A stretch of 64,000 bases of DNA from Firmicutes bacterium HGW-Firmicutes-2 (GTDB lineage: Bacteria > Bacillota > Clostridia > Lachnospirales > Vallitaleaceae), in assembly GCA_002841495.1 (NCBI GenBank), contig PGZV01000007.1, positions 78,729 to 142,728 of the forward strand, in the 5' to 3' direction. Position numbers and translations under genes: made by a program. The notes beneath the pieces were generated by a model. It worked only from the letters and a program-made list of their open reading frames with translations, was not told the origin of the DNA and ran no database searches. Positions 1 to 64,000 of this stretch are shown here, piece by piece. Position 1 is the stretch's first letter. Each line of letters starts with the position of its first letter.

Positions 1-47
1 AACAGATTGTAATTCATTAACAGTTTAGTACCAAAGGAGGAAATACT

Positions 48-2135
48 TTGGCAGGTAGAAATTATCCGTTAGATCGGACCAGAAACATCGGCATCATGGC
101 ACATATTGATGCCGGTAAAACTACCTTGACTGAGCGTATACTATTTTATACAGGCATAAGCCATAAGATTGGTGAAACTCATGAAGGTGCAGCAACAATG
201 GACTGGATGGAGCAAGAGCAAGAAAGAGGTATCACCATTACTTCTGCTGCGACAACATGTTCATGGTTAGAAAATAGAATTAACATCATAGACACACCAG
301 GTCACGTTGACTTCACTGTTGAAGTTGAACGATCTCTCCGTGTACTAGATAGTGCGGTTGGCGTATTCTGTGCAAAGGGTGGGGTTGAACCTCAATCTGA
401 GACAGTATGGCGTCAAGCGGACAAATATGAAGTACCTAGAATGGCATTTGTTAACAAGATGGATATTATGGGTGCAGATTTCTTTAACGTCGTCGGTATG
501 ATCAAAGAGCGTCTAGGTGCAAATGCTGTACCGATTCAGTTGCCAATCGGTTCTGAAGAAGACTTTACTGGATTGGTTGACCTGATGACAATGAAAGCCT
601 ACATCTATAATGATGATTTAGGTGAAGATATTTCAGAAGTTGATATTCCGGCAGAAATGGTGGAGCTAGCAACAGAATACCATAATGAAATGGTAGAGAA
701 AATAGCGGATACTGATGAAGATCTTATGATGATGTATTTAGAAGGCGAAGAGATTTCGACAGACGAACTTAAAGCAGCCCTTCGTAGAGCAACCATAGGG
801 GTTAAAATTATACCAGTTTTCTGTGGTTCAGCATATAAGAATAAAGGTGTTCAAAAGCTTTTGGATGCGGTTATAGAATATATGCCTTCTCCACTTGATG
901 TACCTGCAATTCAAGGTATTGATATGGATACGGAAGAACCGGTTGAAAGACCGGCGTCTGATGAAGCACCTTTTTCAGCGTTGGCGTTTAAGATCATGGC
1001 AGACCCCTTTGTTGGTAAGCTGGCATTCTTTAGAGTCTATTCAGGAACCATCAATGCAGGTTCCTACGTTCTAAATTCAACAAAGAATAAAAAAGAGCGT
1101 ATGGGTAGAATCCTACAAATGCACGCCAACAAAAGAGAAGAACTTGAAAAAGTATACTCAGGAGATATTGCTGCAGCTGTTGGTCTGAAATTAACAACAA
1201 CAGGAGATACTCTTTGTGATGAAAAACATCCGGTTATTCTTGAGTCAATGGTGTTCCCTGAACCGGTAATATCAGTAGCCATTGAGCCTAAGACTAAAGC
1301 AGGCCAAGAAAAAATGGGTATCGCATTAGCAAAACTTGCAGAAGAAGATCCAACCTTTAAAACATTTACAAATACGGAAACGGGACAAACTATCATAGCT
1401 GGTATGGGTGAGCTTCATCTTGAAATCATCGTAGACCGTATGTTAAGGGAGTTCAAAGTTGAAGCCAATGTAGGTGCGCCACAGGTTGCTTATAAAGAAA
1501 CCCTTACAAAAGCCGTTGATGTGGATAAGAAATATGCGCGTCAATCCGGTGGACGTGGACAATACGGACATTGTAAAGTACGATTTGAACCAATGGACGT
1601 TAACGGCGAAATCACTTATGAATTTGTTAATTCAACAACCGGTGGATCAATTCCAAGAGAATACGTACCGGCAGTTGATGCAGGTATTAAGGATGCAATG
1701 CAATCCGGTGTTCTTGCAGGTTATGAAGTTGTTGGTGTTCGTGCAGACTGTTACGACGGTTCTTACCATGATGTCGACTCTTCAGAGATGGCATTTAAGA
1801 TAGCCGGTTCAATGGCGTTTAAGGATGCTATGAAAAAAGGTGATTCAGTACTACTTGAACCAATCATGAAAGTAGATATACTTGTACCGGAAGAGTACAT
1901 GGGTGATGTCATTGGTGACATTAACTCAAGACGTGGAAGAATTGAAGGTATGGAGCCAAGAAATGGTGCACAATCCATACATTGTTATGTTGCTTTATCT
2001 GAGATGTTTGGATATTCAACAGACATTCGTTCCAAATCACAGGGACGTGGAACATTCTCCATGCAATTTTCACATTATGAGCAACTTCCAAAGAGTATTC
2101 AAGAAAAAATACTTTCCGGAAAAGGCCTTGAGTAA
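48..2135 (+). CDS. fusA: Elongation factor G
   Basis: Translocation GTPase of the ribosome, cytosolic. The 695 aa length is normal for the family. The G1 motif AHIDAGKTT (about residues 18-26), the RGITI switch, DTPGHVDF and NKMD are all present, followed by the usual domains II-V to a C-terminus ending SGKGLE. The start is TTG, placed 7 nt after AAAGGAGG (33-40). It lies directly upstream of tuf, as in the str operon; rpsL and rpsG would be expected left of the window edge. It is intact, unlike the neighbouring tuf. Confidence 0.98.
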
Positions 2136-2167
2136 GGATTTTATCCTAATTAAATAAGAAATAGTCC

Positions 2168-2196
2168 TTGCAATTGGATGTACAATAAAATATAAT
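2168..2196 (+). promoter_or_regulatory. Putative promoter of tuf
   Basis: TTGCAA, 17 nt spacer, TATAAT in the 143 bp gap between fusA and tuf. The near-consensus match suggests that tuf has its own sigma-A promoter besides read-through from fusA. The transcript would begin near 2203, about 75 nt before the tuf start. Confidence 0.7.
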
Positions 2197-2278
2197 TCTA
2201 ATTAGAAAAAACAGATAAGTTATGACGAAGGGGTTTTAAAATCTCTTGGTGTCATTGATTAAAGGAGGAAAAAAAGTA

Positions 2279-3411
2279 ATGGGTAAAGCTAAGTATGAAA
2301 GAAACAAACCGCATGTAAATATTGGAACGATAGACTTGGTACTGGATCAATCGTTGATTTCGATAACATTGATAAAGCGCCAGAGGAAAGAGAAAGAGGG
2401 ATTACAATCTCTACAGCACACGTTGAGTACGAGACAATGAATCGTCATTATGCTCACGTTGACTGCCCAGGTCACGCTGACTACGTTAAGAACATGATCA
2501 CCGGAGCGGCTCAAATGGACGGTTCTATCCTTGTTGTTGCTGCAACTGACGGACCAATGGCTCAAACAAGAGAGCACATTCTTTTAACTCGTCAAGTTGG
2601 TGGTACACATATCGTCGTATTCATGAACAAATGTGACATGGTTGATGATGAAGAATTACTAGAATTAGTTGAAATGGAAATCAGAGAATTGTTATCTGAT
2701 TATGGATTCCCAGGAGATGATCTTCCGGTTATTCAAGGTTCAGCACTAAAAGCACTTGAAGATACAAGTAGCAAATGGGGCGATATCGTTCTTGAATTAA
2801 TGCAAGCTTGTGACGATTATATTCCGGAGCCAATCCGTGAAACAGATAAGCCTTTCTTGATGCCAATCGAGGACGTTTTCTCAATCACAGGACGTGGTAC
2901 AGTTGCAACTGGTAAAGTTGACCGTGGTGTTCTACACGTTCAAGATAACGTTGAGATTGTTGGTCTTAAAGAAGAGTCAAGAAAAGTTGTTTGTACAGGT
3001 GTAGAGATGTTCCGTAAGCTTCTTGATGAAGCTCAAGCGGGTGATAACATTGGCGCATTGCTACGTGGTGTACAAAGAGAAGAGATTGAACGTGGACAAG
3101 TACTTGCAGCGCCTGGTTCAATTACACCTCATACAACATTTAAAGCACAAGTATATGTACTTAAAAAAGAAGAGGGTGGACGTCATACACCATTCTTTGG
3201 TAACTACAGACCACAATTCTACTTTACAACTACTGACGTAACTGGTGTTATCAATTTACCAGAAGGTATAGAAATGTGTATGCCTGGCGACAACCTTGAG
3301 ATGGACGTTGAATTAATCGCGCCAATCGCAATGGAAGTTGGTCAAAAGTTCTCAATCCGTGAGGGTGGCAGAACAGTTGGTTCAGGATCTGTAACTGTAA
3401 TCAGCAAATAA
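2279..3411 (+). pseudogene. tuf: Elongation factor Tu, broken by a missing segment of about 61 nt (frameshift)
   Basis: EF-Tu delivers aminoacyl-tRNA to the ribosome. ATG 2279 follows AAAGGAGG and encodes [18 protein letters not shown]. At about 2332 the frame breaks: the expected GHVDHGKTTLTAAIT stretch (G1/P-loop) is absent and the protein resumes in another frame at [20 protein letters not shown] (about 2337). From there to TAA 3411 it is a normal EF-Tu ([12 protein letters not shown], domains II and III, end GSVTVISK). Span plus 61 nt equals 398 codons, the usual 397 aa plus stop, so a single 61 nt loss explains everything. As written, no GTP-binding EF-Tu can be made. It could be a true pseudogene with another tuf elsewhere, or an assembly error (perhaps from a duplicated tuf). 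Confidence 0.93.
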
Positions 3412-3436
3412 TATTATAAATAATTTAGTATAATCA

Positions 3437-3468
3437 CAGGGTTATCCGTCAAGGGTAACCCTGTTTTT
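3437..3468 (+). terminator. Intrinsic terminator after tuf
   Basis: An 11 bp stem (CAGGGTTATCC paired with GGGTAACCCTG, one G-T pair), 5 nt loop, then TTTTT. It sits 26 nt after the tuf stop and separates the str and S10 units. Confidence 0.88.
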
Positions 3469-3497
3469 GGCTTGTTAGAAAAAAATGTAGAAAAAGC

Positions 3498-3526
3498 TTG
3501 CATTAGATAAAACCATAAGTTATAAT
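3498..3526 (+). promoter_or_regulatory. Putative promoter of the S10 operon
   Basis: TTGCAT, 17 nt spacer, TATAAT. It lies between the tuf terminator and rpsJ and fits a strong sigma-A promoter for the long ribosomal-protein transcript. Confidence 0.8.
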
Positions 3527-3532
3527 ATAAAG

Positions 3533-3753
3533 GCTGTGACAATAAAAGCAAAGAAGTTAGAGGTTGCCGTTCATAACAACGGGTAATTCTAATGGAGCGA
3601 ATGTCATGTTCAAGAAACTGACGACAAGATCACTGTACGAATAAGATGCCATCAATTAAGTTTGATGAAGGACGTGTGAATGAATGACACGCCAGGCAAG
3701 ATGTACAGTCACCACTTGTCGTACTCAAGTACGAAAAGGAGGCGACTTTTTTT
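3533..3753 (+). other. Long 5' leader of the S10 operon (candidate ribosomal-protein leader)
   Basis: About 220 nt of untranslated RNA between the promoter and rpsJ, with no plausible reading frame. It has a near-perfect hairpin, TCGTACT/AGTACGA (3719-3734), directly before the ribosome site AAAAGGAGG, and a GACGTGT/ACACGCC pairing at about 3671-3694. A structured leader here fits autogenous control by a product of the operon, as known for S10 leaders in other bacteria. The binding protein cannot be named from sequence alone. Confidence 0.5.
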
Positions 3754-4065
3754 ATGGCAACTCAAAAAATGAGAATTAGCTTGAAAGCGTATGATCATCA
3801 ATTAATCGACCAATCATCAGAGAAGATCATCGAAACTGCAAAGAAAACAGGAGCGAAAGTGAGCGGACCTATCCCACTTCCTACTAAAAAGGAAATCATT
3901 ACAATCCTAAGAGCCGTACATAAGTACAAAGACTCTAGAGAGCAGTTCGAACAAAGAACACACAAAAGATTAATTGACATATTAATGCCAACAGCTAAAA
4001 CGGTAGATGCACTTATGCGTCTAGAACTACCTGCTGGGGTAGACATTAAAGTAGATGTAAAATAA
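3754..4065 (+). CDS. rpsJ: 30S ribosomal protein S10
   Basis: First gene of the S10 operon; a 30S head protein that also acts as NusE in antitermination. 103 aa, the usual length (about 102). It shows the typical start [16 protein letters not shown], the central [30 protein letters not shown] and the end [15 protein letters not shown] follows AAAAGGAGGCGAC. rplC starts 98 nt downstream. Confidence 0.98.
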
Positions 4066-4163
4066 TATCCACATTAGAGGTTTATATAGAAGCTAATGTT
4101 TTATATAACCGTCTAGGATGATTACGTCAATGTAATCCGCTGTAGATCAATAGGAGGTGCAAT

Positions 4164-4793
4164 ATGCAAAAAGCAATTATTGCGAGAAAAGTAGGCATGA
4201 CACAAATCTTCATGGAAGATGGTGCGTTGGTTCCTGTAACCGTATTACAAGCCGGTCCATGTACAGTTGTTCAAGTAAAAACCGTAGACAACGATGGCTA
4301 TAGTGCTATTCAAATCGGTTTTGAAGACAAAAAAGAAAAACACACTACACAACCTTTACAAGGTCATTTCCAAAAAGCTGGCGTTACTGCTAAGAGAGTG
4401 CTTAAAGAATTCAGACTTGAAAATGCAGAAACATTTGAAGCCGGTCAAGCAATCACAGCTGACATTTTTGCAGTTGGCGACATGATTGATGTAAGTGGTA
4501 CAAGTAAAGGTAAAGGTTTCCAAGGTAACATCAAGCGTCACGGACAAACAAGAGGCCCCATGGCTCACGGTTCTAAGTACCACAGAAGACCTGGTTCAAT
4601 GGGACAAGCATCATCACCTTCAAAAGTATTCAAAGGTAAGAACTTACCTGGACATATGGGTGCTGTAAAAGTGACGATTCAAAATCTTGAAGTTGTAAGA
4701 GTGGACGCAGAACAAAATTTGATTTTAGTTAAAGGTGCTGTACCTGGACCTAAAAAATCTATCTTAACAATTAGAGACGCAGTTAAGGCGTAG
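4164..4793 (+). CDS. rplC: 50S ribosomal protein L3
   Basis: Early-assembly 50S protein near the peptidyl-transferase centre. 209 aa, normal. It starts [16 protein letters not shown] and contains the extended-loop motif SKGKGFQG and the [17 protein letters not shown] stretch typical of L3. Ribosome site AGGAGGTGC precedes ATG. It is followed by rplD with a short gap, in standard S10-operon order. Confidence 0.98.
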
Positions 4794-4817
4794 TAATTGC
4801 AGGAAGGAGGAACGAAA

Positions 4818-5438
4818 ATGGCAAAAGTATCTGTATACAATATGGATGGTAAACAAGTAGAAGAACTGGAACTCAACGATAGCATTTTTGGAGTTGAAAT
4901 CAAAAACCATTTAATGCACATGTCAGTTGTTCAACAACTTGCAAATAAACGCCAAGGAACACAAAGCGCTAAAACACGTGCAGAAGTACGTGGTGGTGGT
5001 AGAAAACCTTGGAGACAAAAAGGAACGGGTAGAGCTAGAATTGGTTCAATAAGAGCACCACATTGGACAGGTGGTGGTGTGGTTTTTGCACCAAAACCAA
5101 GAGATTACTCATTCAAACTGAATAAAAAAGAAAAAAGAATTGCCCTTAAATCTGCACTATCAGCAAAAGTTGCTGACGGAAAATTCATCGTTCTTGATGA
5201 ATTGACATTTGAAGGTATTAAAACAAAAGATATGGTTAAGGTGCTGGATAACCTAAGTGTTAAAAAAGCATTAATCTGTATCAATGAAAACAACAAAAAT
5301 GTATTATTATCAGCTAGGAACATAGCAAATGTAGCAACAGCTCAAACCAATACGATTAATGTGTATGATATTCTAAAATACGATACATTCGTAACGACTA
5401 AGGCAGCTGTGGCAACAATAGAGGAGGTGTACGCATAA
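4818..5438 (+). CDS. rplD: 50S ribosomal protein L4
   Basis: 50S protein lining the exit tunnel; in gamma-proteobacteria it also represses the S10 operon. The start is set at ATG 4818 (MAKVSVYN), 8 nt after GGAAGGAGG, rather than the in-frame ATG 4797, which precedes the ribosome site. This gives 206 aa, normal for L4. It shows [20 protein letters not shown] and [15 protein letters not shown], the tunnel-loop region. Its stop shares one base with the rplW start (TAATG). Confidence 0.97.
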
Positions 5439-5737
5439 TGGCAAGCATAAATTACTATGACGTACTACTTAAACCTGTAATCACTGAAAAAAGTATGGAT
5501 CAAATGGGTGATCGTAAATATACATTTTTAGTGCATCCAGAAGCGACTAAAGTTCAAATCAAAGAAGCGGTTGAAAAAATGTTTAAAGGCGCTATCGTCC
5601 AAAAAGTCAATACCATGAATAAAGACGGTAAGACAAAAAGACGTGGCACAACAAGCGGTAAAACAGCTAAAACAAAAAAAGCGATCGTAACTTTGACAGC
5701 AGAGAGTAAAGAGATCGACTTCTTCGAAGGAATGTAA
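5438..5737 (+). CDS. rplW: 50S ribosomal protein L23
   Basis: 50S protein at the tunnel exit, docking site for SRP and trigger factor. 99 aa, with YYDVLLKPVITEKS at the N-terminus and the basic internal loop KDGKTKRRGTTSGKTAKTKK. Translationally coupled to rplD by a one-base overlap. Confidence 0.97.
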   Translation: MASINYYDVLLKPVITEKSMDQMGDRKYTFLVHPEATKVQIKEAVEKMFKGAIVQKVNTMNKDGKTKRRGTTSGKTAKTKKAIVTLTAESKEIDFFEGM

Positions 5738-5802
5738 AAAACACATTCCGGGGACACACACGGTAGCGTGGTAAGACGCTACAGGAAAGGAGCTAAAAGA
5801 CA

Positions 5803-6639
5803 ATGGGTATTAGAAAATACAAACCTTATACACCTTCCAGAAGACATATGACGGCTTCTACTTTTGAGGAAATCACCAAATCAACACCAGAAAAATCCTT
5901 AGTAGTAGCAATCAAAAAGAATTCAGGAAGAAACAATCAAGGTAAAATAACAGTGAGACACCGTGGTGGTGGCGCTAAGATCAAATATAGAATTATTGAT
6001 TTCAAGAGAAATAAAGACGGAGTACCTGCTAAAGTAGCATCCATCGAATACGATCCAAATCGTACAGCTAACATTGCATTGCTTCAATATGCAGATGGTG
6101 AAAAGAAATACATTCTTGCACCAGTAGGTCTTAAAGTTGGAACAACGTTAATGAGCGGCGCAGATGCAGAAGTAAAAACCGGTAACGCATTACCACTCAT
6201 CAACATTCCTGTAGGTTCTCAAGTACATAACATCGAGATGAAGCCTGGCAAAGGCGGACAACTTGTACGTTCAGCTGGTAACGTAGCACAACTTATGGCA
6301 AAAGAAGGTAAGTTTGCAACACTAAGATTACCATCCGGTGAAATGAGAATGGTACCTAGTGAATGTAGAGCTACTATTGGTCAAGTAGGTAATGTTGATC
6401 ATGAGCTTATTACGATAGGTAAAGCAGGACGTAAGCGTCATATGGGTATTCGCCCAACCGTGCGTGGTTCTGTAATGAACCCTTGTGACCATCCACATGG
6501 TGGTGGTGAAGGTAAATCACCAATCGGTCGTCCAAGTCCTATGACGCCTTGGGGTAAACCTGCTCTTGGTCTTAAGACAAGAAAGAAAAACAAACATTCA
6601 AACAAATATATCGTAAGAAAACGTGGCAGTAATAAATAG
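5803..6639 (+). CDS. rplB: 50S ribosomal protein L2
   Basis: Universal 50S core protein needed for subunit association and peptidyl transfer. 278 aa, normal. It starts [17 protein letters not shown] and contains the highly conserved [19 protein letters not shown] with the essential histidine, then [16 protein letters not shown]. Ribosome site GAAAGGAGC precedes ATG. Confidence 0.98.
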
Positions 6640-6680
6640 TCACTCATCCATATCGATTAATGCAAAAGGAGGCTTTATAA

Positions 6681-6962
6681 ATGGCTCGTTCATTAAAAAA
6701 AGGACCATTTATTGATGGGCACCTGCTTAAAAAAGTAGAGGCACTCAATGAAACCGACAGCAAGCAAGTTATTAAAACTTGGTCAAGACGTTCCACTGTA
6801 TTCCCTGAGATGGTTGGACATACAATCGCCGTGCATGACGGTAGAAAACATGTACCGGTTTACATCAGTGAAGACATGGTTGGTCATAAACTTGGAGAAT
6901 TCGTATTAACCAGAACCTTTAGAGGACATGGAAAAGACGAAAAGAAATCAAAAGTACGTTAA
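6681..6962 (+). CDS. rpsS: 30S ribosomal protein S19
   Basis: 30S head protein contacting S13 and tRNA. 93 aa, normal. It starts [18 protein letters not shown] and contains [22 protein letters not shown] and [26 protein letters not shown] precedes ATG; rplV follows. Confidence 0.98.
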
Positions 6963-6990
6963 TCATATGTACGAAAGGAGGCACTTTTAG

Positions 6991-7377
6991 ATGGCTAAAG
7001 GACATAGAAGTCAGATTAAACGTGAAAGAAATGCAAATACAGATAACAGAGCGAAAGCTAAAGTATCTTTTGCAAGAGTTTCTGACACAAAAGCAAGAAT
7101 TGTACTAGACACCATAAAAGGTAAAGATGTTGTATCGGCTCTTGGTATATTAGCATTTACACCAAGAAAAGCTGCACGTGTTATAGAGAAAGTATTAAAT
7201 TCAGCAGTAGCAAACGCTGAAAATAATCTTGGACTTGATCCAAACAACTTATACATTCAAGAGACATTTGCTAATAAAGGACCAACACTTAAGAGAATCA
7301 GACCTAGAGCTCAGGGTAGAGCTTTTAGAATTCAAAAGAGAACCAGTCACATCACGATTATCTTAAACGAAAGGTAA
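6991..7377 (+). CDS. rplV: 50S ribosomal protein L22
   Basis: 50S tunnel-wall protein whose beta-hairpin is a macrolide-resistance locus. 128 aa, about 15 longer than Bacillus L22 because of an N-terminal basic extension ([13 protein letters not shown]), a form seen in some Clostridia. The hairpin region ends [20 protein letters not shown], as expected. AAAGGAGGC precedes ATG. Confidence 0.97.
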
Positions 7378-7389
7378 AGGAGGTAAGGC

Positions 7390-8043
7390 ATGGGACAAAA
7401 AGTTAATCCACACGGCTTAAGAGTCGGTATCATCAAGGATTGGGATTCAAGATGGTATGCCGAGAAAAATTTTTCAGATCTTCTAGTAGAAGACTTTAAT
7501 CTTAGAAAATTTTTAAAGAAAAAACTATACTCTGCAGGTATCTCAAAAATCGAAATTGAAAGAGCATCTGAGAGAGTTAAAGTTAACATTCATACTGCTA
7601 AACCTGGTATCGTAATCGGTAGAGGTGGAACAGCAATTGATGAGACTAAAAAAGAAGTAGAAGCTATGGTAACAGGAAAAGTGATTGTCAACATCGTTGA
7701 AGTCAAAAGACCTGAGAAAACTTCTCAACTGGTAGCTGAAAACGTAGCACTTCAATTAGAGAACCGTGTATCATTTAGAAGAGCTATGAAACAAGTTATG
7801 GGACGCGCATTAAAATCAGGCGCAAAAGGAATCAAGGTACAATGTTCAGGACGTTTGGGTGGTGCTGAAATGGCACGAGTTGAAAGTTACAACGAAGGTA
7901 ACATTCCACTACAAACACTTAGAGCTGACATTGATTATGGATTCGCTGAAGCAGATACAACTTACGGCAAGATTGGCGTAAAAGTATGGATTTGCCATGG
8001 TGAAGTTCTTCCTAAGAAAGCGAACAAAGGAGGAAAAGAATAA
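7390..8043 (+). CDS. rpsC: 30S ribosomal protein S3
   Basis: 30S head protein at the mRNA entry channel. 217 aa, normal. It starts [20 protein letters not shown], followed by a KH domain with the GxxG loop GIVIGRGG (about residues 73-80) and a C-terminal S3 domain with [28 protein letters not shown] precedes ATG; the stop overlaps the rplP start by one base (TAATG). Confidence 0.98.
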
Positions 8044-8468
8044 TGTTAATGCCAAAAAGAGTAAAAAGACGTAAACAATTCCGTGGACGTATGACTGGTA
8101 AGGCCACTCGCGGTAACCAAATCATCTATGGAGAATTTGGTATTGTAGCAATGGAAGCTGCTTGGGTACGTTCCAATCAAATAGAATCAGCCCGTGTTGC
8201 CATGACACGTTACATCAAGCGTGGTGGTAAAGTTTGGATTAAGATTTTCCCAGACAAGCCTGTAACTACTAAACCAGCAGAAACTCGTATGGGTTCTGGT
8301 AAAGGATCACCTGAGTATTGGGTTGCGGTTGTAAAACCGGGACGCGTTATGTTTGAACTTGCAGGAGTTCCAGAAGAAACAGCTAGAGAAGCCCTAAGAC
8401 TTGCAATGCACAAGTTGCCATTGAAATGTAAAATTGTTTCTCGCGCAGATTTAGAAGGCGGTGAATAA
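8043..8468 (+). CDS. rplP: 50S ribosomal protein L16
   Basis: 50S protein positioning tRNA in the A site. 141 aa. It starts [17 protein letters not shown] and shows the invariant [20 protein letters not shown] and ETRMGSGKG. It is coupled to rpsC by a one-base overlap and read straight into rpmC. Confidence 0.98.
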
Positions 8469-8470
8469 TT

Positions 8471-8680
8471 GTGAAGTCAGCAAAATATTTAGAAGAGTTA
8501 AGAAATAAGTCAGCAGCTGAATTACAAGAAGCATTGGTACTTGCGAAGAAGGAATTATTCAACTTAAGATTCCAAAATGCAACCAACCAATTAGAGAATA
8601 CAGCTCGAATCACAGCAGTAAGAAAAAATATTGCAAAGATCCAAACAATTATTGCTGAGCAATTGCAAGCAGCTAAGTAA
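8471..8680 (+). CDS. rpmC: 50S ribosomal protein L29
   Basis: Small helical-hairpin 50S protein near the tunnel exit. 69 aa. GTG start two bases after the rplP stop; the ribosome site GGCGGTGA lies inside the end of rplP. It shows [27 protein letters not shown] and [17 protein letters not shown], the family signature. Confidence 0.97.
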
Positions 8681-8703
8681 TGATCTCGAAAGGAGGCATT
8701 GTT

Positions 8704-8961
8704 GTGACAGAAAGAAATCTTAGAAAAGTAAGAACCGGACGTGTTGTCAGTGACAAAATGGACAAAACAGTTGTTGTAGCCATTGAAGGAACTGTAAAGC
8801 ATCCACTGTATCACAAAGTAGTAAAAAGAACATATAAGCTTAAGGCTCATGATGAAAACAATGAGTGTGAAGTTGGCGATAGAGTAAAAGTGATGGAAAC
8901 CAAGCCAATCTCAAAAGACAAGAGATGGCGTTTAGTGGAAATCATCGAGAAAGCAAAATAG
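8704..8961 (+). CDS. rpsQ: 30S ribosomal protein S17
   Basis: Primary 16S rRNA-binding protein of OB fold. The start is set at GTG 8704 ([20 protein letters not shown]), 6 nt after AAAGGAGG, giving 85 aa, the usual length. The upstream in-frame ATG 8680 lies before that ribosome site and is rejected. It contains [18 protein letters not shown], typical of S17. Confidence 0.97.
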
Positions 8962-8985
8962 TATTCCCGAAAGGAGGTTTTCAGT

Positions 8986-9354
8986 ATGATTCAACAAGAA
9001 TCTAGACTAAAAGTAGCTGACAATACAGGTGCCAAAGAAATCCTATGTATTCGTGTACTGGGAGGTTCAACTAGAAGATATGCTAGTGTTGGTGATGTAA
9101 TCGTTGCTACCGTTAAAGATGCAACACCAGGTGGCGTTGTAAAAAAAGGTGACGTTGTAAAAGCCGTTGTCGTAAGAACAGTAAAAGAAATCAGACGTAA
9201 AGATGGTTCATATATAAGATTTGATCAAAACGCAGCAGTTGTGCTAAAAGATGATGGTACTCCAAGAGGTACACGTATCTTTGGTCCTGTGGCAAGAGAA
9301 CTTCGTGAGAAGAAGTATATGAAAATCTTATCACTAGCACCAGAAGTATTATAA
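8986..9354 (+). CDS. rplN: 50S ribosomal protein L14
   Basis: 50S interface protein, binding site for the silencing factor RsfS. 122 aa, normal. It starts [18 protein letters not shown] and contains [15 protein letters not shown] and [28 protein letters not shown] precedes ATG. Confidence 0.98.
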
Positions 9355-9366
9355 GGAGGTGTACAC

Positions 9367-9705
9367 ATGTCAAAGATGAAACTTAAAACCGGAGATACTG
9401 TAAAAGTAATCACTGGTAAGGATAAAGGTAAAGAAGGCAAGATCTTAGATGTAAACAGTAAGTCAGGTCGAGTATTGGTTGAAGGCATCAATAAAGCAAC
9501 CAAACATACAAAACCTAGTGCAGCCAATCAACAAGGTGGCATCATACATAAAGAAGCGATGATCGATGTATCCAACGTTATGTATATGCACAAAGGTAAG
9601 CCGACCAAACTTGGCGCAGTTGTTTCTACGGTTGAGCGTAACGGCAAAACCAAAACTGTACGTAAACGTGTAGCTAAAACTACCGGTGAAGTCGTCGACA
9701 AATAA
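9367..9705 (+). CDS. rplX: 50S ribosomal protein L24
   Basis: Assembly-initiating 50S protein with an N-terminal KOW motif ([20 protein letters not shown]). 112 aa. It contains the conserved [18 protein letters not shown] and the region [31 protein letters not shown] precedes ATG. Confidence 0.97.
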
Positions 9706-9725
9706 TCGAAAGGAGGTCCATTCAA

Positions 9726-10265
9726 TTGAGTAGACTTATTGATACTTACAGAAATGAAATCGTTGAAGGTATGATGAAAAAATTCAACTATACAAATAAA
9801 TTACAAGTGCCAAAGATTGAAAAAATCGTCATCAACATGGGTGTTGGTGAAGCTAAAGAAAATCAAAAAGCTATGGATTCTGCAGTTAGTGATCTTACAA
9901 TCATTGCAGGTCAAAAGCCACTTGTAACAAAAGCAAAAAAATCAGTAGCTGCCTTTAAATTAAGAGAAGGTATGAACATTGGTACGAAAGTAACCCTTCG
10001 TGGCAAAAGAATGTATGAGTTCCTAGACCGTCTTGTTAACCTATCTTTACCACGTGTACGTGACTTTAGAGGTGTTAACCCTAATTCATTCGATGGCAGG
10101 GGTAACTATGCAATGGGCATTAAGGAACAACTTATTTTTCCGGAGATTGAATATGACAAGATCGACAAAATCAGAGGTATGGATATCATCATTGTTACAA
10201 CTGCTAACACGGATGAAGAAGCTAGAGAGCTACTAACTCAATTCGGAATGCCTTTCAGAAAATAA
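9726..10265 (+). CDS. rplE: 50S ribosomal protein L5
   Basis: 5S rRNA-binding protein of the central protuberance. 179 aa, normal. TTG start after AAAGGAGG (9710-9717). It shows [54 protein letters not shown] and the end FGMPFRK. Confidence 0.98.
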
Positions 10266-10280
10266 AGGAGGTAATAATCA

Positions 10281-10466
10281 ATGGCTAAAACGTCAATGAA
10301 GGTTAAACAACAACGTAAACCAAAATTCTCCACACAAGCTTACACCCGTTGCAGACTTTGCGGAAGACCTCATAGTGTATTGAAAAAATACGGCATATGC
10401 AGAATCTGCTTTAGAGAACTTGCATACAAAGGACAAATCCCCGGTGTTAAAAAAGCTAGTTGGTAA
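10281..10466 (+). CDS. rpsN: 30S ribosomal protein S14, zinc type (Z)
   Basis: 30S head protein. 61 aa, the short zinc-ribbon form with two cysteine pairs: CRLC (about residues 24-27) and CRIC (about 40-43). The end [11 protein letters not shown] is typical. The zinc form in the main operon is usual for Clostridia; a zinc-independent paralogue could exist elsewhere. AAAGGAGG precedes ATG. Confidence 0.98.
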
Positions 10467-10493
10467 ACAACATATAGGAAGGAGGCAATTATC

Positions 10494-10895
10494 ATGACAA
10501 TGAGTGATCCTATTGCAGATATGCTTACAAGAATTAGAAACGGTAACACAGCAAAGCATGACGTTGTAAAAGTTCCATCATCAAAGATGAAACTTGCTGT
10601 TGTTGATATATTAGTAAAAGAAGGTTACATCAAAAACTATAAGATTATAGCGGATGGCGCTTTCAAGGCAATTAGAATCGAACTTAAGTATGGTGCGGAT
10701 AAAAACGAAAAAGTTATTTCCGGTATCAAAAAGATATCAAAGCCAGGACTTAGAGTTTATGCAAGCAAAGATGAGTTACCATCAGTACTTGGTGGACTTG
10801 GTACAGCAATTATATCAACAAACAAAGGTCTAATTACAGACAAAGAAGCTAGAAAACTTAATGTAGGTGGCGAGGTTATTGCATTTATCTGGTAA
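10494..10895 (+). CDS. rpsH: 30S ribosomal protein S8
   Basis: 16S rRNA-binding assembly protein, and translational repressor of the spc operon in E. coli. 133 aa. It shows [16 protein letters not shown] and the C-terminal GKSS-like region replaced by [27 protein letters not shown] 10494 is 8 nt after GGAGG; ATG 10500 is a near-equal alternative. A 191 bp gap separates it from rplF. Confidence 0.97.
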
Positions 10896-11086
10896 ATCAC
10901 CGGTTAAGCAACCTAGCGACATAAAGATTTTCTAAAGGACTAGAAATTAACTTTAAACTATGATAATCTGTTTAAGACTGTCAATAGAACCTTGATGATG
11001 TATAGATACAAACAAGGGTCTGATTAGGTGAAAAGATAGTTTCAAAGTAGAAGCTGTTTTAATTTAACCGTAAGGAGGAAAAAAGA
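10896..11086 (+). other. 191 bp spacer rpsH-rplF, no gene
   Basis: No reading frame with a ribosome site and no confident terminator or promoter was found. The spacer is unusually long for the inside of the spc operon, where neighbours are 10-30 nt apart. The ribosome site of rplF (GTAAGGAGG) is at its end. Confidence 0.5.
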
Positions 11087-11626
11087 ATGTCACGTATTGG
11101 AAGATTACCAATAACTGTGCCTGCTGGTGTTGATGTTACAATTACAAAAGAGAATTTTGTAACGGTAAAAGGACCAAAAGGTACAATAGAAAAACAAGTA
11201 CCAAAAGAAATGGAAATAAAACTTGAAGGTTCAGAAATCGTGGTCACAAGACCTAGTGAACTTAAAAAGATGAAATCATTACATGGACTTACAAGAACGT
11301 TAGTCTTTAATATGGTTGAAGGTGTAACGAATGGTTACACAAAAGTACTCGAGATCAATGGTGTTGGATATAGAGCTAAAAAAGACGGTAAAAAACTTGA
11401 CCTGAGCTTAGGTTATAGTCATCCTGTAGTTATGGAAGATCCAGAAGGTATTGAATCTGTGGTAGAAGGTAATAAAATAACCGTCAGCGGGATCAGCAAA
11501 GAAAAAGTTGGTCAATACGCAGCCGAAATCAGATTCAAGAGACCACCAGAGCCCTATAAAGGCAAAGGTATCAAGTACATTGATGAAGTTATCAAACGTA
11601 AAGAAGGAAAAGCTGGTAAGTCCTAG
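11087..11626 (+). CDS. rplF: 50S ribosomal protein L6
   Basis: 50S protein at the base of the L7/L12 stalk. 179 aa, normal. It starts [17 protein letters not shown] and ends with the signature [19 protein letters not shown] followed by [19 protein letters not shown] precedes ATG. Confidence 0.98.
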
Positions 11627-11719
11627 GTTTAGCCTTTGACTAACATAAGCACCTTTATATGAAATTGATGATTCTTCGGACAACTTTCATAATAAAATTG
11701 ACAAAGGGGTGAAATCCAA

Positions 11720-12088
11720 ATGATTAAGAAAATATCCAGACAAGCAGTCCGTGTTAAAAAACACTTGAAAATAAGAAATAAAATTTCAGGTACTCCTGCT
11801 AGACCAAGATTAGCTGTTTATAGAAGTAATACGCATATCTATGCTCAGATAATTGATGATGTTAAGGGCAACACAATCGTTGCAGCTTCAACTGTAGAAA
11901 AGGCAATTAAGGAGACATTGGAAAAAACCAACGATATAACCGCAGCAAAAGCTGTTGGTGATGCTGTTGCGAAAAAAGCAATCGAAAAAGGCATCGACGC
12001 TGTTGTTTTTGACCGTGGTGGGTACATTTATCATGGCAAGATCAAGGCATTAGCTGACGCAGCTCGAGAAGCTGGGTTAAAATTCTAA
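11720..12088 (+). CDS. rplR: 50S ribosomal protein L18
   Basis: 5S rRNA-binding protein. 122 aa. It shows [19 protein letters not shown] and the C-terminal [20 protein letters not shown]. The ribosome site is weaker (AAAGGGGTG). The 93 bp gap from rplF has partial inverted complementarity (CCTTTG near 11631, CAAAGG near 11702), which may form a local hairpin. Confidence 0.98.
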
Positions 12089-12104
12089 GTAAGGAGGTTG
12101 ACAC

Positions 12105-12614
12105 ATGAAGCGAAACATTATAGATTTTAATGGCTTAGAACTTAAAGAAAAAGTCGTAACCATTAAACGTGTAACTAAGGTTGTAAAAGGTGGACGTAAC
12201 TTCAGATTCACAGCGACAGTCGTTGTTGGAGATGAAAACGGACATGTTGGTGCCGGTATGGGTAAAGCTGTGGAAATTCCAGAAGCAATCCGTAAAGGTA
12301 TAGAAGATGCAAAGAAAAAAATGATCGAAATTCCTCTAGATGAAAACAACAGCATACCACATGACTGGTTAGGGAAGTTCGGTAGTGCCTCAGTTCTATT
12401 AAAAAGAGCACCTGAAGGTACCGGTGTTATAGCCGGCGGTCCGGCACGTGCCGTACTTGAGCTTGCAGGTATTAAAAATATCAGAACAAAATCCCTTGGT
12501 TCAAACAATAAGGCAAATCTTGTTGCTGCAACCATTACAGGACTTAGTCAATTGAAAACACCAGAGCAAGTAGCCAATCTTCGCGGTAAAACAGTAGAAG
12601 AAGTATTAGGTTAG
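12105..12614 (+). CDS. rpsE: 30S ribosomal protein S5
   Basis: 30S fidelity protein (ram and spectinomycin locus). 169 aa. It has the dsRBD-like N-terminal domain with [20 protein letters not shown] and [20 protein letters not shown], and the C-terminal domain with [33 protein letters not shown] precedes ATG. Confidence 0.98.
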
Positions 12615-12626
12615 GAGGGAACCAAG

Positions 12627-12809
12627 ATGGCAGATAAATTAAAAATTACTTTAGTTAAATCGACAATTGGCGCCAAACCTAAACACAAGTTAACTGCTGA
12701 AGCATTAGGTTTGACAAAACTTAATAAATCAGTAGAACAAAGTGACAATGCGGCAATTAGAGGTATGATTCAGTCGATCGTACACTTAGTAAAAGTTGAA
12801 GAAGTTTAG
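12627..12809 (+). CDS. rpmD: 50S ribosomal protein L30
   Basis: Small 50S protein. 60 aa, normal. It shows [30 protein letters not shown] and the end [22 protein letters not shown] precedes ATG. Confidence 0.97.
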
Positions 12810-12839
12810 TCGAAAAAACAATAAGGAGGTGTAACCGAC

Positions 12840-13280
12840 ATGAATTTAACAGATTTAAGACCTATAGCAGGTTCAAAAAAGAAGAAATTCATAAAAGGTA
12901 GAGGTCACGGTTCTGGAAACGGTAAGTTTGCAGGTAGAGGTCGTGATGGTCAGAACTCACGTTCAGGCGGGGGTACCAGACCCGGCTTTGAAGGTGGACA
13001 AATGCCTTTATATAGACGTCTTCCAAAAAGAGGATTCCATTGTCTGAACTCAAAAGACATAGTTGCCATTAATTTGGACGCTTTAAATGTATTTAGAGCA
13101 GGATCCGTGATTACAGTTGAAAAATTACAAGAAAAAGGAATTATCAACAACCCACGCGACGGCGTCAAAATCTTAGGAGATGGAGAATTGACTAAGAAAT
13201 TAACGGTTCAAGTGAATGCTTTTAGTAAATCAGCCATTGAGAAAATTGAGGCTGCTGGTGGGAAAGCAGAGGTGGTATAA
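12840..13280 (+). CDS. rplO: 50S ribosomal protein L15
   Basis: Late-assembly 50S protein. 146 aa. It shows the Gly/Arg-rich N-terminus [40 protein letters not shown] and the end [15 protein letters not shown]. Its stop is followed at once by the TTG start of secY, with the secY ribosome site inside the rplO end (AGAGGTGG). Confidence 0.97.
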
Positions 13281-14433
13281 TTGTTTAAGACACCGTTCAG
13301 GTGCTGCCATTCCTATCCCAGGGATTGACAGCCGTGGTATCCTAGAATACTTCAATAACAATAGTGAAGGTCTTCTAGGGATGTTTGATGCTTTTTCAGG
13401 TGGTGCGTTCAAGAACATGACAATTTTTGCTCTTGGTATCATCCCTTACATCAACTCATCCATCATCATGAACCTTCTTACAATTGCGATTCCTGCACTT
13501 GAAGAAATGCAAAAAGACGGTGAAGACGGTAGGAAAAAAATTGCGAAAATTACAAGATACGCAACGATTGTATTCGCAGTGATTCAAGCAACTGCTATAA
13601 GCATCGGATTTAGAAGTTATTTTGTTGACTACAACATATGGTCTGTCATTGCAGCCATTGTTACGATGACAGCTGGAACAGCTTTCTTGATGTGGTGTGG
13701 TGAAAAAATCACTGAAAACGGCGTAGGTAACGGTATCTCACTTATTATTACTGTGAATATCTTATCAGGTCTTGGTAGTGGCGCTTTAACATTATACGAG
13801 TTATTTATGAGCAATGAAGTGGTAAAGGCAATAATACTGTTGGTTGTTTTCTTCTTAATGATTGTGTTTGTCGTCTTAATCCAATTGGGTGAAAGACGTG
13901 TACCGGTACAGTATGCAAAAAGGGTTCAGGGACGTAAAGTGTATGGTGGTCAATCGACGCACATACCTATGAAAGTGAATATGGCTGGTGTTATTCCCGT
14001 AATATTCGCATCATCTTTATTACAATTTCCCGCGACCATCACCTCTTTTATCACGGCAAGCCCTTCCGGTTGGTGGGGTAAAACTTTAGAAGTGATTAGC
14101 ATCAGTAACCCATATGGTGCTGCAATATACTTTGTACTCATTATAGCGTTTGCTTATTTCTATATGAAAAAAAATGGTGGTTTTATTCCGGGGATTCGTC
14201 CAGGTAAGCCAACAGTAGAGTATTTATCAAAAGTGCTTAGTAGACTTGTATTGATCGGTGCTGTGATGCTTGGTATTATAGCTTTAGCGCCTGTTGGGCT
14301 AACAGCGGTTACCAAAATTCAGTTGAATTTCGGTGGAACCTCACTGATTATCGTGGCGGGTGTTGCACTTGAAACGGTTAAGCAGGTTCAGTCACAGCTT
14401 GTCATGAGACACTACAAAGGTTTCTTAGGATAA
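13281..14433 (+). pseudogene. secY: Preprotein translocase subunit SecY, damaged by two missing segments
   Basis: SecY is the channel of the Sec translocon. TTG 13281 follows AGAGGTGG and encodes MFKT, the expected SecY start. The frame then breaks at about 13293, and SecY resumes in another frame at RSGAAIPIPGIDSRG. The missing part corresponds to about 24 codons (cytosolic NAWK..DLRK segment and most of TM1); the length fits a loss of about 71 nt. A second loss, in frame, lies near 14166: FAYFY is joined directly to MKKNGGFIPGIRPG, without the conserved FNPxxxAxN segment of about 13 residues between TM8 and TM9. The rest is normal, including VPVQYAKRVQG and the end MRHYKGFLG. With both segments restored the length would be about 420 aa, typical. 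Assembly error is at least as likely as real decay because the gene is essential. Confidence 0.9.
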
Positions 14434-14458
14434 TAAGAACAATATAAAGTTTTTGATT

Positions 14459-14528
14459 AGCTTCAATTCGACTAGAAGAAGAGGGTATGGGAGACAATCC
14501 ATACATCCTTTTAGTCGATTTAGAAGCC
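14459..14528 (+). other. Extended hairpin between secY and adk
   Basis: Long imperfect stem: GCTTC and TTCGACTA on the left pair with TAGTCGA and GAAGC on the right, with an inner GTATGG/CCATAC stem (14485-14504). There is no T-run, so it is not a standard terminator. It may be an RNA processing or stability element within the operon. Confidence 0.55.
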
Positions 14529-14606
14529 ATTCATCTATTCACTGAATAACGAGTACTTTGATGCGAGTTGAGTATCTGCTCAATCAGTATCTAAAGGAGG
14601 TATAGT

Positions 14607-15251
14607 ATGAAAATTATTATGTTAGGCGCACCAGGTGCCGGCAAAGGAACGCAAGCAAAGAAATTATCTACAAAATATAGCATTCCACATATTTCTACAG
14701 GTGATATATTTAGAGCCAATATCAAAGGTGAGACAGAACTGGGTCTAAAAGCAAAAAGTTTTATGGATCAAGGTTTATTAGTACCGGATGCGTTGGTTGT
14801 AGATCTAGTAGCAGATCGTATCATAGAAGATGACTGTTCAAATGGATTTGTATTAGACGGTTTTCCAAGAACCATCCCTCAAGCAGAAAGCTTAGATGCT
14901 GCCTTAGAAAAAATGGGTGCTTCCATGGATTATGCTATTGATGTGGATGTTCCTGATGAAGTGATTGTTACAAGAATGTCCGGTAGAAGAGCATGTGTAA
15001 AATGTGGTGCAACATACCATACAGTATATATAGCACCAAAAGTAGACGGTATCTGTGATGTATGTGGCAGTGAGCTGATTCTAAGAGATGATGACCAGCC
15101 TGAAACAGTACTTAAAAGATTAGGCGTGTACCACGAACAAACCCAACCGCTGATTGAATATTACTCAAACAAAAACATACTAAAGACAGTGGACGGAACT
15201 CAAGACATAGATGTGATTTTTGAATCCATATGTGAAATTGTAGGTGCGTAG
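14607..15251 (+). CDS. adk: Adenylate kinase
   Basis: Catalyses ATP + AMP = 2 ADP in the cytosol. 214 aa, long-lid form. P-loop GAPGAGKGT (about residues 7-15), STGDIFR, DGFPRT, and a zinc-binding lid with C-x2-C at residues 130-133 and C-x2-C near 150-153 (CVKCGA, CDVCGS). AAAGGAGG precedes ATG. The secY-adk-map order is standard in Firmicutes. Confidence 0.98.
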   Translation: MKIIMLGAPGAGKGTQAKKLSTKYSIPHISTGDIFRANIKGETELGLKAKSFMDQGLLVPDALVVDLVADRIIEDDCSNGFVLDGFPRTIPQAESLDAALEKMGASMDYAIDVDVPDEVIVTRMSGRRACVKCGATYHTVYIAPKVDGICDVCGSELILRDDDQPETVLKRLGVYHEQTQPLIEYYSNKNILKTVDGTQDIDVIFESICEIVGA

Positions 15252-15254
15252 TAG

Positions 15255-16034
15255 ATGGCAATATTAATAAAAAGCGATTCAGAGATTGAGATTATGCGAC
15301 AGGCTAATGCCATCGTAGCTAAAGCCCACGAATTAGTGGCCAAGGCTATACGGCCAGGTGTGTCAACTTATGAGCTTGATAGGATTGCTGAAGACTTCAT
15401 TCGAAGTCAAAACGCTACCCCTTCTTTTCTAGGTTATGGTGGTTTTCCCGCTTCTATATGTACTTCAGTAAATGAAGCTGTTGTTCATGGTATTCCCAGT
15501 AAACATCAGATTATAGAAAACGGCGACGTTTTAAGTGTTGATATTGGCGCTTATTTCAATGGCTATCATGGTGACGCAGCAAGAAGTTATGCTGTTGGAC
15601 AGGCATCTGAGGATGCCATTAAACTCATTGAAGTAACGCAGGCAAGTTTCTTTGAAGGTATTAAGTACGCAAAGCCCGGTGCTCATTTACATGAAATATC
15701 AGCAGCCATACAGAATTATGTAGAGGCTCATGGTTTTTCAGTCGTAAGAGATCTGGTCGGTCACGGTATAGGTAAAGATTTGCATGAAGAACCACAAATA
15801 CCTAACTATAAACCAATAGGACGAGGGCCGAAACTTCAAAAAGGCATGGTACTTGCCATTGAACCAATGGTTAACGCCGGACGATATAATGTTCGAACTT
15901 TAAGTGATGACTGGACAGTTGTGACTTTGGATGGTTCATTATCTGCCCACTATGAAAATACAATATTGATAACGGAAACAGGTTGTGAACTACTGACGGT
16001 TTTGAGTCAAGGTGAGAGTAATGAAAAATTTTGA
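15255..16034 (+). CDS. map: Methionine aminopeptidase, type I
   Basis: Removes the initiator methionine from nascent proteins; dinuclear metalloenzyme. 259 aa, about 10 longer than the usual form. Metal ligands are visible in VDIGAYFNGYHGDAAR (both Asp), GHGIG (His), AIEPM (Glu) and HYENTI (Glu). It starts 3 nt after the adk stop and overlaps the next gene's start by 14 nt. Confidence 0.97.
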   Translation: MAILIKSDSEIEIMRQANAIVAKAHELVAKAIRPGVSTYELDRIAEDFIRSQNATPSFLGYGGFPASICTSVNEAVVHGIPSKHQIIENGDVLSVDIGAYFNGYHGDAARSYAVGQASEDAIKLIEVTQASFFEGIKYAKPGAHLHEISAAIQNYVEAHGFSVVRDLVGHGIGKDLHEEPQIPNYKPIGRGPKLQKGMVLAIEPMVNAGRYNVRTLSDDWTVVTLDGSLSAHYENTILITETGCELLTVLSQGESNEKF

Positions 16035-16293
16035 GCTTGGTCAAATAGTTAAATCTACTGCTGGTCGAGATTGTGGTGAACTTTTTATCATTTTAGACAT
16101 TAAAGAGGCTTATGTGTATCTTGCAGATGGAAAACGCAGGCGAATCGAGTCTCCCAAAAAGAAGAAGTTTAAACATATTCAAATCACCTACATGATATCA
16201 GAAGAAATTGCCGGTAAATTAAAGCACAATGAAAAAATAACCAATGCCGATATCAGAAATAATCTAAAAGATTATCAACAAACCCTAGAATAA
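16021..16293 (+). CDS. KOW-domain RNA-binding protein (L14e-like)
   Basis: 90 aa basic protein of unproven role. The N-terminus FELGQIVKSTAGRDCGELFIILDI is a KOW/L14e-like beta-barrel start, followed by the basic stretch GKRRRIESPKKKKFKHIQ. ATG 16021 follows AAGGTGA inside the end of map, so the two are probably translationally coupled; GTG 16012 is a less likely start. Proteins of this kind sit between map and infA in many Clostridia. A ribosome-associated or RNA-binding role is inferred from fold and place. Confidence 0.85.
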   Translation: MKNFELGQIVKSTAGRDCGELFIILDIKEAYVYLADGKRRRIESPKKKKFKHIQITYMISEEIAGKLKHNEKITNADIRNNLKDYQQTLE

Positions 16294-16313
16294 GCCTAAT
16301 TAGGAGGTAGACC

Positions 16314-16532
16314 ATGTCCAAAAAAGACGTAATAGAAGTTGAAGGTAAGGTTAAAGAGAAATTACCCAATGCCATGTTTCAAGTTGAACTTGAAAACGGT
16401 CATGTTATATTAGCCCACATATCCGGAAAACTTAGAATGCATTATATCAGAATTTTACCAGGTGACAAAGTTACAATAGAAATGTCACCCTATGATTTGA
16501 CAAAAGGTAGAATTATCTGGCGCGACAAATAA
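16314..16532 (+). CDS. infA: Translation initiation factor IF-1
   Basis: OB-fold factor blocking the ribosomal A site during initiation. 72 aa, exactly usual. It shows [40 protein letters not shown] and ending [15 protein letters not shown]. Ribosome site TTAGGAGGTAG precedes ATG. Confidence 0.98.
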
Positions 16533-16579
16533 ATCAATAGCCCTAGATTTCGATCATAGATCAAGGAAGGAGTACCAAA

Positions 16580-16693
16580 ATGAAAGTAAGAGCTTCAGTA
16601 AAAACAATTTGTGAAAAATGTAAAGTTATAAAAAGAAACGGAAGAATCAGAGTTATCTGTGAGAATCCAAAACATAAGCAAAAGCAAGGGTGA
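16580..16693 (+). CDS. rpmJ: 50S ribosomal protein L36, zinc type
   Basis: 37 aa. It starts [20 protein letters not shown] and ends PKHKQKQG. The zinc ligands are C11, C14, C27 and H32. AAGGAAGGAG precedes ATG. The stop codon is buried in a hairpin, CAAGGGT/ACCCTTG (16685-16704), without a T-run, possibly a weak terminator or a 3'-end processing signal before the alpha operon. Confidence 0.97.
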
Positions 16694-16789
16694 TAAAACC
16701 CTTGTAAGAGAAAATATCTAAATTAAACGCACTTTATAGATGATTAAGTGGGCTTAAGTGATATATATAAAACGGCTACAAATTTAGAC

Positions 16790-16818
16790 TTGTACTATTG
16801 GTCATAATGTTATATAAT
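16790..16818 (+). promoter_or_regulatory. Putative promoter of the alpha operon (rpsM-rplQ)
   Basis: TTGTAC, 17 nt spacer, TATAAT inside the 403 bp gap between rpmJ and rpsM. It predicts a separate transcript for rpsM-rpsK-rpsD-rpoA-rplQ. Confidence 0.72.
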
Positions 16819-16825
16819 ATCTAAT

Positions 16826-17096
16826 TGTGATGTTTATAAAGACTAATGAACAGAAACCACCAGGACACGTTGTGTAAACAATTGAACCTTGTTCCTTAAT
16901 CAGGGTGAAATTGGATGAAGCGAAGGTACTAGGTGGCTAGTCTAATGAGATGAGAATATGATTCAGTACTTTATAGAATGAGAGTTGCATTGAATAAAGA
17001 ATTGAATGGTATTGAGACCAAAGGCAACTTAAAGGTAGATTTTATCGCCTGATGGTATTGCCGACCTATCAAATTTAATGGAGGTGTACAGAAAAC
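16826..17096 (+). other. Long 5' leader of the alpha operon
   Basis: About 270 nt untranslated RNA between promoter and rpsM, with no credible reading frame. It holds an ACCACC element (about 16856-16861) that can pair with GGTGG near 16931-16936, around a purine-rich interior, then a U-rich stretch before the ribosome site GGAGGTG. In many bacteria S4, the product of rpsD in this operon, represses its own leader. That such control acts here is inference. Confidence 0.45.
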
Positions 17097-17465
17097 ATGG
17101 CTCGTATTGCTGGTGTTGACTTACCTAGAGAAAAACGTGTAGAAGTTGGTTTGACGTATATTTATGGAATTGGAAGACCAACAGCTGAAAAAATCGTAAA
17201 AGAAGCTGGAATTAGTATTGATACAAGAATAAGAGATTTAACAGATGCTGAAGTAGGTACTCTACGTGAGATTATCGAAAAAACAGCACAAGTTGAAGGT
17301 GATCTTAGAAGAGAAATCGCTCTAAACATTAAGAGACTTATGGAAATCGGATGTTATCGTGGTATTCGTCATAGAAGAGGTCTTCCTGTTAGAGGACAAA
17401 AAACAAAAACGAATGCAAGAACAAGAAAAGGTCCACGTAGAACAGTAGCTAACAAGAAAAAATAG
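17097..17465 (+). CDS. rpsM: 30S ribosomal protein S13
   Basis: 30S head protein contacting the P-site tRNA and the 50S. 122 aa. It shows [20 protein letters not shown] and the basic C-terminus [20 protein letters not shown]. Ribosome site ATGGAGGTG precedes ATG. Confidence 0.98.
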
Positions 17466-17483
17466 TTGTAAGGAGGCTTAGTA

Positions 17484-17876
17484 ATGGCAAAAATAGTCAA
17501 AAGAACGGCTAAAAAGCGTGTTAAAAAACATGTTGATCGTGGACAAGCACATATTCAATCTACGTTTAACAATACAATAGTAACCTTGACAGATGCACAA
17601 GGGAATACATTATCCTGGGCAAGTGCCGGCGGTTTAGGCTTTAGAGGCTCAAGAAAAAATACACCTTATGCAGCTCAAATGGCAGCAGAAACAGCAGCAA
17701 AAGCAGCTATGGTTCACGGTCTTAAGACAGTTGAAGTCATGGTTAAAGGTCCTGGGTCAGGTAGAGAAGCAGCGATTAGAGCGCTTCAAGCCGCAGGTCT
17801 TGATGTAACTAGTATTAAGGATGTGACGCCAGTTCCTCACAACGGATGTCGTCCACCAAAACGTAGAAGAGTTTAA
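17484..17876 (+). CDS. rpsK: 30S ribosomal protein S11
   Basis: 30S platform protein. 130 aa. It shows [40 protein letters not shown] and the end [13 protein letters not shown]-type [13 protein letters not shown]. Ribosome site AAGGAGGC precedes ATG. Confidence 0.98.
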
Positions 17877-17891
17877 TGGAGGTGTCAATAG

Positions 17892-18518
17892 ATGGCTAGA
17901 TATACAGGTGCTGTTTGTAGGCTTTGCCGTAGAGAAGGCGACAAGCTTTTCCTAAAAGGCGAGAGATGTTACACAGCAAAATGTGCAATGGAACGTAGAC
18001 CATACGCACCGGGACAACATGGCAACAGAAGAGCGAAAGTCTCTGAATACGGTCTACAATTACGTACAAAGCAAAAAGCAAAAAGAATATATGGTGTTTT
18101 AGAAACACAATTTAGAAACTACTATGAAACAGCTGCACATCAAAAAGGCATCACAGGTGAAAACCTATTGGTACTTCTTGAAATGCGTCTTGACAATGTA
18201 GCTTATAGAGCAGGTCTTGGTCGTTCAAGAACTGAGGCGAGACAAATTGTTCGTCACAATCATATTCTTGTTAATGGTAAGAAAGTTAACATTCCTTCTT
18301 ATCAAGTAAAAGTTGGCGATGTGATTACGGTTAAAGAAAAGTCACAAAGCACGCAAGGTATGAAGAACATTATCGAAACTACAGCATCAAGATCCGTTAC
18401 AGAATGGTTAGATGCAGATCTTGAAAACTTTACTGTTAAGGTTACAGCTAAACCAGAAAGAGATCAAATCCTGATCCCAGTAGAAGAAACTCTTATTGTC
18501 GAGTTATATTCTAAATAA
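17892..18518 (+). CDS. rpsD: 30S ribosomal protein S4, zinc-cysteine type
   Basis: 16S assembly initiator, often the autogenous repressor of the alpha operon. 208 aa. The N-terminus [15 protein letters not shown] carries the first cysteine pair and [20 protein letters not shown] the second, so this is the C+ form. The S4 domain shows [20 protein letters not shown] and [18 protein letters not shown]. Ribosome site TGGAGGTGTC precedes ATG. Confidence 0.98.
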
Positions 18519-18610
18519 TGGTTTCTATCTGTATAAGCTTTGGTTTATACAGATTAAATGCTTAGTTTACACAAGTAAAGTAACCAATCAAAGTTAGGAG
18601 GGTCTTGTTA

Positions 18611-19570
18611 GTGTTTGATTTCGAGAAACCAAGAATTGACATTATATCAATTTCAGAAGACAACAAACATGGTTCGTTTGTTATTGAACCTCTTGAAAGA
18701 GGTTATGGTACGACTTTAGGGAATTCTCTAAGAAGAATCATGCTATCATCTTTACCGGGTGCTTCTGTAAGCAGTATTAAAATCGAAGGCGTACTCCATG
18801 AATTTAGTACGATTCCTGGCGTTAAAGAGGATGTTACAGAGATAATTCTTAACATCAAAAGGTTAGCAATTCGTAATAACAGTGATAGTTCAGAACCAAA
18901 AGTAGCGTACATAGAATTTGAAGGTGAAGGTGTCGTTACTGGTGCGGATATTCAAGCAGATCCTGACATAGAAATTGCAAATCCAGATCTACCTATCGCA
19001 ACTCTTAGTGGTGGATCAGACAGCAAACTATTTATTGAGCTCACAATCAATAAAGGTAGAGGCTATGTTACAGCTGACAAGAATAAATCTGACGATCAAC
19101 CGATTGGCGTAATTCCAATTGACTCCATCTACACCCCTGTAGAGCGTGTTAATATTAAGGTGGAAAATACCCGTGTCGGTAATGTTACGGATTATGACAA
19201 ATTAACATTAGAAGTATTCACCGATGGCACCTTGTCACCAGATGAAGCAGTAAGTCTAGCGGCCAAAGTACTCAGTGAACACTTAAGCTTATTCATAGAT
19301 TTATCAGAAAATGCTAGAAATGCAGAAGTTATGGTAGAAAAAGAAGATGATGAAAAAGAGAAGGTGCTTGAAATGAGCATTGATGAACTGGAATTGTCTG
19401 TACGTTCCTATAACTGTCTTAAAAGAGCTGGGATTAACACTGTTGAAGAATTAACCAACAGAACCCCTGATGATATGATGAAAGTTAGAAATTTAGGACG
19501 CAAATCATTAGAAGAAGTGCTTGCTAAGCTTCAAGAATTGGGTTTACAACTTAGACCTGGTGACGAATAG
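18611..19570 (+). CDS. rpoA: RNA polymerase subunit alpha
   Basis: Scaffold of RNA polymerase assembly and contact point for activators. The start is set at GTG 18611 ([10 protein letters not shown]), 8 nt after TTAGGAGGG, not TTG 18605. 319 aa, normal. The N-terminal domain shows [20 protein letters not shown]; the C-terminal domain (about 250-319) shows [20 protein letters not shown] and [12 protein letters not shown]. Confidence 0.98.
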
Positions 19571-19616
19571 GCAATCTTCTTAAAATACACACTATCTGGA
19601 AAAGGAGGCTGTATCC

Positions 19617-20153
19617 ATGCCTGGTTATAGAAAACTTGGGAGAGTATCATCCCAAAGAAAAGCATTACTAAGAAACCAAGTGACGAATCTTTTGTATCAT
19701 GGTAAAATCAAGACCACTGATCCAAAAGCTAAAGAAGTTCGTAAGATTGCTGAGAAATTAATTGCAATGGCTGTAAGAGAAAAAGACAATTTTACGGAAG
19801 TAACGGTTACTCAAAAAGTGCCTAAAAAAACTGCTGACGGTAAAAGAGTCAAAGAGGTCGTTGATGGCAAGAAAGTAACACAATTTGAAGAAATAAAAAA
19901 GGTCATCAGAAAAGACAGCGCAACAAAGCTACATGCAAGAAGAGAAATTTTAAAAGTATTATACCCTGTTACTGAAGTGCCAACAGAGGCAGCTGGTAAA
20001 AAGGCGAATACTAAAAAAGTAGATCTTGCAGAAGTTTTATTCAATGAGATCGCACCAAAATATACAGACCGAAATGGTGGTTACACAAGAATCATCAAAA
20101 TCGGCCCACGTAAAGGTGACGCTGCGGAAGAAGTAATTCTTGAATTAGTATAA
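19617..20153 (+). CDS. rplQ: 50S ribosomal protein L17, long form
   Basis: 178 aa, about 58 more than Bacillus L17. It shows the canonical start [20 protein letters not shown] and the end [20 protein letters not shown]. The extra residues are a lysine-rich insertion at about 62-105 and a Thr/Lys-rich stretch ([14 protein letters not shown]) at about 121-134. Comparable long L17 proteins occur in Lachnospiraceae-related Clostridia. Last gene of the operon, followed by a terminator 6 nt after the stop. Confidence 0.96.
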
Positions 20154-20158
20154 TAAAC

Positions 20159-20192
20159 AGGGGTTAAGTGCGCTGCACTTAGCCCTCTTTTT
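20159..20192 (+). terminator. Intrinsic terminator after rplQ
   Basis: GGGTTAAGTGC, a 3 nt loop, GCACTTAGCCC, then a T-run (one G-T pair in the stem). It closes the ribosomal-protein supercluster. Confidence 0.93.
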
Positions 20193-20226
20193 ATTCTCAA
20201 GGAAAGTCATATTTTAGTATTTTGCC

Positions 20227-20314
20227 TTGAAACGTGGCAGAATACGTCAAAGACCTTTCCTGTCAAACCCTTCAGAAATATGAGTAGAGCTCATAACGAA
20301 GCAAAGCTTCTTTT
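20227..20314 (+). repeat. Dispersed intergenic repeat B, copy 1
   Basis: The 58 nt core 20257-20314 matches 56630-56687 at 54 of 58 positions by eye. Similarity extends weakly leftward to TTGAAACGT. The core holds GAGCTC and a small hairpin GAAGC/GCTTC followed by TTTT. It lies just downstream of the rplQ terminator, in a 269 bp gap before ecfA1 that holds no gene. Confidence 0.85.
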
Positions 20315-20422
20315 ATTGTTTACACAATAGATTCATAAACACTGTCAGTAGTTATAGTTGAGAATCCAATACCTTGGGTCCTGACCTAATCTACGGACAA
20401 TAACGGAACAGGAGTGACTAAA

Positions 20423-21268
20423 ATGGTAAAAGCGAATAATTTGGTATTTGAATATGTTGCTCATAATGATCGAGGGGAAGTGGAAGGTGTTCACAGAGCC
20501 ATCGATGATGTCTCCTTTGATGTGAAAAAAGGAGACTTTATTGCGATCTTAGGTCACAATGGTTCTGGAAAATCCACCTTAGCCAAGCATTTAAATGCCT
20601 TGTTAAAACCTAAATCAGGAACTTTACTGATTAAAAATATGGATACAAAAATTGATCAACATGTATGGGACATCCGGCAATCAGCAGGGATGGTGTTTCA
20701 AAACCCGGACAATCAGATTATTGCCACAATAGTTGAAGAAGATGTTGCCTTTGGTCCTGAAAATATTGGAATTGAAGCTGGTGAAATAAGAAGAAGAGTA
20801 GATATGGCTCTTGAAGTTGTTGAGATGACAGATTATGCAGGACACTCACCGAATAAATTATCAGGCGGTCAAAAGCAACGTATTGCTATTGCCGGAGTAT
20901 TGGCTATGAAGCCGGATTGTATTATTCTAGATGAACCAACAGCCATGTTAGACCCTTCAGGGCGAGAAGAAGTCCTAAAAACCGTACAAAAGCTCAATAA
21001 AGATGACAAGATAACAATTATACTGATTACCCACTTCATGGAGGAAGCTGTCATGGCGGACCATGTCTATGTCATGGCGGATGGTAAGATTGCTTTAGAT
21101 GGTATACCTAGAGATGTTTTCTCAAAGGTAAAGACCATGAAAGCACTAAAATTAAATGTACCAGAGGTAACGGAACTGGCCTATGAACTTAAACAGGCAG
21201 GTATCGATATTCCGACAGATTTATTAACGATCGATGAAATGGTGGAAAGCATATGTCAATTACGATAG
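20423..21268 (+). CDS. ecfA1: ECF transporter ATPase EcfA1
   Basis: ATP-binding subunit of the energy-coupling-factor module shared by vitamin S-components. The start is set at ATG 20423, 8 nt after GGAG; GTG 20414 overlaps the ribosome site. 281 aa. Walker [11 protein letters not shown]-loop [10 protein letters not shown], signature LSGGQKQR, Walker [12 protein letters not shown] and switch His in LITHFMEEA are all present. It overlaps ecfA2 by 16 nt. Confidence 0.97.
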
Positions 21269-22110
21269 AAAATTTGAATTATACATATGGTGCTGATACA
21301 GCTTTTAGAATGCAAGCTTTAAAGCAAATCAACTTAAAAATATCATCTGGTGAGTTTGTTGGTTTGATTGGCCATACCGGATCAGGTAAATCGACACTCA
21401 TACAACAAATTAACGGCATCCTAAAACCGGATTCAGGAAAAGTCATCATTGGTGACATATCTATTTTTGATAAAGGTGTAGATCTAAGAAGCATACGGCA
21501 AAAAGTGGGCTTGGTGTTTCAATATCCGGAGCACCAGTTGTTTGAAATGACGGTTTTTAAAGATGTAGCATTTGGCCCAACCAATATGAAGCTTCAAGAA
21601 GATGATGTTAATGATAGGGTTAAGCATGCTTTGAATATTGTCGGCATTGATGAATCTTTATATGAGTCATCACCCTTTGACCTTTCAGGAGGACAAAAAA
21701 GACGGGTCGCCATTGCGGGTGTGCTTGCTATGATGCCTGAGATACTTATTCTAGATGAGCCTACAGCTGGCCTAGATCCAAAAGGCCGGTATGAGATTCT
21801 AAATGAAATACAAAATTTACACAAAAGCTTAGGGATTACTGTTATTTTGGTATCTCACAGCATGGAAGACATCGCCCGTTATGTTGACCGGGTTGTAGTT
21901 ATGGACAAAGGCGAAATTAAGATGGATGGTCTAGTTAAAGACATTTTCAAGGAAACAGAAGCTCTTGAAGCTATGGGACTAGCAGTACCGCAGATTAGCT
22001 ATCTTATCCAAGCACTTAACAAGCAAGGTTTTAATCTATCAGAGGATATCGTAACGCTTGAAGAGGCCAAGGAAGCTTTGATCACCCTGTTTAAAACAGA
22101 GTCTGAGTAA
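21253..22110 (+). CDS. ecfA2: ECF transporter ATPase EcfA2
   Basis: Second, non-identical ATPase of the ECF module. 285 aa. Walker [11 protein letters not shown]-loop [11 protein letters not shown], signature DLSGGQKRR, Walker [21 protein letters not shown]. It starts inside the end of ecfA1, so the two are translationally coupled. Confidence 0.97.
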
Positions 22111-22123
22111 AGAGGTAAATACT

Positions 22124-22927
22124 ATGATTAGGGATATAACCATCGGACAATTTTATCCGGCGAAATCAAGGATTCACGAATTGGACCCACGCACAAAAAT
22201 TAATGGTACTTTCTTTTTTATTCTTTCACTATTTATTAATCAGTCACTGATGACTTATGCCATAGCTTTTATAGCACTTTGTTCAGTTATCCTGGCAACA
22301 ACGATACCTGTACGCTTTATGTTAAAAGGTTTAAAATCCATTTTTATCATTATCATGCTCACAATCGTACTGAATCTTTTTTTAACACCCGGAACAACGG
22401 TATTGTTAACACTGGGTCGGTTTACAATAACACTTGAAGGTCTGCAAACAGCCTTTTATATGGGTACAAGGCTTATTATGTTGATTATAGGTTCTTCGGT
22501 GTTGACACTGACAACATCACCTATAACCTTGACGGACGGCATAGAGGCGCTATTAAAGCCCTTAGAGCGCATTAAGGTGCCTGCTCATGAGATTGCGATG
22601 ATGATGACCATTGCTTTGCGATTCATTCCGATCTTACTTGAGGAAACGGATAAGATTATGAAAGCTCAGCTTGCCCGTGGTGCAGACTTTGAATCAGGCG
22701 GATTAGTAAAAAAGGCAAAAAGCATGGTGCCCTTATTGGTGCCTCTATTCATATCTTCATTTAGGAGAGCGGATGATCTAGCACTGGCCATGGAGGCAAG
22801 ATGCTATAGAGGTGGCGAAGGACGAACCCGTTTGAAGCAACTTAAGTATAGAAAAATTGACTTTTGGGCTTATAGCATACTTGTGCTTTATCTCTTTGTT
22901 TTTGTTGTAATGAGATTCTTATTATAA
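22124..22927 (+). CDS. ecfT: ECF transporter transmembrane protein EcfT
   Basis: Membrane scaffold linking the EcfA ATPases to substrate-binding S-components. 267 aa with about 5-6 hydrophobic segments. The N-terminus IGQFYPAKSRIHELDPRTKI is typical. Coupling-helix motifs appear as AQLARGADFESGG and LAMEARCYRGGEGRT, the Ala-Arg-Gly type signatures. No S-component gene is adjacent, so this module is the shared (group II) kind. Confidence 0.96.
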   Translation: MIRDITIGQFYPAKSRIHELDPRTKINGTFFFILSLFINQSLMTYAIAFIALCSVILATTIPVRFMLKGLKSIFIIIMLTIVLNLFLTPGTTVLLTLGRFTITLEGLQTAFYMGTRLIMLIIGSSVLTLTTSPITLTDGIEALLKPLERIKVPAHEIAMMMTIALRFIPILLEETDKIMKAQLARGADFESGGLVKKAKSMVPLLVPLFISSFRRADDLALAMEARCYRGGEGRTRLKQLKYRKIDFWAYSILVLYLFVFVVMRFLL

Positions 22928-22942
22928 AAAAGGAGCGTCATT

Positions 22943-23689
22943 ATGTTTTATTACAAGTTAACAGTAGCCTATGACGGTACGAATTACTGCGGTTGGCAAG
23001 TACAAAAGAATAATGAAACCATACAAGGTATGATGATGATGGCAGCTAAAGCTCTTTTTGGAGAGAATGTCACCCTTACAGGTGCCAGCAGAACGGACTC
23101 AGGCGTCCATGCCAATGGGCAAGTGGTCCTCATGGTGAGTGAAAAAGCAATGGCGACTTATAAAATCCCTTTGGCTTTGAACATGCATATGCCAAGAGAT
23201 ATTGTTGTTACGAATGCTGAAGAAGTGGATGATACCTTTCATCCAAGGTATATACCCCATCAAAAGACTTATATATATAGTGTGTATAACGGTCCTCATC
23301 ATTTGCCGAAGGATCAACGATATAGCATGCATTATCGATATAATCTAAAACTTGAACCAATGGAAGAAGCAGCCCGGTATTTCATCGGTACCCATGATTT
23401 TGAAAGTTATAGCTCAATAAAGAAAAGTATAGAACAGACAATTAGAACGATCCACAACTTAAAGATTACCAAAGAAGGTTCCATGTACCGTTTTGAGATA
23501 GTAGGAAACGGATTTTTATATAATATGGTTAGAATCATGGTTGGCACCTTGCTTGAAGTGGGAAACGGCAGAAGAAAACCGGAATCGATTCGAGATGGTT
23601 TGGAACAAAAGTCAAGAAGAGCAGCAGGTAAAACAGCACCGGCAAAAGGTCTGACACTTGAGTACATAGATTACTTACAAGGAGATTAG
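22943..23689 (+). CDS. truA: tRNA pseudouridine(38-40) synthase
   Basis: Makes pseudouridine at positions 38-40 of tRNA anticodon arms. 248 aa, normal. It shows AYDGTNYCGWQVQKN, the catalytic motif GASRTDSGVHANGQVV (Asp in RTDSG), and FLYNMVRIMVGTLLEVG. AAAAAGGAGCG precedes ATG. The ecfA1-ecfA2-ecfT-truA order is common in Firmicutes. Confidence 0.97.
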   Translation: MFYYKLTVAYDGTNYCGWQVQKNNETIQGMMMMAAKALFGENVTLTGASRTDSGVHANGQVVLMVSEKAMATYKIPLALNMHMPRDIVVTNAEEVDDTFHPRYIPHQKTYIYSVYNGPHHLPKDQRYSMHYRYNLKLEPMEEAARYFIGTHDFESYSSIKKSIEQTIRTIHNLKITKEGSMYRFEIVGNGFLYNMVRIMVGTLLEVGNGRRKPESIRDGLEQKSRRAAGKTAPAKGLTLEYIDYLQGD

Positions 23690-23690
23690 G

Positions 23691-24815
23691 ATGAAGAAAA
23701 ATATACTACGTGTTGGCATCATGTTATTTTTTATATTGGTTATTACAGGTTGTGAAAAAAAGGCAAATACATCCGAGGAACAAGATGTTTTCATTGGTAG
23801 AATTCTGACTATTACAAAAGATGAGATTAATGTCATAGAGACTTCCGGAGGCGGTTATGAACAAAGAATACAAGAAGCAGATGTCGAGCTACTGGATGGT
23901 CCTTATGAAGGTGAAATCATAACAGTTATTAATTCCATGGACCAGATGTATGCTTATGACTTGGAACTCTATGAAGGTTCAGAAATCTATACGTTTGTCG
24001 AATACGATGAAGATGGCAATATACGTGAAGGGTTTGTGTATAGCTACAGAAGAGATAAATATCTTTACGTACTTGTAGCCATATTCCTTATATTGATGGT
24101 GGTAGTAGGTGGCTATCAAGGCCTTAGAACACTATTGACCCTTGGATTGACCCTTGCAGGCATTTACTACATGCTGATCGGTATTGCAGGCGGTGGCAAT
24201 GCCATTCTTCTATCTATGGTCATATGTGCCCTTATTGCCATTGTGACCATGTTTCTGGTCACCGGTTTCAATCGCAAATCTATTTCTGCCATTATCGGAA
24301 CCATTGGTGGTGTATTGGTATCCGGTGTTATTGCAATAATTGTTAGTGATTATGCAGTACTGACAGGTCTTGGCACCACAGAAGCACAGATGCTACTTTT
24401 TACTCAAGGTGAAGTTGATTTTAATTTTACCAGCATCTTATTTGCCAGTATTTTACTAGGAACACTGGGTGCGGTCATGGATGTATGTATGTCCATTGCT
24501 TCAGCCATCAATGAAATAACGGAAGCCAATCCTTTTATGAGTACTAAAGATTTATTTAGATCAGGTATGAACATAGGTAGAGATGTTATGGGTACTATGG
24601 CAAACACCTTAATACTTGCTTATGCCGGAACATCCATATTCTTGATTCTCGTTTTTTTCATGAACGACATTCCCTATTTTGATATTATCAATATGGATGC
24701 GATAGCAACAGAAATCGTCAGAGCGCTTTCAGGTACAATTGGATTGGTCTTAAGTATTCCTTTAACAGCCTATATCGCAGCAATTTTGGAAAAGAAAAAC
24801 GAAAGCAATTATTAG
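23691..24815 (+). CDS. YibE/F-family membrane protein with lipoprotein-type N-terminus
   Basis: 374 aa. Residues 1-21 form a signal ending in LVITGC, a lipobox, so the N-terminus is probably lipidated outside the cell. A soluble region of about 105 residues follows, then about 7-8 hydrophobic helices from residue 122 to the end, with the family's glycine-rich segments (GTLGAVMDVCMSIASAINEI, GRDVMGTMANTLILAYAG). YibE/F is a recognised family of unknown function. It lies between truA and rplM, a slot normally empty, and starts 2 nt after the truA stop. Confidence 0.85.
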   Translation: MKKNILRVGIMLFFILVITGCEKKANTSEEQDVFIGRILTITKDEINVIETSGGGYEQRIQEADVELLDGPYEGEIITVINSMDQMYAYDLELYEGSEIYTFVEYDEDGNIREGFVYSYRRDKYLYVLVAIFLILMVVVGGYQGLRTLLTLGLTLAGIYYMLIGIAGGGNAILLSMVICALIAIVTMFLVTGFNRKSISAIIGTIGGVLVSGVIAIIVSDYAVLTGLGTTEAQMLLFTQGEVDFNFTSILFASILLGTLGAVMDVCMSIASAINEITEANPFMSTKDLFRSGMNIGRDVMGTMANTLILAYAGTSIFLILVFFMNDIPYFDIINMDAIATEIVRALSGTIGLVLSIPLTAYIAAILEKKNESNY

Positions 24816-24827
24816 TACTTATTTCAC

Positions 24828-24856
24828 TTGACACACCAGGGTGAATGTACTATAAT
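24828..24856 (+). promoter_or_regulatory. Consensus promoter of rplM-rpsI
   Basis: TTGACA, 17 nt spacer, TATAAT: a perfect sigma-A consensus. It is followed by an 85-90 nt leader with a C-rich/G-rich segment (CCCC then GGGG-like pairing near 24881-24898), comparable in position to known L13 leaders; the leader identity is inference. Confidence 0.9.
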
Positions 24857-24946
24857 GTTGTAGCGTGAGTTTGTATTATAAACCCCTTAGCCCCGGGTTT
24901 TGACCTACAAAAAACGAAACTAAGAATTCAATAGGAGGTAGAACCC

Positions 24947-25381
24947 ATGAACACATTCATGCCAAACGATCAAACAGTTGATAGAAAATGGTATGTTGTT
25001 GATGCAACAGGACTGACACTCGGACGTCTTGCATCTGAAGTCGCTAAAGTACTTAGCGGTAAAACAAAGCCGATTTACACACCACATGTAGATACGGGTG
25101 ACCATGTCATCATAATAAATTGCGAAAAAGTAGTATTGACAGGTAAAAAACTTGACCAAAAATTATACAGAACATATAGCGGATACATTGGTGGTCTTAA
25201 AGAAACCAAGTACAGAGATATGATGAAGAATAAGCCTGAACTTGTAATGACCCATGCAGTAAAGGGTATGTTGCCAAAAAACAAGATTGGTGCTCAAATG
25301 CTTACCAAATTGCGTGTCTATAGAGGCGCTGAACATAACCACGAAGCTCAAAAACCAGAAGTATTAGAATTTAAATTCTAA
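24947..25381 (+). CDS. rplM: 50S ribosomal protein L13
   Basis: Early-assembly 50S protein. 144 aa, normal. It shows [54 protein letters not shown] and [31 protein letters not shown] precedes ATG 24947. Confidence 0.98.
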
Positions 25382-25404
25382 TAGTCTCGAGAGGAGGAAT
25401 AGAC

Positions 25405-25797
25405 GTGGCACAAGTAAAATATTACGGAACAGGTCGTAGAAAAAGCAGCGTTGCAAGAGTCTATCTTGTACCTGGAAATGGTAAAATTACAATTAATAAA
25501 AGAGATATAGAAGATTACTTTGGTTATGAAACTTTAAAAGTAATTGCAAAACAACCACTGGTATTAACAGAGACATTAAGCAAATTTGATGTAATCGTTA
25601 ACGCACATGGTGGAGGATTCACAGGTCAAGCCGGTGCAATCAGACATGGTATCTCAAGAGCATTGCTTGAAGCAGACATTGAGTTCAGACCCGCACTCAA
25701 AAAGGCAGGCTTCTTAACAAGAGATCCTCGTATGAAAGAGCGTAAAAAATACGGTCTTAAAGCAGCCAGAAGAGCACCTCAATTCTCAAAAAGATAA
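25405..25797 (+). CDS. rpsI: 30S ribosomal protein S9
   Basis: 30S head protein whose C-terminal tail reaches the P-site tRNA. 130 aa. GTG start after GAGGAGG. It shows [40 protein letters not shown] and the tail [17 protein letters not shown]. Confidence 0.98.
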
Positions 25798-25809
25798 GCA
25801 GTTACTTGC

Positions 25810-25877
25810 GAATCAGAATACATATCAGAGCCCCGGAATGCTTGCATTCAAGGGGCTTTTGTTATGTGTTCTGATTC
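25810..25877 (+). terminator. Terminator after rpsI, with extended outer stem
   Basis: Inner stem AGCCCC/GGGGCT enclosing GAATG/CATTC, then TTTTG, is a standard terminator (about 25829-25861). It is nested in a longer stem, GAATCAGAA..ACAT with ATGT..TTCTGATTC, spanning 25810-25877. Confidence 0.85.
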
Positions 25878-25930
25878 ATTAGAATGCAAGAAATGGCCGA
25901 GGCGTAACGAAGTGAAGTAGAGGCTCTTAT

Positions 25931-25970
25931 GGGGGTCCCATGAAAACCCTTCCGCAGTGTGTATGATTAC
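25931..25970 (+). repeat. Dispersed intergenic repeat A, copy 1
   Basis: Matches the shared pattern GGGGTCCCATGAAAACC followed by YTTCCRCAGTSTGTATGA. It is preceded by TAACGAAGTGAAG, which resembles part of repeat B. No gene lies between rpsI and the lipoprotein at 26215. Confidence 0.85.
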
Positions 25971-26065
25971 GGTCTCCAATTGGTGCATCCATGCACCAAA
26001 AGTCGACGGTCAGCATCCATGCTGACTTGCTCCACCATACACACTGCTCCATGAACTTCATGGTC
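25954..26065 (+). repeat. Multi-branched inverted-repeat structure
   Basis: A perfect 12 bp outer stem, GCAGTGTGTATG (25954-25965) with CATACACACTGC (26036-26047), encloses two perfect hairpins: TTGGTGCAT/ATGCACCAA (25980-25999) and GTCAGCAT/ATGCTGAC (26009-26026). A third, CCATGAA/TTCATGG (26049-26063), follows directly. It has no coding potential and no match to tRNA conserved bases. Confidence 0.9.
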
Positions 26066-26099
26066 GGTACTTATAGTGGTGATGTTTAGTGGAGAACTG

Positions 26100-26135
26100 T
26101 GGTCCCATGAAACCCTCCCACAATGTGTATGAATA
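26100..26135 (+). repeat. Dispersed intergenic repeat A, copy 2
   Basis: Diverged copy beginning TGGTCCCATGAAACC, then CTCCCACAATGTGTATGAAT. Same orientation as the other three copies, about 170 bp after copy 1 and 75 bp before the lipoprotein gene. Confidence 0.75.
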
Positions 26136-26214
26136 AGCTGTAGATTTATAATCTTATTCATATTATAATGACTTATAGAAACGAAATAATTTGATTAAAG
26201 AAAAGAGGTAAATT

Positions 26215-27429
26215 ATGCGTAGAATATGGGGCGTTGTAGCAAGTTTACTCATTATAATGACGATGTTATCAGGGTGTATGGATATTCGATTAGATTTTTT
26301 CTTGAAAAAGGATGGTTCAGGAGGCGTAAATTCGTTTGTTGTAGCGAATCAAAGCATAATGGGTGATGGTGATACAACGGGTATGGATTCTGATTTCGTT
26401 GGAGAACTGGGTATCGATGAGGAACATGCTCAGATAGAGCGAAAACCACTAGAGTACTATAAAGATGATATGCTTTTTGTGGGAGAAGAAAATAGGGTTT
26501 TATTTAATCATCCACTTATTGCTTTTAGTGATATTTCACAAGAGGAAGAACTTCGATGGTCTTATCAAGGCAACAGTGTGTATCGTTTTGAGATACCCTT
26601 GAGCGATCTAAGCAATGAGGCTGATGAACAGGAAAGGGTGCAGATGGGTGCCGTCTTTAAAGCTATGGGTGGCAAAGTCATATATTCATTTGAGACAGAT
26701 TATGAGGTCGTAGGTCATAACGCAGATTATATTAATGAGAATACCATTTATGTTTGGGATCTAACAGATGATATATTCATGCAATCACCAGAACGAGAAT
26801 TTGGATTTATGGAAATCCGTATTAATATGGCACCTAGCAAAAATTTATTAAGACGTGGACTTGAAGAAAAAAATGATCTAGACCGAACCCAGATGGACTT
26901 TCACGGAGAGATATTAAAAGTATTAGGTTACTTAAAAGGGACAGATGAGGGTCTAGAGCTAGATCGTGAACTTACAAGAGCAGAGGGTGCCATTATGTAT
27001 TCAAGGCTATTAGATTTAGAAGATGAGATCATAGCTTTTTCCAGTGAGCAATCAGACTATATGTCTGGTTTTACAGATGTACCGAGTTGGGCAAAAGACA
27101 CCATCGATTATCTTCATTATAAAGGACTGGTTTTGGGACTTTCGGATAAATTATATGGATCAAATGCGAAAATGACAGAAGCTCAATATACAACACTTGT
27201 CTTAAGAGCGTTAGGGTATTTGGATAGTGAAGGGGATTTCATCTGGAATGCTTCAGTAGATAAAGCCATTGAGATTGGTTTATACAAGGATGATTTACGA
27301 GAATATGTATACATTCATGACGGCAAAGATGATACAGAATTCACACGACGTAAAATGAGCTATATTTCCTATAATGCACTTTTCTTTGAAAATATTAAAA
27401 CAAAAGAAGTATTGTATAAAGGTAATTAG
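26215..27429 (+). CDS. Putative lipoprotein with SLH-like C-terminal region
   Basis: 404 aa, function unknown. N-terminal signal with lipobox LSGC (Cys about 21) predicts anchoring on the outer membrane face. Residues 22-225 resemble a beta-rich LppM/DUF3153-like domain (DIRLDFFLKKDGSG start); that match is tentative. From about 236 there are S-layer-homology-like repeats: the pattern FTDVPSWAKDTIDYLHYKGL (about 285-304), LSDKLYGSNAKMTEAQYTTL and VLRALGY. Such modules bind cell-wall polymers. It is flanked by repeat A copies 2 and 3, copy 3 beginning one base after the stop. AAGAGGTAAATT precedes ATG. Galactose-wall link to galU downstream is only positional. Confidence 0.75.
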   Translation: MRRIWGVVASLLIIMTMLSGCMDIRLDFFLKKDGSGGVNSFVVANQSIMGDGDTTGMDSDFVGELGIDEEHAQIERKPLEYYKDDMLFVGEENRVLFNHPLIAFSDISQEEELRWSYQGNSVYRFEIPLSDLSNEADEQERVQMGAVFKAMGGKVIYSFETDYEVVGHNADYINENTIYVWDLTDDIFMQSPEREFGFMEIRINMAPSKNLLRRGLEEKNDLDRTQMDFHGEILKVLGYLKGTDEGLELDRELTRAEGAIMYSRLLDLEDEIIAFSSEQSDYMSGFTDVPSWAKDTIDYLHYKGLVLGLSDKLYGSNAKMTEAQYTTLVLRALGYLDSEGDFIWNASVDKAIEIGLYKDDLREYVYIHDGKDDTEFTRRKMSYISYNALFFENIKTKEVLYKGN

Positions 27430-27470
27430 GGGTCTCATGAAAACCCTTCCACAGTCGGTATGACTAACGG
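27430..27470 (+). repeat. Dispersed intergenic repeat A, copy 3
   Basis: GGGTCTCATGAAAACC, then CTTCCACAGTCGGTATGACTA. It begins immediately after the stop codon at 27429 and is followed by a short hairpin ACGG/CCGT. Confidence 0.85.
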
Positions 27471-27492
27471 CCGACCGTTGGTGTGTATTAGA

Positions 27493-27521
27493 TTGACCTT
27501 ATGAAGTCAAAATGATATCAT
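27493..27521 (+). promoter_or_regulatory. Putative promoter of galU
   Basis: TTGACC, 17 nt spacer, TATCAT, 67 nt before the galU start. Good -35, weaker -10. Confidence 0.5.
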
Positions 27522-27587
27522 TATTGTGTGATAAACCAATATAAATATAACGTTGTAACTTATACCAAGGTGAAGGGAAAGTGAAAC

Positions 27588-28478
27588 ATGAAAATACGTA
27601 AGGTAATTATTCCGGCTGCCGGGCTTGGAACAAGATTTTTACCGGCTACCAAAGCACAACCAAAAGAAATGCTCCCTATAGTAGACAAACCAACCATACA
27701 ATATATTATTGAAGAAGCTGTGGCTGCAGGCATTGAAGATATTATTATTATTACAGGTCGTAACAAACAATCGATTGAAGATCATTTTGATAAAAACATT
27801 GAATTGGAAATGAGCTTGCAGGAAAAAGGTGAGATGGAACTGCTGAAGATTGTAGAAAAATCCACCAACCTTGCTAATATTCATTTTGTGCGCCAGAAGG
27901 AACCGAAAGGATTGGGACACGCTGTCTTGGTCGCTAAGAATTTTATCGGTGATGAGCCTTTTGCAGTTATGCTTGGTGATGACGTGGTTGTATCCAAAGA
28001 GCCTTGTATTAAGCAGTTGATGAATGCATATGACATTTACGGCAGGAGCATATTAGGTGTTCAGACAGTAGCACCAAGTGAAGTTTCCAAATATGGTATT
28101 GCAGATGTTACGATGGTGGAGGGCCAGATAGCAAAGGTTAAAGGCCTAGTAGAAAAACCGAGCATCGATGTGACACCAAGCAATCTGGCTATTTTGGGAC
28201 GTTACATTATCACCCCAAGAATATTCCATTACCTGGAAACCCAAACCCCTGGTGCAGGCGGAGAAATCCAGTTAACAGATGCCCTAATGAAGTTATCCAA
28301 GGAAGAAGATATGTATACCTATGATTTTAAGGGTAAGAGATATGATGTTGGGAATAAGCTTGGTTTTATATCAGCAACATTAGAGTTTGCCTTAAGAAGA
28401 GATGATTTGAAGTTAGAAGTTTCTTCCTATTTAAGTAATCTTATGGAGGATTTGGAAAAGAATCTCGAATACGAATAA
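27588..28478 (+). CDS. galU: UTP-glucose-1-phosphate uridylyltransferase
   Basis: Makes UDP-glucose for cell-wall polymers, glycolipids and galactose use. 296 aa, normal. It shows the nucleotide-binding GLGTRFLPATKAQPKEMLPI, KPTIQYIIEEA, FAVMLGDDVV, and the product-site GAGGEIQLTDALM. Single gene with its own terminator. Confidence 0.97.
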   Translation: MKIRKVIIPAAGLGTRFLPATKAQPKEMLPIVDKPTIQYIIEEAVAAGIEDIIIITGRNKQSIEDHFDKNIELEMSLQEKGEMELLKIVEKSTNLANIHFVRQKEPKGLGHAVLVAKNFIGDEPFAVMLGDDVVVSKEPCIKQLMNAYDIYGRSILGVQTVAPSEVSKYGIADVTMVEGQIAKVKGLVEKPSIDVTPSNLAILGRYIITPRIFHYLETQTPGAGGEIQLTDALMKLSKEEDMYTYDFKGKRYDVGNKLGFISATLEFALRRDDLKLEVSSYLSNLMEDLEKNLEYE

Positions 28479-28537
28479 TAATGTTGGTGATTATTTCAGA
28501 CATAAGAAGATTTTTAATAGCATAGTGAACATACAGG

Positions 28538-28567
28538 AAAGCAGATGGTCATAAATCTGCTTTTTTT
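28538..28567 (+). terminator. Intrinsic terminator after galU
   Basis: AGCAGAT/ATCTGCT stem, then seven T. Confidence 0.9.
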
Positions 28568-28662
28568 GTTCTTCTTTGCAAGCAAAGCAAGGCTTAGACC
28601 CTTTCTTCTTCACGAAGAAATACCTATATAGTTTCAGGTTCTATTTTAGTACATGGTAAAAC

Positions 28663-28691
28663 TTGAGAAATACGAAATAAAAAGGTATACT
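28663..28691 (+). promoter_or_regulatory. Putative promoter of acnA
   Basis: TTGAGA, 17 nt spacer, TATACT, about 70 nt before the acnA start. The segment between the galU terminator and this promoter shows no gene or clear structure. Confidence 0.65.
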
Positions 28692-28760
28692 ATAGGAAAC
28701 GGAAATTATAGCTTAAACCAAAGCTTAGTTAGAATTATTAAAATATATGGAGGAAAACTT

Positions 28761-31466
28761 ATGTCAAAAGAGAAAATATTATCCTGTAAGAAGATTCTTA
28801 CAGTGGATGGTAAAGATTATAACTATTATGATTTGAAAACATTTGAGACATTGGGGTATGGGGATGTAACACATCTACCTTATTCCATGAAAGTTTTATT
28901 AGAAGGCGCTATTAGACAGTTTGATGAGAAGACCATCACCCTAGATCATATTAAACAAATTGCTGCATGGACGTCAGATGATGAGAAGGTCAAAGAAATA
29001 CCTTTTATCCCGGCAAGAATCATATTACAGGACTTTACAGGCGTACCTGCTGTCGTTGACTTAGCAGCCATGCGTTCTACAGTAAGTCGAGCTGGCTTTG
29101 ATCCAAAGAAAATCAACCCTCTAATACCGGTGGATCTGGTTATTGACCATTCCTTAATGGTAGATGCTTATGGTACCAGTGAAGCCCTTGAGATTAACAA
29201 CAATAATGAATTTCTTCGTAATGACGAACGGTATAGATTTCTTAGATGGGCACAAACGGCATTTGACAATTTCAGAGCTGTGCCACCGGCAACCGGTATT
29301 ATTCATCAGGTCAATCTGGAATATTTGGCAACAGTGGCAGCTACGAGAGAGATAAACAATGAAACTTGGGTTTTTCCTGATTCTTTAGTTGGTACAGATT
29401 CCCACACAACCATGATAAACGGCCTTGGAGTAGTGGGATGGGGTGTGGGTGGTATAGAGGCAGAAGCCGGTATGCTTGGACAACCCTTGTACTTTGTTAT
29501 TCCAGAAGTCATCGGATTCAGATTAACAGGCGCTCTATTAGAAGGCGCAAATGCCACTGACTTAGCACTCACCGTCACACAGCGTCTGCGTGAAGAAAAA
29601 GTAGTGGGTAAATTTGTTGAGTTTTTTGGTCCTGGATTAGATGCCATGAGTTTGGCAGATCGAGCTACTGTAGCCAATATGTCTCCTGAATATGGAGCGA
29701 CAATGGGCTTTTTCCCTGTTGACAAAGAGACTTTAGACTATTTAAAAGCAACAGGAAGAAGCGAATCAGAGATTAATCTGGTTGAAGCTTATTATAAAGC
29801 ACAAGGTATTTTTAGAGATGAAAACAGTTTAGAACCACAATACAGTAAAGTTGTGGAGCTGGATATGTCAACAGTGGTCCCTAGTTTAGCAGGACCTAAA
29901 CGCCCTCAGGACCGCGTTGAGTTAACACGTATGAAAGAAGCTTTTAATGAAGCGATTAGAAAACCTTTTGCAGAAGGCGGTTTTAATCTTTCAGAAGAAG
30001 AAATTGCTACAGCGGTAGAGATTGAAGTAGATGGAGAGAGAGATACCATTAAAACAGGATCTGTTGTTATTGCAGCGATTACGAGTTGTACGAATACATC
30101 TAACCCAAGTGTTATGCTAGGTGCAGGACTTGTAGCCAAAAAAGCAGTTGAAATGGGCTTGAAGAAACCTGTATTTGTTAAGAGCAGTCTGACGCCTGGA
30201 TCGCTAGTTGTAACAGAATACCTTAAAGAAGCTGGTTTACTGCCTTATCTAGAAACACTTGGTTTTAATGTAGCGGGTTATGGCTGTGCAACGTGTATCG
30301 GCAACAGTGGTCCCCTCAAAAAACCTATTAGTGATGCCATTACAGATAACGACATAACAGTGGCTTCTGTTCTCAGTGGTAATCGTAATTTTGAAGGCCG
30401 TATTCATCCCCAAGTTAAAACCAATTACCTTGCATCACCTATGCTGGTTGTGGCATATGCCCTTGCTGGCAATGTGAACATCGATTTGATTTCTGAGCCG
30501 ATTGGTCTGGGTCATGAAGGTCAGCCAGTTTATTTGAAAGATATATGGCCGACCTCACTTGAAATTAAAGAAGCGGTGGCTATGGCGGTTAAGCCGGAGA
30601 TGTTCAGACAAAAATACTCAGATGTATTCTCAGGAAATTTGAGATTTAACAATATACCGGTACCTGAAGGGGATCTCTATGAATGGGATAAAAAATCAAC
30701 ATATATTCAGGAACCACCATTTTTTATGAATTTGCAAAAAGAAATCTTCGACATTGAAGATATTAAAGGTGCAAAAGTTTTGGCACTTCTTGGTGATTCA
30801 GTCACAACCGATCATATATCACCGGCTGGTAGTATTGGGAAGAACAGTCCTGCTGGTGAATATTTAAAAGGCTGTGGCGTAGAACCCGTTGATTTTAATA
30901 GTTTTGGTTCTAGGCGTGGTAATCATGAGGTCATGATGCGTGGGACCTTTGGTAATATCCGAATTCGCAATCAAATTGCTCCTGGCACTGAGGGCAGTTT
31001 TACAACTTATTTGCCAACAGGCGAAGTCATGTCCATCTATGATGCATCCATGAAGTATCAAGAAGAAGAAACGAATCTGATTGTTATTGCCGGTAAAGAA
31101 TACGGTACGGGAAGTTCCAGAGATTGGGCAGCAAAAGGTACAGCTCTGCTGGGTATTAAAGCGGTTATAGCAGAAAGTTATGAGCGGATCCATCGATCTA
31201 ATTTGGTCGGTATGGGCATACTCCCACTGCAGTTTATCGAGGGTCAAAATGCCCAAACATTTAAGTTAAAAGGTACTGAAACTTTTGAAATCAAAGGTCT
31301 TAATAATGATATCCAACCGGGTGCCCTAATCGATGTAACAGCCACATCAGAGGAAGGACAAATCACCACTTTTAAAGTCAAGGTAAGAATGGATTCGGTT
31401 GTGGATCAAGAGTACTATCGTAATGGTGGTATCCTTCATACAGTCTTAAGGAGAATGATTCATTAA
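28761..31466 (+). CDS. acnA: Aconitate hydratase, AcnA/IRP1 type
   Basis: Interconverts citrate and isocitrate via cis-aconitate with a [4Fe-4S] cluster; some members also bind RNA. The start is set at ATG 28761 ([20 protein letters not shown]), 6 nt after ATGGAGG; a longer in-frame start at 28653 would place coding sequence across the promoter. 901 aa, normal. It shows [20 protein letters not shown], cluster ligand Cys in [10 protein letters not shown] and [12 protein letters not shown], and the C-terminal swivel domain with [33 protein letters not shown] and [14 protein letters not shown]. No other TCA-cycle gene is near. Confidence 0.96.
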
Positions 31467-31485
31467 TTGTTTAAGGTGTCAAATA

Positions 31486-31529
31486 AAAATAGAAAGCAGA
31501 GCGCTGACAGCTCTTGCTTTCTATTTTTT
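31486..31529 (+). terminator. Intrinsic terminator after acnA
   Basis: Long A/T-flanked stem AAAATAGAAAGCA with TGCTTTCTATTTT, inner AGC/GCT, ending in a T-run. Because of the A-run on the other side it could act in both directions. Confidence 0.88.
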
Positions 31530-31611
31530 GTTACAGCAATCTTCTATTAACCTATCTATGTCATGGTATTGTTGATATTAACTAAATATTTGGGCAAAAA
31601 GTATAAAAAGT

Positions 31612-31641
31612 TTGACAAGTAAAATTTAATAGGTGTATAAT
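31612..31641 (+). promoter_or_regulatory. Putative promoter of the purine-catabolism island
   Basis: TTGACA, 18 nt spacer, TATAAT. It is the only strong promoter seen between 31.6 and 52.2 kb on the plus strand and lies directly before the leader terminator at 31700. Confidence 0.8.
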
Positions 31642-31699
31642 AATAATAGGAATATTTAATGAGACTAAACAGACAACAAAGCAATCAAAGAGGTAATGA

Positions 31700-31740
31700 A
31701 GCCTTTTATATAAGACACGTTCTTTTATAAGGGGCTTTTT
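31700..31740 (+). terminator. Leader terminator (putative attenuator) of the purine island
   Basis: AGCCTTTTATA pairs with TATAAGGGGCT (11 bp, two G-T pairs), 15 nt loop, then TTTTT. It lies between the promoter and the first gene (start 31779). A terminator in the 5' leader implies regulated read-through. The 50 nt leader before it does not match the purine riboswitch consensus; an RNA-binding protein or an unknown small element is possible. Confidence 0.75.
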
Positions 31741-31778
31741 GTTATAGGATCTCTATTACTTAGAGTTGGAGGTAAGCT

Positions 31779-32348
31779 ATGTGTGATGGTATTGTGTTGG
31801 CAGGTGGTTTTTCAAGCAGAACTCAAACGAATAAGTTGGAACTACCAATAAAAGGAGAACCTATTTTACGCATTGTTGTCATGACATTACAACAATGTTG
31901 CGACAACATTGTTGTTGTAGGCGGCCACTATTATAAAGAAGTCGTAGAAATGTTAAAAGATATGGAGCGTGTCACAGTTGTGTATAACCCTAACTATAAT
32001 GAGGGTATGTTCAGCTCTGTTTTAACCGGTGTCGCCTGTATGACCCGAGATTTCATCTTGATTCCCGGTGACTACCCTTTTATTTTGGCATCAACTTATA
32101 AAAGTGTCATAGATTCAGAGGGTGAGATGGTAGTGCCGACTTATAATGGTAGGAAAGGTCATCCCATACTTATAAGGCAACACTTGATTCATCCATTGCT
32201 TTTGGAGTCCCCATTATCCAATCTAAAGAAGTTCAGAGACCGATATCAAGTGACCTATTTACCTGTAGAGGATAAAGGTATACTCATGGATATAGATACC
32301 ATCAAAGAGTATGAAAGTATGAGATCACAAATAGAAGGGAGTTATTGA
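31779..32348 (+). CDS. Molybdenum-hydroxylase accessory nucleotidyltransferase (YgfJ/MocA-like)
   Basis: 189 aa NTP-transferase fold. N-terminal GIVLAGGFSSRTQTNKLELP is the nucleotide-binding signature of MobA/MocA, and LIPGDYPFI carries the metal Asp. MocA proteins attach CMP to molybdopterin, producing the cytosine dinucleotide cofactor used by xanthine-dehydrogenase-type enzymes. The YgfJ branch accompanies purine/selenium-linked hydroxylase clusters in E. coli and Clostridia, matching the context. First gene behind the attenuator; TTGGAGGTAAGC precedes ATG. Next gene starts 1 nt after its stop. Confidence 0.85.
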   Translation: MCDGIVLAGGFSSRTQTNKLELPIKGEPILRIVVMTLQQCCDNIVVVGGHYYKEVVEMLKDMERVTVVYNPNYNEGMFSSVLTGVACMTRDFILIPGDYPFILASTYKSVIDSEGEMVVPTYNGRKGHPILIRQHLIHPLLLESPLSNLKKFRDRYQVTYLPVEDKGILMDIDTIKEYESMRSQIEGSY

Positions 32349-32349
32349 T

Positions 32350-33153
32350 TTGAAGATTAAAACGTATACAATGCCTACAGATCTGGAAGAAGCGTACCAA
32401 TTATTACAAGAAAAAGATGCCGGAATTATCGCAGGAGGCGCATGGCTCAAGTTGTTACCTAAAACATTGACCCAGGGTATTGATTTGTCCGGACTTAAGT
32501 TGGATACCATTAATGAAACAGAAGAAAATTATACGATAGGTAGCATGGTGACTTTAAGACAGATTGAGACACATACCAGTCTTGGAACTTACATGGATGG
32601 TGTGTTACAGGAAGCTATCTCACATATTATGGGTGTTCCAATACGCAATATTGCTACTATTGGGGGTACCGTTGCCGGCAGATTCGGTTTTTCAGATTTG
32701 TTGACACCTCTTCTTGCCCTTAAAGCCAATTTGGTTTTTTACAAGAAAGGTCAGGTTACATTAGAATCTTACTTGAAAGAAGCATTAAAAGAAAAAGACA
32801 TATTGCTGCAAATCATTATAAAAAAAGAATATGGCAAAGCCCACTATACAACGGTTAAGAAAACGGCAAATGATTTTCCTATACTGAATGTTAGTATCAC
32901 GAAAATTGGGACACATTTCAGAGTGGCAGTAGGTGCAAGACCATCTGCAGCCGTCTTAGCTACAAAGACCATGGCGTACTTAAATGAAAATAAAACTTTA
33001 TCAGATGATATCATTGAAAAGGCGGCAAAGATTGCAGTTGAAGAAATAAGCTTTGGAAGCAACGCCAGAGGATCAAAGGCCTATAGAACTCAGCTATGTA
33101 AGGTATTGGTGGAAAGAGGGATCAAGGAGGTGGCTTATGAAAACACAAATTAA
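32350..33153 (+). CDS. Molybdenum hydroxylase 1, FAD-binding subunit
   Basis: XdhB/CoxM-type subunit, 267 aa, passing electrons from the Fe-S subunit to FAD and then to an acceptor. TTG start after GAAGGGAG at the end of the previous gene. It shows the PCMH-type FAD motifs IIAGGAWLKLLPK (about residues 26-38) and RNIATIGGTVAGRFGFSDLL (about 100-119), then a CO-dehydrogenase flavoprotein C-terminal domain (SFGSNARGSKAYRTQL). It overlaps the 2Fe-2S gene by 17 nt. Shorter than most partners (about 280-290). Confidence 0.9.
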   Translation: MKIKTYTMPTDLEEAYQLLQEKDAGIIAGGAWLKLLPKTLTQGIDLSGLKLDTINETEENYTIGSMVTLRQIETHTSLGTYMDGVLQEAISHIMGVPIRNIATIGGTVAGRFGFSDLLTPLLALKANLVFYKKGQVTLESYLKEALKEKDILLQIIIKKEYGKAHYTTVKKTANDFPILNVSITKIGTHFRVAVGARPSAAVLATKTMAYLNENKTLSDDIIEKAAKIAVEEISFGSNARGSKAYRTQLCKVLVERGIKEVAYENTN

Positions 33154-33586
33154 AATCAATGGCAAAATCAGGACATTTGAGGTTGAACCGGATGAATATT
33201 TGGTGGATACACTAAGAAAGCATCATTATTATAGTGTGAAAAAGGGTTGCGACACATCCTCATGCGGTGTGTGCACAGTACTTCTTGATGGTAAGCCCAT
33301 TGCCTCTTGTAGTTATTTGTCGGTTAAAGCCAATGGTCATGCTGTGACCACTGTTGAAGCCATAGAGGAAGAAGCAACGATTTTAGCGAAACTTTTTGGA
33401 AAAGAAGGCGCCGATCAGTGCGGCTTTTGTAATCCTGGGTTGGCACTAACGGTCTATGCAATGAAAAAAGAGTTGAACAATCCTACAGATGAGGATATAC
33501 GTACGTATCTGGTCGGAAATTTGTGCCGCTGTTCAGGTTATGTGTCCCAGCATAGGGCCATCAAAGCGTATATGGAGGTGATATAA
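33137..33586 (+). CDS. Molybdenum hydroxylase 1, [2Fe-2S] subunit
   Basis: 149 aa. The start is set at ATG 33137, 6 nt after AAGGAGG. N-terminal plant-type [2Fe-2S] site: KKGCDTSSCGVCTVLLDG; C-terminal helical [2Fe-2S] site: CGFCNPG and NLCRCSGY. Electron carrier between molybdopterin and FAD subunits. Followed by the molybdenum subunit after 2 nt. Confidence 0.95.
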   Translation: MKTQIKINGKIRTFEVEPDEYLVDTLRKHHYYSVKKGCDTSSCGVCTVLLDGKPIASCSYLSVKANGHAVTTVEAIEEEATILAKLFGKEGADQCGFCNPGLALTVYAMKKELNNPTDEDIRTYLVGNLCRCSGYVSQHRAIKAYMEVI

Positions 33587-33588
33587 TC

Positions 33589-35901
33589 ATGAAATGTGTA
33601 AATCATAATACCGGATCTATTGACGGAAAAGGTCTCATGCTTGGGCGACCTGCCTATACCAACGACTTGGCTGATCCTAATGCTTTGACGGTTAAGGTTT
33701 TAAGAAGTCCTCATCCTCATGCAAAGATTTTAAATATTGATACACAAAAAGCGCTGTCTCTTGAAGGCGTTGAATGTGTTTTAACCTATAAGGACTTTAA
33801 AAGGATTCCGGTTACACGTGCCGGACAAGGGTATCCCGAACCATCACCCCATGATAAGTTTGTGCTGGATTCAGTTGTGCGTTATGTGGGAGATGATGTG
33901 GCTGTTGTAGCTGCAGAAACTGAGGCCATTGCAACGAGAGCTCTTGAGTTGATTCGAGTTGACTACGAGATTCTTGAACCTGTTTTGGATTTTGAGAAAG
34001 CTTATGAAAATGAAAGCATCATACATCCTGAACCTGAAATTCATGAAATGTTTCCAATAGGATTTGAACCAGAGAAAAATGTAGCAGCGGCTTACCACAT
34101 GGAAATAGGTTCAGTTGAAGCGGTTATGGATCAGTGCGACGTAACCGCGACGTCTTCTTATTATACCCAGGCTCAAGCTCACGTTATGATGGAACCTCAT
34201 ACTGCTAATGCTAGGTTGGATTTTCAAGATCGCTTGGTCATCTACTCATCCACCCAAACACCTTTCCACGCCAGAAGGATTGTTTCTCAAGCCCTTGAAA
34301 TTCCTATGAGTAAAATAAGGGTCATCAAACCCAGAATCGGAGGGGGTTTTGGTGGTAAACAATGTTTACATGGTGAATTTTTTGTAGCAGCGGTGACCAT
34401 GAAAACTAAAAAACCCTGCAAGCTTGTATATACCAGAAAAGAGGTATTCGAGTCCAGTTACTCAAGACATCCGATGCGTATTGATGTCACCTTAGGTTCA
34501 ACAAAAGAGGGAGAATTAAAAGCCCTTGATGTTCATGTTTTATCGGATACAGGTGCTTATGGTGAGCATGCTCTGACTGTATTTATGGTCGCGGGTGCGA
34601 AAACATTACCACTATATAATAAAGTAGAAGCCGTTCGCTTTGGTGGTAGAGTTGTCTATACCAATCACACACCGGGTGGTGCTTTTAGAGGTTATGGTGC
34701 TATACAAGGCAACTTTGCAGTGGAGTCTGCTGTTGACCAACTTTGTGAAAAACTAGGCGTGGACCCAATTGAATTTAGGAAAACAAACATGATTGCTGAG
34801 GGCGAAACCTCACCGGTTTTTGCAAAAATGGGTGAAGGTACAGAAGGCACCGCCATGAATATGGATAGCTGCAAACTGGATTATTGTGTCGATCGAGGCA
34901 TGGAACTCATTGGTTGGAAAGACAAATATCCAAGGAAATCCATCTCCAAAACAAAAGTAAGAAGTGTTGGTATGTGTCTTGCGATGCAAGGATCCGGCAT
35001 ACCGTATATTGATATGGGCTCAGCCATCATTAAGCTAAATGATACAGGTTTTTATAACTTAATGGTAGGTGCTACAGATATAGGCCAAGGCAGTGATACC
35101 ATTTTGGCACAAATCGCGGCTGAGAGCTTAAAGACAACTGTGGATAAAGTGATCGTTTACTCATCAGATTCAGACTTAACACCCTTTGATACAGGTGCTT
35201 ATGCTTCTAGTACAACCTATGTATCCGGTAATGCAGTTAAAAAAGCTGCAGATCAGATGTTAGAAATGATTGTAGAAGAAGGGGCAAAAGCCTTAGGCGT
35301 TAGACCGGAAGACATTCACTTTGATGGTGTTATCCTAAAAGTAAATGATACCGATACATCCATGACCTTGGAATCATTATCCAATAGACTCTTTTATAAT
35401 GAAGACCAAAAACAATTGGTAGCTGCTAATTCTTATGTAGGCACAAAATCACCACCTCCATTTATGGCAGGTTTTGCTGAAGTTGAAGTGGACATTGAAA
35501 CAGGAGAATTCAAAGTATTGGATTATGTTGCCGTAGTGGATTGTGGCACCACCATCAATCCAAGCTTGGCAAAAGTTCAAGTAGAGGGTGGGATTCTTCA
35601 AGGATTAGGCATGGCCATGTTTGAAGAAGTTATTTACAATAAAAACGGCAGTCTAATTACCAATAACCTCATGAATTACAAAATACCAACCCGTAAAGAA
35701 GTCACAAACATACACGTTGAATTTGCGGACAGTTATGAAGCATCAGGACCCTATGGCGCCAAGTCTGTCGGTGAGATTGGTATTGATACACCACCTGCAG
35801 TCATTGCTAATGCCATATACAATGCTATAGGTGTTAGAATCAATAGCCTTCCTATTACTTCTGAAAAGGTTTGGGCAGCAATACATAATAAAGAAAAATA
35901 A
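33589..35901 (+). CDS. Molybdenum hydroxylase 1, molybdopterin-binding subunit (xanthine dehydrogenase type)
   Basis: 770 aa catalytic subunit of the xanthine dehydrogenase family. N-terminal alpha/beta-hammerhead domain (about 1-135), then the molybdopterin domain with IGGGFGGKQ, TPGGAFRGYGAIQGN, GATDIGQGSDTILAQ and the C-terminal GPYGAKSVGEIGI, whose Glu is the expected catalytic base. The AFRGYG motif, not the CODH AYRCSFR loop, points to purine or aldehyde hydroxylation. The precise substrate (hypoxanthine, xanthine or another N-heterocycle) cannot be told. Gene order FAD, 2Fe-2S, Mo within a coupled operon. Confidence 0.92.
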   Translation: MKCVNHNTGSIDGKGLMLGRPAYTNDLADPNALTVKVLRSPHPHAKILNIDTQKALSLEGVECVLTYKDFKRIPVTRAGQGYPEPSPHDKFVLDSVVRYVGDDVAVVAAETEAIATRALELIRVDYEILEPVLDFEKAYENESIIHPEPEIHEMFPIGFEPEKNVAAAYHMEIGSVEAVMDQCDVTATSSYYTQAQAHVMMEPHTANARLDFQDRLVIYSSTQTPFHARRIVSQALEIPMSKIRVIKPRIGGGFGGKQCLHGEFFVAAVTMKTKKPCKLVYTRKEVFESSYSRHPMRIDVTLGSTKEGELKALDVHVLSDTGAYGEHALTVFMVAGAKTLPLYNKVEAVRFGGRVVYTNHTPGGAFRGYGAIQGNFAVESAVDQLCEKLGVDPIEFRKTNMIAEGETSPVFAKMGEGTEGTAMNMDSCKLDYCVDRGMELIGWKDKYPRKSISKTKVRSVGMCLAMQGSGIPYIDMGSAIIKLNDTGFYNLMVGATDIGQGSDTILAQIAAESLKTTVDKVIVYSSDSDLTPFDTGAYASSTTYVSGNAVKKAADQMLEMIVEEGAKALGVRPEDIHFDGVILKVNDTDTSMTLESLSNRLFYNEDQKQLVAANSYVGTKSPPPFMAGFAEVEVDIETGEFKVLDYVAVVDCGTTINPSLAKVQVEGGILQGLGMAMFEEVIYNKNGSLITNNLMNYKIPTRKEVTNIHVEFADSYEASGPYGAKSVGEIGIDTPPAVIANAIYNAIGVRINSLPITSEKVWAAIHNKEK

Positions 35902-35941
35902 CATTAAATAAGAAGTTTGGCAAAAAAGGAAGGAATAAATC

Positions 35942-36769
35942 ATGGACATATATGATGAAATCATAAAAATGAAGCAGACCAATGAACCATGTATGACCGT
36001 GACGGTTGTTGAAAAAACAGGTGACGGCCCAGTGGAACTTGGCAAAAAAATGTTGGTCGGTGGTACAGGTAAGCGCGTGGGTACCGTCGGTGGTGGTGCT
36101 CTAGAGAATCGAGCCATAGAAACTTGCAAGGACTTAATTAAAGCGCGAAAAAGTCATTTGGAAAAATACCTTTTAAAAGAAGGTGAGATTATTGGTCAAA
36201 CAACCACATTGCCAATGACCTGTGGGGGTGTTGTAACACTTTTTTATGAGTATATCGGACATGGTGCCCATATTTACATTTTTGGTGCAGGCCATGTCAG
36301 TCAAGCACTCTGCCATGTTCTAAAGACCATGAACTTTTATGTGACCGTTGTTGATAACCGCCAAGAAGTCGTTGATCAATTTGTCGGTGGTGACGAAGTA
36401 CATCATCATGATTTTGTGGACTTTATTGAAACACAAGGGCTAACAAAAGACGCCTATGTGGTCGTATGTACACCATCCCATAAGTATGACTACCAGGTCA
36501 TGCACAAAATCATTGAAAAACAATTAGAATTAAAATATGTAGGTATGCTTTGCTCAAAGAACAAACTGAAGGACTATTTAAAAAGAACCTATGATAAATT
36601 TGGTGAAAACCTTGATCTATCCAACCATTATGCACCTACCGGTATTGATACCGGTGGTGGATCACCGGCAGAGATTGCTGTGTCCATAAGTGCAGAAATA
36701 TTGGCCGTATATTACAACAAAACGGGCAATAAACATATGCGAGATGCCTATATAACGAAAGAGAAATAG
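35942..36769 (+). CDS. xdhC: XdhC-family molybdenum cofactor insertion protein
   Basis: 275 aa. XdhC binds the molybdenum cofactor, promotes its sulfuration and hands it to the hydroxylase. N-terminal domain with VEKTGDGPVELGKKMLVGG and GTVGGGALENRAIE; C-terminal Rossmann domain with IYIFGAGHVSQALCHVL (about 113-129) and DNRQE; end region GIDTGGGSPAEIAVSISAEI. Follows the Mo subunit as in other xdh operons. AAAAAGGAAGG precedes ATG. Confidence 0.9.
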   Translation: MDIYDEIIKMKQTNEPCMTVTVVEKTGDGPVELGKKMLVGGTGKRVGTVGGGALENRAIETCKDLIKARKSHLEKYLLKEGEIIGQTTTLPMTCGGVVTLFYEYIGHGAHIYIFGAGHVSQALCHVLKTMNFYVTVVDNRQEVVDQFVGGDEVHHHDFVDFIETQGLTKDAYVVVCTPSHKYDYQVMHKIIEKQLELKYVGMLCSKNKLKDYLKRTYDKFGENLDLSNHYAPTGIDTGGGSPAEIAVSISAEILAVYYNKTGNKHMRDAYITKEK

Positions 36770-36787
36770 GTAGAGAAGGAGATTAAT

Positions 36788-38092
36788 ATGTATGATTTGG
36801 CAATATTAAACGGACAACTTTATATAGAGGGAAGTCTTGTAAAGCAACATCTCTATATCAATGGGGATCATATTGTTGCCATAAGTGATGAGGTGCATCA
36901 AGCGAGAGAAGTTTATGATGCTACCGATAGGTGGGTTATGCCCGGGTTGATTGACCCTCATGTTCATTTTGAGTTGGACTGTGGTAAATATACATCTTCA
37001 GATGATTTTTACACAGGATCGATAGCTGCGGCTTATGGTGGCATTACTACGGTAATCGACTTCCTTGATCCCATATCCAGCGAAAAAGAATTAGAAAAGG
37101 CCTTCAATGACCGAAATCAGCTCGCTGGTAAATCCATGATTGACTATAGGTTCCATGTAACCGTGAAAGATCCTGTGAATGAAGTCGTGCCTATAGTTAA
37201 AACAATGAAGAAATTAGGGTTAAACAGCATAAAAATTTTTACAACTTATTCAGACTCAGGCAGACGGACTTATGACGGTGAAATTGTAGAGTTATTACAA
37301 CTTTCTCATAAGGAAGAATTTATCGTGTTAGCGCATATAGAAAAAGATGACAGTATTACCATGGAACCAAGTTATACTGCAGGTGACTTACCTATAAGTA
37401 GGCCGGAGATGGCTGAAACAGAAGAAGCCTTAAAACTAGCGACCTTAGCAAAAGAAACGAATGGCCATTTATATATGGTTCATGTTAGCAGCGGCAATAC
37501 TTTAGAGGCTTTGGTAAAAGCGTTTCCTGAGATACTGGGGGAAAACCTTTATCTGGAAAGTTGTCCTCACTACTTTGAATTTAATGAAGAGCGGTTTGAA
37601 GGTAGCCAAGGACATCTTTATACCATGGCCCCACCACTGCGGAGTGAAGCCTCTAGAGAAAAACTCATTAATGGTTTTGATTATTTGCATACAATTGCTA
37701 CGGATCACTGTCCTTTTACAGCCCAAGAAAAAAAACAAAAACATCTTTTGGGAATGCCTTTGGGTATCGGCGGTGTTGAACATAGTTTTAGTTTGATGGC
37801 GACCAGATACGGCATAAAAGCCATTGATAAAATGAGTACAATGCCGGCTAAAATATTCGGTCTCTATCCTAAAAAGGGAAGTCTGGATGTGGGATCAGAT
37901 GCTGATATTGCTATCTACAACCCTAATATAACCAACAAGATTGAGGCGGATCATTCAAAAGCCGGTTATACCGTTTATAAAGATCTAGAAGTTAGTGGTC
38001 AGATAGAAACCACACTATGCAAAGGCCAATTTATTATCAAGAATAATGCCCTAGTCATAGGAAGTGTAGGCCACTTCATGGATATAAGTTAA
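36788..38092 (+). CDS. Dihydropyrimidinase/hydantoinase-like amidohydrolase
   Basis: 434 aa, cyclic amide hydrolase of the D-hydantoinase/YgeZ type. Metal ligands visible: GLIDPHVHFE (two His), a candidate carboxylated Lys in LNSIKIFTTYSD, HIEKDD and MVHVSSGNTLEAL (His), and the Asp in IATDHCPF. In purine clusters such enzymes open an imidazolidine or pyrimidine ring after hydroxylation or reduction. About 20 residues shorter than typical D-hydantoinases. GGAGATTAAT precedes ATG. A 132 bp gap with a strong hairpin follows. Confidence 0.88.
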   Translation: MYDLAILNGQLYIEGSLVKQHLYINGDHIVAISDEVHQAREVYDATDRWVMPGLIDPHVHFELDCGKYTSSDDFYTGSIAAAYGGITTVIDFLDPISSEKELEKAFNDRNQLAGKSMIDYRFHVTVKDPVNEVVPIVKTMKKLGLNSIKIFTTYSDSGRRTYDGEIVELLQLSHKEEFIVLAHIEKDDSITMEPSYTAGDLPISRPEMAETEEALKLATLAKETNGHLYMVHVSSGNTLEALVKAFPEILGENLYLESCPHYFEFNEERFEGSQGHLYTMAPPLRSEASREKLINGFDYLHTIATDHCPFTAQEKKQKHLLGMPLGIGGVEHSFSLMATRYGIKAIDKMSTMPAKIFGLYPKKGSLDVGSDADIAIYNPNITNKIEADHSKAGYTVYKDLEVSGQIETTLCKGQFIIKNNALVIGSVGHFMDIS

Positions 38093-38119
38093 AGTGTCAA
38101 AACTATATAGTTGAACTTA

Positions 38120-38170
38120 CCCTACAACATATAGTTACGAACGTATTAACGTAATCTATATGTTGTGGGG
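38120..38170 (+). other. Near-perfect 20 bp hairpin between the hydantoinase and ssnA genes
   Basis: CCCTACAACATATAG then TTACG pair with CGTAA then CTATATGTTGTGGGG, with one bulged T, one mismatch-free inner stem and a 10 nt loop. No T-run follows, so it is not a typical terminator. It could be an RNA-processing or stability site, or an operator; 54 nt downstream lies the ssnA-like start. Confidence 0.85.
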
Positions 38171-38224
38171 TTAGAGAAACTTTAGTATTGCCGCTTTAAC
38201 TGTTAAAGTTAGGAGGGTGACCCC

Positions 38225-39514
38225 ATGATTGCACTGACCCATGTCAATTATTATGATTTTAAGACCTATGCCAAAGATCAATATATTATTTTTGATGATA
38301 AAATAATTGAGGTTGGGCCTATGGCGAACTTTGTGAATGAGGACTATGAAATAATAGAAGGCAAAGATCAATTGGTTATGCCGGGTTTGATTAATGGTCA
38401 CCATCATATTTACTCAACTTTTGCAAGAGGCTTAGCATTGCCTTTTGACCCTGAGAATTTTCAAGAAATATTGGATCAATTATGGTGGAAGCTGGATGGT
38501 AGCCAAGATCTGGACAATGTGTATTATTCCGGAATTGTAAGTGGTGTTGAAGGCGTCAAAAACGGTATCACGACAATCATTGACCATCATGCCAGTGGCC
38601 TAGATATTAAAGGCTCGTTGGAAACCTTAAAAAAGGCCATATGTGATGAAGTCGGTCAAAGGGGTATATTCTGCTTTGAAAGTAGCGACCGTTTTGATAT
38701 AGACGCCTGCATTGAAGAGAATCTAAGCTTTGCTAAGAAATATCAGACGACTAAAACAGCAGGCTTATTTGGTCTTCATGCGGCTATGTCCTTATCAGAG
38801 GAAAGTCTTACTAAGATTTCAAAAGTCATTGATGATATACCAATCCATATACATGTAGCTGAAAGTCATATGGACGAAGACTTAAGTTTGGAGCGATATG
38901 GTGAACGGATTATCCATAGACTGGATCGACACCAACTCTTAAACAAAAACAGTCTTTTGGTTCACTGTCTTTACATTGATGATGGGGAAGCAGATATTAT
39001 TAGTAGAAGCAAATGTACAGTAGCCCTGAATGCTACATCAAATATGAACAATGGTGTAGGCTTACCGGACCATAAACTTTTTAAAAGAGCAGGCATACCG
39101 GTAATTATCGGTAATGACGGAATAGGAAGTGGCATAACGCCGGAATGGCTTAACTTAAATTTTGCCATGCATCATAGGGATTTGACACCGGTTGAATTTG
39201 GTTTGGGTCAAGTCCTGGAAATGGTCAATCAAACATATGTATATGCATCAAGCATTCTAGGTTGCAAGCTTGGACGGATTGGGCCAGGTTATGAAGCTGA
39301 TTTGTTGATGATACCGTATATTCCGCCTACACCTATGAATAAGGATAATGCCTTTGGTCATGTATGTTTTGGATTGGCAAATAACTTTAACCCAAGCCAT
39401 GTTTGGTGTGGTGGTAAGAAGGTCTTAGATCATTATAAGATCAAGGACAATCTTATGGACACTTATAGAGAAGCATCAAAGTCAGCTAGGCAATTGTGGG
39501 ATAGAATACAATAA
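38225..39514 (+). CDS. ssnA: SsnA-family amidohydrolase
   Basis: 429 aa. Metal-dependent aminohydrolase of the ATZ/TRZ-guanine deaminase superfamily: VMPGLINGHHHIYSTFARGL with the HxH pair, HIHVAESHMDED (His), the later VGNDG-like IIGNDGIGSG (Asp). SsnA is a recurrent member of purine/selenium-linked clusters; its exact substrate is not settled to my knowledge. GTTAGGAGGGTGACCCC precedes ATG. Confidence 0.86.
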   Translation: MIALTHVNYYDFKTYAKDQYIIFDDKIIEVGPMANFVNEDYEIIEGKDQLVMPGLINGHHHIYSTFARGLALPFDPENFQEILDQLWWKLDGSQDLDNVYYSGIVSGVEGVKNGITTIIDHHASGLDIKGSLETLKKAICDEVGQRGIFCFESSDRFDIDACIEENLSFAKKYQTTKTAGLFGLHAAMSLSEESLTKISKVIDDIPIHIHVAESHMDEDLSLERYGERIIHRLDRHQLLNKNSLLVHCLYIDDGEADIISRSKCTVALNATSNMNNGVGLPDHKLFKRAGIPVIIGNDGIGSGITPEWLNLNFAMHHRDLTPVEFGLGQVLEMVNQTYVYASSILGCKLGRIGPGYEADLLMIPYIPPTPMNKDNAFGHVCFGLANNFNPSHVWCGGKKVLDHYKIKDNLMDTYREASKSARQLWDRIQ

Positions 39515-39565
39515 AGATGATAAAGGCATAAGTTAAGAGGTATAAAATAAAAAGGGGGTAATACC

Positions 39566-40645
39566 ATGAAATTAGATATAAGTTTTGATGGGTTAACATT
39601 AAAAAACCCGTTAATGCCGGCATCGGGTCCTTTGGTAGGAGATCTTGAAAAGTTGAACTTCATTCGAGATGAAGGTGTAGGTGCTGTTGTTACCAAAACC
39701 ATTTCATCAAAAGCAGCCGTCGTACCCAGACCTTGTATTTATGGTGATCGGTATTTTGTTATGAATTCTGAGCTTTGGTCAGAACATAGCAAAGAAATGT
39801 GGCTTGAAGAAATATTACCGAATTATGATAAAGCAGGTGCACCTTTAATTATTTCGGTAGGGTACACCAAAGAAGATATGGCACTTTTGATACCTTTACT
39901 AGACCCTTACGCAGATGCATTTGAGATATCTACCCATTATGTAGGCAAGGATTTATCGGTGATCAGGGATACAGTACGCACCATCAGAGCCCATACAACA
40001 AAACCTATCTATATGAAAGTCAGCCCTCACATGGATGATCCGGTTGCCTTTGCTAGAGCAGTTAGAGAAGCCGGTGCCAGCGGTATCGCCGCTATTAATT
40101 CCCTTGGCCCGACGATGAAAATTGATTTGAAATCTAGAGAAATTATTTATGGTGGTGAAAGTGGTTTTGTTTGGACGTCCGGTCCCGCCATTAAGAACCT
40201 GGCTTTGGCAACAGTTTATAAGATTAAGCAAGCTATGCCGGATTTTACCGTTATTGGTGTTGGCGGCGTTTCTAGTGCCGATGATGTTATAGAATTCCTA
40301 TTAGCAGGTGCCAGTGGTGTTCAGATGTTGTCAGCAGCGTTATTAAAAGGCAAGGATCTATACAGCAAAATTATAGAAGATCTACCAAAAGCACTTGAAA
40401 AATATGGTTTTTCTTCTATTGAAGAAGTCACCAGGGTTGGACTTACCAAGACAATTAGCTATGAACCGGTTGTACCAAGTGTGGATACGCAACTTTGTAC
40501 CCAGTGTATGCTATGTGTGAAGATTTGTCCGTATTTTGCAATCCGTTTTGAGACGCAGATTCTATTTGATCAGGAAAAATGTTTCGGTTGTCATTTATGT
40601 GTCAGTAAATGCCCGGTAAAAGCCATATATCTAGAAGACAAGTAA
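39566..40645 (+). CDS. PreA-like dihydropyrimidine/dihydroorotate dehydrogenase-type Fe-S flavoprotein
   Basis: 359 aa. TIM-barrel FMN domain of the dihydroorotate dehydrogenase superfamily (about 1-295): start SFDGLTLKNPLMPASGPLVG, YMKVSPHMDD, GVGGVSSADDVIEFLLAGAS. C-terminal bacterial ferredoxin module with two [4Fe-4S] motifs, CTQCMLCVKICP (311-322) and CFGCHLCVSKCP (339-350). Layout equals PreA, the catalytic half of NADH-dependent dihydropyrimidine dehydrogenase, but no PreT partner is adjacent. It sits where yge/ygf clusters have the YgfK reductase, so a reductive step on a purine-derived ring is a reasonable inference. Confidence 0.85.
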   Translation: MKLDISFDGLTLKNPLMPASGPLVGDLEKLNFIRDEGVGAVVTKTISSKAAVVPRPCIYGDRYFVMNSELWSEHSKEMWLEEILPNYDKAGAPLIISVGYTKEDMALLIPLLDPYADAFEISTHYVGKDLSVIRDTVRTIRAHTTKPIYMKVSPHMDDPVAFARAVREAGASGIAAINSLGPTMKIDLKSREIIYGGESGFVWTSGPAIKNLALATVYKIKQAMPDFTVIGVGGVSSADDVIEFLLAGASGVQMLSAALLKGKDLYSKIIEDLPKALEKYGFSSIEEVTRVGLTKTISYEPVVPSVDTQLCTQCMLCVKICPYFAIRFETQILFDQEKCFGCHLCVSKCPVKAIYLEDK

Positions 40646-40664
40646 AAATATAACTGGAGGTGGT

Positions 40665-42758
40665 ATGGTGTTAGACATTAGCAAGTCCATTAATAAGGTG
40701 GACAATTTTGAGAAAATAACAGGTACAGCCAAATATATTGACGATATCAAGCCGGAAGGGTGCCTCTATGCAAAAACGTTAAGGGCAACCATTTCAAGGG
40801 GTCGCATTGTTTCAAGAAAATATCCGGACATGCCCGAGGGATATGCTATTGTTGATTATCAAGACATTAGCGGTCAAAATATTGTAAAAATCATTTTTGA
40901 TGATATGCCGGTTTTTGTTGAAGAGACCGTCAATTATTTTGGTGAACCTATTTTATTGGTGGTCGGTGAAGATAAAGCCACTATTATGAGTTTGATGCAT
41001 CAGATTAGCATTCAATATGAAACAGAAGAACCGGTTTATGATTATGTAGACAGTAAAATTCATAAAAGTTATATCAAAGGCCAAGGTGAAGCTGTTTTTG
41101 ATAAGGCTTATAAGATTATTGAACATACCTATGAGACAGGTTATCAAGAGCATGTTTACATAGAGCCACAAGGTGTCATTGCTTTATATGAACCGGATAA
41201 GATTTCTCTTATTGGTTCTATTCAATGTCCTTATTATGTTAAGAACGCGCTTATGAGTGTATTGGATTGTAATGAAGATGAAGTTAGGGTGGAACAAGCG
41301 ACAACAGGTGGTGCTTTTGGCGGGAAAGAAGAGTTTCCGTCTTTAATAGCCTGTCAGGTAGTCGTAGCTGCTAAGAAGATGAAAAAGCCGATTAAGCTCA
41401 TCTATGGTAGAGAAGAAGATATGGCTTATACAACAAAACGTCACCCTGCAAAGATTAAGATTGAAGCTGCCATTTCAAAAGAACATGAGATTCTAGGGCT
41501 TCGAACACATGTTGGTTTAGATGGTGGCGCTTATATAGGCCTATCAGGTGTTGTTTTATTAAGAGCTATGATTGCGGCAACCGGCGCCTATACCATTGAT
41601 AACCTATGTGTGTCAGGCGATGTTTATATAACCAATACAGTACCAACAGGTGCTTTTAGAGGCTTTGGCGCACCACAGATGATTTTTGCCGTAGAAATGA
41701 TGATCCATCATATTGCAAAAGAACTAAAAGAAGATGCCTACAAATTAAGAATGAAATATTTGGCAAAGACAGGTGATGTAACATCTACCAGTGGTCATTT
41801 TATTGAACCCATTATTATGGAAAATATGATTCAAAAGGCGATGCTGATGTCTGACTATGAAGCCAAAATAAAAAAATACAGTCATGACAATATGAATAAA
41901 GGTATTGGTATGAGTTGGTTTCTTCACGGATGTGGGTTTACAGGTAGTGGTGAGCAAGTTCATATCAAAGCAATCGTACGACTGAAAAAAGATGAATCCA
42001 ATAGGGTGCATATATTGGTTGCCAGCACAGATATGGGCCAAGGTATTAAAACAACCTTTAGAAAACTGGTCGCTCACAAACTGAATATACCCATGGAGCA
42101 AGTCATCTTTGAGAATCCGGATACGGATAAAGTGCCTGACTCCGGCCCCACAGTGGCATCCCGTACCATGATGATTGTGGGTGGTTTGTTGGCAAAAGCG
42201 GCAGATCAGCTTAAGCAACAATGGAAAGATCAAGAAGAAGTGATGGTTGAAGAACGATATAAACAGCCGGAACACATAAGGTGGGATGATGAGACTTTAC
42301 AAGGTGATGCGTACCCGGCGTATTCATGGGGCATAAATGTTGTTGAGGTCGAAGTGGACCCGGTTACCTTTGAAGTGACCTTACTTGGTGTTTGGTCGGT
42401 TTATGATGTGGGTAAAGCCATTGATGAACAGGTTATTCTTGGACAGGCAGATGGCGGTTTACTACAAGGTATTAGCTACGGCATGCTTGAAGTGATGAAA
42501 AACAAAGACGGACGGATACAACAAAAAACCGTAACGGATTATATCATACCTACAGCCAAAGATACGGTATTTATGGAAACGGAACTGATGGACAACCCTT
42601 ATGCGCTTGGTCCTTATGGTGCAAAAGGTGCTGGTGAGCTCACTTTAATTGGTGGTGCACCTGCTGTTGCTCTGGCGATAGAAAATGCAATTGGTAAGCA
42701 TGTAACTCAGATACCTGTGGTACCGGAATACATTATGGAGTTGATGAAAAATGGTTGA
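40665..42758 (+). CDS. Molybdenum hydroxylase 2, molybdopterin-binding subunit
   Basis: 697 aa, about 70 shorter than the first Mo subunit and clearly a distinct paralogue. Hammerhead domain with KITGTAKYIDDIKPEGCLYA, then TTGGAFGGKEEFPSL, VPTGAFRGFGAPQMIF, ASTDMGQGIKTTFRKL, DSGPTVASRT and C-terminal GPYGAKGAGELTLIGG with the catalytic Glu. The AFRGFGAPQ and GGKEE motifs are closer to classic xanthine dehydrogenases than those of set 1. The start is GTG-adjacent ATG/GTG in GGAGGTGGTATGGTG; 40665 is used (MVLDISKS). It overlaps the 2Fe-2S gene by 8 nt. Confidence 0.9.
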   Translation: MVLDISKSINKVDNFEKITGTAKYIDDIKPEGCLYAKTLRATISRGRIVSRKYPDMPEGYAIVDYQDISGQNIVKIIFDDMPVFVEETVNYFGEPILLVVGEDKATIMSLMHQISIQYETEEPVYDYVDSKIHKSYIKGQGEAVFDKAYKIIEHTYETGYQEHVYIEPQGVIALYEPDKISLIGSIQCPYYVKNALMSVLDCNEDEVRVEQATTGGAFGGKEEFPSLIACQVVVAAKKMKKPIKLIYGREEDMAYTTKRHPAKIKIEAAISKEHEILGLRTHVGLDGGAYIGLSGVVLLRAMIAATGAYTIDNLCVSGDVYITNTVPTGAFRGFGAPQMIFAVEMMIHHIAKELKEDAYKLRMKYLAKTGDVTSTSGHFIEPIIMENMIQKAMLMSDYEAKIKKYSHDNMNKGIGMSWFLHGCGFTGSGEQVHIKAIVRLKKDESNRVHILVASTDMGQGIKTTFRKLVAHKLNIPMEQVIFENPDTDKVPDSGPTVASRTMMIVGGLLAKAADQLKQQWKDQEEVMVEERYKQPEHIRWDDETLQGDAYPAYSWGINVVEVEVDPVTFEVTLLGVWSVYDVGKAIDEQVILGQADGGLLQGISYGMLEVMKNKDGRIQQKTVTDYIIPTAKDTVFMETELMDNPYALGPYGAKGAGELTLIGGAPAVALAIENAIGKHVTQIPVVPEYIMELMKNG

Positions 42759-43224
42759 AGTAAGATTTGAATTAAACGGAGAAACAGTTATCACAAAAGA
42801 TGATCCGACAAAAAGACTATTAGATGTTATAAGGACAAGCTTTGGCCTGACCGGTCCGAAAGAAGGCTGTGGCGAAGGAGAATGTGGTGGATGTGCTGTA
42901 CTCATAGATCATAAAATAATGAATGCCTGTATAACGCCTCTTGGCAATGTTCATGGAAAATCCGTGGTGACCATCGAGGCATTTGCCAAAACTCAAAGAG
43001 GACAGACCATTAGAAAAGCATTTGAAACCCATGGTGCTGTTCAATGCGGCATATGTACACCAGGTATGGTCATAGCTACAGAATCCTTACTCCATGCCAA
43101 TCCTCATCCAACTGAGGCTGAGATCAGAGAAGGTTTGTCCGGTAATTTATGCCGCTGTACAGGCTATAATATGATTGTCAAAGCCATTTTATCCTTAGTT
43201 GAAAAGGAGGGATCTTTGTGGTAA
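42751..43224 (+). CDS. Molybdenum hydroxylase 2, [2Fe-2S] subunit
   Basis: 157 aa. First cluster GCGEGECGGCAVLIDH, second CGICTPG and NLCRCTGY. It starts within the end of the Mo subunit and ends inside the start of the FAD subunit, so all three are translationally coupled. Confidence 0.95.
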   Translation: MVEVRFELNGETVITKDDPTKRLLDVIRTSFGLTGPKEGCGEGECGGCAVLIDHKIMNACITPLGNVHGKSVVTIEAFAKTQRGQTIRKAFETHGAVQCGICTPGMVIATESLLHANPHPTEAEIREGLSGNLCRCTGYNMIVKAILSLVEKEGSLW

Positions 43225-44069
43225 ATACCCATTACCCAACATCTTATGAAGAAGCCCTTGAACTTTTAAATATCTACAAACCGACGATTGTTGCAGGTGG
43301 TACAGATCTTATGGTCAGGAAAAGAGCATGGAGCGATTTGCCTACAAACTTTGACCGGGACGTGTTATTTGTTGGGCAATTGGAAGAACTGAATTATATC
43401 GATCGCCAAGGTAGTAACATCCATATCGGTGCAGGCGTGACACTAGAAGATATTATGGATCATTTTCATACACCGGCTTTGTTATCAGAAGCCATCAAAA
43501 TTATGGCTTCACCGGCTATAAGACATAGTGCAACTTTAGCCGGTAATGTGGTGAATGCATCACCGGCAGGCGATACTTTACCGGTACTGTATGTTCTTGA
43601 TAGTGTGATCGTATTGGAATCTGTAGAAGGTATAAGACATGTGCCTATTAACGCCTTTATTACTGGCCCGGGTAAGACAATCATCAATGACAATGAAATG
43701 ATTAAAGAAATCATCTTATCCGGTCATAAGTTTAATCATAAGGTCTATAGGAAGGTTGGCGGACGTAAAGCGGATGCCATCTCAAAGTTATCTGTTTGTC
43801 TAATTATGGACACTAAAAAAGGCATGATTCAGAACTTTAGAGCAGCTTTTGGCGCGGTTGGGCCTACGGTTGTAAGAGATCTAGCAATAGAGTCCAAACT
43901 TATAGGTAAATCATTGGATTGGCTGGATGAAAATATTGAAGAAATCGGCAAATGGTACGAGCCCATAATAAAGCCTATCGATGACCAAAGGTCTTCGGCA
44001 TCCTATCGAAAAGCATGCACCATTAACCTGCTCACGGATTTTATAAAGCATATAAAACATCATGCATAG
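43218..44069 (+). CDS. Molybdenum hydroxylase 2, FAD-binding subunit
   Basis: 283 aa. GTG start after AAAAGGAGGGATCTTT. FAD motifs TIVAGGTDLMVRKRA (about 18-32) and RHSATLAGNVVNASPAGDTL (about 98-117), then the C-terminal CODH-flavoprotein domain with KVYRKVGGRKADAISKLSV. Set 2 is ordered Mo, 2Fe-2S, FAD, the reverse of set 1. Confidence 0.92.
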   Translation: MVNTHYPTSYEEALELLNIYKPTIVAGGTDLMVRKRAWSDLPTNFDRDVLFVGQLEELNYIDRQGSNIHIGAGVTLEDIMDHFHTPALLSEAIKIMASPAIRHSATLAGNVVNASPAGDTLPVLYVLDSVIVLESVEGIRHVPINAFITGPGKTIINDNEMIKEIILSGHKFNHKVYRKVGGRKADAISKLSVCLIMDTKKGMIQNFRAAFGAVGPTVVRDLAIESKLIGKSLDWLDENIEEIGKWYEPIIKPIDDQRSSASYRKACTINLLTDFIKHIKHHA

Positions 44070-44101
44070 AATCTCAATGATTTATAAGCGGAGGTAGGAC
44101 A

Positions 44102-44638
44102 ATGTTAGGCGAAAAAATAAGACTAAGACGTATTGAAAAATCCATGAGCTTAAAAGAACTTGCTGAGGCATCCGGCTTAACTTCAGGATTCATTAGTCAG
44201 ATAGAGAGAGACCTTGCCGAACCCTCCATCACATCTTTAAGAAAGATTGCTGAAGCATTGGAGGTAGCCGTATTTCATTTTTTTATTGAAGAAATGCATG
44301 AGAATCCGGTGGTAAGAAAAAATGAACGACAACCTATACAATTTCCCGGTTCAAAGGTTTCTTATGAGTTACTGTCACCGGATTTAAACCGTCAAATGGA
44401 GACTTTTCTTGGAAAACTTGAACCAGGTGGTGTTACGTGTGATGAACCTATGGCCCATGCAGGTGAAGAAGTGATTTTTGTTTTAGAAGGAGAAATGCTC
44501 ATACGTATTGGTAATACAACCTATAATTTATCAGAAGGTGACACCATATACTATTACGCCAATATACCCCATCAGATTGAGAATTCGGGTAAGCATTTAT
44601 TAAGTTTTTTGTCTACAATTACCCCACCAAGATTCTAA
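44102..44638 (+). CDS. XRE-family transcription regulator with cupin domain
   Basis: 178 aa. N-terminal helix-turn-helix (about 1-62): IRLRRIEKSMSLKELAEASG, LTSGFISQIERDLAEPSITS. C-terminal cupin (about 100-170) with HAGEEVIFVLEGEM and an HQIENSG ligand region, expected to bind a small molecule. SinR/PuuR-like architecture. Its place inside the island suggests it senses a purine or pathway intermediate; the target site was not identified. GGAGGTAGGACA precedes ATG. Confidence 0.9.
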   Translation: MLGEKIRLRRIEKSMSLKELAEASGLTSGFISQIERDLAEPSITSLRKIAEALEVAVFHFFIEEMHENPVVRKNERQPIQFPGSKVSYELLSPDLNRQMETFLGKLEPGGVTCDEPMAHAGEEVIFVLEGEMLIRIGNTTYNLSEGDTIYYYANIPHQIENSGKHLLSFLSTITPPRF

Positions 44639-44676
44639 GGTCTTACTAGAGGTATTAGCAATTTAGGAGGAATGAT

Positions 44677-46383
44677 ATGCCGATTAAAGAGATGATTATA
44701 GCAAGAGGTGACCAGAAAGCAGAGTTAGTACTAAAAAATTGTCAGGTTGTCAATGTACTTAACGGACAGATTGAATCCGGCGATATCGCCATAGAAAAAG
44801 GTCGAATTGTGGGTGTAGGTGAATATGAAGGTCATAATGAGATTGATCTGAATCATAAATATGTATGTCCGGGATTTATAGATGGTCATGTCCATATTGA
44901 ATCCTCAATGTTGACACCATCACAATTTTCAAGGTTGGTTATGCCAAAAGGAACCACCAGTATTATAGCGGATCCACATGAAATAGCAAATGTATGCGGT
45001 TTAAATGGCATTGAATATATGTTAAAAGCCAGTGAAAAAGTACCCCTTGATATCTATATCATGTTGCCGTCTTGTGTACCCTCTACAGAATTTGAAGTGG
45101 CAGGTGCCATCTTGTTAGCAAAGGATCTTAAGAAATTGAAAGATCATCCTAGGGTCATAGGTCTTGGCGAGATGATGAATTATCCAGGTGTTATTGCCGG
45201 CAACCCAATGGTCCACGAAAAAATAGATATGATGTCAGACCGTTTGATTGACGGTCATGCACCTGAAGTGACGGGCAAGGCACTCAACGCTTACATCTCT
45301 GCTGGGGTAAAGACAGATCATGAATGTACAACGAAAGAAGAAATGCTGGAAAAAGTCGGAAAAGGGATGTATGTCCACTTAAGAGAAGGTTCTGCGACGA
45401 GGAATCTTGACGCCCTTTTAAAAGGCGTAACACCAAGCAACAGTCGCAGGCTTATGTTTTGTACGGATGACAAGCAACCCATCGATATTATGAACGAAGG
45501 CCATATTGATCACAATGTAAGGCGCGCCATTGAACTGGGTCTTAGTCCCATTACAGCAATTCAAATGGCTACCTTAAATGTAGCAGAATGCTATAGCTTA
45601 AAAGGCAAAGGTGCCATAGCACCAGGCTATGAAGCGGACTTGTTAATTCTAGACAATCTGGAACACGTCAGTGTCAGTCAAGTTTATAAAAAAGGTGTAT
45701 TGGTAGCATCGGATCAAAAACCGCTTTTTGAAGCACCTCAGATAAAAGATGAAAGCGTACTTAATACAGTTAAGCTTGATAATACCCAGGCGATTAATCT
45801 GGACTTAAAGATTGCTACAGGCATTGCTAAGGTTATTGGACTAAAAGAGAGAAGCATCATTACGGATCTTGTAATACGGAAGGTAGATACCAAGGACGAT
45901 CTGTTTATTCATAATCCGAAGTTGGATCTTCTAAAGTTAGCCGTCATAGAACGACATCAAAACACAGGTAATGTAGGCATTGGACTTGTTGAAGGTTATG
46001 GTCTAAAACATGGCGCAGTGGGGCTAACGATCGCCCATGATTCACATAATGTTATTGTCATAGGTGATAACGATGGGGATATGAGACTTGCCATAGAAGA
46101 ACTCAAAAGATGTGATGGCGGTATGACCATCTGTAGAGATGGCGCGGTTATCGAGACGCTGAGGTTAGAAGTCGGTGGTCTTATGACCAATGCACCCCTT
46201 GAAGAGGTTATAGCCAAGATTAAGAAAATGGACCGTCTGGCCCTTGATAGTGGCGTCAGCACAAAGATTGAGCCATTTTTAACGTTGGCGTTTTTGGCAT
46301 TACCGGTCATACCGGAATTAAAGCTCACAGATCAAGGACTATTTGATGTTACACAATTTGCCTTTGTAGAAATAGATGTATAG
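44677..46383 (+). CDS. ade: Adenine deaminase
   Basis: 568 aa, converts adenine to hypoxanthine and ammonia, feeding hypoxanthine to the hydroxylases. It shows YVCPGFIDGHVHIESSMLTP (HxH and Glu), TTSIIADPHEIANVCG, FCTDDKQP and the C-terminal domain GLKHGAVGLTIAHDSHNVIV with PLEEVIAKI. Length and motifs match the bacterial AdeC/Ade family. TTAGGAGGAATG precedes ATG. Confidence 0.95.
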   Translation: MPIKEMIIARGDQKAELVLKNCQVVNVLNGQIESGDIAIEKGRIVGVGEYEGHNEIDLNHKYVCPGFIDGHVHIESSMLTPSQFSRLVMPKGTTSIIADPHEIANVCGLNGIEYMLKASEKVPLDIYIMLPSCVPSTEFEVAGAILLAKDLKKLKDHPRVIGLGEMMNYPGVIAGNPMVHEKIDMMSDRLIDGHAPEVTGKALNAYISAGVKTDHECTTKEEMLEKVGKGMYVHLREGSATRNLDALLKGVTPSNSRRLMFCTDDKQPIDIMNEGHIDHNVRRAIELGLSPITAIQMATLNVAECYSLKGKGAIAPGYEADLLILDNLEHVSVSQVYKKGVLVASDQKPLFEAPQIKDESVLNTVKLDNTQAINLDLKIATGIAKVIGLKERSIITDLVIRKVDTKDDLFIHNPKLDLLKLAVIERHQNTGNVGIGLVEGYGLKHGAVGLTIAHDSHNVIVIGDNDGDMRLAIEELKRCDGGMTICRDGAVIETLRLEVGGLMTNAPLEEVIAKIKKMDRLALDSGVSTKIEPFLTLAFLALPVIPELKLTDQGLFDVTQFAFVEIDV

Positions 46384-46397
46384 AAGGAGGACCTTAA

Positions 46398-47654
46398 ATG
46401 TCCTATGTATCAGGTTATACTTGTACACTATGTGAAAAAGAATATACAAACGACCATGGACCGATGACCACTTGCCCCATATGTGGTGATCTGGGCATCT
46501 TAGATGTGAATTATGATTATAAAAGTATAGCAAAAGTCTTAACCAGAGACGCTCTAAAAAACAATGAAGATAGAACCATCTGGCGTTATGCACCTTTATT
46601 GCCTGTTGAGTCCACCCATTTGCAGAAAACCCTTAAAGTAGGCGGAACACCCCTATACCGTAGCCATCAATTGGCGGGGCATATAGGTATAGAAACATTA
46701 TTTATAAAAGATGACAGTGTCAATCCGTCCGCCTCATTAAAAGACCGAGCCTCTGTGATAGCTGTTGTGAGAGCTATGGAAGAAGGCAAAGACACCATAG
46801 CTTGTAGCTCAACTGGGAATGCAGCCTCATCTTTAGCAGGTAACGCAGCTCATATGGGCCTTAAGACAGTCATCTTTGTCCCTAAGCGCGCGCCTAAAGG
46901 GAAACTAACCCAACTTCTGGTATATGGTGCTAAAGTGGTTTCTGTAGATGGTGATTATAGAAGCACTTTTGAATTGTCCAAAGCAGCCATTGATCATTAT
47001 GGTTGGTACAATAGGAATGCAGCCATAAATCCCTATCTTGTTGAAGGTAAAAAGACGGTGGCTCTAGAAATAGCTGAACAGTTGTCATTTGATGTACCGG
47101 ACTGGGTCGTTGTATCTGTAGGAGACGGATGTACCATAGCAGGGGTCTATAAAGGTTTCTATGACCTTATATCCATTGGCTTAATAGATAAAATGCCAAG
47201 GCTACTTGGGATTCAGGCTGAGGGATGTGCACCTTTTTACCATGCGTTCAAAGATAAAAAAGCATTAGAAGCCACAGAGGAAAATACCTTAGCAGACAGC
47301 ATTGCAGTTGGTGTACCCAGGAATCCGGTTAAAGGCATTCAAGCTGTGTCAGCTTCTAAGGGTACCTATCTAACCGTAACAGACCAAGAGATATTAGCAT
47401 CAATAGCTCTACTTGGAAGAACGGAGGGTATTTTCGGTGAACCAGCAGGTGTTGCAGGTGTAGCAGGTCTTAAAAAAGCACTTGAGGAAGGCATCATACA
47501 TAAAAAGGATAAAGTAGCAGTTATTGTAACAGGTAACGGACTTAAGGACGTTGAACACGGCATGGAAGCGGTGGGGGAACCTATGCGATTGAAGCCGGAC
47601 ATCCAAAGTTTTATAAAAATAATGAACGAAGCGGAGGGCATAACAAATGGGTAA
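46398..47654 (+). CDS. Threonine-synthase-like PLP enzyme with zinc-ribbon N-terminus
   Basis: 418 aa, fold-type II PLP enzyme. Zinc ribbon C9/C12/C26/C29 (YTCTLCEKE, TTCPICGD). The PLP lysine is in NPSASLKDRA (about K115), phosphate site ACSSTGNAASSLAGN (about 135-149), C-terminal ILASIALLGRTEGIFGEPAG. By sequence it would be called threonine synthase, but no homoserine gene is near and it forms a coupled pair with another PLP gene before ygeY. A beta-elimination on a purine-derived diamino or ureido acid is a plausible inferred role. AGAAGGAGGACC precedes ATG. Overlaps the next gene by 8 nt. Confidence 0.85.
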   Translation: MSYVSGYTCTLCEKEYTNDHGPMTTCPICGDLGILDVNYDYKSIAKVLTRDALKNNEDRTIWRYAPLLPVESTHLQKTLKVGGTPLYRSHQLAGHIGIETLFIKDDSVNPSASLKDRASVIAVVRAMEEGKDTIACSSTGNAASSLAGNAAHMGLKTVIFVPKRAPKGKLTQLLVYGAKVVSVDGDYRSTFELSKAAIDHYGWYNRNAAINPYLVEGKKTVALEIAEQLSFDVPDWVVVSVGDGCTIAGVYKGFYDLISIGLIDKMPRLLGIQAEGCAPFYHAFKDKKALEATEENTLADSIAVGVPRNPVKGIQAVSASKGTYLTVTDQEILASIALLGRTEGIFGEPAGVAGVAGLKKALEEGIIHKKDKVAVIVTGNGLKDVEHGMEAVGEPMRLKPDIQSFIKIMNEAEGITNG

Positions 47655-49029
47655 AATACCGTACGGACCAACCTATGACGAGATGTTGGATCCATCCAAA
47701 ATCTCAGAAAACATAATGGAGAAAGTGATATTGGCCAAAGACGATGAACTTGATCCTTTGAATCTTTTTAATATTACATGGCGAGATGCTAACAATGAGA
47801 TTCGCAAGGTGGTACTGCCAAAAGCCATAACCGGCGTGGATGCTAACATTGTGGTTATGCTAGGAAAGTATTTCCCATCCGGTTCTCATAAAGTAGGACC
47901 GGCCTATGCAACACTTATAGAAGGCTGCGTGGATAAAGAAATCTTACCGGGAGAGCACACGATATTAGGGCCATCCACCGGTAATTTTGGTATTGGTGTT
48001 TCTTACATATGTAATCTTATGGGCTATGAAGCTATTGTTATCATGCCGGATAATATGAGCAAAGAACGTTATGAGAGAATCAAGAGATATGGGGCTCAGC
48101 TGGACCTAACACCCGGAACCGAGTCGGATGTTATCTTGACCCTTGAACGTACTTATGAATTAATGAAAGAGCCAAAGAATAAAGCTTTAGCTCAGTTTGA
48201 ACTGTTTCCAAATTATAGATTCCATAGACATGTCACAGGGCATAGTGCTGTTGAAGCAGTCAAAGGTATTGGAAACGGGCGCATAGCAGCCTTTACATCT
48301 GCTCTTGGTTCATCCGGTACAATAGCAGCAGGGGATCATATTAAGCAAGTATATCCCGATGCGAAAATCGTGGCACTTGAGCCTTATGAATGTTCTACTT
48401 TAACGGATGGTGGCCGTGGCCAACATAGAATCGAAGGTATAGGCGACAAAATGTGTACCTTAATTCATAATGTTCTAAATACAGACTTTGTGGTCATGAT
48501 TGAAGATGATGATTGTGTCAAAGGTTTGAAGGTCATACATGATGGGGCACATATTCTGGTAGAAGCAGGCGTCGATAAGGCATTAGCTGAAAGCTTAACA
48601 GACCTATTTGGCGTATCAGGCATATGTAATATTCTAGGCGCTATTAAGATGGCCAAACATCTTAATCTTGGACCGGAGGATAATGTGGTGACCATAGCAA
48701 CAGATGGTTTTGACCGATATGATTCCGTTATTCTAGATCTTGAAAGACGCTCTCTTGAGACTTCAGACAATGTATTACGAAGATGGAAAAAAGATGTCTT
48801 TGATGAAGCCGATACAGGTAAAATAACAGACTTTAGAAGTCATGATAAAAAAGAGCAGCTTTTTGATCAAAAAGAAAAAGACTGGTTGCCCTTTGGTTAT
48901 AAAAAAGAGTATTTGGATGCCATGAAAGTACAAGAATTCTGGGATTCGGAATATGCAAAAGTACAAGCCTACAATGCAAAAATCAAAGTACTAAGAGATG
49001 AGGATGATGATAATGACAATACCCTTTAA
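47647..49029 (+). CDS. PLP-dependent lyase, cysteine-synthase-like
   Basis: 460 aa, fold-type II PLP enzyme distinct from its neighbour. PLP lysine in [14 protein letters not shown] (K82), phosphate loop [15 protein letters not shown], glycine-rich [15 protein letters not shown] charged C-terminal tail of about 90 residues after the barrel (from [14 protein letters not shown]) is rich in Lys/Asp. Reaction not assigned; the position before ygeY and the carbamoyltransferase equals that of the diaminopropionate ammonia-lyase YgeX in E. coli, but the sequence does not look like YgeX. Confidence 0.82.
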
Positions 49030-50227
49030 TACGATACTGGAAAGCGCCAAAACCTATAGGAATGACATATCCACCTTTCTTAGAGATATGATTCGCATAT
49101 CCAGTGAAAGCTGTGATGAAAAATTAGTCGTTCTAAGAATAAAAGAAGAAATGGAAAAAGTAGGATTTGATCGCATCGATATTGACCCTATGGGCAATAT
49201 TCTAGGTTATATCGGCCATGGATCCACTTTGATTGCTATGGATGCACACATCGACACCGTGGGCATCGGTGAGCTTGCCAATTGGGATTATGATCCTTAT
49301 GAAGGCTACGAAGACGATGAGATCATTATTGGACGTGGGGCAAGTGATCAAGAAGGCGGTATGGCTTCTATGGTGTATGCCGGTAAAATCATTAAAGATC
49401 TGGATTTGGCGGATGACTATACCTTGCTTGTTACAGGCACAGTACAAGAAGAAGACTGTGACGGATTGTGTTGGCAGTATATTATAGAGGAATCTAAGAT
49501 TCGACCGGAATTTGTTGTGATTACAGAACCCACATCTTTAAACATCTATCGAGGTCAACGAGGCCGCATGGAGATCAAGGTAGAGACCATGGGCGTTAGT
49601 TGTCATGGTTCAGCACCTGAGCGAGGGGATAACGCTATATACAAGATGGCACCCATTATCAATGAACTTAAAGTGCTTCATGAAAACTTATTAGACAATC
49701 CTTTTCTTGGAAAAGGCAGCTTGACCGTATCAGAGATTTTCTTTAGTTCACCGTCAAGGTGTGCTGTAGCCGATGGTTGTGCCATTTCAGTCGACCGCAG
49801 ATTGACCCATGGAGAAACCTATGAATCCGCCTTGGAAGAGATTCGCAACCTACCATCAGTGAAAGCAGCAGATGCCAAAGTATCTATGTACACCTATGAG
49901 CGTCCTTCCTACACAGGACTGGTCTATCCAACAGATGCATATTTTCCTACTTGGGTATTGCCAAAAGAGCATGAGGCTACCCAAACGCTGGTAGATGCCT
50001 ATAGAGGTTTATTTGATAAAGAACCCTTGGTAGATAAGTGGACATTTTCAACCAATGGTGTTTCCATCATGGGACGATATGAGATTCCATGTATCGGATT
50101 TGGACCCGGTCATGAGGACCAAGCTCATGCCCCTAATGAAAAAACATGGAAAGATGAATTGGTGCATGCTGCAGCTATGTATGCGGCCATCCCAAAAGCC
50201 TATATAAAAAGAAAGAGAGGTTTATAA
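49013..50227 (+). CDS. ygeY: YgeY-family metallohydrolase
   Basis: M20/ArgE-DapE-fold hydrolase, 404 aa. Start chosen at ATG 49013 ([13 protein letters not shown]), about 9 nt after ATGAGG; ATGs at 48998-49007 are alternatives. Very close to E. coli YgeY over its whole length: [52 protein letters not shown] (metal His/Asp), [35 protein letters not shown] (Glu pair), [13 protein letters not shown]. In bacteria with urate-catabolic clusters it acts on a ring-opened product; the exact reaction here is inferred. It overlaps the preceding gene by 17 nt. Confidence 0.93.
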
Positions 50228-50228
50228 T

Positions 50229-51215
50229 ATGCAGACACGATTTAAAGGCAAACACTTTATCACCCTTCAAGATTGGACCAAAGAAGAAATTGATACTTTA
50301 CTTGAGGTGTCATTTGATCTGAAAAAGAAATTCGCCATGGGTATACCAACCCCATATCTACCTTATCAAACGATGTTTTTGATGTTTTTTGAGCAATCCA
50401 CAAGAACCCGTAACTCTATGGAGGCAGGTTTTGCACAGCTCGGTGGACATGCCAATTATTTGGATACTTCAACCATGCAGATCAGTCACGGTGAAGTTGC
50501 CAAAGACACAGCTATTATCCTATCCAGTTATGGTCATGCGATTGCCTGTAGAAACTGCTTCTGGGAAGTAGGTAACAAATATTTAAGAGAACTGGCAGAA
50601 CACTCAAGTGTGCCGATTATGAACCTTCAATGTGATTTGTACCATCCGATGCAAGGGATTGCAGATCTAATGACCATCAAGGAAAAGGTGGAAACCACCA
50701 AAAATCTTAAAGTGTCCATTATATGGGCTTATGCAAAAAGCCACAAAAAACCTATTTCCGTACCCTTAACCCAAGCTTTGTTGTTTCCAAGGTATGGCAT
50801 GGATGTGACATTGGCTTATCCGGAAGGCTATGACTTACCGGACTGGGCAATTGAACAAGCCAAAGAAAATGCAAGGCAAAACGGTGGTAAATTTAGAATT
50901 ACCCATAACATGGAAGAAGCTTATAAAGATGCGGATGTAGTGATTCCTAAGAACTGGGGTAGTTGGGTGAACAATCAAAGTGACGCTGTTATAGATGATC
51001 TTCTAGAGTCCTACAAAGGCTGGAAATGTACTGAAGAAATGATGGCTTTAGCCAGTGATAACGTGATGTATATGCATGCACTACCGGCAGACAGAGGTAA
51101 CGAAGTTGAAGATAGTGTTATAGATGGTCCTCATTCTATCGTTTTTGATGAAGCAGAAAATAGGATTCATACATCTAAAGCGGTTATGGTTCTTACCATG
51201 GGCGGTAAGGGTTAA
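50229..51215 (+). CDS. ygeW: YgeW-like knotted carbamoyltransferase
   Basis: 328 aa, aspartate/ornithine carbamoyltransferase superfamily, starting 1 nt after the ygeY stop. Carbamoyl-phosphate loop FEQSTRTRNSMEAG (about 54-67), NLQCDLYHPMQGIADLM, and YMHALPADRGNEVEDS. The WAYAKSHKKPISVP segment matches the knot-forming loop of YgeW (WAYSPSYGKPLSVP in E. coli as I recall it). It is about 70 residues shorter than E. coli YgeW, so it may be a separate subgroup. Expected role: phosphorolysis of a carbamoylated (ureido) intermediate to carbamoyl phosphate, for carbamate kinase next door. Confidence 0.82.
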   Translation: MQTRFKGKHFITLQDWTKEEIDTLLEVSFDLKKKFAMGIPTPYLPYQTMFLMFFEQSTRTRNSMEAGFAQLGGHANYLDTSTMQISHGEVAKDTAIILSSYGHAIACRNCFWEVGNKYLRELAEHSSVPIMNLQCDLYHPMQGIADLMTIKEKVETTKNLKVSIIWAYAKSHKKPISVPLTQALLFPRYGMDVTLAYPEGYDLPDWAIEQAKENARQNGGKFRITHNMEEAYKDADVVIPKNWGSWVNNQSDAVIDDLLESYKGWKCTEEMMALASDNVMYMHALPADRGNEVEDSVIDGPHSIVFDEAENRIHTSKAVMVLTMGGKG

Positions 51216-51246
51216 TATGGCACTAAGTAATGGAGGCGAGGCATCC

Positions 51247-52197
51247 ATGGAAAAATTAGCGGTCATTGCCATTGGCGGCAATTCCTTAATCAAAGATAGC
51301 GAACATCAATTTATTGAAGATCAATACATGGCGGTCTGTGAAACTGTCCGTCATGTGGTGGACCTCATTGAACTGGGTATTAATGTGGTCATCACCCACG
51401 GAAACGGACCACAGGTAGGTTTTATTATGAGACGTTCAGAAATCGCCGAAGAAGTAGAGCACATGCATCCGGTGCCTTTGGTGAGTTGCGATGCAGATAC
51501 CCAAGGCGCCATAGGTTATCAAATCCAGCAAGCCATGCAAAATGAATTTAACAAAAGAGGGTTGACCAATAAAGCGGTTACAGTAGTGACGCAAGTTGAA
51601 GTTGAACCCGATGATCCGGCGTTTCAAATGCCTTCAAAACCCATCGGAACGTTTTATACAGAAGCACAAATCGAACGGATCACCAGTCAACATCCCGATT
51701 GGCATATGGTTAAAGATGCCGGTCGTGGTTATAGAAGGGTTGTTCCATCTCCAATGCCAAAGAAAATCATTGAAAGAGAAGCCATAGAAACTTTAATTCA
51801 TGCAGGGTTTTCGGTGGTGGCTGTCGGTGGTGGTGGGATTCCGGTTACCAGAGATGCAGAGGGTAAGCTCATTGGTGTCAATGCGGTCATTGATAAAGAT
51901 TATGCCAGTAGTTTGTTGGCCATTCAACTAGGTGCAGATTATTTTATTATTTCTACAGCAGTCGATCAGGTCTATATAGACTATAACAAGCCGACTCAAA
52001 AGGCTTTGACTGTATTGACTTTAGATGAGGTCGAAGCTTTAAAGTTGGACAATCAGTTTGCACCAGGTAGTATGTTACCAAAGATTAACGCTGCATCGGA
52101 TTTCATTAAAGCGGGTGGGAAAAAGGCGATTATTACCAGTCCGGCCTGTTTGAGTGATGGGGTGAAAGGGTTAGCAGGCACAACAATCATCGCCTGA
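51247..52197 (+). CDS. arcC: Carbamate kinase
   Basis: 316 aa, makes ATP from ADP and carbamoyl phosphate. The start is set at ATG 51247 (MEKLAVIAIGGNSLIKD), after ATGGAGGCG; ATG 51217 is upstream of the ribosome site. It shows VVITHGNGPQVGFIMRRSE, DAGRGYRRVVPSPMP, VVAVGGGGIPV, VIDKDYASSLLA, and the end PACLSDGVKGLAGT. Last gene of the island; gives substrate-level phosphorylation from purine breakdown without an arginine deiminase gene nearby. Confidence 0.95.
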   Translation: MEKLAVIAIGGNSLIKDSEHQFIEDQYMAVCETVRHVVDLIELGINVVITHGNGPQVGFIMRRSEIAEEVEHMHPVPLVSCDADTQGAIGYQIQQAMQNEFNKRGLTNKAVTVVTQVEVEPDDPAFQMPSKPIGTFYTEAQIERITSQHPDWHMVKDAGRGYRRVVPSPMPKKIIEREAIETLIHAGFSVVAVGGGGIPVTRDAEGKLIGVNAVIDKDYASSLLAIQLGADYFIISTAVDQVYIDYNKPTQKALTVLTLDEVEALKLDNQFAPGSMLPKINAASDFIKAGGKKAIITSPACLSDGVKGLAGTTIIA

Positions 52198-52262
52198 CCT
52201 AGGGCGCTCACTAGCGACCAAAACAACCAAGGGGACAGTTCTTTCGGTTGATACTAATGAGA

Positions 52263-52294
52263 AAGGTCCAATAGCCTTACGGTTATTGGACCTT
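52263..52294. terminator. Hairpin between convergent arcC and the AraC gene (putative bidirectional terminator)
   Basis: AAGGTCCAATAGCC pairs with GGTTATTGGACCTT (14 bp, one G-T pair, 4 nt loop). It lacks a T-run on the plus side and has a weak TTTCTC on the minus side, so efficiency is uncertain. Confidence 0.6.
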
Positions 52295-52331
52295 GTTATG
52301 GGAGAAAAAAAGCTACGCTACTAGCATAAGT

Positions 52332-53246
52332 CTATATTTGTTCAAGTGTTTGGAAGTTGCTTCGGAATCGTTTTGGGGTCATATTTTTATAGAGCTTGAA
52401 CTGTTCTATGAAGTAACTGGTTGTAGAGAAGCCGACATTAAGAGCGATGTCAGTCACACTAAGTTCAGAAGTCGTCAATAGGCTTTCAGCTTTTGAAATC
52501 CTGATAAAATTAACATAAGCACTAAAATTTCTATTCATGGCGGATTTGAAAAACCTAGAAAAATAACTATAACTTACAGCGCATAGTTTTGCCATATCTT
52601 GAATAGAAATTTCTTGGTCAAAATGTTCGTCCACATAGTCAAAGACTTTTTGTAGACGTTCGATATTGGTTTTATCAAGAGCTTGTGTTAGATTTAAATC
52701 AAGTCCTTTTTCCTGCCAACTTCTAAGAATCCAAAGAAATATTTCACCAATGTAGGTACGAATCGCCAATTCAAAACCATAAGCTCTTTTCTGATCTTCC
52801 AGGAGAATTTTCTTGATGAGATCCGGAATAGGCGTATCGGCGGTTTCTTCATATGTAAATAATTTTTGATGAACAGATGTTTTCATGGTGAATGGTAGTA
52901 CATATCTGGATTCGAATATGGACTGAGTAGTGGTATAAAGTAACTCAGGATCAAAACGAATGACAATGTATTTGTTAACACCTTCTGAAGCGGCAAAGAT
53001 ATTATGGACTTCCATAGAATTAATCACCACCATGTCACCTTCTCCAAAAACATAGCCTTGACCGTCCAGAAAGATATTGATACGACCGGATAAACAAAAG
53101 AGTATCTCAATATGGTCATGATAATGTGAACCGACAATCAGCTTACGACCTTCAATGACCTGCGTGTGGGTTCTAAAGGGGTAAGAGATACCATCTTCAA
53201 TGAATTTTTCATTTTCTAAGTAGCCTTCCATAGGATTCTCCTTCAT
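52332..53246 (-). CDS. AraC-family transcription regulator with cupin sensor
   Basis: 304 aa. N-terminal cupin (about 20-110) with GSHYHDHIEILFCLSGRINI and VFGEGDMVVINSMEVHNIF; C-terminal double helix-turn-helix (about 205-300): SIQDMAKLCAVSYSYFSRFF and LSVTDIALNVGFSTTSYFIE. Divergent from the sugar-oxidation operon at 53354 and sharing a 107 bp promoter region with it, so it probably activates that operon in response to a sugar or polyol. Confidence 0.93.
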   Translation of the reverse strand: MKENPMEGYLENEKFIEDGISYPFRTHTQVIEGRKLIVGSHYHDHIEILFCLSGRINIFLDGQGYVFGEGDMVVINSMEVHNIFAASEGVNKYIVIRFDPELLYTTTQSIFESRYVLPFTMKTSVHQKLFTYEETADTPIPDLIKKILLEDQKRAYGFELAIRTYIGEIFLWILRSWQEKGLDLNLTQALDKTNIERLQKVFDYVDEHFDQEISIQDMAKLCAVSYSYFSRFFKSAMNRNFSAYVNFIRISKAESLLTTSELSVTDIALNVGFSTTSYFIEQFKLYKNMTPKRFRSNFQTLEQI

Positions 53247-53267
53247 GACAAATAATTGATATTTTTT

Positions 53268-53335
53268 TATGATTTTATTATATTATATATAAGGATGATT
53301 AGCTATACTTAAAACATGGAAAAAATAAAATCATA
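53268..53335. promoter_or_regulatory. Divergent promoter region with 12 bp inverted repeat
   Basis: TATGATTTTATT (53268-53279) and AATAAAATCATA (53324-53335) are perfect inverted copies, 44 bp apart, between the AraC gene and its target operon. A TATACT at 53304-53309 is a candidate -10 for the rightward promoter. Candidate operator half-sites; A/T-rich composition means some of the match may be chance. Confidence 0.55.
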
Positions 53336-53353
53336 GATGAAGGAGTGAATGAA

Positions 53354-54430
53354 TTGAAAAAAATAAGAATCGGAATTATTGGTTGTGGTGGCATAGCCAA
53401 TAACAAACATATGCCGGCGCTTCAAGAACTGGACAATGTAGAAATGGTGGCTTTTTGTGATATTGATGAAACAAAGGCTCAAAAAGCGGTTAAAGAATTT
53501 GGAGTTAAAGGTGCAAAAGCTTATGTAGATTACAAAGAGTTGTTAAAGGATCAAAGCATACAAGCTGTACACATTTGTACGCCAAACAAATCTCATGCAG
53601 AGATTACCGTAGCATCATTGGAGTCAGACAAGCATGTCATGTGTGAAAAACCAATGGCTAAAACGGCAAAAGAGGCTAGAACCATGTTAGAGGCAGCCCA
53701 AAAAACCGGAAAACTGCTTACTATAGGCTATCAGAATCGATTTAGAGAAGACAGTCAGTATTTGTACAAAGCTTGTCAAAGAGGGGATCTTGGTGAGATT
53801 TATATGGCAAAAGCCCATGCGATTCGAAGACGTGCTGTGCCTACTTGGGGTGTTTTCTTAAATGAAGAAGAGCAAGGCGGCGGACCTCTTATTGATATTG
53901 GCACTCACGCACTGGATTTAACCCTTTGGACCATGGATAATTATAAAGTAAAGAGTGTTAAAGGCAGTGTATATAGAAAACTTGCAGATCAAACAGAAAC
54001 AGGCAACGCTTGGGGTGATTGGGATACTAAAGCATACACTGTAGAAGATTCAGCTTTTGGCTTTATAACTATGGAAAATGGTGCAACGATATTTCTTGAA
54101 TCCAGTTGGGCGCTTAATACTTTAGACGTAGGTGAGGCCCAGACCACATTATGTGGAACCAAAGCCGGTGCAGATATGAGAGACGGTCTTAGAATTAATA
54201 AAGTCGATTTTAATGAGTTGACAACAGTGAAGCCAAGTCTTGGTGGCGAAGGTGTTGCTTTTTACGAAGGTACTGCAGAAGAACCTGAAGTGACAGAGGC
54301 CAAAACTTTCTACAATGCTATAACTAATGGGACAGAACTTACGGTAAAGCCTGAGGAAGCGCTTGTTGTCACAGAAATCCTTGAAGCCATCTATGAATCA
54401 GCAAGGACAGGAAACACCATTGAATTCTAA
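53354..54430 (+). CDS. Gfo/Idh/MocA-family oxidoreductase
   Basis: 358 aa, NAD(P)-dependent sugar or polyol dehydrogenase. The start is set at TTG 53354 (MKKIRIGIIGCGGIANNKHM), 8 nt after GAAGGAG; GTG 53345 touches the ribosome site. Rossmann motif GIIGCGGIA (about 6-14), CEKPMAKT (about 97-104) with the catalytic-site Lys, GGGPLIDIGTHALDL with the conserved His. First gene of a three-gene operon; substrate unknown. Confidence 0.93.
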   Translation: MKKIRIGIIGCGGIANNKHMPALQELDNVEMVAFCDIDETKAQKAVKEFGVKGAKAYVDYKELLKDQSIQAVHICTPNKSHAEITVASLESDKHVMCEKPMAKTAKEARTMLEAAQKTGKLLTIGYQNRFREDSQYLYKACQRGDLGEIYMAKAHAIRRRAVPTWGVFLNEEEQGGGPLIDIGTHALDLTLWTMDNYKVKSVKGSVYRKLADQTETGNAWGDWDTKAYTVEDSAFGFITMENGATIFLESSWALNTLDVGEAQTTLCGTKAGADMRDGLRINKVDFNELTTVKPSLGGEGVAFYEGTAEEPEVTEAKTFYNAITNGTELTVKPEEALVVTEILEAIYESARTGNTIEF

Positions 54431-54472
54431 GAAATAATTGAAGCATATCATATGAATAGAAAGAGGTGTATT

Positions 54473-55438
54473 ATGAAACTAAGTGTTTTTACAGTACCTT
54501 ATAGCAGTCTATCACTAGAAGAAACCCTAAAAAAACTAAGTGCCATGGGTGTACAAGCAGTTGAATTAGGCGCAGGCGGTTACCCGGGCAATGCCCATCT
54601 TAATGCAAAAGAGCTCTTAGCAGATGACGAGAAGGCACAAGCGGTTATGGCTTTGACAAAGAAGTACAATATCGAGATTGCAGCCATTTCTTGTCATGGG
54701 AACCCGGTACATCCGGATCAGACCATAGCTAAAGATTTTCATGATCAATTTATCGATGCAATTTTATTAGCAGAAAAACTTGGCGTACAAACAGTCATCA
54801 CCTTCTCAGGTTGTCCTGGGGACAGTGATGGGGCCAAGTACCCGAATTGGGTTACCTGCCCATGGCCGGATGATTTTGGTACCATATTGGACTATCAATG
54901 GAATGAAGTGTTGATACCATACTGGAAAGACACCGTTGAGTTTGCTAAGCAGCATAATGTCAACAAAATAGCTCTTGAAATGCATCCCGGATTCTGTGTG
55001 TACAATCCGGAAACCTTATTACGTCTAAGGGAAGCGGTAGGTGATGTTATTGGCGCCAACTTCGATCCAAGTCATTTGTTCTGGCAAGGCATCAACCCAG
55101 TAAGTGCCATAAAAGCTCTAAAAGGTGCTATTTATCATTTTCATGCAAAAGACACCAAGATAGATGAAAGAAATGTAGGCATCAATGGCGTTTTAGATAA
55201 TAAGAATTATGGTGATGTACTTGGACGCTCATGGGTGTTTAGAACGGTTGGGTACGGACATGATCAAGAGATATGGAATGATATGATCAGTATGCTAAAG
55301 GCTGTAGAATATGATGGTCCCATTAGCATAGAACATGAGGATGCATTAATGTCTATCGATGAAGGTCTATCAAAAGCCATTGAGTTTTTAAAAGAAGTGA
55401 TCATTTTTGAAACCCCTACAAAAATGTGGTGGGCCTAG
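54473..55438 (+). CDS. Sugar phosphate isomerase/epimerase (xylose-isomerase-like TIM barrel)
   Basis: 321 aa. The start is set at ATG 54473 (MKLSVFTVPYSSLSLEET) after AAGAGGTG rather than ATG 54452. Metal ligands fit the family: Glu in KIALEMHPGF, Asp/His in GANFDPSHLFWQG, His in YHFHAKDT, Glu in SIEHEDA. IolE/IolI-like enzymes rearrange inosose or ketosugars produced by Gfo/Idh dehydrogenases; here it sits between two of them. Confidence 0.9.
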   Translation: MKLSVFTVPYSSLSLEETLKKLSAMGVQAVELGAGGYPGNAHLNAKELLADDEKAQAVMALTKKYNIEIAAISCHGNPVHPDQTIAKDFHDQFIDAILLAEKLGVQTVITFSGCPGDSDGAKYPNWVTCPWPDDFGTILDYQWNEVLIPYWKDTVEFAKQHNVNKIALEMHPGFCVYNPETLLRLREAVGDVIGANFDPSHLFWQGINPVSAIKALKGAIYHFHAKDTKIDERNVGINGVLDNKNYGDVLGRSWVFRTVGYGHDQEIWNDMISMLKAVEYDGPISIEHEDALMSIDEGLSKAIEFLKEVIIFETPTKMWWA

Positions 55439-55451
55439 TTAGGAGAAATAA

Positions 55452-56507
55452 ATGTTAAAGCTTGGAATAATCGGATATGGTGGCATCGCTGCCTATCATT
55501 ATAAAAATCTAAAAAAATATAAAAGGCTTAAGGTGAAAGGCATATATGACCTTAACCCACTTCGACAAGAAGCGGGCAAGAAGGATGGCCTTATCGCCTA
55601 TACTTCAAAAGAAGCATTGTTAGCGGATCCGGAGATTGATATTGTTTTGGTGGCGACAACCAACGAAGTTCATAAGGAATTATCCATTGAAGCCATGGCA
55701 GCCGGAAAACATGTGATTTGCGAAAAGCCCGTTACCATGTCTTCAAAAGAACTTGAAGAAGTTATGGAAGCGACCAAGAAATACAATAAGGTATTCACCA
55801 TTAATCAAAACCGACGCACCAATAAAGACTTTATTCTCATGAAACGTTCGGTAGAAGCAGGTCTACTAGGTGATGTCTATGTAATCGAATCCAGGGTTGA
55901 AGGTTCACGAGGCATGCCTAAAGGATGGCGCACGATAAAAGCGCTTGGTGGTGGTATGATGTTCGACTGGGGGGTTCATTTGATTGACCAATTGATGTAT
56001 ATGATCGATGAGCCGGTTACAAATGTCTTTTGTAAGATGTATAACATCGAGTACCCTGAAGTGGACGATAACTTTAGGTTAACCATGACCTTTGAAAGCG
56101 GTATAACTGCCCAAGTAGAAGTCTCTACCAATAATTACATAACCCATCCTAGGTGGTATGTTCTTGGAACCCACGGCACACTGAGAATTGAGGATTGGGA
56201 TTGTGACGGTAAAATAGTAAGGTGTCTGGACAAGGAAAGTGTATGGGAAGATGAGATTGTCTATACCAAAGCCGGTCCAACCAAAACAATGGCGCCTAGA
56301 CGTCCGGAGACGATTGAGACAATCGTCTTATCGGAACCGATGGATGTGGAAGACAGTATTACTAAGGTCTATGACAATCTTATAGATGCTATTGAAGGTG
56401 TTAAACCACTGACCATAACGGCAGAACAAGCCATGAGGGTTATGAAGGTGATGGAAGCTGCCTTTGAGTCCGTAGAAAAGCAACAAGCGATACAAGTTAA
56501 GATCTAA
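55452..56507 (+). CDS. Gfo/Idh/MocA-family oxidoreductase
   Basis: 351 aa, second dehydrogenase of the operon. LGIIGYGGIAAYHYKNL (Rossmann), CEKPVTMS, GGGMMFDWGVHLIDQLM with the conserved Asp/His. Distinct from the first copy, so the two may catalyse oxidation and re-reduction at different carbons. TTAGGAGAAATAA precedes ATG. No transporter gene in the operon. Confidence 0.92.
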   Translation: MLKLGIIGYGGIAAYHYKNLKKYKRLKVKGIYDLNPLRQEAGKKDGLIAYTSKEALLADPEIDIVLVATTNEVHKELSIEAMAAGKHVICEKPVTMSSKELEEVMEATKKYNKVFTINQNRRTNKDFILMKRSVEAGLLGDVYVIESRVEGSRGMPKGWRTIKALGGGMMFDWGVHLIDQLMYMIDEPVTNVFCKMYNIEYPEVDDNFRLTMTFESGITAQVEVSTNNYITHPRWYVLGTHGTLRIEDWDCDGKIVRCLDKESVWEDEIVYTKAGPTKTMAPRRPETIETIVLSEPMDVEDSITKVYDNLIDAIEGVKPLTITAEQAMRVMKVMEAAFESVEKQQAIQVKI

Positions 56508-56528
56508 AATGAAGTTATAATAAACATC

Positions 56529-56564
56529 AAAAAAAGCTGTCTCAAAATATGAGGCAGCTTTTTT
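56529..56564 (+). terminator. Intrinsic terminator after the sugar-oxidation operon
   Basis: AAAAAAGCTG and CTCA pair with TGAG and CAGCTTTTTT (one T-G opposition), 5 nt loop, ending in T-run. Confidence 0.93.
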
Positions 56565-56597
56565 AGTCTCTATGAAAATCTATTCTATGTTAATGCG

Positions 56598-56687
56598 TTG
56601 AAACGTCGCATTAACGATTAAGGAAGTTTTTCCTGTCGAACCTTTCAGAAATATGAGCAGAGCTCATAACGAAGCGAAGCTTCTTTT
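56598..56687 (+). repeat. Dispersed intergenic repeat B, copy 2
   Basis: Core 56630-56687 matches 20257-20314 at 54 of 58 positions. It again lies just downstream of an intrinsic terminator and is followed 20 bp later by repeat A copy 4. No gene is seen in the 283 bp gap 56508-56790. Confidence 0.85.
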
Positions 56688-56706
56688 CTTGGTTAGTGAG
56701 TATCTA

Positions 56707-56745
56707 TGGGGTCCCATGAAAACCTTTCCACAGTCTGTATGACTA
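56707..56745 (+). repeat. Dispersed intergenic repeat A, copy 4
   Basis: ATGGGGTCCCATGAAAACC, then TTTCCACAGTCTGTATGACTA. Same orientation as copies 1-3 although it lies 30 kb away. Confidence 0.85.
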
Positions 56746-56790
56746 TAGCCTTCAGTTTACAAGTTAGCTTAAGTGCATCATTTGAGCATA

Positions 56791-59349
56791 TTATGTTAGG
56801 GATGCTAATTTGTTTACTGAAAAATCTTTACAATATAAAATGATTTCTTTTTCGGTCATAGGTTTGCCATAATAATAGCCTTGTATGATGTGACAACCTT
56901 TTGCTTCTAAATACTTAGCTTGGAATTCTTTCTCCACACCTTCAGCAACCACTTTAAGATTAAGGGCTTGAGCCAACATGATAATGGAGTCAATTAGGAT
57001 ATAATCTGTGTTCGGTTGCGTGATTTCATCGATGAATTTCTTGTCTATTTTAAGCTCGGTTAAAGGCAATTGTTGTAGATAACTAAGGGAAGAATATCCA
57101 GTACCGAAATCATCCAGAGATAGTGAAATACCATGAGCCTGAAGCCTCATAAGTTTACCCAAAATAATATCATAGGACTCAATCAAGATAGATTCGGTGA
57201 TCTCCAACTGAAGATAGGCGGGTTCAAGCTCGAAAGAGGCGAGGGTCTCAATTAAATCTTCAACAAATGTAGCTTCTAGAAGTTGAATAACAGATATATT
57301 CACTGAAACAAGGAAAGGATCTTCCATATAATCTAACATATCTAGAGTAAATCGAATGGCTTGTTCTATAACACATTGACCAATAGGTAGTATAAGACCA
57401 CTAGACTCTGCAAGTGGAATAATTTTAAGTGGGGAGACCGTACCAAGTTCAGGGCTATGCCATCTTAGTAATGTTTCAAAACCAACAATTTTATGAGTTT
57501 TTGAATCAATTTGTGGCTGAAAGTTCAAGGTTAGTTCTTTATTTTCATAAGCTTTTCTCAAGTGTGAAACTAAGATATAATCATTTTCCATCTTGTCACC
57601 CATTTGAGGCTCATAATGCCTGTATGTCGATTTTCCTGTTTTCTTTGCATGGTACATGGCCATATCTGCTTGTATCAAAAGTTCATCTAGGTCTTGGCCG
57701 TCATCGGGTATGATACTATATCCGATGCTGGCCGTTAATCGGATATTCTGGTCATCGATGTGGACGGGACGTAAGAAAAGATTTTTTAGGTTATTCATCA
57801 CCTGAAATAAACAGGCTTCTGTATCATTCTGAGTTATTGGGATGAGAAGAATGAACTCATCGCCATTCAATCTAATGGTAAATGTACTTTCTTTAAAATC
57901 CTTAAGACGAACAGAAATGACCTTGAGTACCCGATCACCAAATGGGTGTCCGTAGGTATTGTTAATATATTTGAAATTATCGAGATCTACAAAAACCAAA
58001 GCAGTTTTTTGAGTTTGATTATCAGATGAAAGTACCATTTGATCAAAATGCTGGTTTAAAAAATTACGGTTAGGTAATGACGTCAGTGCATCGTGATAAG
58101 CCTCATGTTCTAAATTTAACTGGTAGGATAACAGGGCATTATTTTGAGCTTTTAATTCTTCTTCGGATGAAGATAATTGTTCATTTAAGATCTGGAGATC
58201 ATTTTTTTGATTTAGAATCTTCTTTTCCGATAGACGATATTTACGTAAACCGATGATCAGAAGAAAAATGAAAAGCGACATGATACCAAGAATGATTTCA
58301 ATGGTTAAGACCAACTCGGAATAAGTTTCAAAAAAGGAAAATTGCTCATTTAATATAACAACATCTTCTGAAAGAATATCTTTATCCAAGTCAAATCGAC
58401 GTAGCTGGTTTTCATCGACGGCGGTATAAACCGTTGCTTCATTTACATGCTCTATATGATCTGCATCTTGCCCATCTAAAATCTGGATTGCCAGTTTACC
58501 CAGTTCTTGGCCTTGTAAATGACCACTTAAAAAAGTACCACCGGTAATACCGGTACCAAGTAAAAATGCATCTATAGAATAGACAGGCACAGTACTAGTT
58601 GAGGCTATCAATCGACCAAAGTATTCAGGGGTCTCAATCAAGCCATCTATAGAGCTATTATAAGAAACCATCATAACCACACTGTCTTTTTCGAATGTCG
58701 TGACTTCAAGTAGAAGATCATCAAAGGACAAATGAGATAGGTTGTTTATTTCATAAGCGTCTAGACCAAATCGGTTTAGTGCATCATAAAAAGCATCTGC
58801 AGTTCGTAGTCCACTTTCGCTTGTATCATGTATGAGATGGATTTTTTTGACCTCAGGTTGTAAATGGGCAATCAGCCTAAGGACACCTTCAGGATCCATC
58901 TCTTCATAGACGCCTGTTACATTTTTTGAATCGCCTAGGATATCAATAGCCGTAGATCCGATAATACCACTAAAGACGATGGGCGCATCATGAAACAATT
59001 CAAGGCGATGTTCTAAAGCGAAAATTAGCCCCATGTCATCAGTGGTTAAGATGAGATCAATCGGTATATCCCTATATTTATTTTTAAGAAATTGACGGCT
59101 TTCATCAAGAAGTGAAGCTTTTGGAAATCTTTTCCAATCTAAGAATTCTGTGTAAATGATGGCATTTGGATACTTTTCTTTCAATATTTCAATTAAGCCT
59201 TGATTTTGTTCCAAGGTCCACTCATAAGTAAAGTGGTAGGCGTTAATAATTAGTATGTTTTGGGACCGTGATGGTTCACTGGCATGCGTATCGTTAGATA
59301 CCGTAAAGACTAAAAATATGAATACAAAAATAAGCATTGTCTTTTTCAT
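56791..59349 (-). CDS. Membrane GGDEF-EAL protein with ABC-substrate-binding-like sensor
   Basis: 852 aa c-di-GMP enzyme. Signal peptide 1-23; extracytoplasmic periplasmic-binding-fold sensor about 32-310 (start NILIINAYHFTYEWTLEQNQ); transmembrane helix 347-368; coiled coil 370-413; GGDEF domain about 415-575 with the motif changed to NGDEF at 495-499 and intact DLDNFKYIND-like LVFVDLDNFKYINNTYGH; EAL domain 590-840 with ETLLRW (625-630), ITES, LDDFGTGYSSL (745-755) and AEGVE. EAL catalytic residues look complete, so phosphodiesterase activity is likely; cyclase activity with NGDEF is uncertain. AGGAGG lies before ATG 59349. Divergent from the NUDIX gene. Confidence 0.93.
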   Translation of the reverse strand: MKKTMLIFVFIFLVFTVSNDTHASEPSRSQNILIINAYHFTYEWTLEQNQGLIEILKEKYPNAIIYTEFLDWKRFPKASLLDESRQFLKNKYRDIPIDLILTTDDMGLIFALEHRLELFHDAPIVFSGIIGSTAIDILGDSKNVTGVYEEMDPEGVLRLIAHLQPEVKKIHLIHDTSESGLRTADAFYDALNRFGLDAYEINNLSHLSFDDLLLEVTTFEKDSVVMMVSYNSSIDGLIETPEYFGRLIASTSTVPVYSIDAFLLGTGITGGTFLSGHLQGQELGKLAIQILDGQDADHIEHVNEATVYTAVDENQLRRFDLDKDILSEDVVILNEQFSFFETYSELVLTIEIILGIMSLFIFLLIIGLRKYRLSEKKILNQKNDLQILNEQLSSSEEELKAQNNALLSYQLNLEHEAYHDALTSLPNRNFLNQHFDQMVLSSDNQTQKTALVFVDLDNFKYINNTYGHPFGDRVLKVISVRLKDFKESTFTIRLNGDEFILLIPITQNDTEACLFQVMNNLKNLFLRPVHIDDQNIRLTASIGYSIIPDDGQDLDELLIQADMAMYHAKKTGKSTYRHYEPQMGDKMENDYILVSHLRKAYENKELTLNFQPQIDSKTHKIVGFETLLRWHSPELGTVSPLKIIPLAESSGLILPIGQCVIEQAIRFTLDMLDYMEDPFLVSVNISVIQLLEATFVEDLIETLASFELEPAYLQLEITESILIESYDIILGKLMRLQAHGISLSLDDFGTGYSSLSYLQQLPLTELKIDKKFIDEITQPNTDYILIDSIIMLAQALNLKVVAEGVEKEFQAKYLEAKGCHIIQGYYYGKPMTEKEIILYCKDFSVNKLASLT

Positions 59350-59546
59350 AAATAACCTCCTAATACCCTCATATGTAGTACCCTTATACTACTAACTTAG
59401 TTAACCCATTTCTCGGAACTTAAGTTAATAACATTGTACCATTACCTGAACAGGTATTCAAACATAACCTTTAGGACAAGATTGATTTTTTGAAGCGGAT
59501 ATACTATGATGGTTAAAAGAAAGTACGAGAAAGAAGGAGGCTTAAT

Positions 59547-60323
59547 ATGTTCAAGGAACAAATAAGGAGTTATGCACCGGTGAATGAACAGGAACGTAGC
59601 GATAAAAAGCATATTTATCATTATATTGAGCAGTTTCCATATAATATACTTCATAGAGAGAACACCTTAGCCCACATCACCAGCTCAGGCTTTATTATGA
59701 ATAAGGACTTAACAAAGATCTTAGTCATCTATCACAGGATTTATCAAGCTTGGGGATGGACCGGCGGTCATGCAGATGGGGATGAAGATTTATTAGAGAT
59801 TGCGTTAAAAGAAGCTAAAGAAGAAACAGGGCTAAAAAATATTAGACCCTTATCAAAAAAAATAATGGCGATGGATATCTTGCCTGTTTGGGGTCACAGG
59901 AAAAAGGATCGTTATATCAGTGCTCATCTACATTTGAATGCGGCTTATGTCTTAATAGCCGATGAATCAGAACCCCTTCAAGCTAACAAAGAAGAAACCG
60001 ATGGTGCAAAATGGATTGATGTCAGTGAAATTGGACATCATTCATCAGAACCGGAACTCGTCTATGTCTACGAAAAGCTAATAAAGGCAGCTCAGATATT
60101 TGATCCAAACAAAGAACATACAGCAGGTACCAAAAAAGTAGCGAAAAAAACCAGTGCTTACGACGCTATAAAAAACGCTGCCATTCCTATTGCCATACAT
60201 GAGACTAAAAGTGCTTATTATAAAGCTATACTTGTAAAAGAGATTGTTGTCAGAGGCGGTGGGGGTATTAAGGGTACTTCAAGTAGCATCGTTCGGCAGA
60301 TTATGAAACATAAAAAGAAATAA
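59547..60323 (+). CDS. NUDIX hydrolase with C-terminal extension
   Basis: 258 aa. NUDIX box GHADGDEDLLEIALKEAKEE then TGL at about residues 74-96 (one conservative Arg-to-Lys change). The first 170 residues form a complete NUDIX domain with an N-terminal helical part (FKEQIRSYAPVNEQERSDKK). The last 85 residues are lysine-rich with TSAYDAIKNAAIPIAIHETK and GGGGIKGTSSSIVRQIMKHK, not recognised. Substrate unknown. AAGGAGGCTTAAT precedes ATG. Confidence 0.88.
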   Translation: MFKEQIRSYAPVNEQERSDKKHIYHYIEQFPYNILHRENTLAHITSSGFIMNKDLTKILVIYHRIYQAWGWTGGHADGDEDLLEIALKEAKEETGLKNIRPLSKKIMAMDILPVWGHRKKDRYISAHLHLNAAYVLIADESEPLQANKEETDGAKWIDVSEIGHHSSEPELVYVYEKLIKAAQIFDPNKEHTAGTKKVAKKTSAYDAIKNAAIPIAIHETKSAYYKAILVKEIVVRGGGGIKGTSSSIVRQIMKHKKK

Positions 60324-60340
60324 ATATAGATTTATCATAC

Positions 60341-60376
60341 TTCCATCACAGTTCCATCACAATTGGTTTGTATAAT
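60341..60376 (+). promoter_or_regulatory. Activator-type promoter with 11 bp direct repeats
   Basis: Two TTCCATCACA copies in tandem at 60341-60350 and 60352-60361 (11 bp period) end 9 nt before TATAAT (60371-60376). There is no good -35. Such tandem sites one helical turn apart over the -35 are typical for OmpR/PhoB-type activators; the OmpR-type regulator gene lies 640 bp downstream. Confidence 0.65.
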
Positions 60377-60421
60377 ACAAGCATAGTAAAGAAAACAAAC
60401 AAATCATAAGGAGATGGAAAA

Positions 60422-60904
60422 ATGAAAAAATCTAGAAAATTAGTTGTTTCAATGAGTGCTTTGGTATTGGTAGCAGCAACAAGCATAGGTGTATACGCAG
60501 CTGAAAACATGAGTCCGGCACAAACCCTATCAGAATTAACAGGTATCAGTATTGAAGAACTATATGAAGCAAAAGGCGACCAAACCTTTGGCGCATTGGC
60601 ACAAGAACTTGAAGTCGAGGATGCATTTAGAACAGACATGGTTGGGAATAAATTAGCAATTATTGAAGAACGTGTTATCCAAGGAACGCTAACCAGAGAA
60701 GTAGCGGATGAAATGATTGCGGTAATTATTGAGAATCAAGAAAACTGCGACAAAACAGGTTTAAATCAAGGCGATCAAAGACTTGGTTTAGGATTTGGCC
60801 ATGGTAATGGTATGGGTACTGGTGAAAGAGTTGGTGGTGGTCGAGGATTTGGAAGCCGAAATGGTTTGGGACAAAGACAAGGTCTTGGATTACGCAACAA
60901 TTAA
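60422..60904 (+). CDS. Secreted Gly-rich protein of unknown function
   Basis: 160 aa. Signal peptide with cleavage after VYAA (about residue 27). A helical region (28-113) with SPAQTLSELTGISIEELYEA and GALAQELEVEDAF resembles DUF2680-type clostridial secreted proteins (tentative). The C-terminus (from about 117) is rich in Gly, Arg, Asn and Gln: GLGFGHGNGMGTGERVGGGR then GFGSRNGLGQRQGLGLRNN. Its promoter carries direct repeats and the gene precedes a two-component system, so it is a likely target of it. AAGGAGATGGAAAA precedes ATG. Confidence 0.8.
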   Translation: MKKSRKLVVSMSALVLVAATSIGVYAAENMSPAQTLSELTGISIEELYEAKGDQTFGALAQELEVEDAFRTDMVGNKLAIIEERVIQGTLTREVADEMIAVIIENQENCDKTGLNQGDQRLGLGFGHGNGMGTGERVGGGRGFGSRNGLGQRQGLGLRNN

Positions 60905-60928
60905 TTAAAGATAAAAACAGTAATGATA

Positions 60929-60965
60929 CAAAAAGTCCCCAATATAATATTGAGGGACTTTTTGT
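60929..60965 (+). terminator. Intrinsic terminator after the Gly-rich protein gene
   Basis: CAAAAAGTCCC and CAATA pair with TATTG and GGGACTTTTTG, 3-4 nt loop; T-run present, and symmetric enough to work both ways. Confidence 0.92.
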
Positions 60966-61013
60966 ATGTAAATGATATAATATGAAGAGGACATGATGTA
61001 TGGAGGTGATTAT

Positions 61014-61709
61014 ATGGAACCGTTAAAAGTGTTGATTGCAGATGATGAAAAAGGTATACGTAATATCATTGTAGAATACCTAAATCAAGAAGATATTGAG
61101 GTCATAGAAGCCGTTGATGGTGTGGATGCATTGAATCAATTTAAAAAACACACTATTGATTTGGTCATTTTAGACGTGATGATGCCAAAAATGGAAGGTT
61201 GGACTGTATGTAAAGAGATTAGAAAAGTATCTAAAATACCCATTATCATGTTAACAGCCAGAGGAGAGGAATACGATAAACTACTAGGTTTTGAGTTGGG
61301 AATTGATGATTATGTGGTCAAACCCTTCAGTCCTAAGGAGCTAAGAGCTAGAGTTAAAGCACATTTAGCAAGGAGTCAAAGCATGTTGGAGGTGGTACCG
61401 ATAAAGAATGAGATAGATTTGGGTGAGCTTAGAATTGACAGGGATGCAAGAAGTGTTTGGTTAATAGATGGTTATTTGCAATTAGCACCCAAAGAATATG
61501 AACTACTCTTATTCTTAGTAGAGAATCCCAGAAAAGTATTTAGTAGAGAACAACTCTTAAGTGCCGTATGGGGATATGATTTTTTTGGTGATGATAGAAC
61601 AGTGGATACCCATATAAAAACATTGAGAGAGCATTTGAAGTCCTATAGAAAATGGATTGTGACTGTATGGCGCATTGGGTATAAGTTCGATCCGGAGGTT
61701 GATAGATGA
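61014..61709 (+). CDS. OmpR/PhoB-type response regulator
   Basis: 231 aa. The start is set at ATG 61014 (MEPLKVLIADDEKGIRNIIV) after GGAGGTGAT. Receiver domain 1-120 with acidic pair D10/D11, phospho-acceptor D54 in LVILDVMMPKMEG, and K103 in VVKPFSPKEL; winged-helix DNA-binding domain 130-231 with APKEYELLLFLVENPRKVFS, VWGYDFFGDDRTVDTHI and WRIGYKF. Overlaps the kinase start by 4 nt (ATGA). Confidence 0.96.
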   Translation: MEPLKVLIADDEKGIRNIIVEYLNQEDIEVIEAVDGVDALNQFKKHTIDLVILDVMMPKMEGWTVCKEIRKVSKIPIIMLTARGEEYDKLLGFELGIDDYVVKPFSPKELRARVKAHLARSQSMLEVVPIKNEIDLGELRIDRDARSVWLIDGYLQLAPKEYELLLFLVENPRKVFSREQLLSAVWGYDFFGDDRTVDTHIKTLREHLKSYRKWIVTVWRIGYKFDPEVDR

Positions 61710-63202
61710 AGAAAATAAGTATGAAACTGTGGATGGGTATGATGTTGTTAGTTGTCTGTATGCTCTTACTTTTGTGGCTTTTTCAAGTTGTTTTTCTAGA
61801 AAAATTTTATATGACGATGCAGATTAACAAATTAGAAAGTAGAGGAGAACAAATTGTATCAAATCTGCAGAATCAAGAAGGTGATTTGAATTATTTTCAA
61901 GTCAGTCATATACTGGACGAGCTTGAAGCTTTTGTTTACACCTATAACATTAGTTTGCAAATTGTTGATGCTAACAGACAAACGATTTATCAAATGGATG
62001 ACAACAATGATCAGCATTTTTCCGGTATGCTAAGAAGACAAAATACACAAATACTAAACAACACCTTAAACGGCGAAAAAACCAGAGGTCTTTTTAAACA
62101 CCCAAGGTTTGATACAGATTATCTGATTTTAGGTGTGCCTATTATGAGTATGGATAAGAATCACGTTGCAGGTGCTCTATTGATCATGACAACGATGGCG
62201 CCTGTTTCAGATACTGCCGGCATTATTAAACATCAGCTCATCTATATTACGTTAATTCTACTATTGATTGCATTTGGCATAGCTTATGTGATTTCATTTC
62301 ATCTTAGTCGACCAATTATGAAGATTAATAAAGCAGCCCAAGAAATAGCCCAGGGGAAATGGGACATTCATATGGAAAAAATGGGTGACGATGAAATAGG
62401 CCAGTTGGCTGATACCATAAAGGACATGGCATCATCTTTAAAGCAAACAGACAGACTAAGGAAAGAACTGATTGGAAATATTTCACATGAACTAAGAACA
62501 CCCCTTAGTCTCATTCGTGGTTATGCAGAAACCATTCGCGATATTAGTGGTGAAGAACAAGAAAAAAGAGAAGGCCATTTGGCGATTATCATTGATGAAT
62601 CTGAAAGATTAGGACGCTTAATTGACGACATTTTAAACTTATCTCAATTAGAAGTGGATGGGGTAAAATTGGTTCAAGAACCGATAAACATACAAGTCCT
62701 TGTTGACAGTATAAATAAAAGGTTTCTGGATTTATCACAAAAAAAGGGCATAAATCTAGAAGTAGACATAGAAGACGACTTGGTTGGTTTTGGTGATCAT
62801 AACCGTATCGAACAAGTTATGATAAACCTTGTAGGCAATGCCTTTAATCATACACCACCTGATGGCAATGTCTTTATAAAGGCCCAGCAGATAAAGGATT
62901 ACATAAACATAGAAGTCAACAATGAAGGTGTGAAAATCAAAGATGAAGATATTGAGCATATTTGGGAACGTTATTACAAAGTCAATCGAGTTGCCGGAGA
63001 AAGTACGATTGGTAGTGGCTTGGGGCTCGCTATTGTAAAAAATATTCTACGCGCACATGAGGTTGAATTTGGCGTAAATAGCCATGATAACGGCACAACT
63101 GTTTTTTGGTTCCGATTACATCGTGGCGATCTCATGTTAAAAAATGAGGCGAATCAGACCGACAGCTATTACGAGACAGATAATAGGTATAATAAGAGCT
63201 AA
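61706..63202 (+). CDS. Membrane sensor histidine kinase
   Basis: 498 aa, partner of the preceding regulator. TM1 about 11-30, extracellular sensor about 35-172, TM2 about 177-198, HAMP about 200-250, dimerisation domain with phospho-His H261 in GNISHELRTPLSLIRGY, ATPase domain to about 485 with N-box MINLVGNAFNHTP, and GSGLGLAIVKNIL. Translationally coupled to the regulator by ATGA. Its last 66 nt overlap a convergent small membrane gene. Confidence 0.96.
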   Translation: MKKISMKLWMGMMLLVVCMLLLLWLFQVVFLEKFYMTMQINKLESRGEQIVSNLQNQEGDLNYFQVSHILDELEAFVYTYNISLQIVDANRQTIYQMDDNNDQHFSGMLRRQNTQILNNTLNGEKTRGLFKHPRFDTDYLILGVPIMSMDKNHVAGALLIMTTMAPVSDTAGIIKHQLIYITLILLLIAFGIAYVISFHLSRPIMKINKAAQEIAQGKWDIHMEKMGDDEIGQLADTIKDMASSLKQTDRLRKELIGNISHELRTPLSLIRGYAETIRDISGEEQEKREGHLAIIIDESERLGRLIDDILNLSQLEVDGVKLVQEPINIQVLVDSINKRFLDLSQKKGINLEVDIEDDLVGFGDHNRIEQVMINLVGNAFNHTPPDGNVFIKAQQIKDYINIEVNNEGVKIKDEDIEHIWERYYKVNRVAGESTIGSGLGLAIVKNILRAHEVEFGVNSHDNGTTVFWFRLHRGDLMLKNEANQTDSYYETDNRYNKS

Positions 63203-63337
63203 GCCGACAGGTATGAGAACGAAAAACAATAGCACACCGACAATGCCCAAAGCAAGACGAATAATTCCGACGCTGACTTTAAAAACTAAACTGATCACAA
63301 GACCGAGAATAGCAAAAAACAACAATAATTCTAACAT
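63137..63337 (-). CDS. Small two-helix membrane protein
   Basis: 66 aa from ATG 63337 (MLELLLFFAILGLVISLVFK); TTG 63343 is an alternative. Ribosome site AAAGGATGA lies about 9 nt before the ATG. Two long hydrophobic segments (about 2-35 and 36-64) with few charges. Family unknown. Convergent with and overlapping the histidine kinase gene by 66 nt, so antisense interaction of the two transcripts is possible. Confidence 0.65.
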   Translation of the reverse strand: MLELLLFFAILGLVISLVFKVSVGIIRLALGIVGVLLFFVLIPVGLALIIPIICLVIAVGLIRLIF

Positions 63338-63539
63338 ATTCAATCATCCTTTCTTAACAAATGTTTTATTCATTTTAGTATAAGATTTTATATTTATCAT
63401 GCCCTTAGTATAGGATTAAGATTTAATTAGAAAGTCGAATCCTCAATCTTTACAAATATGATGGTATATGGGATTATTAAGGTAAGCTTTGCATATCATT
63501 AAATAGCTTCTCAGATGAGAGGAATGAAAGGGTGACAAG

Positions 63540-64000
63540 ATGAAAAAAGACTGGAACAACCCGTTGGTAATAGGTATAAATAAAGAAAAAGCTAGACAAG
63601 AGGCAGAAAGTCATAGTTTGCTTGAAGACTATTTGAATCAAATGTCAAAAAGACAATCTTTAAATGGTATATGGAAATTTTATTATTGTAAAAATGACAG
63701 TGAGCGACCCAGTGGCTTTTTTGAAAAAGATTTGGACACCAAGGACTGGGATCATATTAACGTACCTTCTGTTTGGGAGACACAAGGGTATGATAAACCC
63801 TATTATTTGGCATTTGATTATCCTCCTGCGGTCAGTAAAAAAACCAAAGAGATACCTTGGATTGATGAAGAGAAAAACCCGGTAGGTATTTATAGAACAG
63901 GTTTTATATTGGAAGATACATGGGCTCAAAACGAGATATATTGTCATTTTGGAGCGGTAAAATCAGCTTTTTATCTTTACATAAACGGTCATCAGGTAGG
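63540..64000 (+). CDS. Beta-galactosidase, glycoside hydrolase family 2 (5' part only)
   Basis: ATG 63540 after GAAAGGGTGA; the frame stays open to the window edge (153 codons). The translation starts MKKDWNNPLVIGINKEKARQ and shows the family N-terminal sugar-binding domain: RQSLNGIWKFYYC, WDHINVPSVWETQGYDKPYY, NPVGIYRTGF, HFGAVKSAFYLYINGHQVG. LacZ-type hydrolysis of beta-galactosides; catalytic residues lie beyond the edge. Confidence 0.9.
   Translation, partial: MKKDWNNPLVIGINKEKARQEAESHSLLEDYLNQMSKRQSLNGIWKFYYCKNDSERPSGFFEKDLDTKDWDHINVPSVWETQGYDKPYYLAFDYPPAVSKKTKEIPWIDEEKNPVGIYRTGFILEDTWAQNEIYCHFGAVKSAFYLYINGHQV

Follow-up and report, generated by a model that had tools for sequence, protein, structure and literature searches.

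A candidate ANTAR-type antitermination switch in the leader of a Petrocella purine-catabolic island

The stretch of DNA analysed here (the window, 64 kb) carries a purine-catabolic island of about 20 kb whose leader contains an intrinsic terminator and, overlapping the 5' arm of that terminator, a hairpin resembling the RNA targets of ANTAR proteins. Given the features of this leader and of its relatives, it is likely, though well short of certain, that the island is under ANTAR-dependent, probably nitrogen-responsive antitermination, and that initiation is controlled separately at a palindrome, probably by an XRE-cupin protein encoded in the island. In this model, positions 31699-31710 would by default pair with 31726-31737, and RNA polymerase would halt at the U-run, leaving an RNA of about 95 nt. 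An active ANTAR protein would bind and hold the hexaloop hairpin at 31688-31707, which would occupy the 5' arm of the terminator; with the terminator blocked, the 20-kb island would be transcribed.

The window's genome (G000) was compared with three others of Petrocella (G001, G002 and G003; n = 4 for the set) and with a sister-genus genome, G004, whose assembly is 89% complete. Together with G035, G006 and five genomes of the f63 family, these make up 12 island-bearing genomes. The island and the elements that frame its start are as follows.

31779-52197, plus strand: co-directional purine-catabolic island, under the proposed control of the leader, recognised by family matches and by a gene order common to other genomes
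31779-32348, plus strand: first island gene, mocA-like, encoding a MobA/MocA-like nucleotidyltransferase (PF12804, E 2e-29; TIGR03310)
44102-44638, plus strand: XRE-cupin transcription regulator (HTH_3 and Cupin_2)
31485-31528, plus strand: terminator of the preceding aconitase-family gene, a 14-bp perfect inverted repeat followed by a T-run
31612-31641, plus strand: promoter, TTGACA-18-TATAAT, matching the consensus at 12 of 12 positions
31699-31740, plus strand: intrinsic terminator, with its hairpin at 31699-31737 and its U-run at 31736-31740, then GUU

Besides the nucleotidyltransferase and the XRE-cupin regulator, the island encodes molybdenum hydroxylase subunits and accessory proteins, hydantoinase-like and SsnA-like amidohydrolases, a PreA-like protein, adenine deaminase, a YgeY protein, and carbamoyltransferase and carbamate kinase proteins. 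It is separated from the aconitase-family gene by that gene's own terminator, and none of the plus-strand T5 hairpins within the island folded at -12 kcal/mol or better; consequently, a single transcription unit is plausible. The hydantoinase-like and SsnA-like genes are separated by 133 nt, and this gap contains an imperfect inverted repeat with 29-nt arms (38106-38184). The other Petrocella genomes have a much shorter gap here, which suggests that the repeat was inserted, perhaps as a small mobile element. Elsewhere in the window, the S10-Clostridia ribosomal protein leader at 3543-3627 (RF03136) is the only Rfam match.

The promoter is the sole 12/12 consensus match in 28000-36000 and likewise in 31600-51500, and transcription is predicted to start at about 31648. 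Between promoter and first gene lies a leader of about 130 nt, in which the terminator hairpin begins about 51 nt past the predicted start and ahead of the first ATG (31779). A preliminary description of this DNA had reported just such an arrangement, a consensus promoter followed by a hairpin and T-run before any gene; this holds, although the length that it gave for the hairpin, 11 bp, was slightly low, as there are 12 outer pairs, a U.U mismatch, 4 inner pairs and a 5-nt loop. The hairpin has a folding energy of -15.4 kcal/mol (z -6.1; equalled by none of 200 shuffles) and ranks fifth among the 105 plus-strand T5 runs of the window. A simple terminator scan did not list it, presumably because the U.U mismatch interrupts the contiguous stem.

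The hairpin is also conserved in relatives. All of its pairs are kept in the four Petrocella genomes, with changes at five of them. Positions that never vary in these genomes make up 93% of the promoter (39 of the 42 positions across 31600-31641), 90% of the start region, 82% of the hairpin and 100% of the tail; the yardsticks are 33% for fourfold-degenerate sites within the island genes and 32% for the upstream flank. A terminator occupies the corresponding site in G004; its lower stem is closely similar, and its upper stem is different but paired. In G002, an additional strong hairpin lies just past the leader terminator, ahead of the first gene (L043:1330-1480).

Within the leader, the following further elements were recognised.

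31688-31707, plus strand: predicted antiterminator hairpin, ANTAR P2-like, AAGAGGU[AAUGAA]GCCUUUU, 7 bp, with its hexaloop (31695-31700) carrying A1 and G4
31678-31683, plus strand: AAAGCA, a weak candidate for a remnant of the ANTAR P1 loop, stemless in the window's genome
31654-31670, no strand assigned: operator-like palindrome ATTTAATGAGACTAAAC (RTTTAR-N5-YTAAAY), spanning the transcription start region
31659-31730, plus strand: short open reading frame of 23 codons, MRLNRQQSNQRGNEAFYIRHVLL*, probably incidental, with its stop inside the 3' arm of the terminator

Known ANTAR targets are A1/G4 hexaloops of which the second hairpin overlaps a terminator, and they lie mostly at nitrogen genes (PMC3369931). 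In the window, the 3' arm of the P2-like hairpin (31701-31707) sits within the 5' arm of the terminator (31699-31710), making the two mutually exclusive; as the transcript lengthens, the P2-like hairpin is predicted to fold before the terminator (-6.3 kcal/mol), to which it later loses. Its stem is identical in the four Petrocella genomes, and thus no covariation is available for it there. The loops vary: AAUGAA in the window, AAUGGG and AAUGAG elsewhere, A1 and G4 being present in three of the genomes, while the G002 loop, UUAGAG, is without A1. When the upstream sequence was shuffled and the terminator held fixed, a 7-bp hairpin with an A1/G4 loop arose by chance in 0.36% of cases.

A survey of all strong T-run terminators in the window and in the longer retrieved loci (n = 159) indicates how restricted this arrangement is. 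In 11 of them, the 5' arm is overlapped by an A1/G4 hexaloop hairpin of 5 bp or more, a count that includes close relatives, which are not independent, and many loci chosen for their nearness to ANTAR genes. Three of the 11 head the purine island, in as many Petrocella genomes, and the remaining eight lie in glnA/glnN leaders; none of the other 148 has such a hairpin at 5 bp. Relaxing the threshold to 4 bp brings in two more, the G035 eut leader and one that is unexplained. Furthermore, the orthologous leader of G004 contains both ANTAR hairpins: UAAUUAA[AUAGUA]UUAAUUG, an 8-nt linker and AAGGU[AAGGAG]GCCUU, which runs into the terminator. The probability of such a two-hexaloop element by chance is about 1e-4. 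Upstream of the G004 island promoter (L044), a sequence of about 60 nt, CATGAGAACA..TTTATCCTATATAGAAAGAGGACGGTGGGATAAAA, is tandemly repeated.

These results bear on several proposals made in the preliminary description. A protein-dependent antiterminator, which it had raised as a possibility, is well supported at the sequence level by the A1/G4 hairpin that excludes the terminator, by glnA/glnN leaders beside an ANTAR gene, and by the full element of G004. The RNA motif would not be an unknown one, as had been suggested, but resembles a known class, the ANTAR hexaloop. That the leader does not match the purine aptamer is confirmed: comparison of the Petrocella leaders with Rfam, in which the purine riboswitch is one of the families, gave no match at gathering scores or at E values up to 1. 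As with the purine riboswitch, a terminator in the leader precedes genes related to purines, but the leader differs in having no such aptamer and in being unstructured before P2 (no structure is predicted for 31648-31687). Since the leader is short and unstructured, a switch operating through RNA only is unlikely. The idea that the leader might be a repeated element within its own genome was rejected; BLAST matches were at chance level, and those inspected lay mostly inside unrelated genes. When 96 relatives were searched for the start segment, allowing 2 mismatches, only noise was returned.

Such a terminator is lacking from the island leaders of the f63 family, G035 and G006, and the proposed control is consequently lineage-limited. 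ANTAR genes (PF03861) are present in 11 of the 12 island-bearing genomes, namely the four of Petrocella, G004, G035 and the five of f63; in G006, no such gene was found, and its island leader is without both the terminator and an A1/G4 hexaloop. The island leader of G035 (L083, about 200 nt past the promoter) is long and strikingly G-poor, with no hairpin terminator, and might contain a Rho-type site.

How closely does the window's leader resemble the established ANTAR systems? Like the dual-hexaloop leaders of eutP/EutV, nasF/NasR and amiE/AmiR (PMC3369931, PMC8934654), it has a promoter-proximal A1/G4 hexaloop hairpin that extends into the 5' arm of an intrinsic terminator; likewise, the genome encodes ANTAR proteins, and the genes downstream are nitrogen-related. 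Unlike them, it is without P1, it precedes a purine-degradation island, and the ANTAR gene is unlinked. No qualifying P1 hairpin with an A1/G4 hexaloop was found upstream of P2 in the window, G001 or G003; the AAAGCA region has a 4-bp stem in G002 only, whereas a full P1 is present in G004. On this evidence, the element would behave like an ANTAR antiterminator, yet it falls short of a full dual-hexaloop member because P1 is missing. In the eutP leader, P1 is needed by EutV (PMC3369931); in a structural study, the minimal binding unit was redefined as a single hexaloop, in which G4 is the key contact and A1 makes none (PMC8934654). A more specific hypothesis, that a single hexaloop without P1 suffices to place the purine island under nitrogen-responsive ANTAR antitermination, as a minimal switch used in this lineage at glnA, glnN and the purine island, is tentative and may well prove wrong.

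The layout at the glutamine synthetase genes is relevant here. In the window's genome, the leaders are as follows.

L164:1660-1925 (glnN) and L167:5300-5630 (glnA): A1/G4 hexaloops overlapping terminators, apparently with no P1

Across G000-G004, the glnA/glnN leaders resemble the window's: one A1/G4 hexaloop hairpin overlaps a terminator, and no P1 lies near glnA; the Petrocella glnA leaders likewise have one hexaloop hairpin only, directly behind the -10 element. They differ from the purine leader in their loop, AAAGGC, in their stems and in having an ANTAR gene adjacent. The window's genome has two PF03861 genes above the cut-off: one, EutV-like, adjoins a PdtaS-type histidine kinase and ethanolamine-type genes, and the other, encoding a receiver-ANTAR protein, lies between glnA and glnN (type III glutamine synthetase). 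Judging from their sequences, the glnN and glnA leaders are probable targets of this second protein, which would also be the likeliest to act on the purine leader. If so, the signal would probably be nitrogen shortage.

Alternatively, the same switch could be operated by EutV, such that the island would answer ethanolamine/cobalamin signalling rather than nitrogen status. The purine P2 loops, AAUGAA and AAUGAG, are closer to the P2 loop of the G035 eut leader than to the gln loop AAAGGC, and the window's genome has a EutV-type gene, which adjoins the PdtaS-type kinase. The eut leader in question is a full dual-hexaloop ANTAR element.

L179:9171-9250 (G035), minus strand: GAUUACAC[AACGGC]GUGUAAUC, then GAGC[AAUGAG]GCUC and a terminator

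This eut leader, however, has a P1, and the P1-less layout of the window fits the glnA leaders instead. Moreover, G004 has the fullest purine element but a glnA-linked ANTAR as the only kind found, although its assembly is 89% complete and its incompleteness leaves some room for EutV. Because of G004, nitrogen control by the glnA-linked ANTAR protein is favoured, and action by EutV is judged unlikely.

Initiation appears to be subject to a control of its own. The motif RTTTAR-N5-YTAAAY at 31654-31670 also occurs near the promoters of orthologous islands, twice in G035 and once each in G507 and G483; in all, 7 of the 12 islands have it, four of them from Petrocella. The probability of finding it by chance is 0 to 1.2%, depending on the leader. 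As a regular expression, it is unique in the 64-kb window, yet taken alone it occurs at chance frequency, and its weight comes from where it lies in orthologous islands. Since the palindrome lies upstream of the -35 element in G507 and G483, it must be a DNA site; the same position, upstream of the promoter, rules it out as an RNA P1 hairpin. Genome-wide counts were at background, and a wider regulon was rejected. The XRE-cupin protein is 63-67% identical across the syntenic islands, its helix-turn-helix being nearly constant, and we infer that it probably reads the palindrome. The conserved palindrome at the promoter and start points to control of initiation as well. Accounts in which the terminator is the one switch of the island, as the preliminary description had proposed, would need amending in this respect; conditional termination, predicted from the mutually exclusive hexaloop hairpin, is well supported at the sequence level.

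Could promoter and operator be the only regulated parts, with the terminator an unregulated brake that reduces basal transcription by a constant proportion or yields a small RNA? The palindrome is conserved and common to islands without the terminator, and the terminator is strong, with an unstructured leader upstream. However, this explanation accounts neither for the A1/G4 hexaloop over the terminator nor for the restriction of that arrangement to glnA/glnN and purine leaders, nor for the dual element of G004; its chance of being correct is slender.

Translation-coupled attenuation is very improbable. In the E. coli pyrBI type of attenuator, a short leader ORF overlaps the terminator, as in the window, and a ribosome on the 23-codon ORF, close behind RNA polymerase, would block the hairpin. 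The ORF has an AGGA 7 nt before its ATG, it stops within the 3' arm of the terminator, and it is open in 3 of the 4 Petrocella genomes. In G002, however, there are in-frame stops at codons 5 and 7 while the terminator is intact, and no similar frame is seen in G004; the leader-peptide reading is lowered because the frame is missing in both. In addition, most of the changes between genomes alter amino acids, and the ATG (31659) would be conserved because it lies inside the operator palindrome. Unlike the pyrBI type, the window also has an alternative, predicted protein-binding hairpin.

A term search of two full texts on the anaerobic purine pathway returned almost nothing about its regulation, and literature searches for ANTAR together with purine genes or glutamine synthetase brought up no paper that connects them in this way. 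If ANTAR-dependent antitermination does operate at this leader, nitrogen status would control the anaerobic breakdown of purines (uric acid), and would do so during transcription elongation. The minimal form of the switch, if true, would mean antitermination without the recruitment hairpin that EutV needs. The structure of EutV with RNA has raised the issue of whether two hairpins are required for antitermination (PMC8934654), and natural single-hexaloop leaders such as these could show whether ANTAR proteins need both.
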